Origin: an uncultured Mycoplasma sp.
GTDB taxonomy: Bacteria > Bacillota_I > Bacilli_A > Mycoplasmatales > Metamycoplasmataceae
DNA: 61,323 nucleotides
Direction: 5' to 3'
Assembly (NCBI GenBank): GCA_947039505.1
Contig: CAMQYZ010000003.1
Span: forward strand, 111,323 to 172,645
This document shows positions 1 to 61,323 of the stretch, one piece after another. Both the position numbers and the translations under genes were made by a program. How positions within the stretch are numbered: position 1 is the first letter of the stretch; each line of letters begins with the position of its first letter. The notes beneath the pieces were generated by a model. The model was not told the origin of the DNA and did not search any database. It saw only the letters and a list, made by a program, of their open reading frames with translations.

Positions 1-710
1 AAAACATAGGTTTCAAATGATATTTGAGCCATTCATTTATTTCTTTCAATAAAATAATTTTTATAATAGGTTTTTTGAAATGGTGGTAAATTGTATAAAA
101 TGGTCCCTTCATTTCTTGCATAATTAATAATTTTTTCTTGTTGTAAATTAATTTTATTAGTTATATCAACTCCAGGGAAAATGATTATTTTTTGATTATT
201 TTTTATTGCATTATTATGAGCAATGGTATCAGCGCCTTTCGCCAATCCTGAGACAATTATTTTATTTTTAGGAACATTTTTTTCAACTCATCATTCCATA
301 TTTTTATCAGTTTTTCTAGATCCCACAACCGAAACATAATCTTTATAACTTTTCTGTAAAAACTCTAATTGTCCTTCATAAAAAAAGAATAAACTGTTTT
401 TTAATTCATTGAAACATTCAAATAAATGAAAATCATCTTTTATAATACTTTTGATATTTTTCATTTCTAAAGTTAATAATATTGATTTTACTCTTTCTTG
501 AAAATAAGATAACTTAGTATTTTCAAATAACGTTATATTTTCAGTTATTTCTCTTTCCTTATTTTTAACAAAACTTTCAAAATTAACCCCTATCAATTTG
601 TTAAATTTTGTTAGAGTTAAATCTTCTTTATCTTGTTTTTCCAAATCAAATAATGCATAATATTTAGCTATAAGTTCATTTCTATTTATTTCCATATAAA
701 TATAATACAT
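1..710 (-). CDS. dprA: DNA processing protein DprA/Smf, 3' end outside window
   Basis: DprA binds single-stranded DNA entering the cell and loads RecA in transformation; in mollicutes it is a short Rossmann-fold form. Visible here are the family's GSRK turn, then SGLAKGADTIAH, the PGVD element, and a late FIERN that matches the Fp.RN motif. Two TGA codons in a row are read as Trp just after the GSRK region. The gene runs off the left edge. The start is either the ATG at 710 or one at 695; neither has a strong Shine-Dalgarno sequence. Family assignment is firm from the motif order; a role in natural uptake is not shown by the sequence. Confidence 0.88.
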
Positions 711-749
711 TTAAAAATTTCTTTTGAGTCTCAAAAACAAAAATTTATT

Positions 750-1523
750 TTATTGAGTTATAATTTTTAGTATACAAGATTTATTTTTTCACAAACAAAT
801 CTTACTACCTTCCGTACCAATCTTAAAATAATCATTTAATTCTTCAAATATAAAAACCAAAGCCATTTCTACAAAAACAGTATTTGAATAAGCATCTTCA
901 AAGTAATCTTCTAACTCTTTAAATGAATCATCACAAGATTCTTTTATTTCCAAAGATATTTTTTCATTTTCAAAAATATCGTTGATATAAAATATAGTTT
1001 TACCCTTATATGTTTTTAGTTTTTTAATACTAACTTTTTTTAGAAATTTGTATTTTGTATTTTCCTCTAAATTTCTATAATCTTTTGGAAGGGTTTTAAC
1101 ACTTGATATTTTATTACCAATATAAGTTGATTCTTCCTTAGTTTTATAACCTATTTTCCTATTAATATTACCATTGTTAACTCCAATATTATCTACAATT
1201 GTTACATTTTTAGTTGGTAGCAATGAAAACAACGCTCTTTCCATAGATTCATTCTCTTTTCGAGAACCAATCTTTATTTTTTCTTTTGCTTTTGATTTAA
1301 TTATTCATTTACAATTTTGTTCATGACTATTTTTAGCTCTAAAATAACATATTGTCTTGTAATGAAAACCAAAGGCAGCAATAATCATAGGGGTTTTACA
1401 TAAGTCAAAGGAACAAATATATCTTTGTTTATGTAAATTATCAATATGGGTGTCTTTTTCTAATTTAGACATATCACGATAATGCTTGAGTGTAGTATTA
1501 GGTTCAATTTTTATGTATCCCAT
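750..1523 (-). CDS. Hypothetical protein with N-terminal Cys/His zinc-type motif
   Basis: Codes for about 257 residues when three TGA codons are read as Trp. Residues 30-72 hold a CSFDLC pair followed by FRAKNSHEQNC, a Cys2...His-Cys arrangement that resembles the N-terminal zinc element of CoiA-like competence proteins and several defence nucleases. The rest is lysine-rich with an acidic stretch near the end, and I see no nuclease motif. It lies just upstream of dprA on the same strand, about 40 bases away, so they may be cotranscribed. CoiA is only a suggestion because the catalytic domain is not recognisable. The last TGA (789-791) is taken as Trp, which extends the protein 13 residues to a TAA. 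Confidence 0.6.
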
Positions 1524-1631
1524 ATAAATTTAAAATTATACACCCTATATACCCTTAATAATATGTAAATATTAAAAAGTATTTATAATTAATTCATAAA
1601 TTAAATATTAATTTAATTTAAAGAAGAGAAT

Positions 1632-1913
1632 ATGTCAAGAGGTTTATATAGCGATGAAGCAGAGCAAGCATGTGACGATGCAGACGAATGCACTTGTCAA
1701 GAAAATGATTGTCATGAAAACAATCATAAAGAGTTTGGGTTATGTGAAGACCACATGCTCTATGGCTCTCATGAAAGTGTTGAAAATCAAAAAAATAGTG
1801 CTTATAGATGAAATGTTGATCACATAATACCAAAAAGTAAGAACGGATCAAATAAAAGGAGCAATAAACAAGCTGTACATGTTGACTGTAATGAAGATAA
1901 GGCAAATAATTAA
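1632..1913 (+). CDS. Small HNH endonuclease, copy A
   Basis: A 93-residue HNH nuclease. A cysteine/histidine-rich N-terminus (CTC...C...C) precedes the conserved block YGSHESVENQKNS and then the HNH core WNVDHIIPKS...NKQAVHVDCNEDKAN. The core His residues and the CN..K..N end match the HNH metal-binding fold. Trp comes from a TGA. Two further paralogues lie in this window (3581-3862 plus, 37214-37486 minus), nearly the same length and sharing HESVE.Q.NS. This copy and the one at 3581 point the same way and bracket an ATPase/TOPRIM cassette. Such stand-alone HNH proteins can be restriction or homing-type nucleases; which one is not decided here. Confidence 0.82.
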
Positions 1914-2017
1914 ATATACTTTAGAAACCTAAAATTAATTTGGGTTTTATTTTGAAAATAATCAATTTTTAAAATTTGAGTATATAATTCTAATTGAACA
2001 AGTAAAAAGGATATTAT

Positions 2018-3203
2018 ATGATTTTAAAATACTCTGTAGAAAACTTTAAGTGTTTTCAAGAAAAAGAAACAATTAACTTTCAGGCAAAGAAAATTTCTGA
2101 AAACTCTGATGCTGGACAATATTTTCTATTAGATAATGATGTTTTGCCAATTATTTCTATTTATGGACCTAATGGGGGAGGAAAGACATCTTTGATTGAA
2201 TCTTTTAGTTCATTAAAGGATATTGTTATAAACGGAACCATTATAAATGGAAAGGTTTTTGATTTTCTAAAAAATAAAATTAATTTTGAAAAAGATATTA
2301 AGTGACAAATTGATTTTATAGAAAAAGATAAATCTATATCATAAATATGAATTACATTTTAAAAATGAAATTACTTTTGAATCACTTTTTAAAAATGATG
2401 AGTTAATTTTCAAGAGAAATAAAGGTAATTTTGAGTTTTGCAAAGACATTCCTGCAGATAATATAAAAACTGAAAACATATCACGTAAATCATCAATATT
2501 ATTATTTTTAGATTCTTTATTTAATAATAGAGATATATCTATAGTAATGGGAGAATTTAAAAAAATCAATTATTTAGATACAACTAAAGATATTACACTT
2601 AAACAAGATTTTGGAGTAGTAATTTTGGATGTTGGTAATGTTGACTTTTTAATGAAAGAAAAAGATAAGTTTTTAAAGATTTTCAAAGATTTAGATATTA
2701 ACATTTTAGATTTAGAATTTCATAAAAATGTTATTGATCCAAATATGATTCACATATTTTCTGTGAAGAAATCTGACTTTGGTAAAAAATTTAAAATACC
2801 ATTAGCGGCGGAATCAAAGGGAACCCTAAAACTAATTCATTTAATGACTTACTTTCTTAAGGGCTTACACAACAAAGAAACCTTTATTATTGATGAATTA
2901 GATTCGGCTTTGCACACTAATTTACTAAAATATATTATTAAGTTATTTAATTTAGAAAAGGTAAATAAGGGTTCACAATTAATTTATACATCACATGACA
3001 TGTCTACTTTAAATAAAGAAAACTTCAGGAGAGATCAAATTTACTTTTGTGCAATTAATGAATCTTATTTTTCTAATGTCATATCTTTAAAAGACATTGG
3101 CGCTAGAAATGATGATGTTTATTCCAAAAAATACCTTGAAGGTAAATATGGATATGATCCTTATATAGATTATTCATTAAAGGCATTTGATGAAAAAAAA
3201 TAA
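2018..3203 (+). pseudogene. AAA/ABC-type ATPase of AbiL/RloA kind, frameshifted
   Basis: An ATPase related to the AAA_15/AAA_21 overcoming-lysogeny-defect type that acts with TOPRIM or RloB partners in abortive infection. The first frame holds FKCFQEKETI and Walker A GPNGGGKTS (residues 50-58) and stops at TAA 2341-2343. A second frame, open from 2322, continues with KYELHFKNEITFESLF, as expected for this family, and carries Walker B (FIIDELDSALH) and the YTSHD H-switch to the TAA at 3201-3203. One single-base indel between about 2322 and 2342, near an A5 run, therefore splits an otherwise intact gene of about 394 residues. It may be a real mutation or a sequencing error. The downstream ORF overlaps its end by 14 bases. 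Confidence 0.75.
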
Positions 3204-3579
3204 TCAAAAAGATCCAGTTTTTAAAACTTCTATAGTTTGTGAAGGAGAGATGGATAGATCTTTAATTATTTTCTTGAAAGTAAAATTATACAAATCAAAA
3301 CAACCAGTTTGTAAAACACATTCTGAAGTAATTGGTGGAACTATAAAATTAGATAATGTAAAAGTTAATAAAAATAAAATTTATTCTAGCAAATATATAC
3401 ACACTTTAGTTGTTTTAGAAAAAATATTATTACACTTAAAAAATATAATCGATGATGAAAAAAATGATTACACTCTTATAAAATTTGAAGAAAATTTAAA
3501 ACACTATAATTCCCATGAAAAACTATACACAAACTTGATAGAATATATAAATCATTTAACCATAGAAAGAGAAAACTAA
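3190..3579 (+). CDS. TOPRIM/RloB-like partner of the AAA ATPase, short
   Basis: A 129-residue protein starting at an ATG that overlaps the ATPase stop; a TTG three bases upstream is the alternative start. The N-terminal segment TSIVCEGEMDRSLIIFL looks like the first strand of a TOPRIM or RloB domain, with the invariant Glu in VCEGE. Overlapping AAA-ATPase and TOPRIM/RloB genes are the layout of AbiL, RloAB and PARIS-type defence, where the second gene is the nuclease effector. RloB proteins are usually nearer 200 residues, and I do not see the second acidic pair or the NP.fE.W block. This copy may therefore be internally deleted or a divergent form. Translation is probably coupled to the ATPase. 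Confidence 0.6.
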   Translation: MKKNNQKDPVFKTSIVCEGEMDRSLIIFLKVKLYKSKQPVCKTHSEVIGGTIKLDNVKVNKNKIYSSKYIHTLVVLEKILLHLKNIIDDEKNDYTLIKFEENLKHYNSHEKLYTNLIEYINHLTIEREN

Positions 3580-3580
3580 A

Positions 3581-3862
3581 ATGGCACAACTTAAATACAG
3601 CAATAAAATTGAAACAATATGAGAGAATGCTCCTTATTGTGATTGCGATAGACAAGATTGTCATATAAACGCTCATCGTTTATGTAATATTTGTTATGAA
3701 ACAATTTTTTATGGGGCTCATGAAAGTGTTGAAAATCAACGAAATAGTGTTGGTGCATGAAACGCTGACCATATCATTGCTAAGTCCAATGGTGGAGGCA
3801 ATGCAACTTCAAACTTACAAGCTGTTCATATTTATTGCAATAGAGAAAAAGGTAATAGATAA
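3581..3862 (+). CDS. Small HNH endonuclease, copy B
   Basis: A 93-residue paralogue of the HNH gene at 1632, same length and strand. It has CDCDRQDC and CNIC zinc-type cysteines, the family block YGAHESVENQRNS, and the HNH core WNADHIIAKSNGGGN...NLQAVHIYCNREKGN. It begins one base after the stop of the TOPRIM-like gene, so it is likely the last gene of that cassette. The N-terminus KIETIWENAPYC is closer to the copy at 37486 (KIEEIWEKAPIC) than to copy A. All three Trp codons checked are TGA. The metal-binding residues are intact and an active nuclease is plausible. Its target is unknown. Confidence 0.82.
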
Positions 3863-4084
3863 AATAAAACTCAAAAACCTATAAACAGAATATATAAATT
3901 ACTGAAAAATGAAAAGAAGCAATTAAATATAGTTCATGAAAATGTTGAAGACCAAAGAATGAATATTACCAAAATTACACTCAAGATTACAATGAGAGCA
4001 AGATTAAATAGGTGCTTCTCTTGGAAATAGTTTTAATTTAGAAAACAAAATATATTCCAGATATTAATAAAAAAGGATAGCATA

Positions 4085-4762
4085 ATGAAAAATAATCAAA
4101 ATTGAAAAAAATTTATAATAATTATTATTTCATTTTCCATTATTTCCTTTATTGTTATTTGAACTATTCCTAAAACTTATACACCTCTTCCGCTTAAAAT
4201 TTTTTTAACAATTTTTATATCAGTTGTTGTTTTATTTACAATCATAATTAGCTCAACAGACAGGAAGAGTTCTAAATATTTTAAATATAATGTTTCAAGT
4301 AAAACATATGAAGGCAATAATATAGAAACATGAAATAAACTGAAAAAAAAGTATTTAATAACATCTATTTTTGGTAGTATTTCAAGTTTAATTTCTATTA
4401 TTTTAATGATTACTACTTTATATTTTATTGCGTCAAATCCTAACCAAGAAACAATACAAAATGTATTAACTTCACCAATTTTTATACTTTTTATTCTTAC
4501 AATAATATTGGGAATAATGACATTTATCATTTTATGGATAAATCGTTTTTATCTCAATCAAATTTTTACTTCTCATGAATTTCCTAAAGAATTAAAATTA
4601 AAAAATATAAAATGATTTTTTGAAAATAAAAAAAGATTTTATATTTTTATATATTTACATACCTCAATCGTAAGTGGCCCGCTAGCTATAATAACATATA
4701 AAGAAATTGAAAACAAAATAATTAAAGAAGATGTAGGTGAAGTTAATCAAAATCAAATATAA
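4085..4762 (+). CDS. Hypothetical integral membrane protein
   Basis: A 225-residue protein I do not recognise. It has four or five hydrophobic segments: about residues 7-27, 36-55, 92-115, 128-150, and a weaker one near 185-205. The first is preceded by NNQNWKK and the loops carry positive charge. The start ATG follows AAAAGGATAG, a usable Shine-Dalgarno sequence. It sits between the ATPase/TOPRIM/HNH cassette and a DUF4238 gene on the same strand. Small membrane proteins next to defence genes are often effectors or anchors, but nothing in the sequence proves this. Confidence 0.6.
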
Positions 4763-4901
4763 ATAATAACTGATAGTGTAACTTTAGTATTTATATTTTT
4801 TAGATACTTCTTTAATTGCAAAATGTACAGATTTTGTAATGATTTTATCATTGGAAAGTTGATTTTTTTATATACTTTTAAATAAGGAATATAATTCATT
4901 C

Positions 4902-6041
4902 GTGAAACAAACTAAAAAAACTATTAATAACCATTTTATTCAAAAAGGCTTTGCCAAAAATTTTGCTAATAATGGAATAATAAAATGAACAAGATATCAA
5001 CCCAATGAAAACATTTTAGAAGATCAAACTTTTAGCATTAATTCTAATAATGTTGCCGACCAACCAATTGTCATACAAAATTTTCACACACAAGAAATCG
5101 AAGATGGAATGAATGAAATAGAAAGTGAAGGAATTAATGTTATAAGAAAAATTGCTTATGAGGCTAACAATAATTTGGATGAAAAAATAAGATTAAACAG
5201 GAAAGAGTTATATGCCTTAAAGTTTTATAAATTATTATCATCCATTAGGACTGAAAAAGCAAGATCTAATTTTGAAAACTTGAATGGTGATAAATTATTT
5301 AATTATGTTATTGAAAATACAGATAGAACACCAAAAGAAATCCAAGAAGATGAAATAAAAATAATTATAGATGAATATAAAAGATGAAAAAACAAAGAAA
5401 AACTTTTATCAAGTAATTACGATCCTACAAAAGACTCCCTAAACCACAAAACAATAATTTTTCAACTTATAAGTAATATATTAAATTCTAGATTGTTATT
5501 TATGTCTTTTGAAAAAAATAAATTATTTCTTCAAGAAACAATAAGTTTTCAAGAAATTTATTCAGTTGTGATTCCTATTTATGAATTTATGTCAATATCT
5601 CCAAATGTGGGCATAATGTTTTATTTTGATCCAGCGATAACACGAGGAACTATAAAAAGAGAAGATTCTAAAATTTTTAAAACTAAAATTTCAACAAAAA
5701 TAAATAAAGTAGATTATGTAAGATCTAAAGAGATGCATCAAGAACTAGATAAATTTATGAAAAATCAGATAAAATTAAATCCAGGATATAGTCAAAATGA
5801 CATTTTAAAGTGACAATCAATGTTTACAGATTCAGTGTTAAATAATTACTTTGATAATAACGATTCTTACATTTATGAAATAAATGAGGAATCAGAAGAA
5901 GTTCAAGATATTTGCAATGCCATGTCACTCGTTCATAATAAAAATAAAATTTTAATATATCAAGATAAAAGACATATAAAAGATGCAGAATTTTATGTTA
6001 AAAAATTTGGAATATCAAGAGTAGAAGATAGCGTGCATTAA
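4902..6041 (+). CDS. DUF4238 domain protein
   Basis: About 379 residues from a GTG start preceded by AAGGAAT. The N-terminus (NNHFIQKGFAKNFANN) fits the DUF4238 pattern of HyiP..yLknFa, and the middle holds IYEFMSISPNVGIMFY followed by an acidic and lysine-rich segment. DUF4238 proteins are found in many bacteria as strain-variable genes near phage and defence loci; the activity is not known. Two in-frame TGA codons (before QSMFTDS and after YKR) are Trp. The gene is followed by about 120 bases without a gene and then by a convergent gene. Confidence 0.66.
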
Positions 6042-6164
6042 TTTTTTACTTCAACATTGCGAAAGTCTATTATTTTAATATATAAGCGAAAAGCCATTTG
6101 TTTGAACATTTAAACTTTGGGACTTTACAAATAAACATTCATAACCACATTGTTATTTTAGTTT

Positions 6165-8021
6165 TTATTTCTCTAAATACATTTTAATAATAATATTTTT
6201 TCTGGCAATTAGAAATTTCAAATAATTATTTTGATTTAAACCTTCATCAATTATATTTTCATATGATTTCTCCAATTGGTGGGCTAAATTTTGATAGTTG
6301 CTTTTTGCTCATTTATAAATTCTGTCACAATAAATATTCTCAATTTCTATCGAAGCTGATTTGTGATTATTTTCTGCATCTAAAATCAAAGATAAATTAG
6401 CAAATGAAGTTACTCCTGTTTCAATACCTCGTTCTTCTAATTTAGACTTTGGTATTAAATGATCATTATGAAAAAATTGTTTATCATTTTCAGTAATATT
6501 GATATCTCTCATGAATAAATATGCCATTAAAGTACAAGCTTTATTATCAAAGGTATTTTTTCTTGCTTTCTTTAAGCTGTTCTCATAAAACTCTTCTATT
6601 TTTCTTTCCAGTGCACTATCAGTTAAAGAAACTAAATAATGACCTTCATTAATTGAAATAAAAGCTTTCTTAGATGAACTTGAACCAAATGTTCCTGATA
6701 ATAAATCGAAAATATAATGCTTGATAAAAAGATCGCGATATTGTTTCACAAAATTTTCATCACTAATTTGATTAGTATATATAAATTTATAAATATTTCC
6801 GAGAATGACAATTGAATAAGTTTTTTCAGGTAAAAAAGTGCTTGAGTTATTGGTTTTTTTATTACCCTTATAAAATGAAAAGGAATTAAATATAATATCA
6901 AATAACTTCACAGTCCTATATAAACGTTCAATTATTTGGTCAACATCTTCCTTGCTTTTAATTAAATCTTTAAATCTTTGTCCAATTTCTTCATCTTCAA
7001 AATCTGAATTTTTTTTAGAATCACCTTGTTCATTTGATAAATTTAAGGAAATATGAAGTTTAATTAAATTTATCAAAGAAGCAAGACCTGTGATAATCTT
7101 ATCTGATTCATTTGATTTACTATTCTTTTTTCCTGAAAAAACTTTTGAAATGTGATGATTTCAATTTTTTGAAAATAATTCTTCAAAGATATATCAAATA
7201 ACATCAAATGGAGAAAGCACATCAACCCTTTCGTGTTCAATGCCAAAGGAATCATCCAAGATAGAATTAAAGCTTTGATTTATTTTATTTGTGATTTTGA
7301 CATCAGAAAAATTCATTTCAATTGTTGATCATTTACTTTTTCAAATATCTGAATTTTCCAATTTAGTTCCTTGTTTATTAATTAATTCAAATAAATGGGC
7401 TGTTTCTTCAACTGTACCATCAAACCTTATGAAAGGTAGGCTATATTCATTTATGCCCAATTTTTCCGAAGCCATTTCATGAATATTTTTTAAAATTGCT
7501 TCTATAAATAAAGCTTCAAAACCTTTGTTAATATGTTGAATTGATTTAATATGCTTTTGACAAAAAGACTTTGCAAATAAATCAGATTTTCTCGGATTTG
7601 CTAATTCAATTTTAATACGAATATTATCTGATATAAAAGTTTCCAATGACTTAAAATCATTTTTCTCAATTGCTTGACTATATTGAGGATATTCTTTGTT
7701 CAAAAGTTTAATTGTTTTTGAAATAATGTCCTTCAATGTTTTTGGTTTCATATTTTCAAACATATTATTGAAAATACCCATAATTGTTGTTGTTCTTTGC
7801 AAACCATCAATAATGTATTTTTGATTATTGGTATCTGAAAATAAAATCACTCCTACAGGATAACCATTCATTAGTGAATCTTGTAATTTTTGTTTTTGAT
7901 CTGGCTTTCAAACAAGTTTTCTTTGAATTCTAGGAATTTGTAAAACTCCTGTTTGATATTCATTAATTAATTCATCAATTGTTATTGAACCATATTTATA
8001 TTTTTCGTTTTTCATAGACAT
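6165..8021 (-). CDS. DUF262-HNH protein, GmrSD-like restriction endonuclease
   Basis: A 618-residue protein. The N-terminus has the DUF262 (ParB/Srx-like) signature QIPRIQRKLVW and the nucleotide-pocket motif IDGLQRTTTI, where the usual DGQQR has become DGLQR. The C-terminus carries an HNH-like block, HNDHLIPKSKLEERG...ANLSLILDAENNHKSA. This is the GmrSD layout: modification-dependent (type IV) restriction of glucosylated or otherwise modified phage DNA. The start ATG at 8021 follows GAGGTG; a second ATG six bases on is possible. It is divergent from the DUF1524-type gene at 8240, with a 218-base promoter region between them. Several TGA-coded Trp residues sit in the central region. Confidence 0.8.
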
Positions 8022-8239
8022 TTTCACCTCGTGTATTAAAAATTATCGCACATTCTGCGTTTTTGTCAATATTTTCTCTATTTTCCTAGATTTTTTCTAT
8101 ATAAATTGATTAATTATCAACAATAAAATATGCATTTCTTACAATGAAAAAAGGTCTAAATATAACTTAAAAAATATTAATTCTTCTATATTTGAAATAT
8201 AATTTATTCTCACATAAAAAAGAACTATAGGTAAACTAA

Positions 8240-9883
8240 ATGAAAAAAATCAAACTTAAAGATTGGGATATAAAATTAGGAAATTATGGAAAAATGTTGT
8301 GCAAAATTAATAAAGAAGACTTTAATATAATATTTGATAATTTCAACAAAAACATATATGATATAAAATCATTTATATTTAATTTAAAAAAAGAAGAAAA
8401 GCACATTATTGAGTTTCATAAAAAGATTTATGGAATCGAACTATTAAGTTCTCCTAATTTATTGATAAACATTTCTTTAATATATAGATTTTTAACCATA
8501 AGTCATTATTCTTGACTGGAAAAAAATCTTTCAAAAGAAAAGTGATATAAAAACAATGATTTAATTCTCTTATGAAACAAAATAACCAATAGATCTGTTT
8601 TATTATCTTTAAAAATTGATGATGATTATTCTCATTGAAACAGATTAGTTGATTCTCCAATGACAGGAATATTTAATATTAATGATGAGTTAAGTAAAAT
8701 TAATGCCATATGATATGCAATTAACTATTATGAAATAGATGAAATAAATGAATTTGTTGATTTTTTGGAAAATATAGAAATTGATGTTGAATTTATAAAT
8801 GAAGTTAATAAAAATTGATTTAAAAATCTTTCCAAAGAATATAAATTACTTGAATTTAAAAACTGTTTTTTATATTTAAAAAATGTTTATAATTCAAATC
8901 CAGAAATATTGAAAATTGTTTCAATTCTTGAGGAAATAAATATGAAATTTGATATTAATTTTTTCTTCAGTTTTATATCTCAAAATTATAATTGAAATTA
9001 TATGTCAAAAAATGAAGAAAAATTATCTGCCGATCTTATAAACTGATTTCAAAACTTTGGTACTTTAGATAACATAAAATTTCTTCACACTGAAATTAAT
9101 GATCACTTTTTCTTTTATAATAGAATAAAATTAAAATCATTAAACTCATCTTTCTTATTTAATTCATATATTTTAGACACTTGTTATTATATGTATAACA
9201 ATATTTTAAAAAGAATAATTGATTATGATGAAGAGGCATTCAATCTTTTTGTAGATGTTTTATTTATATTTGATTTATATATAACATTTGATAATGAAAA
9301 TAATTTTAAAAGAATAAAGCGATTTAAAACATCATTATATGATGAATTTACTGAATTTATGGAAAACATGAGAAATCCAAATATGATGAAAAAGATATTT
9401 AGTGAATTATTGCCAAAATTATTTAATTCAAATGCATATTCAAATTTAGAAATTAAAATGAGATCTAAACAAATTTTATTTATATACGAAAACTTATTAG
9501 CTTTAAATAATTCAGAAATGCATATAAAAACTATAAAAAACAATATCAATATAGAACATTTATTGCCACAAAATGATAAACAAAATAATTATAAAATAAA
9601 CAAATATATGAAAAACAAAGTTGTTAATTATATAGGTAATTTATTTTTAATTGATATAAATATAAATAAAGAGTTAAAAAATAAGTCATTCAATGATAAA
9701 AAGGTAATCTTAAAAGAAAATACTGATTTTTCAATTAAAGAAATTTTAGATCTTGAAAAATGAAATGATACAGCTATCAAAAATAGGAGTAAAAAGATAT
9801 GGAATACAATATTTAATTATATTCAAGCTGATATTAAAATTTCACAAAATAGTTTTATTGACAATAAAAATAATAAATTATAA
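8240..9883 (+). CDS. DUF1524 (GmrSD C-terminal, HNH) domain protein
   Basis: A 547-residue protein whose last 120 residues are clearly DUF1524: NIEHLLPQND, then VNYIGNLFLIDININKEL and NKSFNDKK, ending with a W..T.I..RS..I.N.I pattern. In GmrSD enzymes this domain is the HNH nuclease that cuts modified DNA. The first 420 residues are unfamiliar, rich in Asn/Lys/Ile and with many TGA-coded Trp. They probably replace the DUF262 half, which is supplied by the divergent gene at 8021 or is absent. The gene ends one base before the end of the convergent endonuclease gene at 9885. Confidence 0.72.
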
Positions 9884-9884
9884 T

Positions 9885-11099
9885 CTATTTATTGCACTTG
9901 TTAACTTTTCAATATTCATAGTTTTCACTAATATATTTCATTCTTTCTGAAGAATTCAGTATATCTTTAATAGGTTCATTTAATAAAATTTTTCCGTCCA
10001 AGTCAATTATTTTTCCTTCTGTGGTAAAAGTGATTGTGTTGTTATCAAACGATGTATGTATATTAGGAGACAGTCTTAAACAATTAAATGGGTCTGCTGA
10101 TTTAAATAATGATTCATCATTTTGGTTTTTAAAAAGTGATTTTTTAGAAATAATATGAGCATTTTCAGGATTAGGATGATTATCTATTAAACAGTATGAT
10201 AGTTTTTTTTCCTTTATAAGAGTTCTAACTCCGTAATTATAAATACTGGTTAATTTGCTTTTAATTTGCTTTTCAGATAAATCAACATACTTAAAACTTT
10301 GAATCATTTGCCTTAAATCTTCCTGGATATTTTTGACAGATATGTTTTTTTTAACTTCTTTTTGTTTTTTGTTTTTTAAAGGTAATTTGAGATTTTTATT
10401 TTCAAAATTATCCTTATATTCTTTATTAGCTCCATCTACAAGAATTCTATGAGAATTAATATCCTGAAAAACTTCAAAAGTATCTAATGTTAAGTGCACT
10501 TTCTTTATAACTACATCAATCTTGTTGTACTTTTCAAAATACTCTTTCAAAGTTATTATTTTTAAATCATAAAGATTATTAATATTTATTTTAGATTTTT
10601 TATAAAATTTATTTAATGGATTTGCAAAATTATATTTTAAATATTCATTATCCAAGGACATAAGTGGTGTTAATAGTGGATTTTTTTCAGCCCCCGTAGA
10701 ATTACTGCCCATAATTAAAGAAGATTGAGTTAATACCGGGGAATCATTTGATATAAAAAAAACATTTATTAATTCTATTTGCTCTTTAGATAATGTTTTA
10801 CGAGGTGATTTTTTCGTAAAATCACTGGGATTATGATTTATTCCATCTAAATATTTTGTTCTAAAGTCTTTTTTTCACTTAATTCTATAAAAATCAGTTC
10901 CAACTTTGGCATCATCATGAACCAAAACTGCCATTTCAAAATCTGTTTGACGATATTCTCCCTCAATAATTTGAATAAATTGTTTATTTATTATTCCATT
11001 GTCATCAAAAACATAATATGCATAACCCTTTAAAGAACATCCACCATATTTTTTATTTAAATATTTTTTTGTCGAGAACATTATCTTAATTGCTTTCAT
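9885..11099 (-). CDS. Type II restriction endonuclease, HNH type
   Basis: About 404 residues, starting 2 bases after the stop of the C5 methyltransferase, so it is almost certainly its cognate nuclease. Near the C-terminus is an HNH arrangement: LSYCLIDNHPNPENAHIISK, then DPFNCLRLSPNIHTSFDNN. The N-terminus (KYLNKKYGGCSLKGYAYYVFD) has no known motif and may hold target recognition. No convincing ribosome site of its own precedes the ATG, so translation is probably coupled to the methyltransferase. That would switch the nuclease off when the methyltransferase frame is off. Reading the TGA at 9909-9911 as Trp adds 7 residues before TAG. Confidence 0.75.
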
Positions 11100-11101
11100 A
11101 A

Positions 11102-12305
11102 TTAAAACACCAACGTTCTAAAGATTTCTTCAAGAATTGGAATAACAATTGAATTACCTGCTAAATAAAGTTGTTTGTTTGGTTTCACAAGATTTGTCTT
11201 AAGAACCTTATCAAAGTCCTTATCACTAAATCCCATATATCTAAAAGCCTCTCTTGGAGTCATTGTTCTTATTTGATTTTTTTCATAATATAACTTTATT
11301 CTTGAAAGAGCCCCTGATGCAGTTAATGTTGAACCATTATAATTAATATCAAAAACCATATTTTCACTTGAAAAATTAGTATAGTTTTCTAACTTATATT
11401 TTCGAACATTACCATTTCTAGTTGATGGTCCTGATAAACGATATTTATTGAACTTTTCTTCAAAAGGAACATTATCTTCCAAAATCTTTTTAATTGGTAC
11501 AACCCCCAAGGTTTTTTGAGGATCTCTAAATTTGAAATTAACTTTGGTTTTGTGAGTTTTAAGCACCGAAAGAACAAAGACTCTTTCTCTTGCTTGTGCC
11601 ATCCCAAAATCTTTGGAATTCAGAATGTATTCTTTTGATTCATAACCTAGTTTATCTAAACGATCAAGTCACTTTTGATATTCAGCATGATGATTCTTAT
11701 TAACCATTGCTTTCACATTTTCTAATAATAAATACTTTGGCATTTCACTTGCCAAAAATATTTTTTTAGCTCCAGAAATTATGCGATCAATTTCTCATAA
11801 TAAACCTGAACGAGTATTGGCATTTTTTTCCATCCCTTTTCCTTTTCCTTGACCTGATAAATCTTGACAAGGAAAAGAATAGGTAAAAATATCAATATTT
11901 TTCGGTAGGTCTTTTGGACCTACCTTTGTAATATCAAAAAGGTTTTTTGATAGATTTTTTGATTGATTCAATCAAAAAGCTGTTTCACTATTTTCAAAAA
12001 ACTTTTTTTGTGCTTGAATCGATAAAGGTTTTTTTGAATCAGCACTTATATTAACGTCGCCTGTAAACGTTTCTTTTTTTATAGTTTTCAGGGGGGGGGG
12101 GGTCGTTGTGAATAGCCTCGTATGCGATGATGGCGTCGATAAACCATTCCACAATACCAACAACTTCAATATCTCAGTTCATAACCTTAGAAATGTTCTT
12201 TAGAGCCATATGTTGGGAACCAATTCCTGCAAAAGCTTCAAACAAATTAATCTTTGTCTTTTTAATAGGTGATTTTTCTAAAGATTTTGATGGATTTATT
12301 TTCAT
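11102..12305 (-). CDS. DNA cytosine-C5 methyltransferase, phase-variable, out of frame here
   Basis: All C5-methyltransferase landmarks are present: NLFEAFAGIGSQHMAL (motif I), SFPCQDLSGQG with the catalytic Cys (IV), LLLENVKAM (VI), MAQARERVFVL (VIII) and YLAGNSIVIPIL (X). The frame is broken at a run of 12 C on the coding strand between motif I and the rest. Upstream codons reach IHND and then run into PPPPENYKKRN with an early stop. The conserved remainder needs 11 or 14 C. As written, the product stops at about 80 residues. A run this long in such AT-rich DNA is a typical slippage site, so I call the gene phase-variable and OFF in this assembly rather than dead. The HNH endonuclease follows in the same operon. 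Confidence 0.85.
12091..12102. repeat. Poly-G tract (12 G on plus strand), phase-variation switch
   Basis: Twelve consecutive G (C on the coding strand of the methyltransferase). It lies inside the coding region after codon 67. With 12 bases the two halves of the methyltransferase are in different frames; 11 or 14 would join them. Strand slippage in such tracts switches many mycoplasma surface and restriction genes on and off. Confidence 0.9.
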
Positions 12306-12438
12306 AATTAATATATATTTTATCGTTTATAGGGCAAAAGCGCGCGAAGGTTGAAGAAATAACAAGATTTTGTTGAAATTTAAAAATCAAACATTTTATA
12401 TATTTAAATAACTAATAGCATTTAAGTTGCAACAAAGT

Positions 12439-12461
12439 TGTAAAAATACTATTTTTACAAA
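12439..12461. promoter_or_regulatory. Perfect 11-bp inverted repeat between divergent genes
   Basis: TTGTAAAAATA, one C, then TATTTTTACAA. With a bulge the arms extend to AAGTT/AACTT. It lies in the 281-base gap between the divergent methyltransferase and the first lipoprotein, so it could be an operator or a hairpin in a leader transcript. It has no run of T directly after the stem, so a terminator is less likely. Confidence 0.5.
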
Positions 12462-12527
12462 CTTGTAATTATTATTGAGAATTTGATGAGTATAAGTTAA
12501 ATAAACCTTAATTATTAAAAATTAAAA

Positions 12528-12556
12528 TTGTTTTGTATTTATGTGTTTAGTATATA
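12528..12556 (+). promoter_or_regulatory. Promoter of first lipoprotein gene
   Basis: TTGTTT, 17 bases, then TATATA, ending 30 bases before the ATG at 12587. The Shine-Dalgarno sequence AAAGGATTGGTG follows, the same leader that precedes the other lipoprotein genes in this locus. Confidence 0.5.
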
Positions 12557-12586
12557 CTAATTAAGAAAATTAAAGGATTGGTGCAT

Positions 12587-13327
12587 ATGATTAAACAAAT
12601 ATTCCTAGGATTAGGATTATCAATTGGTATTACATTCCCTCTTGCAATTGTATCTTGTAGTTCCGGAGAACAAGTTGTTGAAGAAAACGTATTAACAGCG
12701 GAAGTTACTAATAGTTTTTTTGCTACTGGTGGTAAATGAGAAGGAAAAACTTCTTTAGTTGCTCAAGATTTTAAGGGATTTACTTCTATTGGCTCTGATG
12801 CTTTTCAAGGTCGTATTCAATTATATAGCGTTGATTTACCTAATGAAATAATTAGAATTGAAGATCAAGCTTTTTTTCAAGCAGAATTAAGATATGTTAC
12901 TTTAGGTAACAGAGTTCAACATATAGGGAATCAAGCTTTTTCTCATTGTCATATAACAGAAATTATTTTGCCTCCTAGTTTAAAAACTATGGATGAAGGT
13001 GCTTTTGCACAAAATGAACTTACAAGCATTATCATTCCTTCATCTTTAAAACGTATTCCTGATTTAGCATTTAAAACAAACAAAATAAAAAGCGCAACTA
13101 TTCCTAACTCTATAACTCATATAGGGAATGGTGCTTTTGAAGATAATAATTTAAAAGCAATTGATATTCCTAATTCAGTAATATCTATCGGTTCACTTGC
13201 ATTTGCTCATAATTCTTTTTTAGCAATCCCTTCTTTACCAAATGGTATTCCTATTGGTGATATTTTTGATAATAACCAACGTCCAAATCCAAATATAGAA
13301 ATATACACCAGAAAATTCACAAAATAG
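12587..13327 (+). CDS. BspA-like leucine-rich-repeat lipoprotein 1
   Basis: A 246-residue surface lipoprotein. It has a hydrophobic signal peptide ending in the lipobox AIVSC (lipidated Cys at 25), then a module shared by the whole locus (FFATGGKW.GKTSLVAQDF), and then LRR_5/BspA repeats of about 23 residues: IIIPSSLKRIPDLAF, TIPNSITHIGNGAF, DIPNSVISIGSLAF. These repeats form a solenoid used in adhesion or host binding. The C-terminal tail (GDIFDNNQ...EIYTRKFTK) recurs in paralogues. The Shine-Dalgarno sequence is AAAGGATTGG. One TGA in GGKW is Trp. It is the smallest intact member and has no spacer module. Confidence 0.85.
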
Positions 13328-13509
13328 TTATTTCTTGAATTTCATGATGCAAAGTTTCCTTGAAATATTAACTATGAAAAAATATTAATGTTTTTTTCTT
13401 CTTTCGCGTCATATTGTAATAAATATTTTTTAATTCTTAAGAAGAGATATTTCAGGATTTTTAACTTGAATTTTATTTATATTTTAATAATAAAATAATT
13501 TACTAAATT

Positions 13510-13700
13510 TATGTTTATCAATTGATATTGCATTATCTCTTTTGAAATTTTGGAGAAGGAATTATTCAAGACAACGTATTGACAAGTAGAAGTTACTAAT
13601 CTTTTTTGCTACTGACAGTAAAATTGAAAAAGAAAAACAACCTTAGTTGTTCAAAACTTTGAAAGATTTACTTCTATTAGTAATTTTGGTTTAAGTTAAA
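13510..13700 (+). pseudogene. Decayed BspA-like lipoprotein copy
   Basis: Fragments align with the start of the lipoprotein genes: a run resembling the signal peptide, GGAGAAGGAATTATTCAAGA followed by an ACGTATTGACA.CAGAAGTTACTAAT-like segment, the CTTTTTTGCTACTG segment encoding FFAT.G, and a remnant of the VAQDFKGFTSI module. Frames shift repeatedly and stops interrupt all of them. The rest of the 13328-13950 gap shows no gene I can support. Confidence 0.65.
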
Positions 13701-13950
13701 ATTTTTAGTAAGTTTTATTTTCCCTAATTCAGAAATATTCTAAATATTCTATTGTTTTTATTTTGTCCTCATTACTTTCGTTGAACTTGAGGCATTTAAG
13801 ATTGTTACCAATTCAGCAATTGTAGACAACAACCGAACATCATACAGATCTCCATTAAGTTACTTTTCAGTAATAAGTAATATAAATTTTTACCAGTAAA
13901 GTTTATCTGATAGTATTTATATTGTAATTGGGTTTTGTATATTCAGTTTC

Positions 13951-15243
13951 TTATTTATTTAATATTTGTTTGATTTTTTTTGTACTTAATCACATAAGGT
14001 TTTCTTGAGATTGACTATTTGCAATAAAGGTCATTCCATTTGTGAAATCAAGATTTTCCCTATGACTAAGCATAATTAAAAGTTCAGGCGAATTATCTCG
14101 CTCTGCATAAAAATTAAGTTGAATGTCTATGCGAGTTGACATTGTATTTGCATTTTTTCATGTTGCCTTAAACACAGAGTTTCCCACACTATTTAGTTCA
14201 ATCATTGATAATAGTTTTTCAATATTATTAAGTTCTTCTTGATTCACTACTTCAATAATAATTTTTCTACCCCCTGCTTTTGTTTTAGCTAAGTTATAAG
14301 ATTCTTGAATTTCATCATAAATGGGTTTTAAAAGATAATTTTTGAACTTGTCATTTTTAACACGCTCTCCTCATTGTATATCAGGATTAACATTTCTAAA
14401 TCCTTTAATTGTAAGGTTAGAATTGTGGGTTGCATCAGTTCCACGCTTGGTAATTATGAGATCTAAGTTAACTCAACCCTCACCTGTGTGTGGTGTGTCT
14501 AATGATTGGTCTGGTTCTTGAATATCAAGCATATAATCAAATCCATCTGGAAGGGTTATTGGTTGAATTGGGTTGATAACTTTGAACAATAATTCTTTTC
14601 TTTTTTCTTGCTCGTTAAACGACGATATGGCATAATAAAACTCTGCTGCTGTACTTTTTTTAACGGCACTAAGAGATGTGTCGATATTAAAACCATTTTT
14701 AAATATTTTTGTTGCAGGGGAAAAACCATCCTCATTCACAGTCAAAGTTATGTTTGGAGAATGTATTTCAGTAACAGTTACATTATTAGTATTTGAAAAT
14801 TCATAACCATCTTTTGGCATTAAGGTTAATGTTGTGTGTCTATCAAATTTGGTCTTGTAGAACTCCAAACCATTAATTAGATTAGGATTTAGATTTTCAT
14901 GATCTATCTTTCCCATGTCAAAATAATTATTTAATATGAATATGTTGCCCTCATCTATTTGATAATTTATTCCTTCTTCAAATTGATCTAAATCACTTTC
15001 ATGTAGTTCTGATGTTTGAATAATTCGCGGTTCCACATCAACCTTAATAACTCCTACTACCGGTGGTTTTGGGTCTGGTGTTGGTTTTTGATCTATTTCT
15101 GGGTTAATTGGTACATCTGGTTCAACTATTACTTCATTATTTGATGAATAAGCAATTCCTATTGGTAATCCTATCGCTAATCCTGATGCCGTTACACCAG
15201 CGGTTATTGAAATTGCTACTTTTAACATTTTGTCTATTATCAT
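13951..15243 (-). CDS. Exported proline-rich surface protein
   Basis: A 430-residue protein with an N-terminal hydrophobic helix (ISITAGVTASGLAIGLPIGI) that acts as a signal or membrane anchor and has no lipobox Cys. A linker rich in Pro (DQKPTPDPKPPVVG) is followed by an acidic extracellular region with strand-like repeats. I recognise no named domain. The start ATG follows AAGGAGATCTATA, a strong Shine-Dalgarno sequence. It is the only gene on this strand within the lipoprotein cluster, and decayed lipoprotein copies lie on both sides. Two or more TGA codons are read as Trp (after HTGEG, and in W.S.KKIKQ). Confidence 0.7.
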
Positions 15244-15339
15244 TATAGATCTCCTTAAAAAATTTTATTTATTTCTATTAAAAGATATCACATTTTATTA
15301 AAAAATATTACATTTTGAACTAAAAATGAGCAAAGTGCT

Positions 15340-15739
15340 TTTACTTAATAATCAATTAATATCATTAAATATTCCTAAATTAGGGTTATTGAAATCGGTG
15401 ATGGAGCATTTACTAATAATTAGCTAACAATAGATTCACGAGTTAAATTACCTACACAATTTGATAATCTAACAGAAGGTAAAAGGATTGGTTGACCTTT
15501 TGTTACTCTGCAAATTGAACCGCCAATTACAGGTAATGTATCGACATAACTTGTTGGTACTTTTCTTTGTCAAAGGTGTAATGTGATATACAAAAACTTC
15601 TTTAGTTGCTCAAAATTTTATTTCATTAATTCTTTCTTTATTAATACCCAATAATATTCATGTTAGTAATATTTTCAATAACCAACGACCAAATCCAAAT
15701 ATAGATATAGAAATATATACAAGAAAAACATTAAAATAG
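15340..15739 (+). pseudogene. Decayed BspA-like lipoprotein copy
   Basis: A scrambled remnant of a lipoprotein gene. It keeps the segment encoding IEIGDGAF, a TTPAQFDN-like stretch, GRIGWPF, then VAQNF, and finally the tail NIFNNQRPNPNIDIEIYTRKT with a TAG. Frameshifts and stops prevent translation. It lies directly upstream of the promoter of the large lipoprotein gene. The remaining bases of the 15244-15997 gap hold no other recognisable gene. Confidence 0.7.
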
Positions 15740-15933
15740 TTATTTCTTGAATTTCGTGATATAAATTTTCCTGAAATATTAACTATGAAGAAAAATTAAT
15801 GCTTTTTTCTTATTTCTAAATATTTTTTAATTCTTAATAAGAAGAAACATTTAAGGTTTTTTAACTTGAATTTTATTTGTAATTTTTAACTCAAAATCCC
15901 AAATATTAATAAATCATAATAATCTATTTGTTT

Positions 15934-15961
15934 TTGACTTTATTTATGTTTTTAGTATAAA
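15934..15961 (+). promoter_or_regulatory. Promoter of large lipoprotein gene
   Basis: TTGACT, 16 bases, TATAAA, followed by a TATATAAGGATTGG leader and the ATG at 15998. This is the closest match to a sigma-A promoter in the lipoprotein cluster. Confidence 0.65.
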
Positions 15962-15997
15962 ATAATGTAATAAAATTATATATAAGGATTGGTGCAC

Positions 15998-18739
15998 ATG
16001 ATTAAAACAAATAAAGTATTATTAGGATTAGGTTTGTCAACCGCCGCCGCATTACCTCTTGTAATTGTATCTTGTAGTTCTGGAGAAGAAGTTATTGAAG
16101 ACAACGTATTGACAACAGAAGTTACTAATAATTTTTTTGCTACTGGTGGTAAGTGAGAAGGAAAAACAGCTTTAGTGGCAGCAGATTTTGAAGGTTTTGA
16201 AAACATTGGCAATTCTGCTTTGAGTGGTAAATCTTTAGTTAGCGTTATTTTCTCTGATTCAATAACTAAAATTGGGCAAAATGCTTTGGCAAATAATGCA
16301 TTAACATCATTAAACATTCCAAATAGTGTTATTGAAATCGGTGATGGAGCATTTAACGATAATCCATCGTTAACAATAGATTCACCAATTACATTGCCTG
16401 CACAATTTGATACTCTTGAAGAACGAAGAAGAATTGGTTTACCTTTTGAACAACCAGCAATAAACTTAGAATTAACTCCTAAGACAAATATTGAAGCAAT
16501 TATGGAAAGTGAAGTAGCACATCTTACTGAAGTAGATCAAAATGTTAATGCTGCTTCACTAGCATTAATCAAAAAGCTTTTTGATATTAATGTAACAAAT
16601 GATGAAAATTTAACTAATGGATTAAAAATTAAAATGGTAACAGATGGATTAAACAAAACAATTTCATTAACTACTATTGAAGGTTTTACAATTAATGGAA
16701 CTTTAAATACAATCGATTCAACAAGCTTTACAATTGATATTCCGCCAATTGATCCACCAATTACAGGCAATGTATTAACAGAAGAACTTGTTAGAAGTTT
16801 TTTTGCTACTGGTGGTAAGTGAGCAGAAAAAACGGCTTTAGTGGCAGCAGATTTTGAAGGATTTACTTCTATTGCTGATTCTGCTTTGAGTGGTAAATCT
16901 TTAGTTAGCGTTATTTTCTCTGATTCAATAACTAAAATTGGGCAAAATGCTTTGGCAAATAATGCATTAACATCATTAAACATTCCAAATAGTGTTATTG
17001 AAATCGGTGATGGAGCATTTAACGATAATCCATCGTTAACAATAGATTCACCAATTACATTGCCTGCACAATTTGATACTCTTGAAGAACGAAGAAGAAT
17101 TGGTTTACCTTTTGAACAACCAGCAATAAACTTAGAATTAACTCCTAAGACAAATATTGAAGCAATTATGGAAAGTGAAGTAGCACATCTTACTGAAGTA
17201 GATCAAAATGTTAATGCTGCTTCACTAGCATTAATCAAAAAGCTTTTTGATATTAATGTAACAAATGATGAAAATTTAACTAATGGATTAAAAATTAAAA
17301 TGGTAACAGATGGATTAAACAAAACAATTTCATTAACTACTATTGAAGGTTTTACAATTAATGGAACTTTAAATACAATCGATTCAACAAGCTTTACAAT
17401 TGATATTCCGCCAATTGATCCACCAATTACAGGCAATGTATTAACAGAAGAACTTGTTAGAAGTTTTTTTGCTACTGGTGGTAAGTGAGCAGAAAAAACG
17501 GCTTTAGTGGCAGCAGATTTTGAAGGATTTACTTCTATTGCTGATTCTGCTTTGAGTGGTAAATCTTTAGTTAGCGTTATTTTCTCTGATTCAATAACTA
17601 AAATTGGGCAAAATGCTTTGGCAAATAATGCATTAACATCATTAAACATTCCAAATAGTGTTATTGAAATCGGTGATGGAGCATTTAACGATAATCCATC
17701 GTTAACAATAGATTCACCAATTACATTGCCTGCACAATTTGATACTCTTGAAGAACGAAGAAGAATTGGTTTACCTTTTGAACAACCAGCAATAAACTTA
17801 GAATTAACTCCTAAGACAAATATTGAAGCAATTATGGAAAGTGAAGTAGCACATCTTACTGAAGTAGATCAAAATGTTAATGCTGCTTCACTAGCATTAA
17901 TCAAAAAGCTTTTTGATATTAATGTAACAAATGATGAAAATTTAACTAATGGATTAAAAATTAAAATGGTAACAGATGGATTAAACAAAACAATTTCATT
18001 AACTACTATTGAAGGTTTTACAATTAATGGAACTTTAAATACAATCGATTCAACAAGCTTTACAATTGATATTCCGCCAATTGATCCACCAATTACAGGC
18101 AATGTATTAACAGAAGAACTTGTTAGAAGTTTTTTTGCTACTGGTGGTAAGTGAGCAGAAAAAACGGCTTTAGTGGCAGCAGATTTTGAAGGCTTTACTT
18201 CTATTGGTGAAAATGCTTTTCAAGGTCTTAATAATTTATCTAGCGTTGACCTACCTAATGAAATAATTAGAATTGAAAATCAAGCATTTTTTCAAACACA
18301 TTTAACACACATTACTTTAGGAAATGGAGTTCAACATATAGGTGATAGTGCTTTTTCTCATTGCTTTATCACAGAAATTATTTTGCCATCTAGTTTAAAA
18401 ACTATGGGCGAACAAGCTTTTTCACAAAACAATCTGACAAACATTATCATTCCTTCATCTTTAAAAATCATTCCTAATATAGCATTTACATATAATAAAT
18501 TAACATCAATAACTATTCCTAATTCAGTAACTCATATTGGTGATGGTGCTTTTTTTGATAACGAACTAACAGAAGTTAACATTCCTGACTCTGTAACATC
18601 TATTGGATCAACGGCATTTCAATATAATCGTTTTGCGATAATTCCTACTTTACCAAACGGAATTCTTGTTGGCGATATTTTTGATAATCAAAAAGTAAAT
18701 CCATCTTTGGAAATATATACAAGAAAAACCATCAAATAA
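15998..18739 (+). CDS. BspA-like lipoprotein 2 with three identical 222-residue repeats
   Basis: A 913-residue lipoprotein, in one frame once the TGA in each GGKW is read as Trp. It has a signal peptide with lipobox VIVSC, then three copies of a 222-residue module. Each module has FFATGGKW.KTALVAADFEGF, LRR_5 repeats (SITKIGQNALANN, SLNIPNSVIEIGDGAF), and a spacer beginning NLELTPKTNIEAIMESEVAHL and ending PPIDPPITGN. The last quarter is a long LRR_5 domain with the IYTRKTIK tail. The modules are identical at DNA level over almost two full periods, so copy number can change by recombination or slippage and alter antigen length. The Shine-Dalgarno sequence is AAGGATTGG. Confidence 0.88.
16214..18191 (+). 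repeat. 666-bp tandem repeat, about 2.97 copies, virtually identical
   Basis: Sequence 16214-17525 appears to recur unchanged as 16880-18191, a shift of exactly 666 bases (222 codons), as far as I can compare by eye. Divergence appears only before 16214 and at 18191-18192. Such identity without silent changes points to recent amplification, or homogenisation, of a surface-protein module. Confidence 0.88.
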
Positions 18740-18790
18740 ATTTTTACTATATTTAATAATCCAAAAGTTTGTTTAAAATAGATTTATTTT

Positions 18791-18819
18791 TTGGTTTTTT
18801 ATCTATATTTTATTATAAA
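18791..18819 (+). promoter_or_regulatory. Promoter of lipoprotein 3
   Basis: TTGGTT, 17 bases, TATAAA within a leader shared with the other lipoprotein genes (TTTTTATCTATATTTTA.TATAAAAT), 31 bases before the ATG at 18851. The Shine-Dalgarno sequence is AAAAGGATTGGTG. Confidence 0.6.
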
Positions 18820-18850
18820 ATAATTAAGAAAATTAAAAGGATTGGTGAAC

Positions 18851-19918
18851 ATGATTAAAACAAATAAACTTTTATTAGGATTAGGTTTATCAACTGTAGT
18901 AGGATTACCTCTTATGATAGTATCTTGTAGTTCTGGAGATGAAATTACAATCACTAATTTAGAATTAACACCTAAAACAAATATTGGGATAATTACAGAA
19001 AATGAAGTTGCTAAACTTAATAACAATTATCAAAATGTTAATGATAGTTCATTAACATTAATCAAAAAGCTTTTTGATATTCAAGGAACAACAACTGACC
19101 AAAATTTAATTAGTGGTTTACAAATTAAATTGTTATCAAATGAACTAAACAAAACAATCTCATTAAATGTTAATAATGGTTTTAAAATTAATGGAAATTT
19201 AACTAAAATTGATTCCATGAATTTTGTCATTAATGGTCCAGTTATTCCGCCAATTGATCCACCAATTACAGGTAATATATTAACAGAAGAACTTGTTAGA
19301 AGTTTTTTTGCTACTGGTGGTAAGTGAGCAGAAAAAACGGCTTTAGTGGCAGCAGATTTTGAAGGCTTTACTTCTATTGGTGAAAATGCTTTTCAAGGTC
19401 TTAATAATTTATCTAGCGTTGACCTACCTAATGAAATAATTAGAATTGAAAATCAAGCATTTTTTCAAACACATTTAACACACATTACTTTAGGAAATGG
19501 AGTTCAACATATAGGTGATAGTGCTTTTTCTCATTGCTTTATCACAGAAATTATTTTGCCATCTAGTTTAAAAACTATGGGCGAACAAGCTTTTTCACAA
19601 AACAATCTGACAAACATTATCATTCCTTCATCTTTAAAAATCATTCCTAATATAGCATTTACATATAATAAATTAACATCAATAACTATTCCTAATTCAG
19701 TAACTCATATTGGTGATGGTGCTTTTTTTGATAACGAACTAACAGAAGTTAACATTCCTGACTCTGTAACATCTATTGGATCAACGGCATTTCAATATAA
19801 TCGTTTTGCGATAATTCCTACTTTACCAAACGGAATTCTTGTTGGCGATATTTTTGATAATCAAAAAAATTCAATATCAAATAAAAAAATATCAAATAAT
19901 ACAAATAATATGTACTAA
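18851..19918 (+). CDS. BspA-like lipoprotein 3, altered C-terminus
   Basis: A 355-residue lipoprotein with lipobox MIVSC. One spacer module (NLELTPKTNIGIITENEV...INGNLTKID) comes first, then FFATGGKWAEKTALVAADF and the LRR_5 domain. From about 19280 to 19865 the DNA matches the last domain of the preceding gene (shifted by 1173 bases), apparently without a change, which suggests gene conversion or recent duplication. Identity ends at GDIFDNQK. After that the normal tail is replaced by NSISNKKISNNTNNMY and a TAA, so the 3' end is a recombination or deletion scar. The promoter and AAAAGGATTGG leader are intact. Confidence 0.85.
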
Positions 19919-20038
19919 TAAACCTTTTTATTATTTAATTCTCAAACAACATAATCAAGTTCAAAAATTTGATGTGTTTGGTGATTATAAAAAATTGATT
20001 TACTTAGAATTTAAAACCATTTTAGCAAAAAAACAATA

Positions 20039-20067
20039 TTGTTTTTTTATCTATATTTTAGTATAAA
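20039..20067 (+). promoter_or_regulatory. Promoter of lipoprotein 4
   Basis: TTGTTT, 17 bases, TATAAA, 31 bases before the ATG at 20099, with the shared leader and Shine-Dalgarno sequence TAAAGGATTAGTG. Confidence 0.6.
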
Positions 20068-20098
20068 ATATTTAATGAAAATTAAAGGATTAGTGAAC

Positions 20099-21964
20099 AT
20101 GATTAAAACGAATAAACTTTCATTAAAATTAGGCTTATCAACTATAATAGCATTGCCTCTTATGATAGTATCTTGTGATTCTGATGAAAAAATTACCATC
20201 ACTAATTTAGAATTATCTCCTAAAACAAATATTGGAATAATTTTGGAAAGTGAAGTAGCACATCTTAGTGAAGTTTATCAAAATGTTAATGATCATTCAT
20301 TAGCATTAATTAAAAAGCTTTTTGATATTCAAGGGACAACAACTGACCAAAATTTGATGAATGGTTTGCAAATTAAGATGGTATCAAATGGATTAAATAA
20401 AACAATTTTATTAAGTGTTAATATCTGATTAAATAACAGTAATGGCTTTAAAATTAATGGTAATTTAACTAGAATTAATTCAAATAATTTTACCATTGAT
20501 ACTCCTCCAGTTTTAGGTGATATATTAACAGAAGAACTTGTTAGAAGTTTTTTTGCTACTGGTGGTAAATGAGCAGGAAAAACAACTTTAGTGGCAACAG
20601 ATTTTGAAGGATTTACTTCTATTGCCAATTCTGCTTTAAGTGGTCAATCTTTAGTTAGTGTTATTTTCTCTGATTCAATAACTAAAATTGGGCAAGGTGC
20701 TTTGGCAAATAATGCATTAACATCATTGAATATTCCAAATAGTGTTATTGAAATCGGTGATGGAGCATTTGCAAATAATCAACTAACAATAGATTCACCA
20801 ATTACATTGCCTGCACAATTTGATAATCCATTGGAGCGCGAAAGAATTGGTTTACCTTTTGAACAACCAGCAATAAACTTAGAATTATCTCCTAAGACAA
20901 ATATTGAAGCAATTGCGGAAAATGAAGTAGCACATCTTAGTGAAATTAATCAAAATGTTGATGATCGTTCATTAGCATTAATTAAAAAGCTTTTTGATAT
21001 CCAAGGGATAGAAACAACTGAGCAAAATTTAATGGATGGTTTGCGAATTAGAATAGTATCAAATGGATTAGATAAAACAGTTTGATTAACTACTAATGAT
21101 GGTTTTAAAATTAATGGTAATTTAACTGAAATTAATTCCATGAGTTTTGTCATTGATACTCCACCAGTTTTAGGTGATATATTAACAGCAGAAATTGCTA
21201 ATAGTTTTTTTGCCGTTGGTGGTAAGTGAGCAGGAAAAACAGCTTTAGTGGCAACGGATTTTGAAGGATTTACTTCCATTGGCGATAGTGCTTTTCAAGA
21301 TCTTTCTCATTTATCTAGCGTTGACCTACATGATAAAATAATTAGAATTGAGGATCGAGCATTTTATCAAACAAATTTAAGACACATTACTTTAGGCAAG
21401 GGGGTTGAACACATAGGATTCGAGGCATTTTCTCGTTGCTCTATAAATAAAATTATTTTGCCATCTAGTTTAAAAACTATGGGTGAAGAAGCTTTTTCAG
21501 AAAACAATCTGACAAACATTATCATTCCTTCATCTTTAAAAATTATCTCTATTGGAGCATTTTTATCAAATAAATTAACATCAGTAATTATTCCTGATAC
21601 AATAACTGAAATTGGAGAATATGCTTTTCTTATTAATAATTTAACACAAATTAACATTCCTGACTCTGTGGTTTCAATTGGTCATAGTGCATTTGCTGTT
21701 AATAGTTTATCTGGAGAATTGGATTTACATGATTTGATAAACTTAGAAAGTATTGAATCAAATGCATTTCGTTTTAACAAAATATCATCCATTATTTGAC
21801 CAACCAATAGTAAAATAAACAGTATTGGATTAGAAGCTTTTGGTTTAAATAATTTTGGAACAAGTATCCCAAACTTTCCACCCGGATTAACTACAGAAAC
21901 TAACGGTGGAATTTCTCCAGAACAAATATTTACTAATAGAGGGCGAAAATTTTTCTTATCTTAA
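20099..21964 (+). CDS. BspA-like lipoprotein 4
   Basis: A 621-residue lipoprotein with lipobox MIVSC. Module order is spacer, LRR block (FFATGGKWAGKTTLVATDF), spacer, then a longer C-terminal LRR_5 domain with an ending not shared by the others (LSGELDLHDLINLESIESNAF, then GLNNFGTSIPNFPPG, last residues RKFFLS). The spacers are diverged versions of the NLEL.PKTNI module, so this gene is an older relative of the neighbouring gene with identical repeats. Five TGA codons (ISVNIW, GGKW twice, TVW, SSIIW) are Trp in one continuous frame. An upstream GTG/ATG alternative near 20039 lacks a Shine-Dalgarno sequence; the ATG at 20099 is preferred. Confidence 0.85.
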
Positions 21965-22217
21965 CTATATTAATAAATTATAAATATTTTTCAAATTCAA
22001 TAATACAAAAGTTTTTTTATACTAATCATTATAAAAAAAATACTTAATGATTCGACTTCTTTTCTAACATGTCATAATTCCATTAATCTTAATTTTATTT
22101 GTGATTTTGATTTAAAATATTGAATTTTAACAAATTTATAACAATAGATTTGTTTTTTCGTTTTTTATCTATATTTTAGTGTAGAATATTTATAGAAAAT
22201 TAATAGGATTAGTGAAC

Positions 22218-23249
22218 ATGATTAAAACAAATAAACTTTTACTAGGATTAGGTTTGTCAACTGTAGTTGCTTTACCTCTTGTAATAGCATCTTGCAAATC
22301 TAATGAAACACCAATTTTAGACAATGAATTAACGACAGAAGTTGCTAATAGTTTTTTTTATGGTGGTAAATGAGATGGTAAAACTTCTTTAGTTGCACAA
22401 GATTTTGAAGAATTTAAAACTATTGATGATTCTGCTTTAAGAGGTAAGGGTTTGGTTAGTGTTAGTTTACATCATTCAATAACTAGCATTGGAGAAAATG
22501 CTTTTGACAACAATTTATTAACATCATTGAATATTCCTAATAGTGTTATTGAAATTGGTGATGACGCATTTGTGAATAATCAACTAACAATAGATTCATC
22601 AATTACATTACCTGCACAATTTGATACTCCTAAAGAACGAAGAAGAATTGGTTTACCTTTTGAAATCATTAACTTAGAATTAACTCCTAAAACAAGTATT
22701 GAGACAATTGTTGAAAGTGAAGTTGCACATCTTAATGAAATTGGTCAAGATGTTGATGATCGTTCATTAGCATTAATTAAAAAACTTTTTGAAATTCAAG
22801 GGACAACAATTGAAAAAAATTTAATGGATGGTTTACAAATCAAAATATTGTCAAATGGTGTAAATAAAACAATTTTATTAAGTGCCAAAAATGATTTTAA
22901 AATTAATGGTGATTTAACTGAAATTAATTCAATGAGTTTTATTGCATTAATTAACTTAGAATTGAGCCGAAAAACCAATATTGGATTAATTATGGAAAGT
23001 GAAGTGATACACCTTAATGAAAATTATCAGGATGTTGATGATCGTTCATTAGCATTAATTAAAAAACTTTTTGGAATTCAAGGGACAACAACTGAGCAAA
23101 ATTTAATGGATGGTTTGAAAATCAAAATGTTGTCAAATGGTGTAAATAAAATAGTTTATATAGAAGTTAAGGAAGGGTTTATAATTAATGGTGATTTAAA
23201 TAATGAAGATTCAGAAGCGTTTATTATTAAGATTCCACCCAATCATTAA
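22218..23249 (+). CDS. BspA-like lipoprotein 5, truncated by frameshift
   Basis: A 343-residue lipoprotein with lipobox VIASC, the module FFYGGKWDGKTSLVAQDFEEF, LRR repeats (SITSIGENAF, SLNIPNSVIEIGDDAF), and two spacer modules (NLELTPKTSIETIVESEVAHL and NLELSRKTNIGLIMESEV). The frame ends at PPNH with TAA. One base earlier in register, the DNA continues as SLTKEIASGFFDGGKWKNKTSFVAQNF, the expected start of a further LRR module. The gene is therefore a 3'-truncated version of a longer ancestor. The leader matches the others, but the -10 region is weaker (TAGAAT). Confidence 0.8.
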
Positions 23250-23560
23250 CAAAAGAAATTGCTAGTGGTTTTTTTGATGGTGGTAAATGAAAGAACAAAA
23301 CTTCTTTTGTTGCTCAAAATTTTGAAGAATTTAAAACTATTGATAATTCTGCTTTAAGCGGAAGAAGTTTGATTAGTGTTAACTTGCCTAATTCAATAAT
23401 TAAAAATGAAAAAATGCTTTTACCAACAACAAATTAACATCATTGAATATTCCTAATAGCGTTATTGAAATAGATGCTAAGTCAAATCCTGAAATAATTT
23501 TCGAAAATGAAACGACACATCAAGTCAATGATTATCAAAGTATTCACAATCATTAATCAA
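23250..23560 (+). pseudogene. Decayed 3' part of lipoprotein 5
   Basis: Out of frame with the gene before it, this stretch still spells LTKEIASGFFDGGKWKN, SFVAQNFEEFKTIDNSALSG and NLPNSIIKN, then loses frame again before a recognisable SLNIPNSVIEI and a spacer-like KSNPEIIFENE. It ends near NHNH. The rest of the gap to 23669 has no gene. Confidence 0.75.
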
Positions 23561-23669
23561 AAAGTTTTTTTTAATATTTTTTTCTATTTGTCAAAACACT
23601 TTTCAACAGTGTTCCTATTTATCAATATTTTTAATCGTATATATTTATAACCAAGTTGAAAAATGCAAA

Positions 23670-25349
23670 TTAAGCTGCAATTGTCAAAAGAGAGTTATCT
23701 AGTTGATGTACTATTTGGTTTCTATATGGTTTATCCACATGTAGTGGCTTGATTTCTTTTCTACCATATCAAAAATCATCATAAAAAATATTTGATTTAA
23801 TACCTTCTTTGCTACCACCATGTTCTTTAACATAATCAAGGTATCTTTTCTCTTCACTTAAACATTTAATTAATTCCTGAATATAGGCTAGGATTTTAGC
23901 AAAAGAGATTCCATATCTTTTAGATCGAGTTTCATTTGCAATTCTTTGACTTAAAAGTTCCAATAATTGTATTGAATCAATATTACTTTCAATATCAATC
24001 AAGAATTTTTCCTTGATTTTTTCAAAAGGAATATCATCACTATAATGGAGGATTTCATTTGCTGAAAGCTCTCATGATTGACTATTTTTATTTGTCCTAA
24101 AAAACATTAAATTATCACCAGTTAATGAACCTGCTTTGGCAATATATCTCCCAAATATTTTGACAAAAATATTTAGTGAATTATCAGCCTCATCTGTTGA
24201 TTCTCATATTTGACTACATAAACTTTGAAATGTTAAAATTAAGGGAGTTTCTTTAATTTCTGGTTTGTTTGTTGTTTGATTCATTAGAACTTTGTTTTCA
24301 CTAATAGGAAATTTGGCATGTTGGGCAGTACTTTGAATAATTTCCACAGTTTTAATGTCATGGGTTAAGATTTCAAATTCTTTCGATGAATTCATAATAG
24401 AAATGATCGCCTTTTCTTGATTAATGACATCAAGCTTTTCAAAAAAATCATCCAAGATAATTTTTTTATCAGTACTTTCTAGTGATTTGACAAGAATCTC
24501 TAATACTTTGGCTGTTTTTTGACCTTCTGAATAATTTGACTTCCCAAGATCAATTTCGATCGCATAATTATCATCTAGTAATTTATACTCTTTATCAGCT
24601 ACAAATTTAATTGCATTAATTTTCAGATTTTCTATTTGTTGTTCTAATTTTTTGATTTGAACATATTCTTCCGATTTAATCATCTTGCTTTTAATTTCAT
24701 CAATTAAATTAAGCGCTAAAACAGGAATTTCTTCAACGTTAGCAAACAATCTTTTTAAATCTTTGATTTCAATATTGGCAAAATGTTTTTCATCAATTCC
24801 TTTGGCTTGTAATTTTTCTTGAATAGCTTTTAATATCAAAACTATTTGGTTATTGAAATCTTGAGCAATTTTACTGTCATATTGATCGTTAATTTCATAT
24901 TTTCACAAAGAAGATAAAATCATAATTAGTTCCTGATCTTCTTGAGCTAGTTCAATCAACATATCTTGATGTTGAGAAACAAAATTATGCAAATCAATTA
25001 ATTCAGGAATTGATAAGTCATCATCATACTTTTTACTTTCAACTAAAACATATTGATCTCATTCTTCTTTTTTAGTAAAATTAATGCTTTTCAAAAAAGT
25101 ATTAAAATTATTAAATTTAAAACCTTTAATACTTGATAGTGATGTTTTGGCACTTGTTAGTTTTTTAACTAAGATATTAATTTCTTTTCTTGGTTCCTGA
25201 CTTATATATTCTAATTCAGAAATTTTATGTGTTTGATCATTATATCAATTTGAGATATAAGAATTCAAAACTATTGAATCAACATCTTGATCTTCGGAAT
25301 ATAAAGATTTCCCACCTCCATTGTTACCGTATATTAATTTTATTGACAT
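23670..25349 (-). CDS. ABC/RecF-like ATPase with C-terminal HEPN-type motif
   Basis: A 559-residue protein. Walker A is GNNGGGKS near residue 9, an ABC-signature-like SEGQKTAK lies in the middle, and Walker B is KKIILDDFFEKLD. A central coiled coil sits between them, as in SMC/RloC/PrrC-type ATPases. The last 20 residues contain YRNQIVHQLD, which fits the HEPN ribonuclease motif RNxxxH (R543, N544, H548). ATPase-HEPN combinations such as PrrC and RloC cut tRNA anticodons when phage disturbs the cell; that role is inferred. Start ATG follows AAGGAGCTGACAATT, a strong Shine-Dalgarno sequence. A decayed copy of its 5' end lies at 27690-27835. Confidence 0.72.
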
Positions 25350-25733
25350 AATTGTCAGCTCCTTCTTTTTTATTTAATAAATTATCATCTTGCATATTAA
25401 GTAAAAATTACATTACCAATAATTTAAATTTGTTGTATGTATTTAGTTTGTATTTGGTGTTTTTGAATCAAACTTTCCTAAAAATATCAATGAAAATTAG
25501 ACTATATATATTGTACTATAAAAAAATGAAGTAAAAAAGTTAATATCAAATAATAATGATTTTATTGTTAAAAAATATATTGTTAAAAAAATATGGTTTG
25601 CTTGAAGTGTTATATAATTTTATTATTACTTTAAAAGAACAATGGTGTTGTAATTACTTAAGTCTTGGTAAATATTACAAGAAGAAATATTTCTATATTG
25701 TAAATAAAAAATGAAATATGAAAGAAATGAAAT
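25350..25733. other. Intergenic region between divergent genes, with short repeats
   Basis: No gene seen. It contains a tandem direct repeat of ATTGTTAAAAAATAT (25564-25594) and a segment (25490-25550) that resembles 44600-44665, around CTATATA..GTACTATAAAAA. It separates the ATPase-HEPN gene from the DUF2130 gene and must hold both promoters. Confidence 0.45.
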
Positions 25734-27374
25734 ATGAATGAAATTAAATGCCCAAATTGCCAACAAGTAATTACTGTTAACGAAACTTTTTACTCATCAA
25801 TACTTGAACAAGTTCGTAGTCATGAATTTGAAAAAGATGTTGAAAATCATACAAAATTAATTGAAAAAGAAAAAATAAATGAATTAGAATTATCAAAAGC
25901 TAATGCAGAAGCACAATTACAACAATCGCTTTCAGAATCAAAACAACAAATTGCGAAATTGGAATCTCAAATTAATGAAGCTGAAAACTTAAAATTACTT
26001 GCTATTCAAAATAAAGAAGCAGAAAGTAAAGAATTAATTACAAAATTACAAGAAGAAATTAAGAATAATGAAAAGAATCAGAAGTTAGAAAAAGAAGGTG
26101 CACTAAATATTGCTAAAGCTAATGCAGAAGCACAATTACAACAATCGCTTTCAGAATCAAAACAACAAATTGCGAAATTGGAATCCCAAATTAAGGAAGC
26201 AGAAAATTTAAAATTACTTGCTATTCAAAATAAAGAATCAGAAAGTAAAGAATTAATTACAAAACTACAAGAACAACTTAAAAATAATGAAAAAAATCAA
26301 CAATTAGATAAAGATGCTGCATTGAATCTTGCTAAAGCTAATGCAGAAACACAGTTACAACAATCACTTTCAGAATCAAAACAAAAAATTGCAAAATTGG
26401 AATCTCAAGTTAACGAAGCTGAAAATTTAAAATTACTTGCTATTCAAAATAAAGAAGCAGAAAGTAAGGATATTATTTATCAAAAAGAATCTGAAATTAA
26501 TAATTTAAAAGCGGAAATTGAGAGCTCAATTACTAATAAAAAACTTGAAATTACTTTAATAGAAGATGGTCATAAAAATGAACTTAAAATGAAAGAACAA
26601 CAAATTGATTTTTATAAAGACCACAAAGCAAAACTATCTACCAAAATGATGGGAGAAACATTAGAATTGCATTGTGAATATGAATTTAATCGTTTAAGAC
26701 CAACTGGATTTCAAAGTGCAAAATTCTTTAAAGATAATGATTCAACAAATGGTAGTAAGGGCGACTATATTTTCAAAGATTATAGTGATAACACAGAATT
26801 CATTTCAATTATGTTTGAAATGAAAAATGAAATGGAAACTACTGCTACCAAAAAGAAAAATGAAGATTTTCTAAAAGAATTAGATAAAGATCGAAACGAA
26901 AAAAATTGTGAATATGCTATTTTAGTTTCTTTACTAGAAAGTGATAACGAATTATATAACACAGGAATAGTGGATGTATCTCATATCTATAAAAAAATGT
27001 ATGTAATTAGACCACAGTTCTTCATCCCAATAATAACTTTACTTAGAAATGGCGCTTTGAATTCAATTAAATTTAAAGAAGAATTAGCGTTGATTAAAGA
27101 ACAAAATATTGATATCACTAATTTTGAAGATGACATCAAAGATTTTCAAGGTAATTTTAGTCGTAATTATGATCTAGCAAGTAGAAAATTCGGTGATGCA
27201 ATCAAAGAAATAGACAAAACAATTGTTAGCCTTAACAAAACAAAAGATGCTTTAATGTCATCTGAAAATAATCTAAGATTAGCAAATAATAAAGCTCAAG
27301 ATTTAAGTATTAAAAAATTAACAAAAAATAATGATACTATGTCTCAAAAATTCAAAGAATTAGAAAGCAAATAA
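25734..27374 (+). CDS. DUF2130 coiled-coil protein with nuclease-like core
   Basis: A 546-residue DUF2130 protein with no in-frame TGA. It has an N-terminal zinc ribbon CPNCQQ, then about 210 residues of coiled coil, then the DUF2130 core: GETLELHCEYEFNRLRPTGF, GDYIFKDY, FEMKNEMETTATKK, and DVSHIYKKMYVIRPQFF. The D...E.K pattern (GDYIF, FEMKNE) is reminiscent of PD-(D/E)xK nucleases, though activity is unproven. The coiled coil is built from a 73-residue unit repeated almost three times. Members of this family are common in strain-variable regions. The start ATG at 25734 was chosen because CPNC follows directly; the leader itself is a small ATG-rich repeat. Confidence 0.82.
   Translation: MNEIKCPNCQQVITVNETFYSSILEQVRSHEFEKDVENHTKLIEKEKINELELSKANAEAQLQQSLSESKQQIAKLESQINEAENLKLLAIQNKEAESKELITKLQEEIKNNEKNQKLEKEGALNIAKANAEAQLQQSLSESKQQIAKLESQIKEAENLKLLAIQNKESESKELITKLQEQLKNNEKNQQLDKDAALNLAKANAETQLQQSLSESKQKIAKLESQVNEAENLKLLAIQNKEAESKDIIYQKESEINNLKAEIESSITNKKLEITLIEDGHKNELKMKEQQIDFYKDHKAKLSTKMMGETLELHCEYEFNRLRPTGFQSAKFFKDNDSTNGSKGDYIFKDYSDNTEFISIMFEMKNEMETTATKKKNEDFLKELDKDRNEKNCEYAILVSLLESDNELYNTGIVDVSHIYKKMYVIRPQFFIPIITLLRNGALNSIKFKEELALIKEQNIDITNFEDDIKDFQGNFSRNYDLASRKFGDAIKEIDKTIVSLNKTKDALMSSENNLRLANNKAQDLSIKKLTKNNDTMSQKFKELESK
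25899..26470 (+). repeat. 219-bp tandem repeat in coiled coil
   Basis: Units start at GCTAATGCAG at 25899, 26118 and 26337, an exact 219-base (73-codon) period; the third is partial. The encoded unit runs ANAEAQLQQSLSESKQ through to LAIQNKEAESK. Copies differ by a few substitutions, so this is older than the 666-bp lipoprotein repeat. Confidence 0.85.
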
Positions 27375-27517
27375 ATTTAACATAGGATTATTATATCCAT
27401 TATATATAACACAAATTAAAAGTACTTTTTAAATAGTTGTATACTTAATAATTAAAACTTTATCCAAAGATACATGAAATTATCATGATGTGGATAGTGA
27501 CAAGGAGAATTTAAATT

Positions 27518-27835
27518 ATGAAAAAATTATTATTAGGATTAGGAATAATACCTTTATTAATATTGCTGGCAGTAATAAATGAGAAGAGAAAATATGCCTA
27601 TATATAGCTCCAAATCTACAAATATCAATGATACAATGGTAGATAATTTTAAAAGGAATGCAAATTTCAGCTTAATTAATGCACTTTGTAATTAAGTTCT
27701 GAAATTTTTATGTGTTTGGTTGTTATATTAATTTAAAACTATCAAATTAACATATTGATCTTCGAAATTTTCCATCTACTTTGCTTTCATATATTAATTC
27801 TATAAACCTTTATATAAAATTTTCTTTTTTATTAA
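27518..27835. pseudogene. Remnants of a lipoprotein start and of the ATPase-HEPN 5' end
   Basis: A Shine-Dalgarno sequence and ATG (27518, plus strand) begin a short frame, MKKLLLGLGIIPLL, that resembles the lipoprotein signal peptides. It jumps to a piece like GGCAGTAATAAATGAGAAG, the FFATGGKWEG segment with frame lost. From about 27690 to 27835 the plus strand aligns, with gaps, with 25200-25372, the 5' end of the ATPase-HEPN gene and its leader (TTTTATGTGTTTG, ATATTGATCTTCG, TATATTAATTCTAT). Both are debris of copies that existed here. The rest of the 27375-27902 gap is empty. Confidence 0.6.
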
Positions 27836-27902
27836 TTGAAGACATAATTTTATTATTTAAAAAGTCAATATACTTTATACAAAAAATAATTATTAAAATA
27901 AA

Positions 27903-29603
27903 CTATTTCAATAATAAATTAGTAAATTTATCCACAAAATCTGCATCTGTGTAACTAATATCTTTTTCACTTTCAATTACTTTAACAAATTCTTTTCAAA
28001 GTTTTTTGTTTTCTTTTTTAATTTCTAATCAATTATTTTTAACGTTTTCAAAATTATCTTTTGTTTCTTTTATTGATGAAATGGTTGTTAAAATTTCAGA
28101 CCTGTCCTTTTGATAATCATCAATTGACTCTTTTTTCTTTTTTAATTCATCATTTCTTATAGAAAAATTATTTTCTGCTTCTAATTTTTGTTGTTTATCT
28201 ATTTTGAGAGTTCTTTCCAATAAAGCTAATTTGTCAGAATTTATCATATCAGTATCAGATTGACTTTTTTGTGATTCATCCTTGTATTTCTTATCACTTT
28301 TATTTATTTTCTTTTCTAAAGTTTTTATTTTTTTAGTCAAGGAATTTACGCTTTCATTCAACAAAGCAATATCTTGATTAACTAATTCAATATTTTCATC
28401 AATTACTTTTATTTCTTCCTCTAAATTAATACAAATACCTTCTCAAGAGATAGATCAACTATAAAGTACATTAGCATGCCAACTGAAGATATAGTTTATT
28501 TTTTTTACATAATATTCATCACCATACTTTAGGGTAATTATCAATTTTTCATCCAGTTCCATTATTATTTTTTTAATTTCATCAAAATATTTTCCCATTT
28601 TATTCAAAACATCTATAAAATTATTTAAATCATTTTCTATATATTTTTCAACAACATCTCTTGAACCTCATATTTTATTTGTAAAAGTAGAAAGCATTAG
28701 ATACTCATCTTCTTTACTCTTTTTTAATAAATTATTAGCTTTTAATCTTTTTTCAATTTCTCTAATAGACAATTTTGTATTATCAATTTCATAATTTAAA
28801 AAATTATTAAGATATTCTGAAATTTCAACAGAAAAACCCATATTTATTAGTAACCCTAAATAGTCTTGACTAAATTTAATATATTTAATATCAATGTATT
28901 TTTCAAAAAAAGATTCTTGAGAATGTTCGGAAATAGATTTATTTAGCATTTTTTGATGCATAGGTAAAACAAATAAAAAATGATCTCTTTCAGATAATCT
29001 TCAAATACTCTTCAAAACTTCCCACGCATCTTTTCCTAATCTTTCAATATTGTCTATAAAAACTATTGTTCTTTCAAAATTAGTAAAACATTTAGATAAT
29101 TCATCATAATCAATAAACATTTTATTATTTTTCTTATCTATATATTCATCAATCACAAAAGCCATTCGAGGTTCAATGCTTTTCATAGCTAAGACAAAAG
29201 CATTTATTAAATCAGTTGGGATGTTTTTAGAAGTTGAGTATTTTCAGCCATCCAAAAATATAATTTTTTTGAAGAATCTAATATCTTTATTTTTATTAAA
29301 ATACTTAATAATTCTTTCTACAAAATAAGTTTTACCAGTTCCTCAAGGGGCATCTATAATAGTTATAGGAGATTGTTTGGTAATATTTTCAGATTCAAAA
29401 TATATTTCTTCTTTATTTATTTCTTCTTTTTTTCACTCTTCACACTTTGATTCTCTAGAAGATTCAAATTTTATAACCTCTTCTTTCATTATTTCAAAAA
29501 ACTTAGAGCAAGCTAAATCAAAATCATCGTCATTTCCATTGGTGATTTTGATTTCTTCAAACAAACCTTTTTTTATAATTATATTTCTTTTTTCTAGTTC
29601 CAT
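27903..29603 (-). CDS. KAP-family P-loop NTPase with C-terminal coiled coil
   Basis: A 566-residue KAP-type NTPase. Walker A is IDAPWGTGKT (about residues 83-92), the KAP-typical FLDGWKY follows, and Walker B is RTIVFIDNIER (179-188). The C-terminal 170 residues are a lysine/glutamate-rich coiled coil (KKIKTLEKKINKSDKKY). Unlike many KAP proteins I see no membrane segments between the Walker motifs. It begins 3 bases after the stop of the TIR-domain gene and is its operon partner. KAP NTPases act as oligomerising switches in several defence and signalling systems, so it probably controls or senses for the TIR effector. No TAA or TAG interrupts; four or more TGA are Trp. Confidence 0.78.
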
Positions 29604-29606
29604 ATT

Positions 29607-30284
29607 TTAACTTTCCAATCAAACAATATACTCAATCAAAAACTCTTTTCTTGAATTATTAATTTCATATTTTTGCTTTCAACTTAAATTTTTTAAGTGT
29701 TCTATTTTTTCAAGTTTTATTTTTGAAATAATTTTTAATTCATTAGTTAAAAAATTAATAGTTGCATTGTAAATTTTACTAGAATTTCACTCGACTTCCT
29801 CTTTATCTTGAATTTTTTTTAAAATTTCTAAAATTATGCTTTTTTCTTCAATATTTTTATTCAAACTTTTAAAAATTAAATCATTTGTAGAAAATGATGC
29901 AATCAACTTATCTACAACAATTGCAATTCCATCATTTAAATCTATATATAAATAATCGCTAGGTATACAAGAGTGGGTATCAACACTGTTTGTTTTCACT
30001 TCTATTATTTTGATTCTTTGTTTTTTTAGAGCCTTTATTGCGATATGCAATTCTTTTCAACAAGTAGCTGAATCTAAGTATGATTTAGAATTAAAGAAAA
30101 TAAAAAAACTACTATCATTAATTCTATTTGTGATATCAACTCAATAGCTTTCGCCATATTTTAAAGTTTCAACATCTAAAAAAACCTTATTTTTATAATT
30201 AATATTTTCATTTAATAAATCATATATTTGTTTAACTAAATCTTTTTCGTGTTTTTCTTTGTGGCAATAACTTAAAAATATCAT
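29607..30284 (-). CDS. TIR-domain protein, probable NADase effector
   Basis: A 225-residue protein whose first 115 residues form a TIR domain: MIFLSYCHKEKHEKDL, KVFLDVETLKYGESYWVDI, IFFNSKSYLDS, and CWKEL with the catalytic Glu at residue 78. Bacterial TIR domains of this type cleave NAD+ or make cyclic ADP-ribose signals when phage is sensed, causing cell death or dormancy. The C-terminal half is mostly helical with no known motif. It is the first gene of a two-gene operon with the KAP NTPase (3-base gap), and is divergent from an EVE-HNH gene. TGA-coded Trp residues occur within the TIR core. Confidence 0.82.
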
Positions 30285-30390
30285 GTAGTCATTATATTAT
30301 AATTGTTAAAACAGGAGCAATAATAGATAAATTATTTAAAATAAATATTTTTTTATCGTTAAAAAAATTAATGTAAAATTTATTAATAAC

Positions 30391-31257
30391 ATGTTAAATT
30401 ATTTTATTTTCACCACCAATGCTAAAACATATAACTTAGATCAATCTATAAACAAAAATAACTTTGTTTATTGACATAAAAGAATCATAAAAATAAAGAC
30501 AGGAGATATTGTTTTTATTTATTCTGCAATACCAAACAAAAGAATACTTTATAAAGCAACAGTTTCGGAAGTCGTTCCTAATTATGACTATGTTTTTGAT
30601 AGAGAATTTTATAACAAACAGGGACCTAACCCAAACTACAAGGGAAAAGAATTTGTGAAATTAACAAATTTTATGAAATGCAATGATGTTAATCTATCAT
30701 ATGATAAATTAAAAAGTTTTGGATTAAAGGGTATAGAAGGACAACAAGAGATAAATAATAAACCGGAATTGTTGAAATATATTAAAAGTTCAATATCAAA
30801 ACAAGAGTTATTTGAAGCTCTTGAATATGACAAAAATCTTAACTCAACAGAAAAAGAAATATTATCAAAATATAGAATTGGTCAAGGAAAATACAGAGAT
30901 GAATTATTCGAGTTATATAAGGGTTCTTGTGTTATCTCTAAAGTAAAAGTTGAAGAAATTTTAATAGCCAGTCACATACTTCCTTGAAGTGAATCTAATA
31001 ATTATCAAAAAACCGATAAATATAATGGTTTATTGTTGGCGGCAAGTATTGATAAATTATTTGATCAAAAACTTATTTCTTTTGATGATAATGGGTTTAT
31101 GGTAATTTCTCAATTTTTTAAAGATAATTATTCAAACTATGAAAAAATAATGTTAAATATTGGAATATATAAATCTTACATAAACCGTACAAAATCACTA
31201 GATTTACATCCAAAAACTAAAGAATATATGAAAATACATTTTCAATCATTAAAATAA
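30391..31257 (+). CDS. EVE-like domain fused to HNH nuclease
   Basis: A 288-residue protein. The N-terminus (MLNYFIFTTNAKTYNL, YWHKRIIKIKTGDIVFIYSA, PNKRILYKATVSEVV) fits the EVE/YTH-like PUA fold that reads modified bases. The C-terminal half has an HNH_2 arrangement: CVISKVKVEEILIASHILPWS, then KYNGLLLAASIDKLFDQKLISFDDNG. EVE-HNH fusions are predicted modification-dependent (type IV) restriction enzymes that flip out a modified cytosine and cut nearby. Divergent from the TIR gene by 106 bases. Two TGA codons, one in YWH and one in LPWS, are Trp. Domain calls are by pattern only. Confidence 0.75.
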
Positions 31258-31516
31258 TGTTTAAAGTTAGATACTTTTGTAAAAATTAATTATTTAAAGT
31301 ACAAAAAACTAAATTTACTAAAAAATCAATAATTTTATCATTAAAGAAAAAAATAAAGTTTTTTTGTTTTTTTTATTGTAAAATAATTGTGTAAGAAAAA
31401 TTGCAGAAAGTAAATAAGTTCAGTTTATTTTATATAAACATTGTTTGGTGATAACAAGAACATAGGAATTTACAAGTAACCAATAATATTTAGCTTGCAA
31501 TGAACTCTCTTCACCT

Positions 31517-31556
31517 CCTTTCTTAAGAATTTAAATTTTTGCTTTTTTAAGAAAGG
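31517..31556 (+). promoter_or_regulatory. Hairpin that sequesters a ribosome-binding site
   Basis: CCTTTCTTAA (31517-31526) pairs perfectly over 10 bp with TTAAGAAAGG (31547-31556), loop 20 bases. The right arm is the Shine-Dalgarno sequence (GAAAGGG) of the ORF at 31563, 6 bases before its ATG. The left arm lies in TCACCTCCTTTCT, the classic 3' end of 16S rRNA, so this leader carries an anti-Shine-Dalgarno sequence that could mask the ribosome site. Confidence 0.6.
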
Positions 31557-31562
31557 GATCAT

Positions 31563-32169
31563 ATGAAAAAATATAAAATAACAGTAAATTCCTTATATTG
31601 ATTAAATGCAGATAAAATAACCAATTATTTTGGTAAAACCATAACTAAAAAAAAGACCTTTTTTATGTATCAGACTCCAACATATCAATAAGGAAAAATA
31701 TTATTATTTTGTATCAGGAACTAGTGTTGAGATAAAAGATAGACAGTTTAAAAATTTTAACAAATTCTTTGTAAAAATTAACAAGGATATTGTAAACAAA
31801 TTAGAAAAAAACACCTACTTTCAAACAAATGTAATTTATGTTATTAAAGAAAATGATTTACCTATTTATGCACCAGGTTATATGGGTAAATTGACATCAA
31901 AAAATATAACAAATATTTCTAAAAATTACAATAAAGCTTGTGAATTAGAAATTTGTTTGTTTTCTTTTTATTCAAATAAATATAGTAAATGATTAATCGG
32001 TGCTTATCAAGCCAACTTTAAAGATATTGCATCCGCCAGTGATAAAAATAAAAAAGATTTCAAAAATATCATTAATCGAAATATATCTGAATCCAAAACA
32101 ATGATTAAACAAAAGTGAGATAAAGAAACTATTAACCGCATTTTTTCTTTCAACAATTTATTTAAATAG
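31563..32169 (+). pseudogene. Frameshifted ORF of unknown function behind a structured leader
   Basis: The first frame, MKKYKITVNSLYWLNADKIT, continues through an A8 run to KKKTFFMYQTPTYQ and a TAA at 31689. The +1 frame is open from just before and gives KYYYFVSGTSVEIKDRQF...INRIFSFNNLFK to the TAG at 32167. A one-base indel between 31645 and 31691, most likely in the A8 run, therefore splits a protein of about 200 residues. I do not recognise the family. The small basic protein, the gene-internal A run and the masking hairpin in the leader would suit a tightly controlled toxin, but that is inference. The rest of the 31258-31562 gap holds only this leader. Confidence 0.5.
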
Positions 32170-32218
32170 CAAGATAATCATCTTATTAAAGTTGACTTTG
32201 ATGTATTTAAAACAAAGT

Positions 32219-33703
32219 TTATTTTTCTGCCATTTTTTCTACATAACTTAATTGTTCATCAATGATATTTTCTATTAGCTCCAAAATTATATCCATCGAT
32301 TCTTTAGTTCCACTTACTACACCAGTTTCCTCGCCATCATGTATTGATTTATACAATATACGATCACTTATTTGTAAGTGTCTATATTTTATAAAGTTAC
32401 TATTTATTTTAATTTTTTGTTTGAAAGCATTTTTACCAAATTCAACAAAGAAATTAAGGAATAAATAGCACTCTAACTTCCCTGCTATTAAATTAAACAT
32501 TAATTCTTCAATTAATGATTTTAAAATAGCTATATTTAAGCTTCCTCCCATTTTTATTTCTATTCCATACAAAACAATTGCAAAGCTTTTAAGTTGCTTA
32601 ATTCATAAATTTGATAAAACAGCATTGTTTTCTGTAAAAATTTTCTCATCATCAAATGTTGAACGAAGTATTTCAAGAATAAAATCTTCACTATGAATTA
32701 TTGGCATTATTGTTGATTTACTAATTAGTTTTTTTGATATATATTTTATGGAATCTTTTATATGTCGTTCTTGAAGAATTAGTTTGTTGTAGTTTGTTGT
32801 TTTTATTTCTAAAATATAATTTTCAGAATTTTCCATACCTATAATGTAATTATTAATTAAAGAACAATAATCGCTTTCATCAATCCCTTTATTTTTAATA
32901 TTTTTTTCTAATAAAGATTGTAGTTTTGGAGGAAAATAATGTAAATGATTGACTGGCGGAAAATCAATTAAATTATACTTTTCTCTTTCAGATCACAATT
33001 TATTCAATAATTTTTTATACCTTTTTAGCACTTTATATTTTTGTTCATCAAATATACTTATAATTAAATTCAATTTATCATAAATTATTTGTGAGCATTT
33101 TTGTAATTCCAATATAATTTCATTAACAAAATCTTTAGTTTTATAGTATATATTAATATTAAAAATCATAGATTTATTTTTTGAATGAGTTGTTTTACTC
33201 AATAATCTCCATAAACCTAACAATTCAGGAACATATTTCTTAAATAAATCTGAATAATTATTTACTTCATTTATTTTTTCATTATTTAAATTATTTTCAT
33301 CTTCATGAATCAAAATTATTCATAATACACCCTCTAATGTTTTTCTTAATTCAGAAAATGATGTATAAAAACTTTTTAAATTTAATAAATATAAAAAGTT
33401 TTGCAAAGAGATTCTGATATCTTCCAATAAATTAATGAATCTTTCATTCTCACAATTTTGCACAATTAAAGATATTGTAACTTGAATTGTATCTAATAAA
33501 GCACTTGTTTTTCCTAGTGAATATTTAAAATCATCCATACCAATTGGAAACATCTCATTAATCATAAATAAAGGTTCTATTAAAAAAGATTTATCTCTTA
33601 TTACTTCATTAAATTTCTTATCACTTGATTTTAAAATAATCCTAATAGGATCAAAAGATTTAACTCCTGATATGTTCAACATTTTTTCTTCATCTAATTT
33701 CAT
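32219..33703 (-). CDS. Hypothetical helical protein with possible HEPN-like Rx6H
   Basis: A 494-residue, mostly helical protein, divergent from the helicase gene at 33845. I do not recognise the family. The middle holds LLGLWRLLSKTTHSKNKS; R-x6-H followed by Ser/Asn is compatible with a HEPN ribonuclease motif, and the surrounding LLS..TH pattern is often seen in abortive-infection proteins. A second RHLQISDR segment lies near the end. Three TGA codons are read as Trp without any TAA/TAG break. The position between toxin-like genes and a helicase-nuclease suggests a defence role, unproven. Confidence 0.55.
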
Positions 33704-33844
33704 GTAAATTAAATTATATTAACAAACTTTTCAATGTATACATATTTATTTAGTTTATGATAATTATTTTATCTAATATATTTTTTTAACACCATATTTC
33801 TATATAATTTTAGAATCTACAGAAAAAAATCTGAACGAGAAATT

Positions 33845-36274
33845 ATGTCAAACCAAGAAGAATCAATCCTTAATTATTTTAAAGAATTAGCTGCTTTTGA
33901 AGACCAAGAATCACACAAAGCATCTTTACTAAACGAACAAAAGTCTAAATCATGAATCAATGTTTATGAAAAAGTTAAAATCAAACCACATTCTGTTCTC
34001 AAAAAATATCTAAACCCAAACATAACTCTTGAACCACATCACAATAATAGTAGTAAGATATTCCCCTTTGGTGCCAACACTTCTCAAATAAGTGCTGTTG
34101 CTAATGCCCTAGACAACCAAATAAGCATTATAGAAGGTCCTCCAGGAACCGGAAAGACACAAACAATATTAAATATCATTGCTAACTTATTAATCAGGAA
34201 TAAGAGTGTGCTTATTATTTCCAACAATAATAAAGCAATTGAAAACATCAAAGATAAAATGGAAGAATATGGTTTGGATTTTTTAATTGCCTTTTTAGGT
34301 AATAAAGAAAATAAAGAAAAATTTTTAGCAACACAAATTACAAAATATCCTCAAGATATTTTAAATTGAAATTTTAGAATGAAAAAACGCAACTATTTAA
34401 ACGAAACTTTAGAAGAGTTAAAAGAAATTTTTATCAAGAAAGAAATAATTGCTAAAACAACTCATGAATTGAATGAATTAAAATTAGAGTTTTCATATTT
34501 TAAAGATATTTACCATGATACAACAACTTTTGCCGATCAATTTAGCAAATTATCTTCGAAAAAATTAATGTCTTTGATTAATATTTATGACAACATACTT
34601 AGAAAAAATAAGGGCAAAAGAATTTCTTTATTAACCAAGATAAAAATCTACTGAAAATATCAATTAAAAATTTATCAATTCCAAGATTCTAATGCCTTAA
34701 AGTTTCTCTTTTATCAAAATAAAATCAAAGAATTGACAGAAATCATTACAACCAATGAAAAATGATTATTACTTCATGATGAAAAAACAATCTCAAATCA
34801 ATTTTATGGTGATTCTTTAAAGGTTTTAAAAAAGAATCTTTTCTTAAAATACAATACAAATGAACCAAGAAAACAATTTGAAGAAGAAGATTTGTGACAA
34901 GATGGTAAGTCAGAAGCTTTTATCAAGGAATATCCCATAGTTCTGAGCACTACTCATTCAGCATTTGGTGCATTAAATAGTAAGTTTGATTTTGATTATG
35001 TCATTATGGATGAAGCTTCACAAGTTAGAGCATTTAATACCTTGCCAATTCTTTCAAGAACTAAAAACTTAGTAGTTGTTGGTGATACCAAACAACTACA
35101 AGATATTAATGAACATAAAGAAGAAGGAAATAAAATATTTCAAAAGTATCGAACAAATGTTGATGATTTTTATAATGATTCTGCTAACAACTTCCTTGCT
35201 TCAATTGCTAAAAGTAATCCCAAAATTAAAAGAGTTATTCTAAAAGAACATTATCGTTGTCATCCACAAATAATTAATTTTTGTAATAAAAAATTCTATA
35301 ATAATGAACTCATAATCATGACCAAAGATCATGGAGAAAAAAATGTTCTTGAACTGCAAGAAACAATTAAGGGAAATCATGCTGATTGATCCAAAGTTTT
35401 AGGAACCTTTAATCCTCGAGAAATCGAGACAATAAAATTAATTTTAAAAGATGATTACTTTGCTAATTTAGCAAAAGATAAAATCGGCATCATTTCTCCT
35501 TATAGAAGACAATGTAATGAAATCACCAAAGAATTAAATGGGGAAATTGAAGCTATCTCTACTGTTCATAAAATGCAAGGAAATGAAAAGGATGCCATTA
35601 TCTTTTCCACTGCAGCAAACTATATTAATAACTTTGTCAACAACCCCGAGTTAATCAATGTCGCTATTTCGCGAGCTAAGGAAAAATTTATTTTAGTGAC
35701 TAATGGTAATAAACAACAATCAAAAACAAAAAAAACTAATAATATCGAAGATCTTATTGAATATATTAAATATATCAATAAGGATCATATGAATGAAGAA
35801 ATCAGGGTTGAATCAATATTTGATTTATTATATTCTCAATATAAAGAAGAGCGTAAGAAGTTCCTCAAAAACACTACTAAAATTTCTAGATATGATTCCG
35901 AAAATATCTTTAATGTACTTCTTAGTGAAGTGATCAAAGATTATCAATTTTTAGATATTGCTTTTCAATATCCTTTAAAGTTATTAATTAAAAATAAAGA
36001 TCTCTTAAAACCATTTCCTGACCTTATGAAATTTGCTGCTAATAATTGGACTCATCTTGATTTTATTGTTTATAACAAAATAACAAAGAGACCAATCTTA
36101 GCCATTGAAGTTGATGGATACTCAACTCATGCTAAAGATTCAAAACAAATAGTTAGAGATACTAAAAAGGACAAGATATTAGACTTGTATGATTTTCCTT
36201 TATTAAGATTAAGTACTAAGGGCTCACAAGAGAATATCAAGATAAGAGAAATGCTTGATAAAATTTTGTTTTAA
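33845..36274 (+). CDS. SF1 DNA2/UPF1-type helicase with C-terminal DUF2726 nuclease domain
   Basis: An 809-residue SF1 helicase. Walker A is IIEGPPGTGKTQT (residues about 95-107), motif II VIMDEASQV, motif III VVVGDTKQLQD, a CHPQIINFCN turn, motif V STVHKMQGNEKDAIIFS and motif VI INVAISRAKEKF. The C-terminus (HLDFIVYN, AIEVDGYSTHAKD, RDTKKDKILDLYDFPLLRL) is DUF2726, a Vsr/PD-(D/E)xK-like nuclease. Helicase-nuclease fusions of this type are common in defence islands and resemble the DUF2726 helicases near BREX/Zorya-like loci, but a stand-alone role is possible. At least six TGA are Trp; one TGG is used. A decayed copy of its 3' end lies at 37615-37775. Confidence 0.82.
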
Positions 36275-36480
36275 TCAAGAAATAATGTGCACAAAATTTA
36301 AAAGATAATAATTATTAATTAGGTTTATAATTGTTTTACATTTGTTTTGTCATCACACTTATTTAAATTGAAAAGCAAAGAAAAATTTTAAAAAATTATC
36401 ATTAAATAAATTTATTTAGCCATTGGCAATAATTTTTTACCAAACAAAATAAAAAATAAAACTGGAAAAGAGGGTTTCTT

Positions 36481-37185
36481 ATGAAAATAACCACGAAACA
36501 AAAAGAATCTTTAATAAACAAAATATACAATAAATTATCAGAAAGTGATAGCGAAAAGGGGTTTCCTGTTTTAGCTGCCACAATAGACAAACCCCATAAC
36601 AAAAATATCGTTGTACAAAACAAAAAAGATAAAAATAAAATGAAAGACAACAAAATAGAAACAGATATAAATAATCATGCAGAAATTATTTTATTAAAAG
36701 AAATACAAGAAAATAAAATAGAAATTGATTTTATCTTAATAACATTACCTCCTTGCTTTAATTGTTGAGAAAAAATAAAAGAATATATTCAAGAAAATAA
36801 TATAAAAATATTTTTCTTGACGGATGTTAGAGGCAAGAAAGACGAACGAAAATACCTCAAAGAAAATGATTATATTAACCACTTAAAATGAACAGAATTA
36901 AATCGAAATACTGACTTTACTTTGAAAACCAACTTTATAATAATGAGTTGTATTTTTGGTTTTATGAATCATAAAAAACCATCTAAAAATCCAACAAAAA
37001 TATTGGAATTTGCAAAACAAGAATTAAAAAAACTTAAGTTAGTTATAGATGATTTAAAAATTAAAAAAAATGAAATACAAGATGAACAATTACAAAGTAT
37101 GATTGATAAAACTAGAAGAATTAAAATTAAAAATATAACAATTAAAAATGCTAAAAAAGATAGAGAATTTTATTGAATTACCTAA
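36481..37185 (+). CDS. Cytidine-deaminase-fold protein
   Basis: A 234-residue protein with the zinc signature of the deaminase fold: NHAE (H66, E68) and TLPPCFNC (C92, C95). The N-terminus fits a substrate pocket (AATIDKPHN...). The C-terminal third is a lysine-rich helix (KKLKLVIDDLKIKKNEIQ) that is not part of the enzyme fold. Deaminases of nucleotides protect some bacteria by depleting dCTP during infection, and others edit bases, so a defence role fits this location but the substrate is unknown. A second member is at 44683-45429. The start ATG follows GAGGGTTTCTT. Confidence 0.75.
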
Positions 37186-37213
37186 TAAAGTTAATCCTTA
37201 AAAATGTTTATAA

Positions 37214-37486
37214 TTAATTTTTTATTCTATTGCAAACAACGTGAACCGCTTGCAAGTTATTTATGTTGTTAGTACCACCATGTGATTTCGGAATAATGTG
37301 GTCTGCATTTCAAACAAATCTACTATTTTTTTGAGCTTCAACACTTTCATGTGATCCATACATAATTGTTTCGCTACAAATACCACAAATTCTGTGGTTG
37401 TTTTTTGAACAATCTCCGCTACAATAGCAAATTGGTGCCTTTTCTCATATTTCTTCTATTTTGTTTGTATATTTATATTTAGCCAT
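37214..37486 (-). CDS. Small HNH endonuclease, copy C
   Basis: A 90-residue paralogue of the HNH genes at 1632 and 3581, on the opposite strand. It has zinc-type cysteines CYCSGDC and CGIC, the family block YGSHESVEAQKNS, and the HNH core WNADHIIPKSHGGTN...NLQAVHVVCNRIKN. The start ATG at 37486 follows AAAGGAGAAATAACAA, a strong Shine-Dalgarno sequence. It is convergent with the deaminase gene and has no partner gene on its own side. The nuclease residues are intact. Confidence 0.83.
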
Positions 37487-37614
37487 TTGTTATTTCTCCT
37501 TTATAAAAATTTATTTATATTTTTATAACTTCTAACTTTTAAAATTATAACCAATTAATGCATTAATTATTGTTGTACTTTTCAATATAATTTAATTTAT
37601 TAATTCAAAACAAA

Positions 37615-37775
37615 CCTATTTCAAAAGAATTTCCTGACCTTATGAAATTTCCACCTAATAATTGAATTAATATTGATTTTGTTATTTTATAAAAAAATAA
37701 CCAAAAAGTCTATTTTAGCAATTTAAGTTGATGAATAATCAATTCATAGTAAAGACTTGAAAATCTTTTATTAGC
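37615..37775 (+). pseudogene. Decayed copy of the helicase C-terminal (DUF2726) region
   Basis: TTTCCTGACCTTATGAAATT and the following bases match 36015-36150, the segment encoding PFPDLMKFAANNWTHLDFIVYNKITKRP in the helicase gene, with single-base indels and stops. It is a partial duplication left about 1.6 kb downstream. The remaining 37487-37614 stretch has no gene. Confidence 0.7.
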
Positions 37776-37789
37776 TTTTTTAATTAATT

Positions 37790-38929
37790 TTAAAGCAAAT
37801 TATCTCTTTTTATAATATATTTAGTTAATTCATAAAAATGATTGAAAAAAATATTTTCTAAATCTGATTTATTGTGTGTTGTTTTACAAATTTTTCAAAC
37901 TTGTTCACAATGATGTTTTATTTCTTTTGGAATGTTGTATTTTTTATTCAAATCATTAGAATTAAATTTACTTGTATATTTAATTATTTCTAATATTATT
38001 GTTCTTTTTATAAAAATACTTTTGTTTTGAAAAAACTCATCAGAAAAAAGATTTGAAAGAAAATATAATTTAAGAGCAAAAACACTAAATTTATTTCTAG
38101 TTTCTTGTTTTGTTTGTTGGCTAAAATCATTTATTATTAATCCAAATAATTCTGTAATTTTTTCATCTTCTTGTTCAATTTTCAGTGATTCAGAATATTT
38201 AAAAATACTTTTATCATCAACCCCAAACCTTAAATCATTTTTAGAAACACCAACAAGTAAATTTAATTGTTTTAAAATATCCATTCTTGTATCATTAAAA
38301 TTCAATATTTCTGCCATGTTACTTAAAAAAATTACTGAAAAATAATTTTTGACAAAATTATTTGGTAAAGCGTTAATTAATTCTCCGGCTTTTAATTTTT
38401 CTTGGTTTTGAACCACTGAAAAATATTTTTTTACTTCTTCATTTGTTGAATTATTTATAATAATTGTTGTTAAATTATAATTTATTATTCTTTTTTGTAA
38501 AAATTTTGGTAATTCAGAAAAATTTGTTGAATTTACATTATTATTATTTAATTTTTTAAAAGCTTTTTTTGAAATATTTTCATTTTCTTGATTTGCTGCT
38601 TTTTCAATTTCTTTTTTATTTATTTTGAAAATATTGCTTGAAATAACTTTATTTAAAGAAAACTTGTTTTCTAAATAATCTTGAATTGTTTTTAGTCTTT
38701 GTTGCCCATCAACAACTTCCGTTTCCAAATCTCCATTCATATTTTGTTTTTCATGTAAAATTATAGTTCCTATTGGAGCATTTAATAGAATACTTTCAAT
38801 TAATTTAGATTGAATTTCATTGTCTATTCAAACATAATTTCTTTGATAATCTGGCCTAATCTTAATTTCGTTATTATCTATTTGTTCCATTATACTTATA
38901 ACTACTTTTATTATTGTATTATGTTTCAT
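37790..38929 (-). CDS. DUF262 domain protein, no HNH partner domain
   Basis: A 379-residue protein with the DUF262 signature: IRPDYQRNYVW, LIESILLNAPIGTIIL, and EVVDGQQRLKTIQDYL, where DGQQR is intact. The C-terminal half is helical and lacks DUF1524 or HNH residues. DUF262 is the nucleotide-binding, modification-sensing half of GmrSD-type restriction, and stand-alone forms occur in several defence loci. The ATG at 38929 is chosen because AAGGAAG lies just upstream; an internal ATG at 38890 would drop the first 13 residues. Two 43-base direct repeats lie directly upstream of the start. Confidence 0.78.
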
Positions 38930-38956
38930 ACTTATATACTTCCTTATTGTTTTATA

Positions 38957-39050
38957 AATAGATTCTATTACAAAAAAGGTATATTTATTAAAATTTATTA
39001 TTTTTTTAATAGATTCTATGACAAAAAAGGTATATTTATTAAAATTTATT
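38957..39050. repeat. Two 43-bp direct repeats upstream of DUF262 gene
   Basis: AATAGATTCTATTACAAAAA onward at 38957-38999 recurs at 39008-39050 with one substitution (TTA to TGA), a 51-base period. The repeats lie in the promoter region of the DUF262 gene, so they could be regulator sites or a plain duplication. Confidence 0.75.
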
Positions 39051-39190
39051 CCGAAAATTGAAGTTTAGGGTTATTTAACTTATGATAATAATCTAAATTA
39101 AAAAGTTAAATAGCCCAATAAAGACTATATATCAAACTTGTGTCACTGCCATTTATTAAAATCTAAGATATAAGAATAAGAGAAAGAACT

Positions 39191-42082
39191 TTAATTAACT
39201 TTAATTTCTTCAATAAAAGAATTAAAATTATCTTTTGCTTTAAACTTAATGTTATTACCAATTGCTTTAAAGTGTGCATCACCACACTTTATCTTTTGTG
39301 ATTCAGTTGGTCTAAGTGATTTTTCTTGAATGTCACCTTTTGTTTCAACTATAAAATAAAGTTTTGTAGTTTCGTCTTTGCCACTAACAATAATTGCTCA
39401 ATCAGGATTATAAGAACCAATAGGAGTGTCTATTTTAAATCATGATGGCAATTTAGTATACAAAATTATATCATTATTAGATTCCATTTTTTCAACTCAT
39501 GTTTTTTCTACATTGCTATCATATACAACATGTTCAAAAATATTCTTTTTAGCTTTAAGCATATTTTTTTCTAAATAACCGGTTATTTCTTTATCTTGAA
39601 ATAAAGTTTGTTCATAAAAATAATCATCACCAATTTTGGTATATTTAATTCCATCAACCATTTGTTTTTGCATTTCGTATTTTATTACTCTCGAAACTTG
39701 ATCAATATAATTTTGAGGATTATTTTTAAATTTATCAAAATTACTTACTTCTTTTAAGATATAAACAATTGTTTTCCTAGTTAAGTTGGTATTTTGTTGA
39801 ATTTTGGAAACTATATCAGGATAGTTAATTTCAGAATGAATTCAGATTGTAGATCTTTTTACCTCTGTTCCAATTACTCCGTTTTGTTTTATATCAATAT
39901 CAGCAATTAATTTAGATATATTATTAGCTGAATCAATATTTAAATTATTAATTCCATTAATAATTTTAAGTTTTAATTTTTTAATATCAAAATCGATTGC
40001 ATAAGTGGTTTTATATTTTATTTTATCTCACAATAACTTGAAATCTTCGTTTAAGAATATTTCTTTGTTAAGTTTTAGCTTTATTTTTTTATTTGCATTT
40101 TGAATTGGCAATTGTTTTGATCTCATTTGTAATATATTGATAATTTGATACTTTAGTACATCAAATTCAGATGGAAGATTTATTTTTGTTAAGTTTTGAT
40201 CATTTGTAAAAATATTGCTAATATTTCCCTCCTTATCAACATAACCTTCTTTGTATAAAGTTTCAAAAATGTCAATTGATTGTTCTTGACCTATAACTTC
40301 TCCATTATGTTTAATTAATGCAAAATCATGACGATTAATGATATTAAATTTAATACCTTCGTCTTCGTAATCTTTTTGTAATTCTTTTGCAAAAGATTCA
40401 TAACTTTCATTAGCTATTATTGTTAGTACATTAAATGAATCTTCATATTGCCTTTTGCCTTCCTGATTGACACACAGCCTTAAACCCCTTCCTATTTCTT
40501 GCCTTTTTTTCATTGTGCTCTTAGATTCATTTAAAGTGCAAATTTGAAATACGTTAGGATTATCTCAACCCTCACGAAGAGCAGAGTGAGAAAATATAAA
40601 AGAAAGGTCTTCATTAAATGAGAGTAATTTTTCTTTGTCTTTCATAATTAATTCATATGTAGATACATCATCTTTTGTATTCCCTTTTGTATCTTTCATA
40701 ATACCTTTTTTATCTTTGGAAAAGTAGCCATTATGAACAGTTTTTGCTAGCAAATCAATATTTTTATTTTTAAAAAGAGTTTTATATTTTTTTTTATTAC
40801 CAATTTTAATAAATTCTTCTTCAAACATTTTGGCATATTTTCCAATTAAAAAACCGCTTCCTTCATACTCACGATAATTTCTTACTTTATCAATAAAAAA
40901 TAACGACAAAACTTTTACTCCATGTTTTTCAAGTTTTAATTGTTTATTAAAATGTTCTTCTATAGTTGAACTAATTTGTAATTTTTTAAGTTCATCTTGA
41001 AATTTGTCTCCACCTATATTAGAGTTTCTTGTTAATTCAAAACTTGTCGATACAAAAGAAATAAATTCATTTTCTGGATCAGTATTTATTTCTTCAATTA
41101 TATATCCTTTATATTTATCCATTTGATTAGAAAGTTCATACAAGTCATCTCCTCTTCTTACTTTTCCCTCTTTAGTCTTAGTGCTATTTTCTGTTTGTAT
41201 ATCAAATTGAATAATGGCACTAATTCCATTTTGATCACTGTTAGTAGAAATTAATTTTAAACTACTTTTTTTTTCAATAATAGAAATGACTTCGATTCTT
41301 TTGACAAGTTTTTGATTAAAGGCATCTATCGGATCTAACTTATAAATAAGATTGCTTATTTTTTTGTGAGTTGCTGAATATTTAAATATAATGCTGGGTT
41401 TAAGTTCTTTTATTGCTTCTCTAGATTTTTCTGTACCTAATGATTGTGGTTCATCAATTATTATAATTGGATTAGTTTCTTTAATTAAGTTGATTGGTTT
41501 AGATCCATTTAAATCTTCATTATTTTGATGAATTTTATTTATTTCTCTTTTATTAAATGAATCGATATTAATAACCATAATTGAAATATGGTTATTTGTT
41601 GAAAAAGAATGTATTTGATTAACGTCTTTACTTTTATAAATATAAAAATCATAATGAACATTATCATAAAGATTTTTAAAATGATCTTTAGTAATTTCTA
41701 AGTTCTTAAAAACGCCTTCTTTAATTGCGACACTAGGAACAATTATAATAAATTTTTTAAAACCATACTTTTTATTCATTTCCAATATCGTTCTTAAATA
41801 AACATATGTTTTTCCTGTTCCTGTTTCCATTTCAATATCAAATTCTAATTCAGACAAAAAAAGTGATTGTGATAATCCATTTTTTAATTGTATATTTTGT
41901 AAATTATTTAAAATTTCATTATTAGTAAGTTCAATACTATTTCCAATACCTTCATTATTTATGCGATTGCCAGGAACCGAAAACAATGCATCATCTTCAA
42001 TCTTTTGTCCTTTTAAAAGATTGATTGTTGAATTAATTGCATTTTTTTGATATTCTAAATTAGCTTCAAATTTTAATTTCAT
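39191..42082 (-). CDS. res: Type III restriction enzyme, Res subunit
   Basis: A 963-residue type III Res protein. The helicase part has Walker A METGTGKTYVYL (GTGKT at 88-92), FIIIVPSVAIKEGV, and motif II IIIIDEPQSLG with the DEPQ typical of this family, then RQEIGRGLRLCVNQEG (motif VI). The C-terminal endonuclease is visible as SYNPDWAIIV and IVETKGDIQEKSLR, the PD...ExK core. With ATP it moves along DNA and cuts between two inverted, unmodified sites; the mod gene at 42107 supplies recognition and protection. Start ATG follows AAAGGAAATT, 24 bases after the mod stop. Three TGA are Trp. Confidence 0.92.
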
Positions 42083-42106
42083 AATTTCCTTTATATTTTA
42101 AGAGTG

Positions 42107-44119
42107 TTAAATGGTATTAAATACTTTATCAACATCTTTATCATCATCTTTTGATATTGAGCTTCTAATTAATTCTCTTGCGTTTATTTTGGTTTGATCA
42201 GAATTAAATCCATTATCAAGAAAGACTACTTTTCAAGTTTTTGGCTCTAAATCTTCTTTTAATTTTATTATTTCCTTAACGGTTTCAATGATTATATTTT
42301 CATCAAAACAAACCATTAAAGTACCTTGATCAAAAATATAAATTATGTTATTTTTAAATTTATGTTCTTTTATTTCTTTATCCAATGTAAAACCAAGTTT
42401 AATTATTGTTTCAAATAAAAGATCAATTGAATTTCTGTTTTCAATAATATTATTTTCAAATAAAGATGATTGATCTGATTTTTCATCAAAGTCAAATTCT
42501 TTAATATTGGAATTATCTAATTTCAAGACTCTAAAACCAATATCCAAATTAGATAAATCTTTTGGTTCTGTTAATTTATTATTTTCTTGTAAAATTAACT
42601 CTCCAGACCTCCTTATTCTTTCTTTGCCAATTTCGCAAATGTTGGAAAAATTAATATTTTCTATTATTTCAGGTATTTGAACCATAATGAATTTTCGATT
42701 CCCGTTATCTAAAAAATTTGCTTTAATGGTTGCATGAGCTGTTGAAGATGACCCCGAGAAAAAATCTAAAATTAAAACATCTTTATTTTTTACAGAAAAT
42801 AGCTTATTAATTAATAATGTTGGTTTTGGATAATCAAAGTTTTTTTCACTAAAAAGATTATTTATTTCGTCATTCCCTGTTTTACTTGTAATTTTTGAAT
42901 CGCTGATAACATTTCGTAATGCCATTTTAGAATTATCGACATACTCAACAATATTTTTTCTACCGCTATATTTAGCTTTTTCATATGTTTTTTGATAAAT
43001 ATAAAATTCATTATTTGTTTCAATAATATATACAAAACCAGAATTAAATGCAGATTGTATAACTTCTTTACTTCAATAAAAGCACCAATCATTTACTTTA
43101 TTAAGCCCTTGCATTCTTTTTTTTCTAAGAGATAATTTTTCTTCTGTAGAAAGTTTGCTAGGACCAGCTAAAATAATTCCTATTGTACTTTCTTCTTCTT
43201 CAAAAGATATTTCAAATTGATTATTTACTTTCTTAACATATATAATAAAATCTAATTTTTCATGTCACTGTAAAGACGCTCAATATAATGGTTGAATATT
43301 GAATTTACCCAATTTTTCAACTTCCGCATCAACATAATTGAAATTTTGACTTGTTTTTGTAATATTTTTATCAAATTTTTTTGATTGAGAATAAGAAAGA
43401 ATATATTCAGTATTTATAGGAATTAATTTTGTATCATTTTTCCCACCAAAAGATGATTGTCAATTTATATTCGCTACAAAATTGCTCTCTCCAAATATTT
43501 CATCACAAAGTAATTTTAATCTTGCTTGTTCGTTATCATCAATTGAAATAAATATAACTCCATCTTCTTTCAAAAGATTTCTAGCAAGCTTTAATCTAGG
43601 GTACATCATTGATAATCAATTACTATGATATCTGCCTGTGCCTTGTTTGTTTGTTGAATAATTTTTATTTTCTTCATTAACTTGGTTGGTCATTTTTTTA
43701 TATTCTTTTAATGAATCTTTAAATTTATCTTTATATATAAAATCATTGCCCGTATTATAGGGGGGGTCAATATAAATAATATCAACCTTATTCGCGTAAG
43801 GTTTTTGTAATAATTTTAATACTTCTAAATTATCTCCCTCAATATATAAGTTTCCTGTTTTATCTCAATTTTTAGATTCTTTAACACAAGGTCTTAAAGT
43901 TCCTTGTGATGGAGTTTTGGCAATTCATTCCGCTTCTTTTTTTCCAAATCATTGTAATCCAAATTTTGAGTCTTCATTTTCAGGTTTTTCTATACTGAAA
44001 AATTCTTTAAATTTAATGAAATCAATTTCGCCATCAGTAACTACTTCTGGAAATATTTTTTCAAGTTCTTTTGTCCTATTATTATTTATTTTTGTGTCTG
44101 TGTGTTTTTCTAATTTCAT
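42107..44119 (-). CDS. mod: Type III modification methyltransferase, Mod subunit
   Basis: A 670-residue beta-class N6-adenine methyltransferase. Motif IV is IYIDPPYNTGNDFIY (DPPY at 118-121) and motif I LILDFFSGSSSTAHA lies after the target-recognition region, the order expected of type III Mod. The variable middle holds several TGA-coded Trp. The gene precedes res by 24 bases and is transcribed first. The DPPY codons form C7 on the coding strand, unusual here because CCC is rare in this AT-rich genome. A promoter-like sequence lies 35 bases upstream. Confidence 0.92.
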
Positions 44120-44153
44120 TTTATGATATGCTTTTTTTATAATTATTAATTTA

Positions 44154-44181
44154 ATTATAACTTAATTCAGTATTTTTGCAA
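44154..44181 (-). promoter_or_regulatory. Promoter of the type III mod-res operon
   Basis: On the minus strand TTGCAA, 16 bases, TATAAT, with the -10 box ending 35 bases before the mod ATG at 44119. This is close to the sigma-A consensus. Confidence 0.6.
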
Positions 44182-44381
44182 TATATTTATAAATATATTA
44201 AACTAAATAAATTTATGTATTTTTGAATTCAAGCATTTTAACCCTACTTATTAATAAACCAACAATAAGACAATAACTTTATTCTTTTTTAGTTATAGAT
44301 TCAAAGAATAAATGCTAACCCATTCTTTTGAATTTAAGACCACTTTAAATTAATAAATCAAGAGATAATAATTTATAATTT

Positions 44382-44404
44382 TTAGGAACCAGAAAGTTTC
44401 CTAA
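44382..44404 (-). terminator. Possible weak hairpin terminator
   Basis: TTAGGAA and TTCCTAA form a 7-bp stem with a 9-base loop, followed on the minus strand by AAAATT rather than a clean T run. It lies downstream of a 53-residue ORF and upstream of mod. The rest of 44120-44682 shows no firm gene, and its end resembles 25490-25550. Confidence 0.3.
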
Positions 44405-44433
44405 CTTAATAAAAACTTTTCAAATTTTTCTTT

Positions 44434-44595
44434 CTATGTGTCAAAAATAGTAGCCGTCTTCATTACTTTTTTCAAATTATAATACTTATTATTCATCAAC
44501 ATTAAATAGTGTTCATTATTATTTTTCATAGCATTCTTTTCTTTTTGGTAATTTTCAAAATATTGTTTATTTAAAATAAAATTTTCTTTATACAT
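44434..44595 (-). CDS. Small ORF of unknown status
   Basis: A 53-residue frame, MYKENFILNKQYFENYQKEK... ending in KTATIFDT and TAG. It has no in-frame TGA, no clear Shine-Dalgarno sequence and no family I recognise. It may be the remnant of a larger gene, since the flanking 560 bases resemble decayed copies elsewhere in the window. Confidence 0.25.
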   Translation of the reverse strand: MYKENFILNKQYFENYQKEKNAMKNNNEHYLMLMNNKYYNLKKVMKTATIFDT

Positions 44596-44682
44596 TCATG
44601 AAAATTAAACTATATAAATAGTACTATAAAAATTAAGGTAAAAATGATATTCAATATAAACAACAAAATTAAATAATCAATA

Positions 44683-45429
44683 TTATAATTTATCTAGCAA
44701 ATCTTTAATCTTCATATAGGATATATCTAAAAAATCGAATTCTTTAATTCGTTCAACCATAAGTAAAATTTCATCTGGGATTTTTTCTTTTGTTAAATTG
44801 GACTCAATTTGAACTTCTGACCAAATCTCTTTTAATATTTTGACAGTTTTTACAATAAGTTCTTGTTGTGTGATATTTACTAACTTTTGAGTTAAACAAG
44901 CGTTCATATAAACAAGAGCCATATAATAAAGTTGCATTCTTTGCAACTTATTTTCAATAACTGAAAAAATATTATTAATTTCTCCCTTGCAACTTGATTT
45001 TCATTCTTTTAAATAAAACTTATTCAATTTATTTCTGACATTGTCACAAATATAATAAATTTCTAAATTAACATTTTCATCAGAAGATATTTCTTTTAAA
45101 CATTCTGAACATGGTGGTATGGTGATAATTAAAATGAATTTTTTACTGCCGCTTAAAGTAATAACAGCGCCACCCAAGGCTTTATCATAACACTTGGTTT
45201 CGGCATGATTCTTATAATCTGTAGTTTTATCATTTAATCTTGAATTTACTTTTGAATTTATTAAATAACAATCTTCTAACATAATAGAAGCTGCTATAGA
45301 AAAACCTCTTCTTATAGACGATTTATTATCAATTATTTTTTTAACCATTGAATTAATAGAATCTTCATATTTTTTTGTTAATTGTCAATTCCTTCATATA
45401 AAATATAAATATTTTAAAAATTTTATCAT
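44683..45429 (-). CDS. Cytidine-deaminase-fold protein 2
   Basis: A 248-residue protein if the ATG at 45429 is used, or 221 from the ATG at 45348. The deaminase zinc site is clear: YKNHAET and TIPPCSEC (H48, E50, C80, C83 counted from the shorter start). The upstream codons are open through two TGA-coded Trp, but no strong Shine-Dalgarno sequence marks the longer start; TTA or TTG codons in between are other options. The C-terminal half is helical. It is the last gene in a same-strand series with an AIPR gene 60 bases upstream and a C5 methyltransferase before that. It is a relative of the deaminase at 36481. Confidence 0.7.
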
Positions 45430-45489
45430 AAATTATCTGGAAATATTTGATGAAACTAATGTTGAATTTTATTCAACTAGAAAATTAAT

Positions 45490-47139
45490 TTAAAATATTT
45501 CATTGATTAATTCAAGTACACCTATTTTACTCTTCATTAAACCCAGTGTAGTTTTGTAAGTGGCTACATTATTTTGAAACATTTTGTCAATTTTGTCAGA
45601 AATTTTATTAATATAATTTTCAATATTTGCTTCTATTAAATATTGAAAATTATTTCTTGTTACTCCGAATTCCTTAATAATAATTACAAATAACAAGTAC
45701 TCTATAGAGTTCTTTATTTTTTCATTATTTCCATTAATCATTTTTAATTTTAGGAATTTTTTTAATTGTTCAAAAATTTTGTATAAACTAATTATAGTAT
45801 CCATATTTTCATCATTTTCTAAGAAATTTCTAGTTTTTTCTCACAATGAGTTTTCATCATTATAAAGTTTGTTAAAATTATTTTTACAAGAAGATAAAAC
45901 GAATGATAAATCATTATTGTCATCTTTAGAAAGAAAACAAGAAACAATCCTTAATACAATTTCAGCTTTTATTAAATTATCATTAATTCTATTTTTTTTA
46001 ACATTTACTCCTCTTCTAAATTCATAAACATAACCTTTAAGTAAAAACCTCTTATACAAATTTTTATTCAAAGGATGGAATGAGAATTTATCAAACTCTT
46101 TTACGGTATTTTGTGTATTTGAAAATAGTGATATTTTATTCATAACTTCTTCATTGGCCCTCAATATTTTAACCATAACATAACAATCATCTTGTAATAA
46201 ATTCATTTCATTTGCTTGATATAAAGATGATATTGTCTGAGCGCCATTAACAATGCTAAATTTTTCTAAAGTATATACACAATTATTGTTTCGACGAATT
46301 TCTTCACAAACAATAGTTATTCCATTATTGTATTTAATGAAATTATTTGAATCAGTTTTTATTGTATTAATTATTGAAGTTGTAATTTTATTTTTCTTCA
46401 AAGTGCCTCTTAGATTAGCAGAAAAAAGGGTTTCATTTTCAATAAATTTTCCTAAATTTTTAATTAAGTCTTTTGCAGAAACTACAGAATTACAAATTTC
46501 AATATCTTCATCATCCTTAAAAATAGTTAATTCTTTATTAAATTTCATTTCAACAGAAGAAACAACACTAAAGGGGGAAATTCACTCCATAACATTTTCT
46601 AAATCCATATAATTATAAGATGTCATGGAGTCATTATATGTTTTCATTTCATTTATTATTTGATTTTTATTACTTATAATTTCAGAATCTCAAGATTCTT
46701 GTTCTTTTGATATATTTGCAAAGTAACATTTCACACTTCTGTTCTTATCATTACATTTATTTCATTTTCCTAAAGTGTCACTTATTAACTCTTTATTTTG
46801 AGAATTAACAACTCCATTAAGTAATTGATCTACGGAAGTTTTGAATGATTTTACATTAGTCAACATTAAGTTAGTTCGTGGGCTAAATTTGGTTTGAAAT
46901 ATATGTAACGTATGTGCATTATCCAAATAAATTATATCAATTCCATTATCTTCACTACCATCAATCACATACTTTTCAAATGATTTTATTTTATTGTGAT
47001 TTAAAAAAAGTGTTTTTTCTAGAACAAGTAAAGAAAATGATTTTGAACTTAAATATTCGTTTTGTTTTTCACTAGCCTTTAAATAATTATTATTCACTAA
47101 AAAATAAGTAATATTTTCTTTAATTTTTTCATTATTCAT
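45490..47139 (-). CDS. AIPR-family abortive-infection protein
   Basis: A 549-residue protein of the AIPR (abortive infection phage resistance) family. Typical elements are present: an N-terminal nuclease-like segment (GSEDNGIDIIYLDNAHTLHIFQTKFS, with D...Q.K), the central SANLRGTLKKNKIT, FIKYNNGITIVCEEI, and FSIVNGAQTISSLYQ, and then FSNTQNTV. The ATG at 47139 was preferred over a TTG 12 bases upstream because GGAGAAA precedes it at normal spacing. The segment D...Q.K resembles a PD-(D/E)xK nuclease core. AIPR members such as AbiZ-like relatives stop phage by killing or arresting the cell. Next gene downstream is a deaminase. Confidence 0.83.
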
Positions 47140-47178
47140 GATTTTCTCCAATCATATCCAAATTTTTATCATTGAATT

Positions 47179-48321
47179 TTATTTAATATTTTTCATTATC
47201 TCTGCAACAACACCAACTATTAAAGCATTTCCCATTGTAAAGTATCTTGCTCTATTTGGCATTTCTGAAGTTCAATTATCATCAAATCCATTTAAGCGTT
47301 CACATTCAACAGGAGAGAGAAATCTTGGACCTTGCTTTGTTTCTATCATATGAGTTGATCTATTTGCCGTTGCTTCACTAGTTAACATTGTTCTTGATGC
47401 TTTATTTAAATCATCATATAAATTCATTTTACCTTCAGAATAGTTATATTTGGTTCCATCACTTTTTTCTCTAATGAGACGTTTATGACTTTTGTAATAT
47501 TCCATTTTTTCAAACTGATGACTATTCAATAATAACTCTTTATTTATTTTTTTGTCAATAAGTATATCTTTAAGATAAATAAATTCACCTTCATATTGAC
47601 TAATAAATTTGGAGCTTTCTATTTTTCCACCTTTCATAACTCCATATTCTAAGAATTTTCCCTCATCATAGGTATCAGAAAGGTTTTGTAAGTCATTATA
47701 AGTATTTATATCTATTTCTAATGGTTTATCTATTAACTTGAACTTAAAAGCATGATTAAAAATGTTTTGTTTTTTCTGAGATTGTTTATAAGCAAAGATA
47801 AAAACTCTTTTTCTTCTTTGTGAAAAGCCAAAATCAGAACCATTGTTCACCATTCACTCAACGTTATAACCATTATCATTAAAACATTTTAAAATAATAG
47901 CAAAATCTCTTCCTCTTTGTTTAGCAGGAGACTTTAATAAACGATCTACATTTTCAAGCAAGACATATTTTGGATTGCGATTTTTCAAAATTCAATCAAT
48001 TTCTCATCAAAGAACACCCTTGATCCCTTCAATACCTTTAGCCTTTGTAGTTGCTACTGAATAATCTTGACAAGGAAATCCTCCGACTAGAAGGTCAAAT
48101 TTTTTAGGGATTTTTTCTTTCGCAATAGATATATCTTCATTTGAATGTTTATCAGAAACTCCAAAATGTCTTTGATAGCAATCAAAAGCATATTGCATTT
48201 TTTTATTTGGTTCTCATTGATTAGCTCAAATAAAATCAAAATCTTTACCTGATTTTTCAGCTGCTACCCGAAAACCACCAACACCAGCAAATAATTCAAC
48301 TACTTTAATTGGTTTCGACAT
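47179..48321 (-). CDS. DNA cytosine-C5 methyltransferase of the Sau3AI-type system
   Basis: A 380-residue C5 methyltransferase. Motif I VVELFAGVGGFRVA, motif IV VGGFPCQDYSVA with catalytic Cys, motif VI VLLENVDRLL, motif VIII FSQRRKRVFIF, and motif X MGNALIVGVV are all intact. It is divergent from a Sau3AI-family endonuclease by 95 bases, so the likely target is GATC with methylation of C. The same strand continues into the AIPR gene 39 bases after its stop. The intervening region holds a perfect palindrome with a -10 box on each strand. Trp residues are TGA-coded. Confidence 0.88.
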
Positions 48322-48326
48322 TCAAC

Positions 48327-48359
48327 TTGATTCCTTTTTGGTTATTATATTATAATAAC
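48327..48359. promoter_or_regulatory. Palindromic bidirectional promoter of the Sau3AI-type locus
   Basis: GTTATTATATTATAATAAC (48341-48359) is a perfect 9-bp palindrome around one T. TATAAT lies in each arm, so it can be a -10 box in both directions. On the plus strand TTGATT (48327-48332) sits 18 bases before the TATAAT. The arrangement suits coordinated control of the divergent methyltransferase and endonuclease. Confidence 0.5.
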
Positions 48360-48416
48360 ATACAAAGAAAAAATGCTAATTATAGATTAAATAAATAATT
48401 GGCACTTGGAGGAATC

Positions 48417-49736
48417 ATGGAATATACAACTCTCGATCAAATAATTAAAAAATGTGAAGAAATTAAGAATAAGAAGGTGAAGGACATTGTTTCTTCTGAA
48501 AATGTTTTAATATCAGCCGATAAGGGGAAACTAGGAAAATTAATTGAAGAAGAAGTATTTGGGATTAAAGCAAATAGTAATAGTGCTCCTGATTTTGAAA
48601 AATTAGGGATTGAACTAAAAGTAACTGGCTTAATTAAGTATAAGAAAAAAGATAATGAAGGAAGAAAATATAAGGCAAAGGAAAGAATTTCTCTAGGAAT
48701 GATTAATTATATCTCAATTCTGGATGAACCTACTTTTGAAAAATCACATATCTATTTCAAAATGCAAAAAACACTTTATATTTTTTATGAATACAGATAT
48801 GACAAACCAATGTCTGAATGAAAGATTGTTGATTTTAAATATGTTGAACTAAATTCATCAAACAATATCAAAACTCTAACGGAAGATTATAATATTATTT
48901 TTTCAAAAATTAAAGAAGGTAAAGCAGAGGAATTAAGCGAAGGACTAACTAAACAATTAGGAGCATGTACAAAAGGAACTGGAAAATCATTAGTTAAACA
49001 ACCAAATTCTAAAACATTAGTAAAACCTAGAGCATTTAGTTGAAAACCAAACCATGTTAACCAAATCTTTTATAGCGAAGGTATTGAAATTCCTGAAAGT
49101 GATGTAATGAATTTTATTATTGATAAAATTCAACCATTTCATGGACTTAGTATCAGAGAAATCTACAAAAAAATGAATTTGTCTATTCCTGAATCTAAAA
49201 ACCAAAAAGATACTATTGTTAATAAATTATTGGGAACTAAAAGTTATGCACAAATCCCGAATATTCAACAAAGTGTTTTTAAAATTAAAAATATAGAGCT
49301 CAAAAATAACGGCAAACTAAAGGAAGAAGTTGGTTTAATGAATGTGAATATCAGTGAATTTGAGAATGATATACCTTTTAATGAAAGTGAATTATATACA
49401 TTTTTAATTTCTTACAAATTTCTTTTTATAATATGACAAAAAATAGAGGAAGAATCTATTTTTAAAGAGATTAAACTTTTCCAATTTGATAGCTTGCTAG
49501 TTAAAAAGGCTGAATTTGTTTATAACGATACTAAAGAGAAGTTTTTAAATGGCATGAAACTAGAAGAAGTTAAGGGCAGAAGAATGTCTAACCTTATTCA
49601 TAAGTCTAATAATCAAGGATTTCACCTAAGACCTCATGGACAAGATAGCAAAGATACTATGACAACTCCTTTTGGACAAGTAATTACCAAACAACAATAT
49701 TGATTAAACGGCAACGAAGTAGAAGATGTTGTTTAA
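48417..49736 (+). CDS. Sau3AI/MutH-family type II restriction endonuclease
   Basis: A 439-residue Sau3AI-type enzyme that cuts GATC. The MutH-like N-terminal domain has KGKLGKLIEE (E44), PDFEKLGIELKVTG with D59, E66, K68, and the following KYKAKERISLG. The C-terminal half is a second, non-catalytic MutH-like domain, as in Sau3AI (SKNQKD, HKSNNQGFHLRPHGQDSKD). ATG at 48417 follows GGAGGAATC, a strong Shine-Dalgarno sequence. It is divergent from the C5 methyltransferase. The similar but inactivated copy follows 1.2 kb downstream. Four or more TGA are Trp. Confidence 0.88.
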
Positions 49737-49769
49737 GTTATTAGTTTAAAATAATGTTATAATTATTAA

Positions 49770-50714
49770 ATGAGTAATGTTTGAAAAAAACTTTTTGGGA
49801 TAAATAATAAAAATGTTGAAATAAATCCAAACATTGATTTACAGAATAACAATAATAAAAAAATCAATATTAAGTCATACAATAGCACTATAACTATAAA
49901 TACAACTTCTTTAAATTCAGATATTAATAAAAAGTTAAATGCTGATTTATTACAAAAAGAAATTCAAGAAAAATATGTATATAACTTAGAAATTCCAAAT
50001 CAAGAAAAGAAGATAAAAGCTATATCTTCCATCCAACATCTTAAGCAACTTTATGAAATTGGTGAATTTACAAAATTTAGTAGTAAAGAAGTTTTTGACA
50101 TCATAAAGTCAAATGATTTATTAGACAAAATGATTGAAAGTCAAGATTATAATGAAAGAACTAAAATAATTCAAAATTTAGATTTTTTAGAAAAATCAAC
50201 AAAAGAAGAAAAAATAATTTTAGTTTGATTAACTTTATTTGTGATATTTGCAAAATTTAAAACTGGGAAAGATGTAATTAAAAGTATTGATTTTTATGAT
50301 TCAAATAATTTTTTAGAAAAAGTTAGGATTTCTTATGATTTAAGAAACATAAATGGAAGAGTTAGAGCGTTAAGGTCTCAAGGTTTTTTTGCAAGTTATG
50401 GAGTTTTATATGATTCCATAAGAGTTACTACATTTGATAAAAACGCATTTCAAAATTCAAGTTGAATGTTTGCTTTGAGTCCACAAGAAAAAAACATTTT
50501 TACATTAGAATATATATATAAAAACATTCCTGAAATAGACCTTATTGCTAATGATTTTTTGAATACTAAAAAAGAATTCAATTTAGCTTCTGAAATTGGA
50601 TCTCCTATTATTAATTTTACAAAAACAATTATTAATTTAGAGTTGGCTGCTGAATTACTCTTAAAAAAAATTGATGAAAAAAAGTTTGAAGAAGTATTTA
50701 AGGATATTTTTTAG
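49770..50714 (+). CDS. Hypothetical protein between two Sau3AI-like genes
   Basis: A 314-residue protein, family not recognised. The N-terminus is Asn/Lys-rich and polar (KNVEINPNIDLQNNNNKK), a helical middle follows, and a hydrophobic stretch IILVWLTLFVIFAKF lies near residues 150-165, possibly a membrane or core helix. The C-terminus has SYDLRNINGRVRALRSQGF. It starts 33 bases after the endonuclease stop on the same strand and is likely cotranscribed with it. Two TGA are Trp. It lies between the active and inactive Sau3AI-type genes; whether it acts with either is unknown. Confidence 0.55.
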
Positions 50715-50784
50715 TATATTCAGATTAAAAAATTTAATTAAAAGCAAAAAAATTGATATTAATATTTAAGGATATCCAAAACAA

Positions 50785-50815
50785 AAAAACAAAGACCTAT
50801 GTGGACTTTTTGTTT
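50785..50815 (+). terminator. Possible hairpin terminator after the hypothetical gene
   Basis: AACAAAGACC pairs imperfectly with GGACTTTTTGTT, followed by TAAT. It lies 70 bases after the stop at 50714 and before the second Sau3AI-like copy. Stem quality is modest. Confidence 0.3.
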
Positions 50816-50878
50816 AATAAAAGAATAATCAGGCTTCCTTTTGACTTATTTCATAATATAATATGTTTTAAAGAGAAA

Positions 50879-50899
50879 ATGCTAATTAGATATTAGCAT
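50879..50899 (+). promoter_or_regulatory. Inverted repeat before the second Sau3AI-like ORF
   Basis: ATGCTAAT and ATTAGCAT form a perfect 8-bp stem around five bases, just before the TGGAGGC ribosome site. The first copy has only the left arm (ATGCTAAT). It could be an operator or a leader hairpin. Confidence 0.45.
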
Positions 50900-50910
50900 T
50901 TGGAGGCATC

Positions 50911-52236
50911 ATCGAATACACAACACTTGATCAAATAATTACAAAATGTGCAGAAATTAAAAATAAGAAAGTTAAAGATATTTTAACATCACAAAACATC
51001 TTGGAATCCCATGATCAAACACAATTAGAAAACTTAATTAAAAAAGAAGTTTTTAAAATTAAGTTACAGAAAAACAATCCTAATAATTTTGAAAAATTAG
51101 GGATTCAATTAAAAGTAACTGGATTAATAAAATATAAAAAACCTGATAATGAAGGCAGAAAATATAAAGCGAAAGAAATTATTTCCCTAGGATCAATTAG
51201 TGACCAAGTAATTCTTGGCAAACCTAATTTTGAAAAATCAGCTTTATATACTCAAATGCAAAAGACTTTATATGTTTTTTATGAATATAGATATGACAAA
51301 CCAATGTCTGAATGAAAGATTATTGATTTTAAATATGTTGAACTAGATGCATCAACCAATATTAAAACATTAGTAAATGATTATGAACTGATCTTTGCAA
51401 AAATTAAAAAAGGTAAGAGTGAAGACTTAAATCATTCTTCGACAGAGGAATTAAGCATTACTATCCCTAAAAAAATACAACCCAAATTAGAAGGCTCCGT
51501 TTCATCCTGAGAGTTTTTATTAAAACCTAATTATGTTAATAAGATATTTTATAGCAAAAGTGTCAAAGTTAATGATGCTGACGTTATGTTTTCAATCGTT
51601 AATAAGATCCAACCTTTTCATGGATTAACCATTGGAGAAATATATAAGGAAATGAACTTACCTATTCCGGAAGCTAAAAATCAAAAAGATGCCATCATTA
51701 ATAAATTATTAAATACTAAGAGTTATGATGAAATCCTCAACATTAAACCAAGTGTTTTTAAAATTAGAAATATTGAATTAAAAAATAATGGCAAACTCAA
51801 AGATGAGATTGCGTTAATGAATGTTAATGATAATGAATTTTTGAATGATGTTCCCTTTAATGAAAGTGAACTATATACCTTTTTAATTTCTTATAAGTTT
51901 CTTTTCATTGTGTGACAAAAAAGAGGAGAAGAGTCTGTTTTCAAAGATGTGATGCTTTTTCAATTTAATAACAAACTAATTACAAAAGCTGAATTTGTTT
52001 ATAACGATACTAAAGAGAAGTTTTTAACAGGAATGGAATTAGAACGAGTTGGAGACAGAACAATGTCTAATTTGATACATAAATCAAGTAATATAGGGAT
52101 TTTACTAAGACCTCATGGACAAAATAGCAAAGATACGATGGCAACTCCCTTTGGACAAGTAATTACCAAACAACAATATTGACTGAATAGCAATGAAGTT
52201 GAACGAGTAATCGGAAATAATAAGGAATTTGAATAA
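50911..52236 (+). CDS. Catalytically dead Sau3AI-like paralogue without ATG start
   Basis: A 441-codon frame that aligns with the endonuclease at 48417 from end to end and has no TAA/TAG. The start that aligns with the ATG is ATC after TGGAGGCATC; ATC is permitted but poor in code 4. In the active-site block the catalytic residues are changed: E44 to K (LIKKE), D59 to N, and E66 to Q (IQLKVTG), while K68 is kept. The G40 and K36 equivalents are also lost. The C-terminal half is well preserved (SSNIGILLRPHGQNSKD). It is either a late pseudogene or a non-cutting homologue that binds GATC or pairs with the active enzyme. Confidence 0.7.
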
Positions 52237-52272
52237 AGTTTTTCAAACAGAGAATTTATTAGTAATAAACTG

Positions 52273-53049
52273 CTAAATTATTTTAAAAACCAAACAATAA
52301 AACATTAATTTAATTATTTTTTCTTTTTTTTGATATAAAATGTTTTTTCCAGTTGATCATAAAAAAATATCTATATTTCTTCTTGATAAATTTTGTAATT
52401 TAAAAAGGATAATAAATTGATTAATTGCAATGTAAAAAGTTTTGTAATTTCTTAATTCAATTCTTTTAAAGTCTATGAATTCTTTCCCAAATTTTTCCTG
52501 ATATTTAGTTATAAATTTATTTTTAAATTCAAATAAAGCTTCTTCTACAAAAGAATCATATATAGAGAAAAATTTATTATTTTGAAAGAAACAAAATTTA
52601 GATGCAAAAGAATAGTATTCGACTTTTCCATCAGACTTTTCATTACTTTCTTTAACTTTAACTTTAGCTAGTTTGTTAACTAATTCCAAACAATTATCAC
52701 TAGGTTTAAATGGATCACTTGCAATTAAACAAGGGTTATACTTTGTTTGTTTATACACATCTACTATATGTTTTGCCACATTGGTAACATGTATATTTTT
52801 AACCCCAGCAGAATAAAAAGTATTTAGCACCGCTACTTTAATAAGCACTTTGTCAACATCAACATTTTCATTATGTTTTTCAAATAATTCAATTAATATG
52901 TCATTATGACGTTGGAAATTTGATTTACAACCATCATTGCCATCACTTTCCTTGAAAATATCTTTTTCAATTTGTAATTTACAACGATAAATTTTATCCA
53001 CAATGCCATTCGCTATTTCTTCGTTTGGTTCTTTTAAATCATATGTCAT
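52273..53049 (-). CDS. Hypothetical protein, convergent with Sau3AI-like copy
   Basis: A 258-residue protein read through one TGA (in FLWSTG) to TAG. I do not know its function. It has a region LIKVAVLNTFYSAGVKNIHV and another, SFASKFCFFQNNKFFSIYDS, that resemble motifs in a poorly described family often found near restriction genes. It is mostly helical. The ATG at 53049 has only a weak ribosome site. It is convergent with the inactive endonuclease copy. Confidence 0.55.
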
Positions 53050-53172
53050 TATTTTTATTATATAAATGATTTTAAAAAAATGCAGAATATTTACAAGAAA
53101 TTAATGAAAGAAATTTAATTTTATCAAGAGTTGTTACAATTAAACAAATACAATAATATAGAAGGATAACAT

Positions 53173-53409
53173 ATGACACAAAAAGAATTACAAGAGTGAT
53201 TTGAAGAATTAGAAAAATTAATGGAAAAACACCCAAGACAGTGAGACACATTTAAACGCACTTCAAGACATTTAGAAAATGTTTCTTGCATCTCTTGTAT
53301 TTATGGATCACCATCAAAAGAGCAATTAAATGAAAACCATCGATTTTCAATAGCAATGAATCCTGGAAGATGTGCTGTTTGTTTTATTAAAACAGAAGCT
53401 TTGCTTTAA
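53173..53409 (+). CDS. Small zinc-ribbon-like protein
   Basis: A 78-residue protein starting 6 bases after GGATAAC, with CISC and CAVC pairs (CxxC...CxxC) that could bind zinc, and the ending FIKTEALL. It has two TGA-coded Trp near the N-terminus (QEWFEE and RQWDTF). The function is unknown. It lies alone between two minus-strand genes. Confidence 0.6.
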
Positions 53410-53482
53410 AATAATTTTAAATTCTAGAAGTCAGTAATAATATGTGGTTACAAAGGTATTTTAAGGTATTAAGGAAATAGTT

Positions 53483-54598
53483 TTAATTATTTGATTTAAA
53501 CATTTTTTGATGAAACTTTAAATATTTTTCTTTTTTCGAAAAATCATCAATTGAAATTATTATATCTCCATTTTTGCAATTCAAAATTTCTTCAACTTGT
53601 TTAATATTGTTTTTTATTAATAATTCTCCGTTTTCTATTATGGTAAATTTGTATTTATCAAACAATGCATCACAATTAGCGCACAACAACAAACCATTGT
53701 TAATATCACTGATATATAGTATTTTATCTTCTATGGTTAAATTAGATTGTTTTTTAATTTGATTAACAGCCATTATATGAGAACCTCTTAAGGCTGTCTC
53801 ATGAAAAATATTGTGATGAAGATTTTGACATCTAGGAGGATTAAAATCATTTACCAACTTATCTTTAAATTCTTTTCTTGCTTTAACTTCATACCCCGCT
53901 TTTCTTTCATCATTATTATCTTGTTCTAATGAAATCATTAATTTTTCTAATTTTCATGTTTGATATTCATGCTTAACTTTTGCATTTATAAAATTCTTGA
54001 TTTTTGTTTTGGGAATAATTGAAACATTTTTTTTATTATTTTCTAATATATCTCCATCATTAATGCAATTTTTAATATTAAATAAAGAAACTCACCTAGA
54101 AGAGGGATTAGTGTTCAAACCCGAATTATTTAACTTGTTAGAAAGATTATTTTTATATCCAGTTGCTTCAAAAACCTGATTTGGAAGAACAAATAAATAG
54201 ACAAGATTATCGTTGTCCAATTCTAGATTCTCTGACACTCTTTTATAAGGTATATACAAATTAACAATAAAAACAATGTCATCTAATATAATGTTTTGAA
54301 AAACTTTGTTGTTGAAGGGAATAGATACTTTAACACGAGGGTTGGGGTTATCATGTTTGTTATTTCCTCCGCCATCTATATATTCTATGTAGAAATAAAC
54401 AATTTTATTATCAATTTTTATACTGAATAATCCTTCGCAATTATTCAATGATTTAATGTCATTAATAGAAATGTTCATATCTTCTGCAAACAGTTTAATA
54501 AACACTTCTTTGGTTCTTGTGTTGTAATAAGGATGAGTATGAAAAACTGGTTCAATTTCTTTATCAACTATTTCTTTGTAATAATTTTTTTTAGACAC
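53483..54598 (-). CDS. Type II restriction endonuclease, HNH type (second system)
   Basis: A 371-residue enzyme. Residues 1 to about 210 are a domain (HPYYNTRTKEVFIKLF, FYIEYIDGGGNNKHDN, VFIVNLYIPYKR) with no match I know, probably target recognition. The C-terminus has an HNH arrangement: RCQNLHHNIFHETAL, GSHIMAVNQIKKQS, and NGLLLCANCDALFDKYKF. It starts at GTG, which overlaps the methyltransferase stop by 8 bases, so translation is coupled to the methyltransferase. AAGGAG in the methyltransferase 3' end serves as ribosome site. The N-terminal domain is copied in the chimeric gene at 58482. Confidence 0.8.
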
Positions 54599-54985
54599 TC
54601 AAAATCTCCTTAATCAATTTATAAATAACATCTACATTAACTGCGTTGCCATATTGTTTATATGCCTGACTATCTTGAGGTGAAACAATATGTTTTGAAG
54701 GAAATGATTGAATATTGGCGTTTTCTCTAGGCGTCAAAAATCTTCATGTTGAATCTGTTTTGATAATTGGAACTTGAACCATTGCAACTAACGTTGGAAA
54801 AGTATGTGGTCTTCTGCACCTGATTCCAGATTGACGTAATTGTATAAATGATTCTTCAAACTTATAGTCCATGCCAGCTTGTCACTCTAATTTCTTATCT
54901 CTTTTACCATTAAATATTTTCTTATTTTTAAAATATCACTCATCAATAAAGTTTTTGTTTTGTTTATAGAATTCTCTCATTTTAT
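53972..54985 (-). repeat. Inverted repeat arm A (methyltransferase end + endonuclease start)
   Basis: A segment of about 1.0 kb covering the last third of the methyltransferase and the first 210 codons of the endonuclease. It recurs in opposite orientation at 58100-59127. The outer boundaries are at MREFYKQNK and at FIN.KVK. The copies differ by scattered substitutions and short gaps. Confidence 0.85.
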
Positions 54986-55913
54986 TTATATATATTTTTT
55001 TTCAATCAGGAAATTCAGAATCTATTTTAGTCTTTGAAAGCATTTCATCAATTCATATTACAGGTATTCTTACTTTAATGCTCAAAAAGTAATTAACAAA
55101 CTCTGCTCAAGATACAAATAATTTGTGCAATTGATCATTAACATTATATTTTTTATCAACTTTTTTTTCTAAAAAGTTTTTATGTATACCTATTTTATAT
55201 TCTTCTTTTAGAATGTTGATGGTGAGTTTTTTAACTTTAATTATAGATTTATGAATGGCCGGAATATAAACCCTTGGTCTATCTTGCGGTATTCCAAACT
55301 CTTTAGGAGAAAGTATTACAGGGTTTTCACTCATTATATAACCTCTTTCTTTCAAAGAATCTATAATTATTTTATAAGTTTCTCCATTATTATGGTTAAT
55401 TAGATGTTTTACATTTTCTAAAAGGAGTATTTTCGGTTTCTTTATATCTATTAGATTCAATATATCAAAAAACAAAGTTCCCTTAACTTTATCTAGAAAA
55501 CCCAGTTTCTTTCCGGCATTAGAAAAAGTTTGACAAGGAAATCCAGCAAATAATATATGAACATCATCGTTTCAATTTTCAAAATCAATATCCCTAATAT
55601 TTATTATATCTGTTGGTTTCATCTTAAAATTTAAGGAATAGTTATCAATAGCATTCTTATCTATTTCAGAGGCAAGCACACACTTTGTTTTTATTTTTTT
55701 TTCATTAGAAAATTTTTCAAAAGCAAAATGAAAACCTCCTATTCCAGCGAAAAGATCAATGTAATTAACTTGTTTTAAACTTTTAATATAATCTATTGGT
55801 TTATCGAAGATTTCATCTTCTATTATGTTGTTATTTATTGTTTTTGAAAAACCTTTAGAGAAATTGCCAAATTTGTCTATTTTATCAACGTTTTTTTTAG
55901 CTTCAATTTTCAT
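54591..55913 (-). CDS. DNA cytosine-C5 methyltransferase (second HNH-linked system)
   Basis: A 440-residue C5 methyltransferase. Motif I NYIDLFAGIGGFHFAF, motif IV FAGFPCQTFSNAGKK with catalytic Cys, motif VI LLLENVKHLINH, motif VIII IPQDRPRVYIPA, and motif X YKQYGNAVNV are intact. The target-recognition part lies at 55000-55150. Its 3' end overlaps the GTG of the HNH endonuclease by 8 bases. The first 50 residues are an extra N-terminal segment before motif I. The gene is divergent from the GmrSD-type gene at 56153 with palindromic sites in between. The last third is duplicated as a pseudogene at 58100. Confidence 0.88.
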
Positions 55914-55944
55914 ATATAAAAATTTTATACTAATTTTATGAATA

Positions 55945-56007
55945 ATTGATAAATGTTTGTTTTATCAATCTTTTATCAATTATTTTTTAAAAATAATTGA
56001 TAAAAAG
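55945..56007. promoter_or_regulatory. Cluster of TTTATCAAT inverted/direct repeats and a long palindrome
   Basis: TTTATCAAT occurs at 55961-55969 and 55972-55980, and its complement ATTGATAAA at 55945-55953 and 55996-56004. The last pair is the end of a long palindrome, TTTTATCAATTATTTTT... with AAAAATAATTGATAAAA. It lies between the divergent methyltransferase and GmrSD-type genes and looks like an operator cluster. Confidence 0.55.
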
Positions 56008-56152
56008 TTAATTTAAATGTATTGAATAATTGTGAAAATTCAAAATAACTAAAATATATATCAAAATACTAAACCACACTTATATAAAGCAATGATAGTT
56101 TTTAAATTTCATTTTTTTCCTGTATACTGTTTTTTACTGAAAGAGATAAGTC

Positions 56153-57931
56153 GTGGCTAAAATTTTAAATAATTCTTTATACAAAATATTAAGTGATAGC
56201 GGATATTTTGAGATACCAATTTATCAAAGAAATTACTCATGAACAGAAGAAGATTGCACTCTATTTTTAAATGATATATATGACAATTATATGAACAATA
56301 AAGAGGTTTGTCAAGAGGAATTAGAATATTATATTGGTAATATTATTATATTTGATTTAGGAGGAAATCACAGAATAGTTATAGACGGTCAACAAAGAAT
56401 AACAACCACCATTTTAATTCTTTCAGCCCTAAGAACTGTCATCAAAAATCAATCAAGTTCTGATGAAAAGAATTTATGAATAAAAGAATACATAAATCAA
56501 AATATACAATACAATAATACTAATTCAATAGGTTATAAACTAAAGTTAAATAATATTAATAATAGTCGTTTTTTAGAGGATATTATTTATGATAGAACAA
56601 GTTCAAAACCCAATGTTTACAATACTAACTACCTTGCAATAATTAAGAAGATTCAAGAAATAAAAGAAAATGATGAAAAATATGAAGACAATATTATAGA
56701 ATCTCTCAAAAAAACTTTATTAGTGCAAATAACGATTAAAGAACGTGATAATCCTAATAAAATATTTGAAGTAATTAATACTACAGGCAAGAAGCTTTTG
56801 GCTTCTGATTTAATAAAAAACTATATATTTTTTTATTCCTCTAAATATCTAAAAAGAATTGAAGATTTTTCAGAACAATATGTGAAAATTCAAAATTTAA
56901 TTGGAAAAGAAAATAATATTATGAAATTCTTTAGATATATTGTTCCAATGTTGGGTTCTGGTTTTAAATTACAGAAAGAAGGAAGTTATAAAATATATGA
57001 AGATTTTAAAAGGTTATTTGATAAAAGTCAAAATTATAAGTTTTCTGAAATAGATCCAAAAAATCCTGATGATATTCAAGTAGTTTTACAGGAGTTGAAA
57101 AAACATGCATTTATTTGGAATTTTATTAATAAATTTTCAAGTAAAGATAAGAAAGTGGATTTTTTCTACAAAACATTTTTTGAGACATTTGGGACATACT
57201 ACTCTTTAGTGCACCAATATTTATTTGATAATATAAAATTGGATAAAGGTACAGAATATTATATTGAGGAAATATTTATGTCAAGAATTTTAAGAATTAT
57301 CAATCACTTAATTTTTAGTTTATTATTGTTGGGGAAAGAAGAAAAGAATATCACAAGAGGAATTCCTAATATTTGACCAAATTATAAAAATGATGTTAAT
57401 GGTGAACAAATAAATTTTGAGGAATGATTTGAAAAAAGCGGTAAATCAGGTTTTAAATTATTTAACAAAAAAGAATTTAGAGCAAGAATTAATTCAACAC
57501 AAGTTTATACAAGTAGTTCTAAAAAAACTAAATATTTATTAATTGGTTTGGAAATGTTTGCTACAGGTTGAGAAAAAGATATTAATATTAATCCCAAAAA
57601 TATAGAGGTTGAGCACATAATTCCCCAAGCATGTGATAAATTAACTGATTTTTGATTTTGAGCAAAAGAAGAAAATGATGGAAATGAAGAAAAGACTGAT
57701 GAGTGAATTATTAAAAATTTACACACATTACCTAATTTAACAATCACTGTAGGTAAACTCAACAAAGAGATGAGTAATAGTTCGTTTTTAGATAAAAAGA
57801 TTTTTATGAAGAATCAATCGGCTTTTCACTTAAACAACCAAATAAATGATTACTCTAAATGAAGTGAATCAGAACTAAGTGACCGTGGAGAAAAATTAAC
57901 AAAACTTATAGTTGGTTTGTTGGAAATTTAA
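56153..57931 (+). CDS. GmrSD-type DUF262-DUF1524 restriction protein
   Basis: A 592-residue protein with both halves of GmrSD. The N-terminal DUF262 has FEIPIYQRNYSW and VIDGQQRITTTILIL, and FEVINTTGKKLLASDLIKNY matches the DUF262 NT.G..L...D motif. The C-terminal DUF1524 nuclease has IEVEHIIPQACDKL and NLHTLPNLTITVGKLNKEMSNSSF, the HNH residues. It cuts DNA with modified cytosine in the known enzymes. GTG start at 56153 follows GAGATAAG. It sits in the loop between the inverted repeats at 53972 and 58100 and is divergent from the methyltransferase. Several Trp are TGA-coded. Confidence 0.87.
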
Positions 57932-58099
57932 TTTAATCCTTATTTAATTACTCTTATATCACAATATCATCAAGATAAAATAACTGATTTTGCTTTTACC
58001 AATTTATAAAATTTTGAAAATAATAATTAAAATATATTGATTTATTTAAAAAAATATAACACTATGATATATAATTTATAAAACATAAAACAAAATTGT

Positions 58100-58484
58100 G
58101 TGATATAAAATGAGATAATTCTATAAACAAAACAAAACTTTTATTGATGAGTGATATTTAAAAAATAAGAAAATATTTAATGGTAAGAGACATAAGAAGT
58201 TAGAGTGACAAGTTGGCATGGATTATAAGTTTGAGGAATCATTCATTCAACTACGTCAATCTGGAATAAGGTGCAGAAAACCACATACTTTTCCAAGGTT
58301 GGTTGCAATGGTTAAAGTTCCAATTATCAAAAAAGATTCAACATGAAGATTTTTGAAACCTAAAGAAAACGCCAATATTCAATCATTTCCCTCAAAACAA
58401 ATTGTTTCATCTCAGCATATAAACAATATGGAAACGCAGTTAATGTAGATGTTATTTATAAATTGATTAAGGAGATTTTAAGTG
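58100..58484 (+). pseudogene. Decayed copy of methyltransferase C-terminus
   Basis: It aligns with the last 130 codons of the methyltransferase at 54591, in opposite orientation: FYKQNKTFIDEWYLKNKKIF, RQSGIRCRKPHTFPRLVAMV and ENANIQSFPSKQIVS. A G-to-T change makes a TAA right after the MR at the start of the copied segment, and a 10-base deletion near QIVSSQ shifts the frame. The end keeps the AAGGAGATTTTAAGTGCC that overlaps the start of the chimeric gene. No methyltransferase core is present. Confidence 0.85.
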
Positions 58485-59127
58485 CCTAACAAAAAAGAAA
58501 AAAATAATTATTATAAAGAAATTGTTAATAAAGAAATCGAACCAGTTTCTCGCAGTCATCCTTATTATAATATGAGGACAAAAGAAGTCTTTATTAAGCA
58601 GTTTGCAGAAGATATGGATATTTCTATCAATGACATTAAATCATCAAGCAATTGCGAAGCATTTTTTAGCACAAAGATAGATAATAAAATTGTTTATTTT
58701 TACATAGAATATATTGATGGCGGAGGGGAAAATAAAAATGATAACCCTAACCCTCGTGTTAAAGTATCTATTCCCTACAACAACAAAGTTTTTCAAGACA
58801 TAAAAGATCATATTGTTTTTATTGTGAATTTATATGTACCCTATAAAAGAGATTTAGAGAATTCAAAATTAGATTTAGATATTGATAATCTTATATATTT
58901 ATTAATTCTTCCCAGTGAAATTCGTAAAAGTAAAGTAAATTTAAATATTCTTTCTAACAAGTTAACTAATTCAAACTTGAAAACCAACTCTTCTTCAAGG
59001 TGAGTTTCTTTATCTGATATTAGAAATTGTATTAATGATGGAAATATAATGGAAAATAATAAAAAAAATGTTTCAATTATTCCTAAAACAAAAATTAACA
59101 ATTTTATAAATGAAAAAGTTAAAAATT
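58100..59127 (+). repeat. Inverted repeat arm B (methyltransferase fragment + endonuclease N-domain)
   Basis: The inverted partner of 53972-54985. Homology starts near ATGAGA.AATTCTATAAAC and runs through the methyltransferase remnant into the first 210 codons of the chimeric gene, ending at FINEKVK. The stretch between the arms, about 3.1 kb, holds most of the methyltransferase and the GmrSD gene. Confidence 0.85.
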
Positions 59128-61323
59128 CTATAAATACAAAAGAAATAGTTCCTAAAAATAACCTTAATAAAGAAGATTATTTAAAAAATATAAAAGATTA
59201 TGTTGATTCTGAAGATAAAAACACCCTTTTAAAAAAAATAACAGACTATGTTGATTCTGAAGCAAAACATAGTGAAAAATTTATAAAACCTATTTTTATT
59301 TTTGGTGAAAAAGGGGTAGGAAAATCTTTCTTTATAAAGAATAAAATGATTCATGAATTGAGAGAACGTAAGAATGAGGCGTTCAGCATAGAGGCTAACA
59401 ACTTAGAAGAACTTAAGAATGAAATATATGAATTGACTAATGAAAAAAAGTTGTGCGCTACATTTTTAAAAATAATAAGGAAGGATAGAAATATTACTAT
59501 TTTATTTCTAACAATAATATTTACACCATTTATGGGTTTATTAATAACAAGTTGTTCAAAAATTAATTTATCATCATTATGATCACTTGGTATAGTTATT
59601 TCATCATTAACTTTATTTTTTTGTATCCTAACAGCAATATATATTTTTTGATATCCACATTCAACTAAAGGAAAATTAACTAAATCATTCAAATCTCTTT
59701 CAAAAAAAATTGAAGATAAAAAATATTTCTATCTTTTTATAGATGATTTAAATAGAGTTAAGGATAAGAATGAAGTTTATAAAATATATAAATTTATTGA
59801 TAACATTCTCAAAAATACTGAGAGAATTTTTAAAAAAATTATTATTATTTATGTTAATGAAAAACAATTTTTCAACAAAGAAGATGAAGAAAATATAAAA
59901 AAATATATAGGATGTGAAATTATTATGACTATAAATGATTCCATAGATGATTTTATGACAAAATTTCAAAAAGGATTTGATTATATAAAAAACATTTTAA
60001 AGATTCCTGAAAATTTTGAATTAGTAAATCTAATGCCTAATTTTCCTGATTTTATTAAAAAATCTCCAGAAAAATTACACTTTGCTGAAATTTGCTTAAA
60101 AGAATTTAATTTATTCATAAATTTAAACAAAAATTCAGAGAAAAAATTTAAATATTTATTTGGTTATGATGATCAAAATGAAAAAAAATCTATAAAATTA
60201 GACATTGTATTTTACATTCAAATGCTTTTTTTAAACATTTGCTTTAAAGAAACTTTTGTAAAATGATCGGAACATTATTTAAACTATTACAAGATACCAA
60301 GGAATAATGAAAGCTCTGTAATTCCATTATTTTATCCCAATCTTGACTTAATATTAAACAAAGAAGAAGTTGATATTTGAAGTAAGATTAAACATAAAAA
60401 TATTAATAATAAAGAGGATTTTATAAATCTTGTTTTTGAAAATAAAAGTTTTAAATTAGTTGAATACTTAAATCAAGAAAATATTCCAAAAAATAAATTA
60501 TTAATAAATGATTTTTTGGAATATTTTTATAAATTGGATTTTTTTCTATCATTGTTTAGAGGATGTGATCCAGGCGAAAAAACTCAAAATAGTTTTTTTA
60601 TCTTTGAAAACTTTAAAAATTATGATATTGAGGTAATATATGAAACTTTTTTATATGGCATAAGAAAAAATAAATTAGAATCAAATAAACAACTTCCAGA
60701 ATCAAAGTACTCTAATTCATGTGAAAAAAGAGATATGAATATTAATTATTTGAATATTAATAAAAAAATTCTTGATAAATATGAAAAAAAGTGTGAAAAA
60801 GAAAAAAGGGATATTGAAAACCGTTTAAGAAGGTCATGAACGATGAATAGATTATTGATTAAATCTCATAAAGAGAGCGTAGTTTTAGGAAATATTAAAA
60901 AAACAAATATTGAGAAAAATACTGCTAAATATGTTGATCAAGAGCATATACTTCCTCAAAAAGAAGCTATTGAGAAATATGAAAAAGCGATAAGCATAGA
61001 TGAAAGCAACATTAATGCTTATGTGAATCAAGGGAACGCTCTAGTTAAACAAGGTAAATTGGATGAAGCTATAGAGGAATATGAAAAAGCAATAAATATA
61101 GATGAAACCAACATTAATGCTTATGTTAATTGAGGTTTGGCATTGTATAAGAAAGAAAAATTCGATGAAGCTATTGATAAATATGAAAAAGCAATAAGTA
61201 TAGATGAAAGAGACATTAATGCTTATGTGAATTGAGGTAATGTTTTGAGTAAACAAGGTAAATTTAATGAAGCTATTGAGAAATATGAAAAAGCGATAAG
61301 CATAGATGAAAGCAACATTAATG
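58482..61323 (+). CDS. Chimera: endonuclease N-domain + membrane KAP NTPase + TPR repeats, partial
   Basis: One open frame of over 947 codons, running off the right edge; all breaks are TGA (Trp). Residues 1-215 are a close copy of the recognition half of the HNH endonuclease at 53483 (SHPYYNMRTKEVFIKQF, FYIEYIDGGGENKNDN). Then comes a KAP NTPase: Walker A FGEKGVGKS (about 274-282), two transmembrane helices (about 335-362 and 368-393, ILFLTIIFTPFMGLLITS and ISSLTLFFCILTAIYIF), and Walker B YLFIDDLNR (417-425), the KAP layout. TPR-type 34-residue repeats follow from about 826 (EAIEKYEKAISIDESNINAY). GTG start after AAGGAG. A nuclease domain is replaced by a membrane NTPase with TPR sensor. 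Confidence 0.83.

Follow-up and report, generated by a model that had tools for sequence, protein, structure and literature searches.

A C5-methyltransferase gene on the minus strand is interrupted by a homopolymer tract and is followed by a gene for an HNH nuclease. The window (the whole stretch of DNA that was analysed, 61,323 nucleotides) belongs to an AT-rich, mycoplasma-like genome of 804 kb in 8 contigs, in which TGA is read as tryptophan (translation table 4). The features of the locus are as follows.

9885-11099, minus strand: HNH nuclease, putative restriction endonuclease of the MAG4270 family, 404 aa (PF13391, E=7e-6; NF045952)
11102-12100, minus strand: 332-aa back part of the C5-methyltransferase, containing the catalytic PCQ motif and the target recognition domain; its register differs from that of the front part
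12051-12305, minus strand: reading frame as assembled, a truncated product of 84 aa with 12 C, without the catalytic PCQ motif
12091-12102: poly-G tract and slippage site, 12 G on the plus strand and 12 C in the coding strand
12103-12305, minus strand: front part of the C5-methyltransferase, 67 aa, with motif I (FEAFAGIGSQ) and motif II

The tract is the sole run of at least 8 G or C within the 61-kb window (24.5% G+C), and its length is a count from one metagenome assembly, where a 12-base run is liable to error and a single base determines whether the gene is ON or OFF. Translation with table 4 gave a product of 84 codons that ends at a stop at 12051. The front part matched NCBIfam NF045953 (E=6e-20) and residues 9-59 of M.MpeI (E=3e-16), and the back part matched PF00145 (E=9e-51) and M.MpeI residues 74-390 (4DKJ/8C56, E=2e-84); by these matches both parts belong to an M.MpeI/M.SssI-type C5-methyltransferase. 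No lesion other than the tract was found in the gene, and the repeat whose length sets the frame lies within the coding sequence, ahead of the catalytic motif. The first-pass annotation had proposed that a 12-G tract splits a C5-methyltransferase whose frame 11 or 14 bases would restore. The split was confirmed from the letters and reading frames, and the two halves were found to be in the same frame only where the length of the tract is 2 mod 3 (8, 11, 14), in agreement with the lengths proposed. The tract, the broken register and the gene order can be read directly from the letters, as can downstream parts that are intact and appear to be under purifying selection.

About 1e-6 runs of at least 12 G or C would be expected in the window by chance. 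The genome was searched by pattern and by protein, and for runs of at least 9 the expectation over 804 kb was 0.009, assuming independent bases, against 2 observed, both within C5-methyltransferase genes. The second run is of 10 G (contig C3:59305-59314; L001:1501-1510, L090:5306-5315) and lies in a C5-methyltransferase of 428 aa that is in frame (ON) and overlaps a MAG4270-family protein by 11 nt. One of the genome's two tracts of at least 9 is accordingly OFF (12) and the other ON (10). The homologue of the second tract gene in a sister genome (L080) has G10 and is out of frame.

The nearest orthologues of the window gene, in two sister species, carry 11 C (back part 94% identical) and 14 C (83%), and both are out of register; tract length thus differs among related genomes (12, 11 and 14 C), the comparison being one of three sister species, not of strains of one species. 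Within the sister genomes, a third group of methyltransferases shows an in-frame G11 and an out-of-frame G9, and the type III mod gene of one such genome (L079:4783-4791, G004) is put out of frame by C9. The other tracts of at least 9 in the genus all come from a single genome; they fall in the signal peptide of a lipoprotein, ahead of a membrane protein and close to where a PTS-like gene starts. Two tracts of 9 in genome G010 (L085:303-311 and L087:408-416), in a lipoprotein signal peptide and at a PTS-like transporter start, are both in frame. In the single species pair that was compared, the window and the 94% sister, both OFF, dN/dS was 0.13 for the back part, 0.33 for the front part and 0.19 for the nuclease. 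Since the gene is OFF in both assemblies and yet under purifying selection, it has presumably been ON often enough to be kept.

Two observations concern the partnership of the two genes. Against one sister species dS was 0.21 for the methyltransferase back part vs 0.065 for the nuclease, and against another the methyltransferase was 84% identical and the nuclease only 35% (L083, L089, window 9885-12305). The histories of the two genes appear to differ, as if nuclease genes had been exchanged.

Related methyltransferases were collected from 135 genomes of the mycoplasma family by profile scoring on six frames. Homologues with a repeat tract were split in 42 cases and in frame in 6 (n=48), and those without a tract were split in 3 and intact in 53 (n=56), giving a Fisher p of 8e-19 that serves as a guide and not as an exact probability, the rows being related. 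One of the three tractless split genes has G6 where its sisters have G9. The repeat unit may be G, C, GA, CT or CA, and the tract follows motif I in some genes and motif II in others, or else precedes the PCQ codons by 54-128 nt. When tract state was placed on a tree, 11 changes were needed, at least 7 of them forced by well-supported branches. Split genes were offset by +1 in 26 cases and by +2 in 16. Tracts in frame were rarer than one in three (6/48, p=0.002), also with close relatives collapsed (4/32, p=0.013). This excess of OFF genes may be due to culture selection, to a cost of methylation or to assembly bias in mononucleotide runs, but its main carriers are the dinucleotide tracts (GA, CT and CA; 33/37 split, 4/37 in frame), in which one-base errors are less likely. 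As far as genome sequences can indicate, such tracts have evolved recurrently in mycoplasmas and are common, mostly OFF and accompanied by intact nuclease genes; the same sequences show that tract lengths differ among relatives and that tracts and split genes occur together time and again.

The nuclease scored 107.4 bits against NF045952, about twice the cut-off of 53. All 36 abutting proteins scanned at loci with and without tracts (36/36) belonged to the MAG4270 family, and in these 36 sequences the HNH residue N339 was invariant and H315 and H348 nearly so. The full-length nuclease model matched the PDB through its HNH part only, which superposed on VcaM4I with Z 9.9 (124 residues, 5.6 A) and on TagI with Z 7.9 (103 residues, 3.3 A). 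The N-terminal domain (residues 1-199, window 10503-11099) was modelled with confidence (pLDDT 86, pTM 0.84); over its approximately 195 residues no convincing match was obtained in the PDB structure comparisons made, a result that excludes nothing. The nuclease ATG (11099) lies 2 bases past the methyltransferase stop (11104-11102), and no Shine-Dalgarno-like 4-mer precedes it. This arrangement had been singled out in the first-pass annotation and was indeed seen, but such a 4-mer is absent from 17/24 long genes of the window, the nuclease included. With only 7/24 having one, its absence was rejected as evidence of coupling. An abutting or overlapping downstream reading frame (-32 to +12 nt) was found at 47/48 tract loci, and an abutting gene at 51/54 tractless loci; since the arrangement is equally tight without a tract, the abutting nuclease was rejected as a tract-linked feature. 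A promoter scan returned hits no more numerous than in shuffles.

The window as a whole (1-61323) is a dense defence island, and the following systems were recognised in it.

6165-9883: GmrSD-like proteins
27903-30284: KAP NTPase with a TIR protein
33845-36274: helicase with DUF2726
39191-44119: type III restriction-modification system
45490-47172: AIPR
47179-49736 and 53483-55913: two further C5-methyltransferases with MutH-type or HNH partners

Within the island, the genes at 36481-37185 and 44683-45429 each encode a protein with HAE and PCxxC motifs resembling those of deaminases, and the product of the former matches the cytidine deaminase family (PF00383, E=5e-6). A BspA-like leucine-rich-repeat lipoprotein gene at 15989-18739 contains about three near-identical tandem units of ~666 bp and has related lipoprotein genes beside it (12578-23249); the cluster is likely a surface repertoire driven by recombination. 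Near the contig end, at 58218-58448 and 58841-59101, lie scraps similar to the C5-methyltransferase and HNH genes found at 53483-55913; they are apparently a decayed duplicate.

The locus is best explained as a predicted operon of type II-like restriction-modification, in which the gene of a MAG4270-family HNH nuclease lies behind that of an M.MpeI/M.SssI-type C5-methyltransferase and the tract switches the methyltransferase by slipped-strand phase variation, OFF being the state of the majority represented by the assembly (probability about 0.87). Gain or loss of a single base during replication would move the gene between ON (2 mod 3) and OFF, and tract lengths would vary within the population. 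With 12 C, translation would stop soon after the tract and short of the catalytic PCQ motif, and no methyltransferase would be made; cells in the ON state would methylate their DNA, probably at CpG, a specificity suggested by homology. The nuclease would be translated mainly by ribosomes finishing the methyltransferase, and both enzymes would be off together. Good support for the earlier proposal, an ON/OFF slippage switch in a restriction methyltransferase that is set to OFF here, comes from the varying tract lengths among relatives and the second tract, and further from the split homologues with G, C, GA, CT or CA repeats, the low dN/dS between OFF orthologues and the switching of the M. agalactiae homologue.

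It could be argued that the true tract is in frame, with the gene ON and no switching, and that the split is a homopolymer error of sequencing or assembly. Long G runs do get miscounted, the count comes from a single metagenome assembly, and sister-genome contigs break at the tract, two of them ending close to it in the genome with 14 C. A 12-base G run here, in a genome of 24% G+C, is nevertheless beyond chance even if miscounted by one, the homologues with dinucleotide repeats are split in 33/37 cases although a one-base error is not their natural failure, and the tracts of M. agalactiae were verified by fragment length analysis (PMC9465063); an error is therefore considered unlikely. A decaying pseudogene left in the defence island would fit with the methyltransferase and nuclease scraps elsewhere in the window, but the dN/dS values of 0.13-0.33, the absence of any second lesion, the intact nuclease in the same operon and the presence of the same tract-bearing gene in sister species make decay the least probable of the alternatives weighed here.

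The best mechanistic rival is a natural two-subunit methyltransferase, whose halves would be made separately and assemble so that the split gene is active. M.MpeI cut into residues 1-61 and 62-395 regains activity in E. coli (PMC5944983), and the present tract maps to M.MpeI residues 60-73, so that split halves could in principle cooperate; the NCBIfam label of the front part is also 'N-terminal subunit'. Against this, equivalent fragments of M.SssI failed to complement (PMC5944983), split strains of M. agalactiae were without CpG methylation by bisulfite sequencing (PMC9465063), in 38/42 split genes no ATG lies anywhere from the tract to the catalytic motif (in 28 there is no ATG, GTG or TTG), 6 tract-bearing homologues are in frame, and tractless homologues are fused. 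An enzyme of the M.AquI type was disfavoured for the window gene, which has no ATG and one TTG only between the tract and PCQ. Active split halves are on this evidence very unlikely, and the same degree of improbability is assigned to programmed ribosomal or transcriptional slippage that would let the split gene yield some full-length enzyme. In favour of such recoding, slippage in transcription can occur at homopolymers, and both gene parts are under purifying selection. A fixed recoding signal was rejected because both register offsets occur and the repeat unit differs, and the unmethylated split strains of M. agalactiae also speak against recoding.

A cell that has an active type II nuclease but lacks the matching methyltransferase should die, which raises the question of how the nuclease is silenced alongside an OFF methyltransferase and makes a coupling of the two genes attractive. 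It is plausible, as the first-pass annotation proposed, that the OFF state also lowers the nuclease and so avoids self-cutting, and the abutting gene order is compatible with this; tight abutment in loci without tracts and the common lack of a ribosome site in this genome keep the lowering of the nuclease at the level of inference. Instead of being coupled, the nuclease may require the methyltransferase protein or have little activity. The nuclease may also be modification-dependent, since VcaM4I and TagI gave the best superpositions of its HNH part, TagI being modification-dependent by its entry title, and since the PDB comparisons made gave no convincing match for its N-terminal domain; such a nuclease would make the ON state suicidal, however, and modification dependence is not indicated here. 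A literature search on translational coupling in phase-variable type II systems led to one review, in whose consulted passages no such case is described. Returning to the slippage switch, a tentative extension to the whole family, for which we would give somewhat less than even odds, is that the tract throws the entire type II system, the nuclease being translated only by ribosomes finishing an in-frame methyltransferase, with OFF as the favoured state. If so, cells lacking both methylation and nuclease would become methylated and armed without cutting their own DNA.

Slippage phase variation has already been demonstrated for a poly(G) CpG methyltransferase of M. agalactiae, and the window locus belongs to that kind. 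In M. agalactiae the tract has 6-11 G, its length shifts by -2 to +1 bases among the cells of a culture, and the gene is whole and CpG methylation active in one strain only, 13377; in M. pulmonis and M. crocodyli the repeat is poly(GA) instead (PMC9465063). The window gene resembles that system in being of the M.MpeI/M.SssI type, in having a G tract between the front and catalytic parts, and in being out of frame in most genomes. It differs in its abutting nuclease, the CG motif of M. agalactiae having been stated not to be associated with any restriction-modification system (PMC9465063). Judging from locus-tag numbers, MAG4270 follows the methylase halves MAG4250 and MAG4260 in M. agalactiae PG2. 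The family survey calls the orphan status of the M. agalactiae enzyme into question. New relative to the earlier account are the nuclease and, for the family as a whole, how many tracts there are and how independent they are of one another. The automatic annotation 'N-terminal subunit' may often record the OFF state of a switch.

Unlike in most homologues, where 54-128 nt separate the tract from the PCQ codons, the tract here lies directly after motif II, at about M.MpeI residue 60 and ~230 nt before those codons. Alignment with the CG-specific enzymes M.MpeI (PDB 4DKJ, 8C56) and M.SssI is nearly full-length and includes the target recognition domain; unlike these, the window enzyme carries a tract, and its CG specificity is putative. 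With the type III mod phasevarions, among them the MmyCI mod of M. mycoides with AG repeats (PMC3498834) and the mod of Ca. M. girerdii with G8 (PMC5476646), the locus shares a slippage tract in the methyltransferase gene of a restriction-modification operon. Those systems pair an N6-adenine methyltransferase with a helicase-type nuclease. The window's own type III pair (39191-44119) has no long G or C run, and the tract-bearing locus was not assigned to the type III class, for in place of an N6-adenine methyltransferase and a ResIII helicase it pairs a cytosine-5 methyltransferase with an HNH nuclease.

Follow-up and report, generated by a model that had tools for sequence, protein, structure and literature searches.

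The window, a stretch of 61,323 nucleotides from an uncultured Mycoplasma sp., encodes an orphan ABC-type ATPase paired with a divergently transcribed DUF2130 gene in a block shared by two congeneric species. We tentatively interpret the pair as a two-gene anti-phage cassette, in which the ABC/SbcC-type ATPase would serve as sensor or motor and the DUF2130 protein as the nuclease half. This is our best explanation, although we hold it with a little less than even confidence.

An orphan ABC-type ATPase

The ATPase gene (23670–25349, minus strand) encodes 559 residues in translation code 4. Its 559 codons are open only when TGA is read as Trp, with six TGA codons inside the frame, which fits a mollicute genome; the genome carrying the window is 0.80 Mb. 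Walker A, signature and Walker B motifs had been claimed in an earlier note, and all three are present in order on the minus strand. Walker A is GNNGGGKS (residues 8–15; 25305–25328), with only 7 residues upstream in the protein; the ABC signature is YSEGQ (residues 273–277; 24519–24533), of the S-G/E-G-Q type; and Walker B is KIILDD (residues 296–301; 24447–24464), which carries a second acidic residue. A D-loop EKLD (residues 304–307) and an H-loop LTHD (residues 328–331; 24357–24368), both absent from the earlier note, complete the set. Among 200,000 shuffled versions of the protein, none reproduced the stretch from signature to H-loop in this order and spacing, and the ABC motifs are beyond chance. 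At the level of these motifs, the assignment of the protein as an ABC/SMC-type (SMC/RecF/Rad50-type) ATPase is well supported.

A K/E-rich insert (residues 51–260; 24570–25199, minus strand) separates Walker A from the signature and is the most variable part of the protein. The coiled coil previously ascribed to the protein is not demonstrated: the insert is modelled as helical, at low confidence, and a strong heptad pattern was not found. The region beyond the H-loop (residues 346–559; 23673–24314, minus strand) forms a C-terminal helical domain with no family match.

Searches of the ATPase against Pfam, NCBIfam, PADLOC, PHROGs and PDB gave no meaningful match. In the PADLOC scan no family reached an E-value of 0.1 or better, and LmuB, PtuA and GajA were unmatched; for the congener homologue (see below), the match to SMC_N is no better than E=4.1. 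PrrC and RloC belong to the Pfam family AAA_13, which has no match at this gene in the genome carrying the window, and with a custom AAA_13 profile the ATPase score is indistinguishable from those of shuffles. A second profile combined 17 regions lying beyond the H-loop in AAA_13-type and related proteins. Left-out members scored 34–201 bits against it, except for two divergent Bradyrhizobium ones (13.7 and -1.7), and the C-terminus of the ATPase ranked 218 of 987 shuffles, with no likeness to the R-x3-E...SH HEPN type. Since the post-H-loop profile scores the ATPase no better than shuffles, the view that the sequence does not resemble PrrC or RloC is borne out, as it is by the Pfam and PADLOC negatives. 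The segment from signature to D-loop is closest to RecF (38% identity over 66 residues), and the matched gene reads as RecF. The ATPase is an orphan without a family name, but of a known general kind.

Samples at the level of genus, family, order, class and phylum were searched, together with genome contigs, plasmids, phages and viral contigs. One true homologue was found, with 93% identity, in a congener also described as "uncultured Mycoplasma" (G004, the same as L003; CAMRBN010000001.1). The gene is present in 2 of the 135 family genomes searched and absent from the other 133, and further genomes of the class and order gave no real match. Marginal matches to RecF, to Ffh and to an interrupted frame with a RecF-like neighbour were discarded as chance or generic. 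Comparison of the two homologous sequences gave a dS of 0.31 and a dN of 0.034 (dN/dS 0.11), with an omega of 0.05 for the C-terminal domain (residues 346–559) and 0.17 for the helical insert. Purifying selection thus acts on the ATPase, most strongly on its C-terminal domain, and the protein is a working one.

The DUF2130 protein and the shared block

The DUF2130 gene (25734–27374, plus strand) encodes 546 residues (PF09903, E=1.3e-82) with an N-terminal CxxC pair, charged repeats and a C-terminal DUF2130 domain. GExxE, D and ExK elements are invariant in 12 DUF2130 sequences that are 23–70% identical to the window copy, and the protein is predicted to be a nuclease of the PD-(D/E)XK type. 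This fold assignment is read from the motif, as no solved relative was found. Zinc binding is also predicted. The window copy is 55–70% identical to copies in Lactococcus, Bradyrhizobium, Arthrobacter, Citrobacter and others; DUF2130 is therefore both mobile and conserved, unlike the ATPase. The protein contains internal near-identical repeats (ANAEAQLQQSLSESKQQIAKLESQ...) whose copy number differs between the two species, giving lengths of 546 and 474 residues.

The ATPase and DUF2130 genes are divergently transcribed and do not form an operon. The block common to the two congeners (23668–27578) spans 3.9 kb, including both genes and the intergenic stretch. The inter-species alignment ends at the ATPase stop codon on one side and ∼200 bp beyond DUF2130 on the other; the flanks do not align, and the gene order of the surrounding island is shuffled between the two species. 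As the block aligns and its flanks do not, the two genes behave as one cassette within shuffled islands.

The shared intergenic region (25350–25733) is ∼99% identical between the two species in its DUF2130-proximal part, and a segment running from it into the start of DUF2130 (25470–25870) is 95–99% identical, despite the dS of 0.31 in the ATPase. This high identity may be regulatory or may be due in part to recombination, the latter being considered because the dS of DUF2130 is also lower (0.18). A structured RNA was discarded as a candidate, because the conserved region has no Rfam match and an ordinary folding energy.

The window as a whole is a dense defence island. GmrSD-like, AIPR, HNH, TIR, KAP NTPase and DUF2726 helicase genes were identified by Pfam, and methyltransferase and restriction genes were recognized by reading the translations. 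Two proteins with an AID/APOBEC-like cytidine deaminase fold lie within the island (36481–37185, plus strand; 44683–45429, minus strand), with weak matches to dCMP_cyt_deam_1 and SNAD4; a relative of these deaminases lies near the same cassette at locus L058 (9838–10533). A KAP/STAND-like NTPase gene (27903–30284, minus strand) adjoins a TIR-domain gene with ThsB-like PADLOC matches, and the two look like a TIR-NTPase defence pair. In another congener (G009), DUF2130 directly adjoins an HNH gene, without the KAP/STAND-like NTPase and TIR genes. The window also encodes a BspA-type LRR lipoprotein of 916 residues (15989–18739, plus strand) with near-identical repeats of ∼222 residues, two 215-residue stretches of which are identical, and related LRR lipoproteins are found further at 12578–23249. 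These repeats look like repeat-driven surface variation.

The C-terminal RNxxxH motif

The motif YRNQIVH is located at residues 542–548 of 559 (23706–23726, minus strand), within the last 20 residues as the earlier note had placed it. It is the sole RNxxxH among the 46 open frames of at least 200 residues in the window. In shuffles of the ATPase, RNxxxH arises anywhere with a chance of 1.2% and in the last 60 residues with a chance of 0.12%, and the stricter form hRNxhhH was found in 0.05%. Because it was singled out from dozens of proteins, the motif by itself is suggestive. The congener homologue reads RNQIAH, with R, N and H kept, but at an overall identity of 93% this retention says little.

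In HEPN domains, the Rx4-6H motif closes helix 3 and is followed by helix 4 (PMC3710099). R543-N-Q-I-V-H548 conforms to Rx4-6H with a polar residue after the Arg. As controls, we used 15 RNxxxH motifs from Abi_2 (PF07751) and HepT-like (PF01934) genes. All 15 are preceded by a hydrophobic stretch with no Pro at the five positions ahead of the Arg, and all have 27–110 residues C-terminal to the His. The motif of the ATPase, in the context KPYRNQIVHQLDNSLLTIAA (KPYRNQIVH), has Pro541 two residues before R543 and is followed by 11 residues after H548. Thus, in this comparison with 15 controls, it is not placed like a motif that closes helix 3 and leaves room for a fourth helix. The concern that it lies unusually near the C-terminus had already been raised, and was well founded.

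Structure prediction gave low-confidence models. AlphaFold reached a pLDDT of 36.5 for the full-length ATPase (two sequences), and a pLDDT of 50.8 and pTM of 0.42 for the C-terminal 124 residues (436–559). In these weak models, the C-terminus is all-helical, with long helices (457–476 and 481–510) before the motif, and the motif starts the last helix (540–558) rather than ending one. A Foldseek/VIA search with the C-terminal model (pLDDT 50.8) returned no significant match and listed no HEPN, an absence that carries no weight at this confidence. None of the HEPN families in Pfam matches the ATPase. The sequence-level evidence thus speaks against a canonical HEPN domain, and the HEPN reading is not supported. 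Of the previously proposed design of an ATPase joined to a HEPN domain, the second half lacks support, given Pro541, the 11-residue tail and the lack of a family match.

Two variants of this design were also dropped. A PrrC-type HEPN domain centred on H435 (ANEILHYS) with R401 has no profile support. Truncation of the ATPase at the block edge, with loss of a longer HEPN domain, was rejected because both species share the C-terminal residues and the stop codon, and the C-terminus is strongly constrained.

DUF2130 beside other ABC-type ATPases

The neighbours of DUF2130 were listed at ∼60 loci, and recurrence was judged from this listing. A PDC-S06/AAA_13 ATPase adjoins DUF2130 on Lactococcus pC42, and in one mollicute an AAA_13/PDC-S06 ATPase and DUF2130 are 12 bp apart. 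A TrlF-family ATPase is adjacent on pNP40 and on the FDAARGOS_1064 plasmid, and an OLD-type ATPase on a Citrobacter plasmid; in two viral contigs an OLD-like frame overlaps DUF2130. Two Bradyrhizobium plasmids carry a PDC-S06-like or LmuB-like ATPase one or two genes away from DUF2130. Most of the stand-alone mollicute copies, and DUF2130 on several Bradyrhizobium and Mitsuaria plasmids, showed no ABC-ATPase partner, and ten plasmid AAA_13 loci have no DUF2130 within the stretch read. In the congener G009, DUF2130 is present and the ATPase was undetected, the contig ending at DUF2130. The association of DUF2130 with ABC ATPases is recurrent, not obligatory; as many copies stand alone, the idea of DUF2130 as a strict marker of such ATPases was dropped. 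In another mollicute (L105, 858–2429), a set of repeats with the translation VHPLIIIYQPK looks like a CRISPR array; it adjoins a Cas1-like frame, and a long gene for an ABC-type ATPase is nearby.

In a limited check of the open literature, three papers mentioned DUF2130, with titles that concern different topics, and no description of the recurrent DUF2130-ATPase neighbourhood was found. We consider it conceivable, though rather doubtful, that these loci reflect an undescribed defence theme, in which a horizontally mobile, conserved DUF2130 nuclease of the PD-(D/E)XK type plugs into many unrelated ABC-type ATPases (AAA_13, TrlF, OLD and the window orphan). The orphan's contribution to this theme would be a C-terminal domain of a new kind, acting as effector or adaptor and perhaps representing a minimal HEPN almost without a fourth helix.

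Possible functions

The cassette reading is supported by the ABC motifs, the pairing in two species, the purifying selection, the recurrence of DUF2130 beside ABC-type defence ATPases and the setting in a defence island. It is weakened because DUF2130 often occurs without an ABC ATPase, because ten AAA_13 loci lack DUF2130 in the stretch read and G009 lacks a detected ATPase, and because the genes are divergent, the ATPase is known from two genomes only and the evidence comes from sequence. In such a cassette, the ATPase would recognize invading or damaged DNA, and ATP binding or hydrolysis would alter the state of the conserved C-terminal helical domain. This domain might then contact and license the DUF2130 nuclease, with cleavage by the nuclease as the final step. 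The terminal RNQIVH would be part of a C-terminal helix and would not constitute a HEPN active site.

The main rival is an analogue of PrrC and RloC, in which the ABC ATPase gates a divergent, short-tailed HEPN RNase at its C-terminus (R543 and H548) that cleaves tRNA or another RNA when infection is sensed. We regard this as unlikely, with some weight retained because fusions of ABC ATPase and HEPN are already known among defence systems (PMC3710099), the motif is a good one and AAA_13 proteins, which are of the PrrC/RloC type, are the partners of two DUF2130 genes elsewhere. YRNQIVH fits the consensus well, with a polar Asn after the Arg and hydrophobic residues before the His, at a chance of 0.05%; the C-terminal domain is strongly constrained, with R, N and H retained in the homologue, and in the low-confidence models it is all-helical, with two long helices ahead of the motif. 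Against such an RNase stand Pro541 and the 11 residues after H548, where the 15 controls have at least 27 and no such Pro, as well as the missing HEPN match in Pfam and a C-terminus that is not AAA_13-like. The protein could also be an ordinary SbcC/RecF-like accessory ATPase of repair, recombination or island maintenance, its DUF2130 neighbour and RNxxxH motif being incidental in a scrambled island. RecF is the closest match of the segment from signature to H-loop, DUF2130 is commonly stand-alone in mollicutes, and the island gene order is shuffled, all of which would fit. However, the two-gene block was preserved while all its surroundings changed, the gene is missing from 133 of the 135 family genomes, unlike a housekeeping repair gene, and it sits in a dense defence island. 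An accessory role therefore seems improbable.

If the pairing is functional, DUF2130, a widespread family scarcely treated in the literature, would gain a testable role, that of a nuclease module working with ABC-type defence ATPases, and the window would also yield an ATPase whose C-terminal domain falls outside all known families. If a short-tailed HEPN were active, the minimum of the HEPN fold that catalysis requires would have to be revised.

Comparison with known systems

Lamassu (LmuA/LmuB), Septu (PtuA/PtuB) and Gabija resemble the window pair in having an SMC/ABC-like ATPase beside a separate nuclease gene. They differ in that their ATPases LmuB, PtuA and GajA are not matched in PADLOC by the window ATPase, and in that the window genes are divergent. 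To our knowledge, none of these and similar two-gene systems uses a DUF2130 nuclease.

PrrC, RloC and PDC-S06 share with the window ATPase the succession of Walker A, long helical insert, S-[GE]-G signature, Walker B with DD, D-loop and H-loop, as well as a C-terminal region of 150–215 residues past the H-loop and a defence-island setting. Two proteins of this type also adjoin DUF2130, as the window ATPase does. In contrast, Pfam, PADLOC and the custom profile indicate no sequence relationship. The members compared have R-x3-E...SH with ∼30–40 or more residues after the His, whereas the window ATPase has Rx4H followed by 11. The window ATPase also has 7 residues before Walker A, compared to ∼30 in the AAA_13 protein of L052, and its N-terminal strands are missing.

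Proteins of the ERFG_01251 type (PMC3710099), likened here by description, are also ABC ATPases fused to a C-terminal Rx4H domain. Theirs is a classical Rx4-6H HEPN, whereas for the window protein a HEPN topology is in doubt. RecF resembles the window ATPase in the segment from signature to D-loop, but it has no counterpart of the 250-residue insert or of the 210-residue C-terminal domain of the window protein.

What the first reader, a model, noticed from the sequence alone, without database searches (positions are those of the whole stretch)
50911..52236. Intact-frame Sau3AI homologue with mutated catalytic residues and ATC start
The second copy keeps the whole frame, but E44K, D59N and E66Q remove the active site and the start codon is ATC. 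A pseudogene would usually gather stops; a long clean frame suggests either very recent loss or a retained DNA-binding or regulatory role (competing for GATC or forming a mixed complex with the active enzyme).
Basis: partly seen in the sequence, partly recalled or inferred. Interest (0 to 1): 0.76.

Follow-up and report, generated by a model that had tools for sequence, protein, structure and literature searches.

The report
Conserved non-cutting Sau3AI restriction-enzyme twin
Next to a normal GATC-cutting restriction enzyme, this mycoplasma carries a second copy that has lost the ability to cut, and relatives show that evolution has kept that disabled protein, even in genomes where the cutting copy was not found, which suggests it has a job of its own.

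Summary
50911-52236 is one clean Mollicutes-code frame of 441 aa, 68% identical to the intact Sau3AI-type enzyme at 48417-49736. It has K44, N59 and Q66, and ATC sits at the start position. E44K is weak evidence, because active homologues carry E or Q there. D59 and E66 are invariant in the active homologues aligned.

The copy is not a fresh pseudogene. Orthologues occur in four other species-level genomes of the genus. All have lost E66, the KGxxG motif and the base-recognition motif. Three start with ATG and one with GTG, so ATC is private to this genome. The dead clade is under purifying selection (omega 0.115; own branch 0.23). Expecting 5.5 new stops on its own branch if neutral, none is seen (P=0.004). 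Two of these genomes show neither the cutting copy nor its methylase. One orthologue is frameshifted.

A second, independently inactivated Sau3AI clade (D59T, no methylase nearby) is conserved in nine genomes of another family of the order.

Best reading: a retained non-cutting Sau3AI protein that binds DNA, mainly through the effector-type C domain, and damps restriction or regulates. Retention is well supported; the mechanism is inferred. In this genome the ATC start may mean weak or recently lost expression.

The parts
50911..52236 (+). Catalytically dead Sau3AI-type paralogue, 441 aa, ATC at the start position
   Evidence: NF040973 match residues 6-429, E=1.8e-47, 162 bits against cut-off 300; orthologues in G129, G130, G131, G126
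51040..51042 (+). Codon 44: K (E in copy 1; E or Q in active homologues)
51085..51087 (+). Codon 59: N in place of the invariant metal-binding D (N in own, G129, G131; D in G130, G126)
51106..51108 (+). Codon 66: Q in place of the invariant E of ExK (Q in own, G130, G131, G126; K in G129)
51112..51114 (+). Codon 68: K of ExK, kept in all dead copies
50837..50910 (+). Conserved promoter/leader (TATAAT at 50857-50862, GGAGG at 50902-50906), shared with the active copy and with all dead orthologues
   Evidence: 76-83% identity active to dead over -85..-1, 40-47% further upstream; close matches in the genus only in front of these genes
48417..49736 (+). Intact Sau3AI-type restriction enzyme (D59, E66, K68), 439 aa
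   Evidence: PDB 4pxg Sau3AI, E=2.7e-32; NF040973 301.7 bits, cut-off 300
47179..48321 (-). Cognate-type C5 cytosine methyltransferase, divergent from the active copy
   Evidence: PF00145, E=1.5e-66
49770..50714 (+). 314-aa ORF of unknown family in the slot between active and dead copies (a CBASS-like operon occupies this slot in G131)

Best explanation
The frame is a retained, non-catalytic Sau3AI pseudoenzyme. A Sau3AI-type gene was duplicated together with its promoter/leader. One copy lost the catalytic acids and the base-reading motif of its N-terminal MutH-like domain but kept the overall fold sequence and the C-terminal effector-type domain, and it then spread and persisted in defence islands of this genus. 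Shown: the losses, their common origin, the shared leader, purifying selection, and occurrence where no active copy was found. Inferred: it binds DNA without cutting, chiefly through the C domain, and so damps Sau3AI-type restriction, either by occupying effector sites or by forming DNA-bound mixed complexes with an active enzyme (resident or newly arriving). In this genome the ATC start probably lowers its synthesis and may mark its recent loss.
For: Orthologues with shared derived losses form one clade at 100/100 support. Dead-clade omega is 0.115, likelihood ratio against neutrality 329; own branch 0.23, likelihood ratio 8.7. Dead-clade omega by part: N domain 0.135, linker 0.30, C domain 0.055. 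Expected 5.5 new stops on the own branch, none seen. Leader conserved in both paralogues although synonymous sites between them are near saturation. Literature: Sau3AI binds two copies of its site as a dimer formed on DNA and cuts only the one held by the N-terminal pair, the degenerate C domain being the effector binder (PMC1189080, PMC548270). A second, independent inactivated clade under selection shows that non-cutting Sau3AI proteins can be kept.
Against: No binding, expression or interaction data. G129 and G130 show no active copy and no close methylase, so a partner in the same cell is not always available. The G129 branch alone cannot be told from neutral (omega 0.48, likelihood ratio 0.9), and G126 is frameshifted. 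The ATC start argues for low or no product here. The linker's base-reading motif is lost, so N-domain GATC binding is doubtful. Structure models were too poor to use.
Confidence: 0.5

Rival explanations
1. Functional in the genus but newly silenced in this genome: the ATC start is the first step of decay, and the clean frame is inherited from a lineage that kept the gene until recently.
For: ATC is private here; orthologues have ATG or GTG. Own-branch omega 0.23 is nominally above the rest of the dead clade at 0.106 (likelihood ratio 3.5, p about 0.06). G126 shows that decay does occur.
Against: Own branch still differs from omega 1 (likelihood ratio 8.7), and zero stops are seen where 5.5 are expected if neutral throughout. 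Promoter and ribosome-binding site are intact. Start codons of this gene family vary anyway (ATG, GTG, TTG), so a weak start may be tuning. A base error in the assembly is also possible.
Confidence: 0.35
2. Transcription regulator of the restriction genes: the non-cutting protein binds the leader shared by active and dead genes and represses both.
For: The leader is conserved between paralogues far above synonymous sites and close matches occur only in front of these genes. No obvious separate controller gene among the proteins examined beside the system.
Against: The dyad in the leader is not beyond chance in six of seven genes. Conservation may simply reflect a shared core promoter and ribosome-binding site. 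No DNA-binding test.
Confidence: 0.2
3. Immunity against the restriction system itself: where restriction-modification systems come and go, a dead subunit protects cells that gain the enzyme before methylation, or lose the methylase, from being cut.
For: Genomes with the dead gene but no detected active copy or close methylase (G129, G130). Methylase 3'-end fragments in G126, G127 and G129 suggest repeated gain and loss of the methylase.
Against: Depends on mixed complexes or site competition that nobody has shown. The active pair could be missing from incomplete assemblies (G130 86% complete) or vary within the species.
Confidence: 0.25
4. Still a nuclease with a rearranged active site, such as D-QxK, known from other PD-(D/E)XK nucleases (recalled, not tested here).
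For: G130 and G126 keep D59 with Q66 and K68.
Against: Own, G129 and G131 have N59; G129 has K66-S67-K68; KGxxG and recognition motifs are lost in all.
Confidence: 0.05

Closest known systems
Sau3AI family type II restriction endonuclease (NF040973; PDB 4pxg)
   Same: End-to-end homology over both MutH-like domains; nearest relative in the cell is a Sau3AI-type enzyme beside its methylase.
   Different: Lost D59, E66, KGxxG and the recognition motif; scores 162 against the curated cut-off of 300; occurs without detected methylase or active copy in two genomes.
Degenerate C-terminal effector domain of Sau3AI itself
   Same: A MutH-like domain that lost catalysis and was kept to bind effector DNA (PMC548270).
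   Different: There it is a domain of the enzyme; here it is a separate full-length protein under its own promoter.
W.PvuII, a small peptide proposed to modulate PvuII subunit association (from memory, not checked)
   Same: A non-cutting relative of the enzyme's subunit that could form inactive mixed dimers.
   Different: A short peptide rather than a full-length paralogue.
MutH mismatch-repair endonuclease (PF02976)
   Same: N domain matches PF02976 (35 bits here, 75 in copy 1).
   Different: Stand-alone repair nicking enzyme with an intact active site.

Membership tests
Sau3AI family restriction endonuclease (NF040973) | Full-length score over the curated equivalog cut-off (300 bits) | tested here: not met
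   162.4 bits for the dead copy; copy 1 scores 301.7
Sau3AI family restriction endonuclease (NF040973) | Two-domain length and end-to-end homology | tested here: met
   Profile positions 4-469 of 475 matched, E=1.8e-47
Sau3AI family restriction endonuclease (NF040973) | D...ExK catalytic residues in the N domain | tested here: not met
   N59, Q66, K68; D59 and E66 invariant in the active homologues aligned
Sau3AI family restriction endonuclease (NF040973) | Cognate GATC C5 methylase beside the gene | tested here: inconclusive
   Methylase lies beside the active copy in own genome and G131; no close homologue in G129 or G130, which keep the dead copy
Sau3AI family restriction endonuclease (NF040973) | Cleavage of GATC | not testable with these tools
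   Needs purified protein
Pseudogene | No excess of synonymous over nonsynonymous change | tested here: not met
   omega 0.115 in the dead clade, 0.23 on the own branch, both different from 1
Pseudogene | Frame broken in most relatives | tested here: not met
   Broken in 1 of 4 orthologues (G126); G131 open to contig end
Pseudogene | No usable start codon in this genome | tested here: inconclusive
   ATC with intact GGAGG; translation from it not measurable here
Sau3AI-type effector-binding protein | Binds GATC effector DNA through the C domain | not testable with these tools
   C domain is the most constrained part of the dead clade (omega 0.055), but binding was not measured

The most novel reading that the evidence does not exclude
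Mollicutes have at least twice, independently, turned a Sau3AI-type restriction enzyme into a conserved stand-alone non-cutting protein: once as a promoter-plus-gene unit in the defence islands of this genus, and once as an orphan gene without a methylase in nine genomes of another family. They would act on GATC-bearing DNA as restriction dampers or regulators, a class of restriction pseudoenzymes not named so far.
Probability: 0.4. Interest if true: 0.78.

Novelty: new variant of a known kind. Interest (0 to 1): 0.62.

Why it matters
Inactive nuclease domains inside restriction enzymes are known, but I found no description of a separate, full-length, catalytically dead restriction-enzyme gene kept by selection across species (the literature search was limited to an open-access library). 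If it damps or regulates restriction, it offers a simple answer to how small genomes tolerate gain and loss of a lethal enzyme, and the two independent cases make the idea directly testable. It also warns annotators: such genes may be labelled Sau3AI enzymes although they should not cut.

Tried and rejected
AlphaFold2 models of dead and active copies from five-row alignments were poor (mean pLDDT 45 and 49), so no fold search was run on them. A search of viral contigs found no relatives; plasmid hits were distant Sau3AI enzymes at 22-25% identity. A dyad in the shared leader looked like an operator but is within shuffled expectation except in this gene, so it is not used. Rfam found nothing in the window. 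The first attempt to extract the second dead clade failed on a search string and was redone. A common origin of the two dead clades was tested and rejected (AU p=1e-48). Homology kept only for recombination was rejected, because selection acts on the protein sequence (dN well below dS). E44K as a catalytic loss was downgraded, because active enzymes have E or Q there. One paper look-up (start-codon efficiency) was not held, so no number is given for ATC initiation.

Full report
OBSERVATION. The window is Mollicutes DNA (genome G000, 804 kb in 8 contigs) that must be read with TGA as Trp. Under that code 50911-52236 is one open frame of 441 codons. It is 68% identical to the intact frame at 48417-49736, which matches solved Sau3AI (4pxg, E=2.7e-32) and passes the curated Sau3AI cut-off (301.7 bits against 300). 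The second copy carries K44, N59, Q66 and K68, and ATC where copy 1 has ATG, four bases after an intact GGAGG. The description is accurate at the stated coordinates.

WHICH LOSSES COUNT. I aligned about 40 Sau3AI homologues from the phylum. D59, E66 and K68 are invariant in the active ones. Position 44 is E or Q, and the active copy of sister genome G131 has Q44, so E44K is weak evidence. Two further motifs, KGxxG (36-40) and CTKG...RAFS (184-208), are conserved in active enzymes and lost in the dead copy. By alignment to MutH the second one covers the base-reading loop (the role of that loop is from general knowledge of MutH). So the N domain has lost both metal ligands and, probably, site reading.

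RELATIVES. Searches of 135 genomes of the family and 12 of the genus found orthologues of the dead copy in four other species-level genomes: G129 (92%), G130 (83%), G131 (84%, cut by the contig end) and G126 (frameshifted in two places). All lack E66 (Q in four of the five copies, K in G129) and share a 5-residue deletion in the linker. N59 is in own, G129 and G131; D59 remains in G130 and G126. They form one clade at 100/100 support (G126 was left out of that tree because of its frameshifts). E66 was therefore lost before these species split. Start codons are GTG, ATG, ATG and ATG; ATC is unique to this genome.

SELECTION. I fitted a codon model of my own (table 4, F3x4) to five dead and two active genes. 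The dead clade has omega 0.115 (likelihood ratio against 1 = 329). The terminal branch of this genome has 0.23 (likelihood ratio against 1 = 8.7, against the rest of the dead clade 3.5). If that branch were neutral throughout, 5.5 new stops would be expected and none is seen (P=0.004). By part, the dead clade has omega 0.135 (N domain), 0.30 (linker) and 0.055 (C domain), against 0.07, 0.01 and 0.06 in the active pair. The C domain is thus as constrained in the dead proteins as in the active ones, while the linker that carries the recognition motif is relaxed. Limits: few sequences; mosaic divergence between N and C parts suggests recombination; the G129 branch alone cannot be told from neutral (omega 0.48).

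CONTEXT. Blocks shared with relatives have sharp edges: methylase plus active enzyme (about 47159-49760) and leader plus dead gene (about 50837-52236). What lies beside the dead gene differs in each genome compared: a 314-aa ORF here, a CBASS-like operon in G131 (cyclase and 2TM effector), an AIPR gene in G129, and others in G130 and G126. G129 (98% complete) and G130 (86%) show neither the active copy nor a close homologue of its methylase. The 85-bp leader is 76-83% identical between active and dead genes, against about 44% identity at synonymous sites and 40-47% further upstream, and close matches occur only in front of these genes in the genus.

SECOND DEAD CLADE. It is under purifying selection (pairwise dN/dS 0.04-0.25). 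No C5 methylase lies in the stretch fetched around it (roughly 2 kb each side), whereas an active homologue in the same genus (G159) has one beside it. It is a separate origin: the tree separates the two dead clades with active enzymes between them, and a single dead clade is rejected (AU p=1e-48). Here the recognition stretch is the best conserved part (89%), the opposite of the window's clade, so the two proteins may keep different abilities. It keeps E66 and K68, so its inactivity rests on D59T and the KG change.

MECHANISM. Published work describes Sau3AI as a monomer that dimerises on DNA, holding two copies of its site and cutting only the one at the N-terminal pair, the degenerate C domain binding the effector copy (PMC1189080, PMC548270). 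A protein with the C domain under full constraint and the N domain disabled would be expected to bind effector DNA, or to enter DNA-bound pairs, without cutting. I therefore favour a non-cutting partner or competitor that damps Sau3AI-type restriction. Retention of the protein in the genus I put at about 0.85; this particular mechanism at about 0.5; a regulator acting on the shared leader and an immunity role against incoming systems are live rivals. None of these functions was tested.

THIS GENOME. The ATC start may give weak synthesis, may be the first step of loss, or may be an assembly error; the present data cannot choose. The frame being clean says that selection acted until recently.

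NOVELTY. Degenerate nuclease domains inside enzymes are known. I found no report of a full-length dead restriction-enzyme paralogue conserved as a separate gene (open-access library only). I rate it a new variant of a known kind.

Noticed in passing
L051 (G126 contig C69) 2-253, 3673-3861, 6212-6439, 7610-7783; L018 (G126 C38) 3531-3737; L052 (G127 C27) 1050-1304; L053 (G127 C32) 4750-4827; L054 (G129 C14) 440-562: Fragments of the methylase's 3' end (mostly ending near its stop codon, with varying 5' ends) occur in sister genomes lacking the full methylase. In G126 four lie in one 9.4-kb contig with different genes between them: a helicase, an AbiL/AriA-like ATPase, and a DRT-like reverse transcriptase. 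They look like recombination boundaries of a defence-gene array.
   Followed up: partly
L017 1013-3010 (G131): CBASS-like operon (DncV-like cyclase, 182-aa ORF, 2TM Cap15-like effector) sits exactly between the active and dead Sau3AI copies in G131, where the window has a 314-aa ORF.
   Followed up: partly
L087-L095 (genus g16 genomes): Independent clade of Sau3AI homologues with D59T, one per genome, no methylase nearby, under purifying selection.
   Followed up: yes
L018 (G126), about codon 12 and codon 257 of the dead gene: The G126 orthologue has two frameshifts, one in a poly-A run; could be decay, slippage or assembly error.
   Followed up: no
window 50879-50901: The leader of the dead gene here holds a 9-bp perfect inverted repeat (AATGCTAAT-TAGAT-ATTAGCATT) next to a deletion shared with G131; 0.6% of shuffles reach it.
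   Followed up: partly
window 15989-18739: Long lipoprotein-like ORF (916 aa) with a unit repeated several times nearly identically; neighbours at 18842-19918 and 20039-21964 share the units.
   Followed up: no
window 1632-1913, 3581-3862, 37214-37486: Three small paralogous ORFs of about 90 aa resembling HNH nucleases by eye, scattered in the window.
   Followed up: no
window 52273-53049 and 53130-53416: The 258-aa gene and the short ORF downstream of the dead copy are in the reverse order in G129, again pointing to gene shuffling in the island.
   Followed up: partly

What the first reader, a model, noticed from the sequence alone, without database searches (positions are those of the whole stretch)
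53972..59127. Inverted 1-kb repeats could flip one methyltransferase between two effectors
The methyltransferase-end/endonuclease-start segment exists as inverted copies around a 3.1-kb stretch. Recombination within the shared N-domain would carry the intact methyltransferase to the other side and place it directly upstream of the KAP-TPR chimera, in the same overlapping arrangement, while the HNH half would be left behind the decayed copy. That would make an invertible effector switch from which only one downstream protein is linked to the methyltransferase at a time.
Basis: inference. Interest (0 to 1): 0.88.

Follow-up and report, generated by a model that had tools for sequence, protein, structure and literature searches.

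The report
Endonuclease domain copied onto membrane ATPase
In a Mycoplasma-like bacterium, part of a DNA-restriction enzyme gene was copied in reverse orientation and joined to a gene for a predicted membrane-bound ATPase, giving what is probably a second defence protein with the same DNA-reading domain; the copies could in principle flip the DNA between them, but nothing found here shows that they do.

Summary
The inverted repeat is real. Arm A (53973-55002) and arm B (58088-59122) flank 3,085 bp and are 86% identical over 1,017 aligned bases. The geometry also holds: an exchange in the 47-bp perfect block at the methyltransferase end, or in the N-domain, would put the intact methyltransferase in frame before the chimera.

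A working switch is not supported. The N-domain copies are old (dS 0.57, against 0.05-0.17 for island genes shared with another species of the genus). The genome has RecA but no hit to two site-specific recombinase families, and no flipped layout was seen in relatives.

I favour a one-time inverted partial duplication. A type II-like pair (C5 methyltransferase plus N-domain/HNH endonuclease; adjacent in 11 of 11 genomes with the pair) donated its methyltransferase tail, ribosome-binding site and N-domain to a P-loop NTPase-TPR gene. The chimera stays open for 947 codons, its N-domain indels are all multiples of three, and its N-domain changes are balanced between copies. The methyltransferase tail is truncated, frameshifted and altered at five invariant residues. 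The N-domain models as nuclease-like. In 320 genomes it is fused to something other than HNH only here. The NTPase matches KAP by topology only.

The parts
53483..54598 (-). N-domain/HNH endonuclease (371 aa from GTG 54598, overlapping the methyltransferase stop by 8 nt)
   Evidence: HNH_2 E=2.9e-9; MAG4270 family 29.6 bits, below its cut-off of 53; model, mean pLDDT 83
54591..55913 (-). intact C5-cytosine DNA methyltransferase (440 aa)
   Evidence: PF00145 E=1.5e-69; TIGR00675
53973..55002 (-). inverted-repeat arm A: methyltransferase 3' part plus N-domain
58088..59122 (+). inverted-repeat arm B: decayed methyltransferase tail plus N-domain of the chimera
54601..54647 (-). longest perfect block (47 bp) in arm A, across the methyltransferase 3' end and AAGGAG (54606-54611)
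58433..58479 (+). the same 47-bp block in arm B, with AAGGAG at 58469-58474 before GTG 58482
58088..58481 (+). methyltransferase remnant: 5'-truncated, 10-nt deletion at about 58414, five residues invariant in 7 relatives changed
56153..57931 (+). GmrSD (DUF262) protein inside the loop, divergent from the methyltransferase
55914..56152 (.). divergent intergenic region inside the loop; would drive either side in either orientation (inferred, no promoter mapped)
58482..61322 (+). chimera: N-domain + P-loop NTPase + TPR (947 codons without stop, cut by the contig end)
58482..59123 (+). N-domain of the chimera (214 aa, 76% identical to the endonuclease's)
   Evidence: (pTM 0.84)
59180..59267 (+). 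two 40-nt direct copies (88%) at 48-nt spacing in the linker between N-domain and NTPase
   Evidence: D3
59304..59747 (+). Walker A (residue 275), two TM-like segments (336-359, 363-391), Walker B (417)
60960..61322 (+). TPR repeats (102-nt period), continuing past the contig end
   Evidence: (D1)

Best explanation
A one-time inverted partial duplication inside a defence island, followed by gene fusion. A type II-like restriction-modification pair (C5 methyltransferase overlapping an N-domain/HNH endonuclease) gave a second copy of its methyltransferase tail, ribosome-binding site and N-domain, in inverted orientation, to the 5' end of a gene for a membrane-anchored P-loop NTPase. The product is a chimera: N-domain, NTPase with two transmembrane segments between Walker A and B, then TPR repeats. 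Likely mechanism: both proteins use the N-domain, probably a nuclease-fold DNA-reading domain, to find the same unmethylated site. The HNH protein then cuts, while the NTPase-TPR protein acts at the membrane as a second, probably abortive, effector, and the one methyltransferase shields host DNA from both. Shown: the repeat, the chimera's intact frame, decay of the methyltransferase copy, constraint on both N-domains, the endonuclease layout in relatives, and a stand-alone NTPase relative in another species of the genus. Inferred: shared target site, methyl-sensitivity, membrane effector role.
For: (1) Chimera under coding constraint: 947 codons open. The three N-domain indels are 12, 3 and 6 nt, while the one in the methyltransferase tail is 10 nt. 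N-domain dN/dS is about 0.25, and amino-acid changes are balanced (chimera departs from the outgroup state 17 times, endonuclease 19, undetermined 14). (2) Methyltransferase copy decays: at 5 of its 11 differences the residue is invariant in the other 7 methyltransferases and only the copy has changed. (3) Donor: methyltransferase and N-domain/HNH gene are adjacent in 11 of 11 genomes that have the pair, same strand in 10 and convergent in one. (4) Recipient: the NTPase part occurs in 3 of 320 genomes of the order. In the same-genus genome G009 it starts as a separate gene. (5) Uniqueness: 12 loci in 11 of 320 genomes have a match reaching into the N-domain; 11 of 12 run on into HNH and only the chimera does not. 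(6) Fold: models of both N-domains give nucleases in front; for the chimera's, the first 21 of 50 rows are nucleases or nuclease complexes.
Against: The methyltransferase tails differ less at synonymous sites than the N-domains (12 of 106 against 34 of 156 codons, p=0.03). A single duplication of both does not predict this, and it hints at a later exchange between the arms or at two events. The best N-domain Z is 7.2, which the tool's own note says can be only a common arrangement. KAP membership fails by profile. The chimera's C-terminus is unseen. Nothing measures expression, methyl-sensitivity or defence.
Confidence: 0.58

Rival explanations
1. Invertible effector switch: recombination between the arms, most plausibly in the 47-bp perfect block, flips the 3.1-kb loop and places the methyltransferase before either the HNH endonuclease or the NTPase-TPR chimera.
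For: Perfect blocks of 47, 32, 28, 27, 26, 23, 21, 20 and 20 nt; a published survey used 20 bp of perfect identity as its criterion for inverting hsdS systems (PMC7394358, passages). Codon phase is kept. RecA present. Longest-run test over the whole arm p=0.03, but 0.12 within the methyltransferase tail. Lower synonymous divergence in the methyltransferase tail, p=0.03. MutS was not found in Mollicutes (PMC4007778, passages), which would relax the barrier to recombining diverged DNA.
Against: N-domain dS 0.57 with no homogenised quarter against 0.05-0.17 for island genes shared between species. No tyrosine or serine recombinase family hit in the genome. No flipped layout in any relative seen. 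The effector not behind the methyltransferase would still be downstream of GmrSD.
Confidence: 0.1
2. Remains of two related restriction-modification systems acquired separately: the second lost most of its methyltransferase, and its endonuclease half was replaced by the NTPase-TPR gene.
For: Old N-domain divergence; the island exchanges genes between species and holds a second diverged gene pair of another kind (two Sau3AI-like genes, dS 1.0).
Against: The two N-domains are each other's closest relatives (76% against at most 39%). The methyltransferase tail is younger by synonymous sites, which separate arrival does not explain without later conversion.
Confidence: 0.2
3. Passive by-product: the chimera is transcribed little or not at all and the repeats are relics of island turnover.
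For: The island is visibly in flux; only one genome has the fusion.
Against: Open frame over 947 codons, in-frame indels only, balanced N-domain changes and kept ribosome-binding site, against clear decay of the neighbouring methyltransferase piece.
Confidence: 0.12

Closest known systems
Type II restriction-modification pair with HNH endonuclease (NCBIfam NF045952 MAG4270 family as nearest named family)
   Same: C5 methyltransferase overlapping or adjacent to an N-domain/HNH gene; the same pair in Spiroplasma, Mycoplasma and Ureaplasma records
   Different: The N-domain has been copied onto a second, non-HNH protein; the window's endonuclease scores 29.6 bits against a cut-off of 53
Inverting type I hsdS systems (SpnD39III/Spn556II)
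   Same: Inverted copies of a restriction-modification gene segment with perfect blocks over 20 bp
   Different: There the specificity domain is exchanged and inverted forms were observed, one inversion needing the locus's recombinase PsrA (PMC4948785, passages); here a methyltransferase would be exchanged, the arms are diverged, and no recombinase or isomer was found
Modification-dependent EVE-HNH endonucleases (VcaM4I, TagI)
   Same: HNH half: VcaM4I Z 13.8, rmsd 2.9, 125 aligned; TagI Z 10.2, rmsd 2.8, 108 aligned; profile E=1.8e-13
   Different: The N-terminal half aligns to other nucleases in the rows listed, and a methyltransferase is next door in all 11 genomes with the pair
KAP family P-loop NTPases (PF07693)
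   Same: Two TM-like segments between Walker A and Walker B; that this is typical of KAP proteins is recalled
   Different: No PF07693 match at this protein up to E=1, although other proteins of the genome match; profile comparison with the genome's KAP-like proteins 2.8%
MORC/Z1 restriction-modification systems (PMC2292703, abstract read)
   Same: Some relatives of this methyltransferase sit beside GHKL-ATPase and Z1 genes (in one search judged by sequence beginnings only)
   Different: No such genes were seen beside the pair in the window

Membership tests
Inverting (phase-variable) restriction-modification locus | inverted repeats with perfect blocks of at least 20 bp | tested here: met
   47, 32, 28, 27, 26, 23, 21, 20, 20 nt; criterion from PMC7394358
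Inverting (phase-variable) restriction-modification locus | site-specific recombinase in the genome | tested here: not met
   PF00589 and PF00239: 0 of 1 genome each, 97% complete; RecA present; other recombinase families not searched
Inverting (phase-variable) restriction-modification locus | both orientations observed | not testable with these tools
   no reads, one genome per species; none of the relatives seen carries both effectors
Type II restriction-modification system | C5 methyltransferase with catalytic motifs | tested here: met
   PF00145 E=1.5e-69; GFPCQTFSNAG and ENVKH invariant in 8 of 8
Type II restriction-modification system | dedicated endonuclease gene next to the methyltransferase | tested here: met
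   11 of 11 genomes, 10 on the same strand
Type II restriction-modification system | methylation protects from cleavage | not testable with these tools
   needs biochemistry
MAG4270 family endonuclease (NF045952) | score over the curated cut-off | tested here: not met
   29.6 bits, cut-off 53
KAP NTPase (PF07693) | profile match | tested here: not met
   no match at C3:169804-172644 up to E=1; hhalign 2.8%
KAP NTPase (PF07693) | TM segments inserted between Walker A and B | tested here: met
   Walker A 275, TM-like 336-359 and 363-391, Walker B 417
PD-(D/E)XK fold (N-domain) | structural match to known members | tested here: inconclusive
   best Z 7.2 (I-Ssp6803I) in both models; nucleases fill the first 21 of 50 rows; Foldseek E 0.11 or worse for the single domain
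PD-(D/E)XK fold (N-domain) | D...(D/E)XK active site | tested here: inconclusive
   K90 invariant, E72 and D75 nearly invariant but missing in G008; no acid two before K90 in the window's copies

The most novel reading that the evidence does not exclude
A restriction-modification system with two effectors that share one recognition domain: an HNH nuclease that cuts unmethylated DNA, and a membrane NTPase-TPR protein that the same domain brings to, or switches on at, unmethylated DNA, all restrained by one methyltransferase. In its boldest form the 47-bp perfect inverted block lets the 3.1-kb loop flip rarely, so the methyltransferase operon ends in either effector.
Probability: 0.25. Interest if true: 0.8.

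Novelty: new variant of a known kind. Interest (0 to 1): 0.5.

Why it matters
Restriction enzymes are normally understood as cutters. A recognition domain moved onto a predicted membrane NTPase would mean that methylation status can control an effector other than a nuclease, and would show a route by which such proteins arise: inverted duplication inside a defence island, carrying the ribosome-binding site along. It is directly testable with one methyltransferase and two proteins.

Tried and rejected
Table 11 reading: rejected, the genes are fragmented. Looking for an inverted isomer: plasmid and phage records and viral contigs gave no relative; genome collections hold one genome per species, so strains could not be compared. 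The window's own record may be left out of those collections, as the tools say. A class-wide N-domain search (395 genomes) added only one weak match at 7.9e-4 in a frame with stops. A genome-contig scan with the N-domain alignment was impossible, so the methyltransferase alignment was used (347 relatives, 80 kept; N-domain in 6 of 80; the contig lengths show these are six of the genomes already found). PDB sequence search for the NTPase part: nothing better than E=0.06. Site-specific recombination: rejected for want of PF00589 and PF00239 hits, but I did not search other recombinase or transposase families. A perfect 47-bp block as a signature of recurrent exchange: weak (p=0.03 over the arm, 0.12 within the more conserved tail). 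Joining C3 to C1: no exact overlap; collinearity with genome G004 makes it likely, not proven. No EVE or other modification-sensor entry stood among the rows listed for the N-domain; these are second looks at Foldseek's list, so that absence is not a test. No paper held the term MAG4270; searches for KAP NTPase with restriction and for invertible with defence terms listed nothing like this chimera, as far as their listings show.

Full report
1. Observation. The window lies in an 804-kb, 8-contig genome (97% complete) that needs TGA read as tryptophan. The reported inverted copies exist: 53973-55002 and 58088-59122, 3,085 nt apart, 1,017 aligned bases of which 877 are identical, with no third copy in the genome. 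Arm A holds the last third of an intact C5 methyltransferase (54591-55913, -) and about 210 residues of the N-domain/HNH endonuclease that overlaps it (53483-54598, -). Arm B holds the same methyltransferase tail, here truncated and with a 10-nt deletion, and the N-domain of a long protein on the + strand (58482-61322). Between the arms lie the rest of the methyltransferase and, divergent from it, a GmrSD-type gene (56153-57931).

2. What the chimera is. From residue 275 it has Walker A, two TM-like segments and Walker B, then TPR repeats from about residue 827. The window ends at the contig end inside the TPR array. Contig C1 begins with an open TPR frame that stops at base 326, and the island of genome G004 (same genus) is collinear first with the window and then with C1, so the protein probably ends there; no exact overlap joins the contigs. 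The NTPase part is rare: 3 of 320 genomes of the order, one of them a same-genus genome (G009) in which it begins on its own, without an N-domain, beside a GmrSD gene. It resembles KAP proteins in layout only.

3. Is the chimera a working protein? The evidence says it is kept. All three N-domain indels are multiples of three; the methyltransferase one is not. N-domain dS is 0.57 and dN 0.14. Of 50 amino-acid differences the chimera departs from the relatives' state in 17 and the endonuclease in 19, with 14 undetermined. By contrast the methyltransferase piece has changed at five positions that are invariant in the other seven methyltransferases, and the intact gene at none of those. Its last 47 bases, with AAGGAG before the GTG start, are perfectly kept in both arms.

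4. Where the parts come from. The methyltransferase and the N-domain/HNH gene are a standing pair: adjacent in 11 of 11 genomes (window, G050, G020, G089, G008, G191, G202, G283, G285, G246, G162), on the same strand in all but G008, where they converge. Matches reaching into the N-domain were found at 12 loci in 11 of 320 genomes of the order; 11 continue into HNH and only the chimera does not (45 further genomes of the 56 with a match matched outside the N-domain start, mostly the HNH part, and were not counted). In 395 genomes of the class only the window's two copies and one weak match appeared. Beside some relatives of the methyltransferase lie GHKL-ATPase and Z1 genes, as in the MORC-type systems of PMC2292703 (abstract read).

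5. What the N-domain is. Models of the endonuclease (pLDDT 83) and of the chimera's N-domain alone (pTM 0.84) both have I-Ssp6803I as best N-domain match (Z 7.2; rmsd 3.8 over 128 and 3.4 over 123 residues), with RecU, Hjc, SPARDA nucleases and PvuII among the next rows; that these share the PD-(D/E)XK fold is recalled. Z of 7 can be chance by the tool's note and Foldseek alone gives nothing significant, so this is a lead. The usual acid two residues before the conserved lysine is missing in the window's copies, and two nearly invariant acids are absent in G008, which fits a DNA-reading role better than a cutting one. The HNH half resembles VcaM4I and TagI.

6. The switch. For: codon phase is kept at every N-domain block, and perfect blocks exceed the 20-bp criterion of PMC7394358; RecA is present; MutS was not found in Mollicutes (PMC4007778, passages; not tested in this genome); the methyltransferase tails differ less at synonymous sites than the N-domains (12 of 106 against 34 of 156, p=0.03), as after an exchange. 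Against: old, evenly diverged N-domains when island genes shared with G004 show dS 0.05-0.17; no hit to two site-specific recombinase families; no flipped layout in relatives. In pneumococcus, where inversions are real, one of three needs the locus's recombinase and deleting recA had no visible effect (PMC4948785, passages), so RecA alone is a weak argument. A flip would also not silence either effector, because the loop carries a divergent gene pair and so, by inference, promoters for both sides. I put the switch at about 0.1.

7. Verdict. The sequence reading was good and the geometry correct, but the better-supported story is a domain capture by inverted duplication: a restriction enzyme's recognition domain grafted onto a predicted membrane NTPase. 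It is a new variant of a known kind, supported by one genome.

Noticed in passing
53126-53417: A small unit of about 290 bp with a 78-aa ORF (53173-53409), 94% identical in genome G004 and 91% in G009 of the same genus, with different flanks; its right edge lies just before the endonuclease stop. No Pfam family at a meaningful E-value.
   Followed up: partly
60963-61323 and L055:1-326: The contig breaks inside a TPR array of 102-nt period; C1 starts with an open TPR frame. Another protein of the island (L055:11597-12606) is FRG-TPR and is split into two frames here but whole in G004.
   Followed up: partly
48399-49736 and 51001-52236: Two direct copies of genes with a MutH domain (Sau3AI-like, a recalled label), dS 1.0 to each other; the second is 93% identical to a G004 protein.
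   Followed up: partly
27903-48321: Dense defence island: KAP protein, TIR protein, HNH, helicase-DUF2726, two deaminase-like proteins (36481-37185, 44683-45429), GmrSD_N, type III restriction-modification, AIPR/AbiU-like, second C5 methyltransferase.
   Followed up: no
15989-21964: BspA-type leucine-rich-repeat genes; table-11 ORFs recur every 666 bp at 16175-18154, suggesting long tandem repeats.
   Followed up: no
L055:5273-5754: The C-terminal HNH part of a C1 gene is 97% identical in DNA to a stretch of G004 whose upstream part is unrelated, another sign of domain-level exchange in these islands.
   Followed up: no

What the first reader, a model, noticed from the sequence alone, without database searches (positions are those of the whole stretch)
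58482..61323. Restriction-endonuclease recognition domain fused to a membrane KAP NTPase with TPR tail
The first 215 residues copy the N-terminal domain of the HNH endonuclease at 53483. Where that enzyme continues into its HNH nuclease, this ORF continues without a stop into a KAP NTPase with paired membrane helices and then TPR repeats. I know of no described system with a type II endonuclease recognition domain on a KAP-TPR protein. If the N-domain recognises a DNA site, this would be a membrane-anchored ATPase triggered by unmethylated foreign DNA.
Basis: partly seen in the sequence, partly recalled or inferred. Interest (0 to 1): 0.92.

Follow-up and report, generated by a model that had tools for sequence, protein, structure and literature searches.

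The report
Restriction-enzyme domain fused to membrane ATPase
A wall-less bacterium carries one gene in which the front domain of a DNA-cutting defence enzyme is joined in frame to a membrane ATPase with a protein-binding repeat tail; the join is real and probably translated, but it was made from the debris of a copied restriction system, is known from this one genome, and nothing yet shows that the added domain does anything.

Summary
Read with TGA=Trp, window 58482-61322 is one open frame (947+ aa). Residues 1-214 are about 76% identical to the N-domain of the HNH enzyme at 53483-54598. The rest is a KAP-like NTPase with two membrane helices between Walker A and Walker B, then TPRs that run off the contig end.

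It spans 58105-59122 and also holds a dead 3' end of the neighbouring C5 methyltransferase (in-frame stop, 10-nt deletion). The gene is therefore an in-frame join of a decayed second copy of the R-M operon to the front of a KAP-TPR gene. A strong Shine-Dalgarno and GTG start remain, and no usual start codon remains ahead of the NTPase, so a fusion protein is the likely product. In nine other genomes this N-domain always sits on an HNH enzyme beside its methyltransferase. The one KAP relative found lacks it.

'Recognition domain' and 'triggered by unmethylated DNA' are not supported: the N-domain model matches no known fold, and its place on the NTPase is the effector/adaptor end. Post-fusion selection on the N-domain could not be shown. 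New variant of a known kind; moderate interest.

The parts
58482..59123 (+). N-domain of the fusion (residues 1-214), copy of the front of the HNH enzyme
   Evidence: AlphaFold model pLDDT 83
59124..60959 (+). KAP-like NTPase part: Walker A 59304-59327, membrane helices 59493-59549 and 59592-59648, Walker B from about 59727
60960..61322 (+). TPR array, cut by the contig end; probably continues at contig C1:3-326
58105..58481 (+). Dead remnant of the 3' end of a C5 methyltransferase gene (in-frame TAA, 10-nt deletion)
58469..58474 (+). Shine-Dalgarno AAGGAG, 7 nt before the GTG start at 58482, same as before the HNH enzyme gene
   Evidence: sequence
59049..59051 (+). Only other plausible start before the NTPase: ATG at residue 190 (TTA in the HNH copy), weak ribosome-site context
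   Evidence: no in-frame ATG/GTG/TTG from 59052 to 59345
53483..54598 (-). HNH endonuclease (N-domain 53973-54598, HNH part 53483-53972)
   Evidence: Pfam HNH_2 E = 2.9e-9; weak match to NCBIfam MAG4270 putative restriction endonuclease, below cut-off
54591..55913 (-). Intact C5 cytosine methyltransferase directly before the HNH enzyme
   Evidence: Pfam DNA_methylase E = 1.5e-69
53973..55002 (-). Left arm of the inverted repeat pair; right arm 58088-59122
58088..59122 (+). Right arm of the inverted repeat pair; left arm 53973-55002

Best explanation
The gene is a chimera made by a DNA rearrangement. A second, related copy of the local type II R-M operon decayed to a block holding the 3' end of its methyltransferase and the 5' part of its endonuclease, and this block was joined in frame just upstream of a complete KAP-TPR gene. 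The KAP gene's own start was lost, and translation now begins at the endonuclease's ribosome site, so the cell most likely makes an N-domain-KAP-TPR protein. The working part is most likely the KAP-TPR portion, a membrane-anchored NTPase whose TPR tail senses or scaffolds, as in the published NTPase-TPR conflict proteins. The N-domain is most likely a folded passenger, at most a cytoplasmic tether to DNA or to the HNH enzyme. Shown: the in-frame join, the copied block, the dead MTase remnant, the retained ribosome site and start, the absence of another usual start codon between residue 190 and Walker A. Inferred: that the protein is made, that KAP-TPR is a defence ATPase, and that the N-domain adds little.
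For: The copied block ignores gene boundaries and includes a dead MTase remnant. AAGGAG-7 nt-GTG is kept. The only KAP relative found, in G008, has no N-domain, starts about 40 residues before Walker A and aligns to this protein there. In nine other genomes the N-domain is always on an HNH enzyme next to a C5 methyltransferase, never on a KAP protein. The locus lies among other defence-type genes.
Against: The fused N-domain has no stop or frameshift and keeps 27 of 28 residues invariant elsewhere; all three indels against the HNH copy are multiples of three, which would also fit a maintained, working domain. KAP membership is weakly supported, and defence function is only inferred.
Confidence: 0.5

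Rival explanations
1. One reading: the N-domain binds the R-M recognition site when unmethylated and triggers the membrane ATPase, so foreign DNA is sensed by a membrane-anchored KAP protein.
For: The N-domain belongs to an endonuclease family always paired with a C5 methyltransferase, and the local methyltransferase is intact.
Against: No evidence that the N-domain binds DNA. The published architecture puts the sensor at the TPR end. A single genome, and no conserved co-occurrence.
Confidence: 0.13
2. Adaptor model: the shared N-domain pairs with the N-domain of the HNH enzyme, so the KAP-TPR sensor recruits, holds or activates the nuclease, as homotypic adaptor domains do in other conflict systems.
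For: The same domain stands at the front of both proteins of one locus. Homotypic adaptors shared by NTPases and effectors are an established principle (PMC8195603).
Against: Published adaptors are mostly small helical domains; this one is a larger alpha/beta domain. No self-association data and no second instance.
Confidence: 0.12
3. The N-domain is not part of the product: translation starts at ATG 59049 (residue 190) and the upstream frame is a decaying relic that happens to be open.
For: The adjoining MTase remnant is dead. Absence of stops in the N-domain is not significant (P 0.18-0.42). ATG 59049 replaces a TTA of the HNH copy.
Against: Strong ribosome site at 58469-58474 and a weak one before 59049; 27 of 28 invariant residues kept.
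Confidence: 0.15
4. Inversion switch: recombination between the 1-kb inverted arms flips the segment between them, placing either the HNH nuclease or KAP-TPR behind the intact methyltransferase, in frame in both states.
For: Inverted arms 53973-55002 and 58088-59122, with a 47-bp exact stretch over the start site; RecA is encoded. Invertible hsd genes are known in other bacteria (PMC4948785).
Against: The arms are only 84% alike, no tyrosine recombinase was found, and only one orientation is known.
Confidence: 0.06
5. Assembly artefact: the N-domain and the KAP gene are not joined in the cell.
For: Reads were not available; the contig ends nearby in repeats.
Against: The junction lies 2.2 kb inside a 172-kb contig, and the two copies differ by 16% with no exact stretch above 47 bp.
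Confidence: 0.04

Closest known systems
HNH endonuclease of a C5-methyltransferase-linked type II R-M system of mollicutes (NCBIfam MAG4270-like)
   Same: N-domain, ribosome site and upstream methyltransferase 3' end are a copy of such an operon
   Different: The HNH nuclease part is absent from the fusion and the methyltransferase remnant is dead
KAP-like relative in genome G008, contig C58 (same genus)
   Same: Nearly identical Walker A neighbourhood, paired membrane helices, a GmrSD-type gene next door
   Different: No N-domain; cut off by its contig end before Walker B; the GmrSD genes are only about 25% identical
KAP P-loop NTPases (Pfam PF07693)
   Same: Membrane helices between Walker A and Walker B, FIDDLNR Walker B motif, weak profile match
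   Different: Below detection by the Pfam model
STAND/Avs-type and related NTPase-TPR conflict proteins (PMC10907252, PMC8195603)
   Same: Order N-terminal domain, NTPase, C-terminal TPRs; KAP is reported to replace STAND in some systems
   Different: Not a STAND NTPase; the N-domain is not a known effector or adaptor; membrane helices inside the NTPase

Membership tests
KAP P-loop NTPase | Walker A and Walker B of a P-loop NTPase | tested here: met
   GEKGVGKS at residue 275 and FIDDLNR at about 418
KAP P-loop NTPase | Membrane helices inserted between Walker A and Walker B | tested here: met
   Hydropathy peaks at 338-356 and 371-389
KAP P-loop NTPase | Sequence similarity to the KAP family | tested here: inconclusive
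   Pfam model gives no hit; profile comparison finds Walker A (probability 44.5%) and Walker B (score 31.1 against a maximum of 24.2 in 100 shuffles)
Type II restriction endonuclease (C5-linked HNH) | HNH nuclease domain in the same protein | tested here: not met
   Homology ends at 59122, before the HNH part
Type II restriction endonuclease (C5-linked HNH) | Intact cognate methyltransferase directly upstream | tested here: not met
   Only a dead 3' remnant precedes the fusion
Type II restriction endonuclease (C5-linked HNH) | N-domain of this endonuclease family | tested here: met
   E = 2.4e-91 to the local enzyme; nine other genomes
Tripartite NTPase-TPR conflict protein | N-terminal effector or adaptor, NTPase, C-terminal repeat sensor | tested here: inconclusive
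   Order met; no recognised effector; no match to PADLOC models
Tripartite NTPase-TPR conflict protein | Protection against phage | not testable with these tools
   Needs an experiment
Effector-associated adaptor (EAD) pair | Same domain on NTPase and effector, with homotypic binding | not testable with these tools
   Shared domain shown; binding not testable

The most novel reading that the evidence does not exclude
The shared N-domain is a functional coupler: it links a membrane KAP-TPR sensor to a restriction system, either by binding the methylation-protected site or by pairing with the HNH enzyme, so that a nuclease and a membrane ATPase respond together. The inverted arms may also let the cell swap HNH and KAP-TPR behind the methyltransferase.
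Probability: 0.2. Interest if true: 0.78.

Novelty: new variant of a known kind. Interest (0 to 1): 0.42.

Why it matters
If the N-domain works on the KAP-TPR protein, it would be a direct link between a classical restriction-modification system and a membrane NTPase-TPR protein, and a way to make an R-M system signal rather than only cut. Even as an accident it is a caught-in-the-act example of how decaying R-M copies in a defence island can supply start sites and N-terminal domains to neighbouring NTPase genes, a plausible route to the domain shuffling seen in defence proteins.

Tried and rejected
Post-fusion selection on the N-domain: neutral simulation using the MTase remnant's substitutions (P of no stop 0.18-0.42), polarised amino-acid changes (Fisher P = 0.22 and 0.45) and breaks at invariant columns (P = 0.64) were all inconclusive. 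Other N-domain-KAP fusions: none in 320 genomes of the order, a 392-genome sample of the phylum, GTDB contigs, viral contigs, plasmids or phages; the GTDB-contig scan used only one short peptide pattern. Single-query hits in G011 and G264 lie in unrelated proteins. KAP relatives: beyond G008, the hits in G202 and G628 are DnaI-like ATPases. Folding the KAP part failed for lack of relatives (pLDDT 36), so no fold search was made with it. The idea that the KAP-TPR gene and the adjacent GmrSD gene form a conserved pair with G008 was rejected: the two GmrSD genes are only about 25% identical, no closer than to another GmrSD gene of the same genome. Inversion by a site-specific recombinase: no tyrosine recombinase found. 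Inactivation of the local HNH enzyme from its His-to-Cys change at a conserved position was considered and dropped, because a nearby Cys-to-His change may compensate (alignment).

Full report
What is there. The window is the end of a 172-kb contig (C3) of an 804-kb mollicute genome that reads TGA as Trp. In that code 58482-61322 is one open frame of 947 aa running off the contig. Residues 1-214 match the N-terminal part of the HNH enzyme at 53483-54598 on the other strand (E = 2.4e-91; 76% aa and 83% nt identity). After residue 214 the match stops abruptly (59122), and the frame continues into a P-loop NTPase with Walker A at 275, two membrane helices at 338-356 and 371-389, Walker B FIDDLNR at about 418, and TPRs from about 827. 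The contig ends inside the TPR array. Contig C1 starts inside a like array that closes after 107 aa, so the gene probably ends there, with an unknown number of repeats missing between.

The similarity does not begin at the ORF start. It extends 377 nt upstream, to 58105, and there covers the 3' end of the C5 methyltransferase whose intact copy precedes the HNH enzyme. The upstream copy has an in-frame TAA and a 10-nt deletion and is dead. So a block of about 1 kb of an R-M operon, cut without regard to gene boundaries, lies inverted relative to the intact operon and runs in frame into the KAP-like gene. The pair forms inverted arms 53973-55002 and 58088-59122. The arms are 84% identical, with no exact stretch above 47 bp, so a repeat-driven misassembly of the junction is unlikely.

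How the gene is probably read. The block brings AAGGAG seven bases before GTG 58482, as before the HNH gene itself. From 59052 to 59345 there is no ATG, GTG or TTG in frame, although the G008 relative starts about 40 residues before Walker A with sequence that aligns to this protein. The KAP gene's own start is therefore gone. Either the whole fusion is made, which the ribosome site favours, or translation starts weakly at ATG 59049, residue 190. This is inference; there are no expression data.

Relatives. A profile of the N-domain finds it in nine other mollicute genomes of 320 searched. In every one it is the front of an HNH enzyme lying directly after a C5 methyltransferase. GTDB contigs, viral contigs, plasmids and phages gave no other arrangement. 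The KAP-like part has one real relative, in G008, without the N-domain. The fusion is so far a single case.

What the N-domain is. It folds confidently in prediction (pLDDT 83, pTM 0.83) as a mixed alpha/beta domain, but no solved or viral structure matches at E <= 1e-3, and no Pfam or PDB sequence match exists. Its role as a recognition domain is a guess from its place in front of the HNH nuclease.

Is it kept by selection? The two copies diverged under protein-level constraint (dN/dS 0.23 in the N-domain, 0.22 in the MTase part), and the fused copy keeps 27 of 28 residues that are invariant elsewhere. But the dead MTase fragment shows the same dN/dS, so much of this divergence probably predates the break-up. 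Three tests of constraint after fusion were inconclusive. I cannot say that the N-domain is maintained in the fusion.

KAP identity. Pfam's KAP model does not reach this protein. Membrane helices between the Walker motifs, the FIDDLNR motif and weak profile matches (Walker B score 31.1 against a shuffled maximum of 24.2) point to KAP. I call it KAP-like and do not file it as a member.

Mechanism. Published NTPase-TPR conflict proteins sense with the TPR end and act through the N-terminal end (PMC10907252), KAP can replace STAND in such systems, and shared adaptor domains link NTPases with effectors (PMC8195603). On that pattern the N-domain sits where an effector or adaptor would be, not where the trigger would be. 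My best account is a chimera in which KAP-TPR is the working part and the N-domain is a folded passenger or tether (0.5). A DNA-triggered ATPase (0.13), a homotypic adaptor to the HNH enzyme (0.12), an untranslated N-domain (0.15) and an inversion switch (0.06; RecA present, no tyrosine recombinase) remain open.

Surroundings. The locus is a defence island: a GmrSD-type gene, an AIPR protein and two MutH/Sau3AI-like enzymes, with more defence-type genes at the start of C1. In such a place decaying R-M copies next to NTPase genes are expected, which makes an accidental join plausible and a later use of it possible.

Noticed in passing
59181-59270 (+): A short tandem duplication just before Walker A (LKNIKDYVDSEDKN / LLKKITDYVDSEAKH); only the second unit aligns well with the G008 relative.
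   Followed up: partly
53483-53972 (-): In the local HNH enzyme a His conserved in all nine relatives is Cys (LCANCDALFD), and a conserved Cys nearby appears as His; this may be a compensated swap of zinc ligands.
   Followed up: partly
48399-49736 and 51001-52236 (+): Two paralogous MutH/Sau3AI-like restriction genes about 1.3 kb apart, next to a C5 methyltransferase at 47179-48321 on the other strand.
   Followed up: partly
45490-47172 (-): AIPR-family gene (abortive-infection type), with a weak match to MzaE of the MZA system, beside a possible deaminase-like gene at 44683-45429.
   Followed up: no
L008 (contig C1:1-15000): The probable other side of the contig break holds further defence-type genes: two HNH proteins, a KAP NTPase, a SIR2-like protein, an FRG protein followed by a TPR frame, and a GmrSD gene.
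   Followed up: partly
60960-61322 and contig C1:1-326: TPR units are very similar to each other at DNA level, which probably broke the assembly; the number of repeats may vary between strains.
   Followed up: no
58485-58520 (+): The fused copy has a 12-nt insertion with A6 and A7 tracts just after its start codon, relative to the HNH copy; possible slippage site.
   Followed up: no
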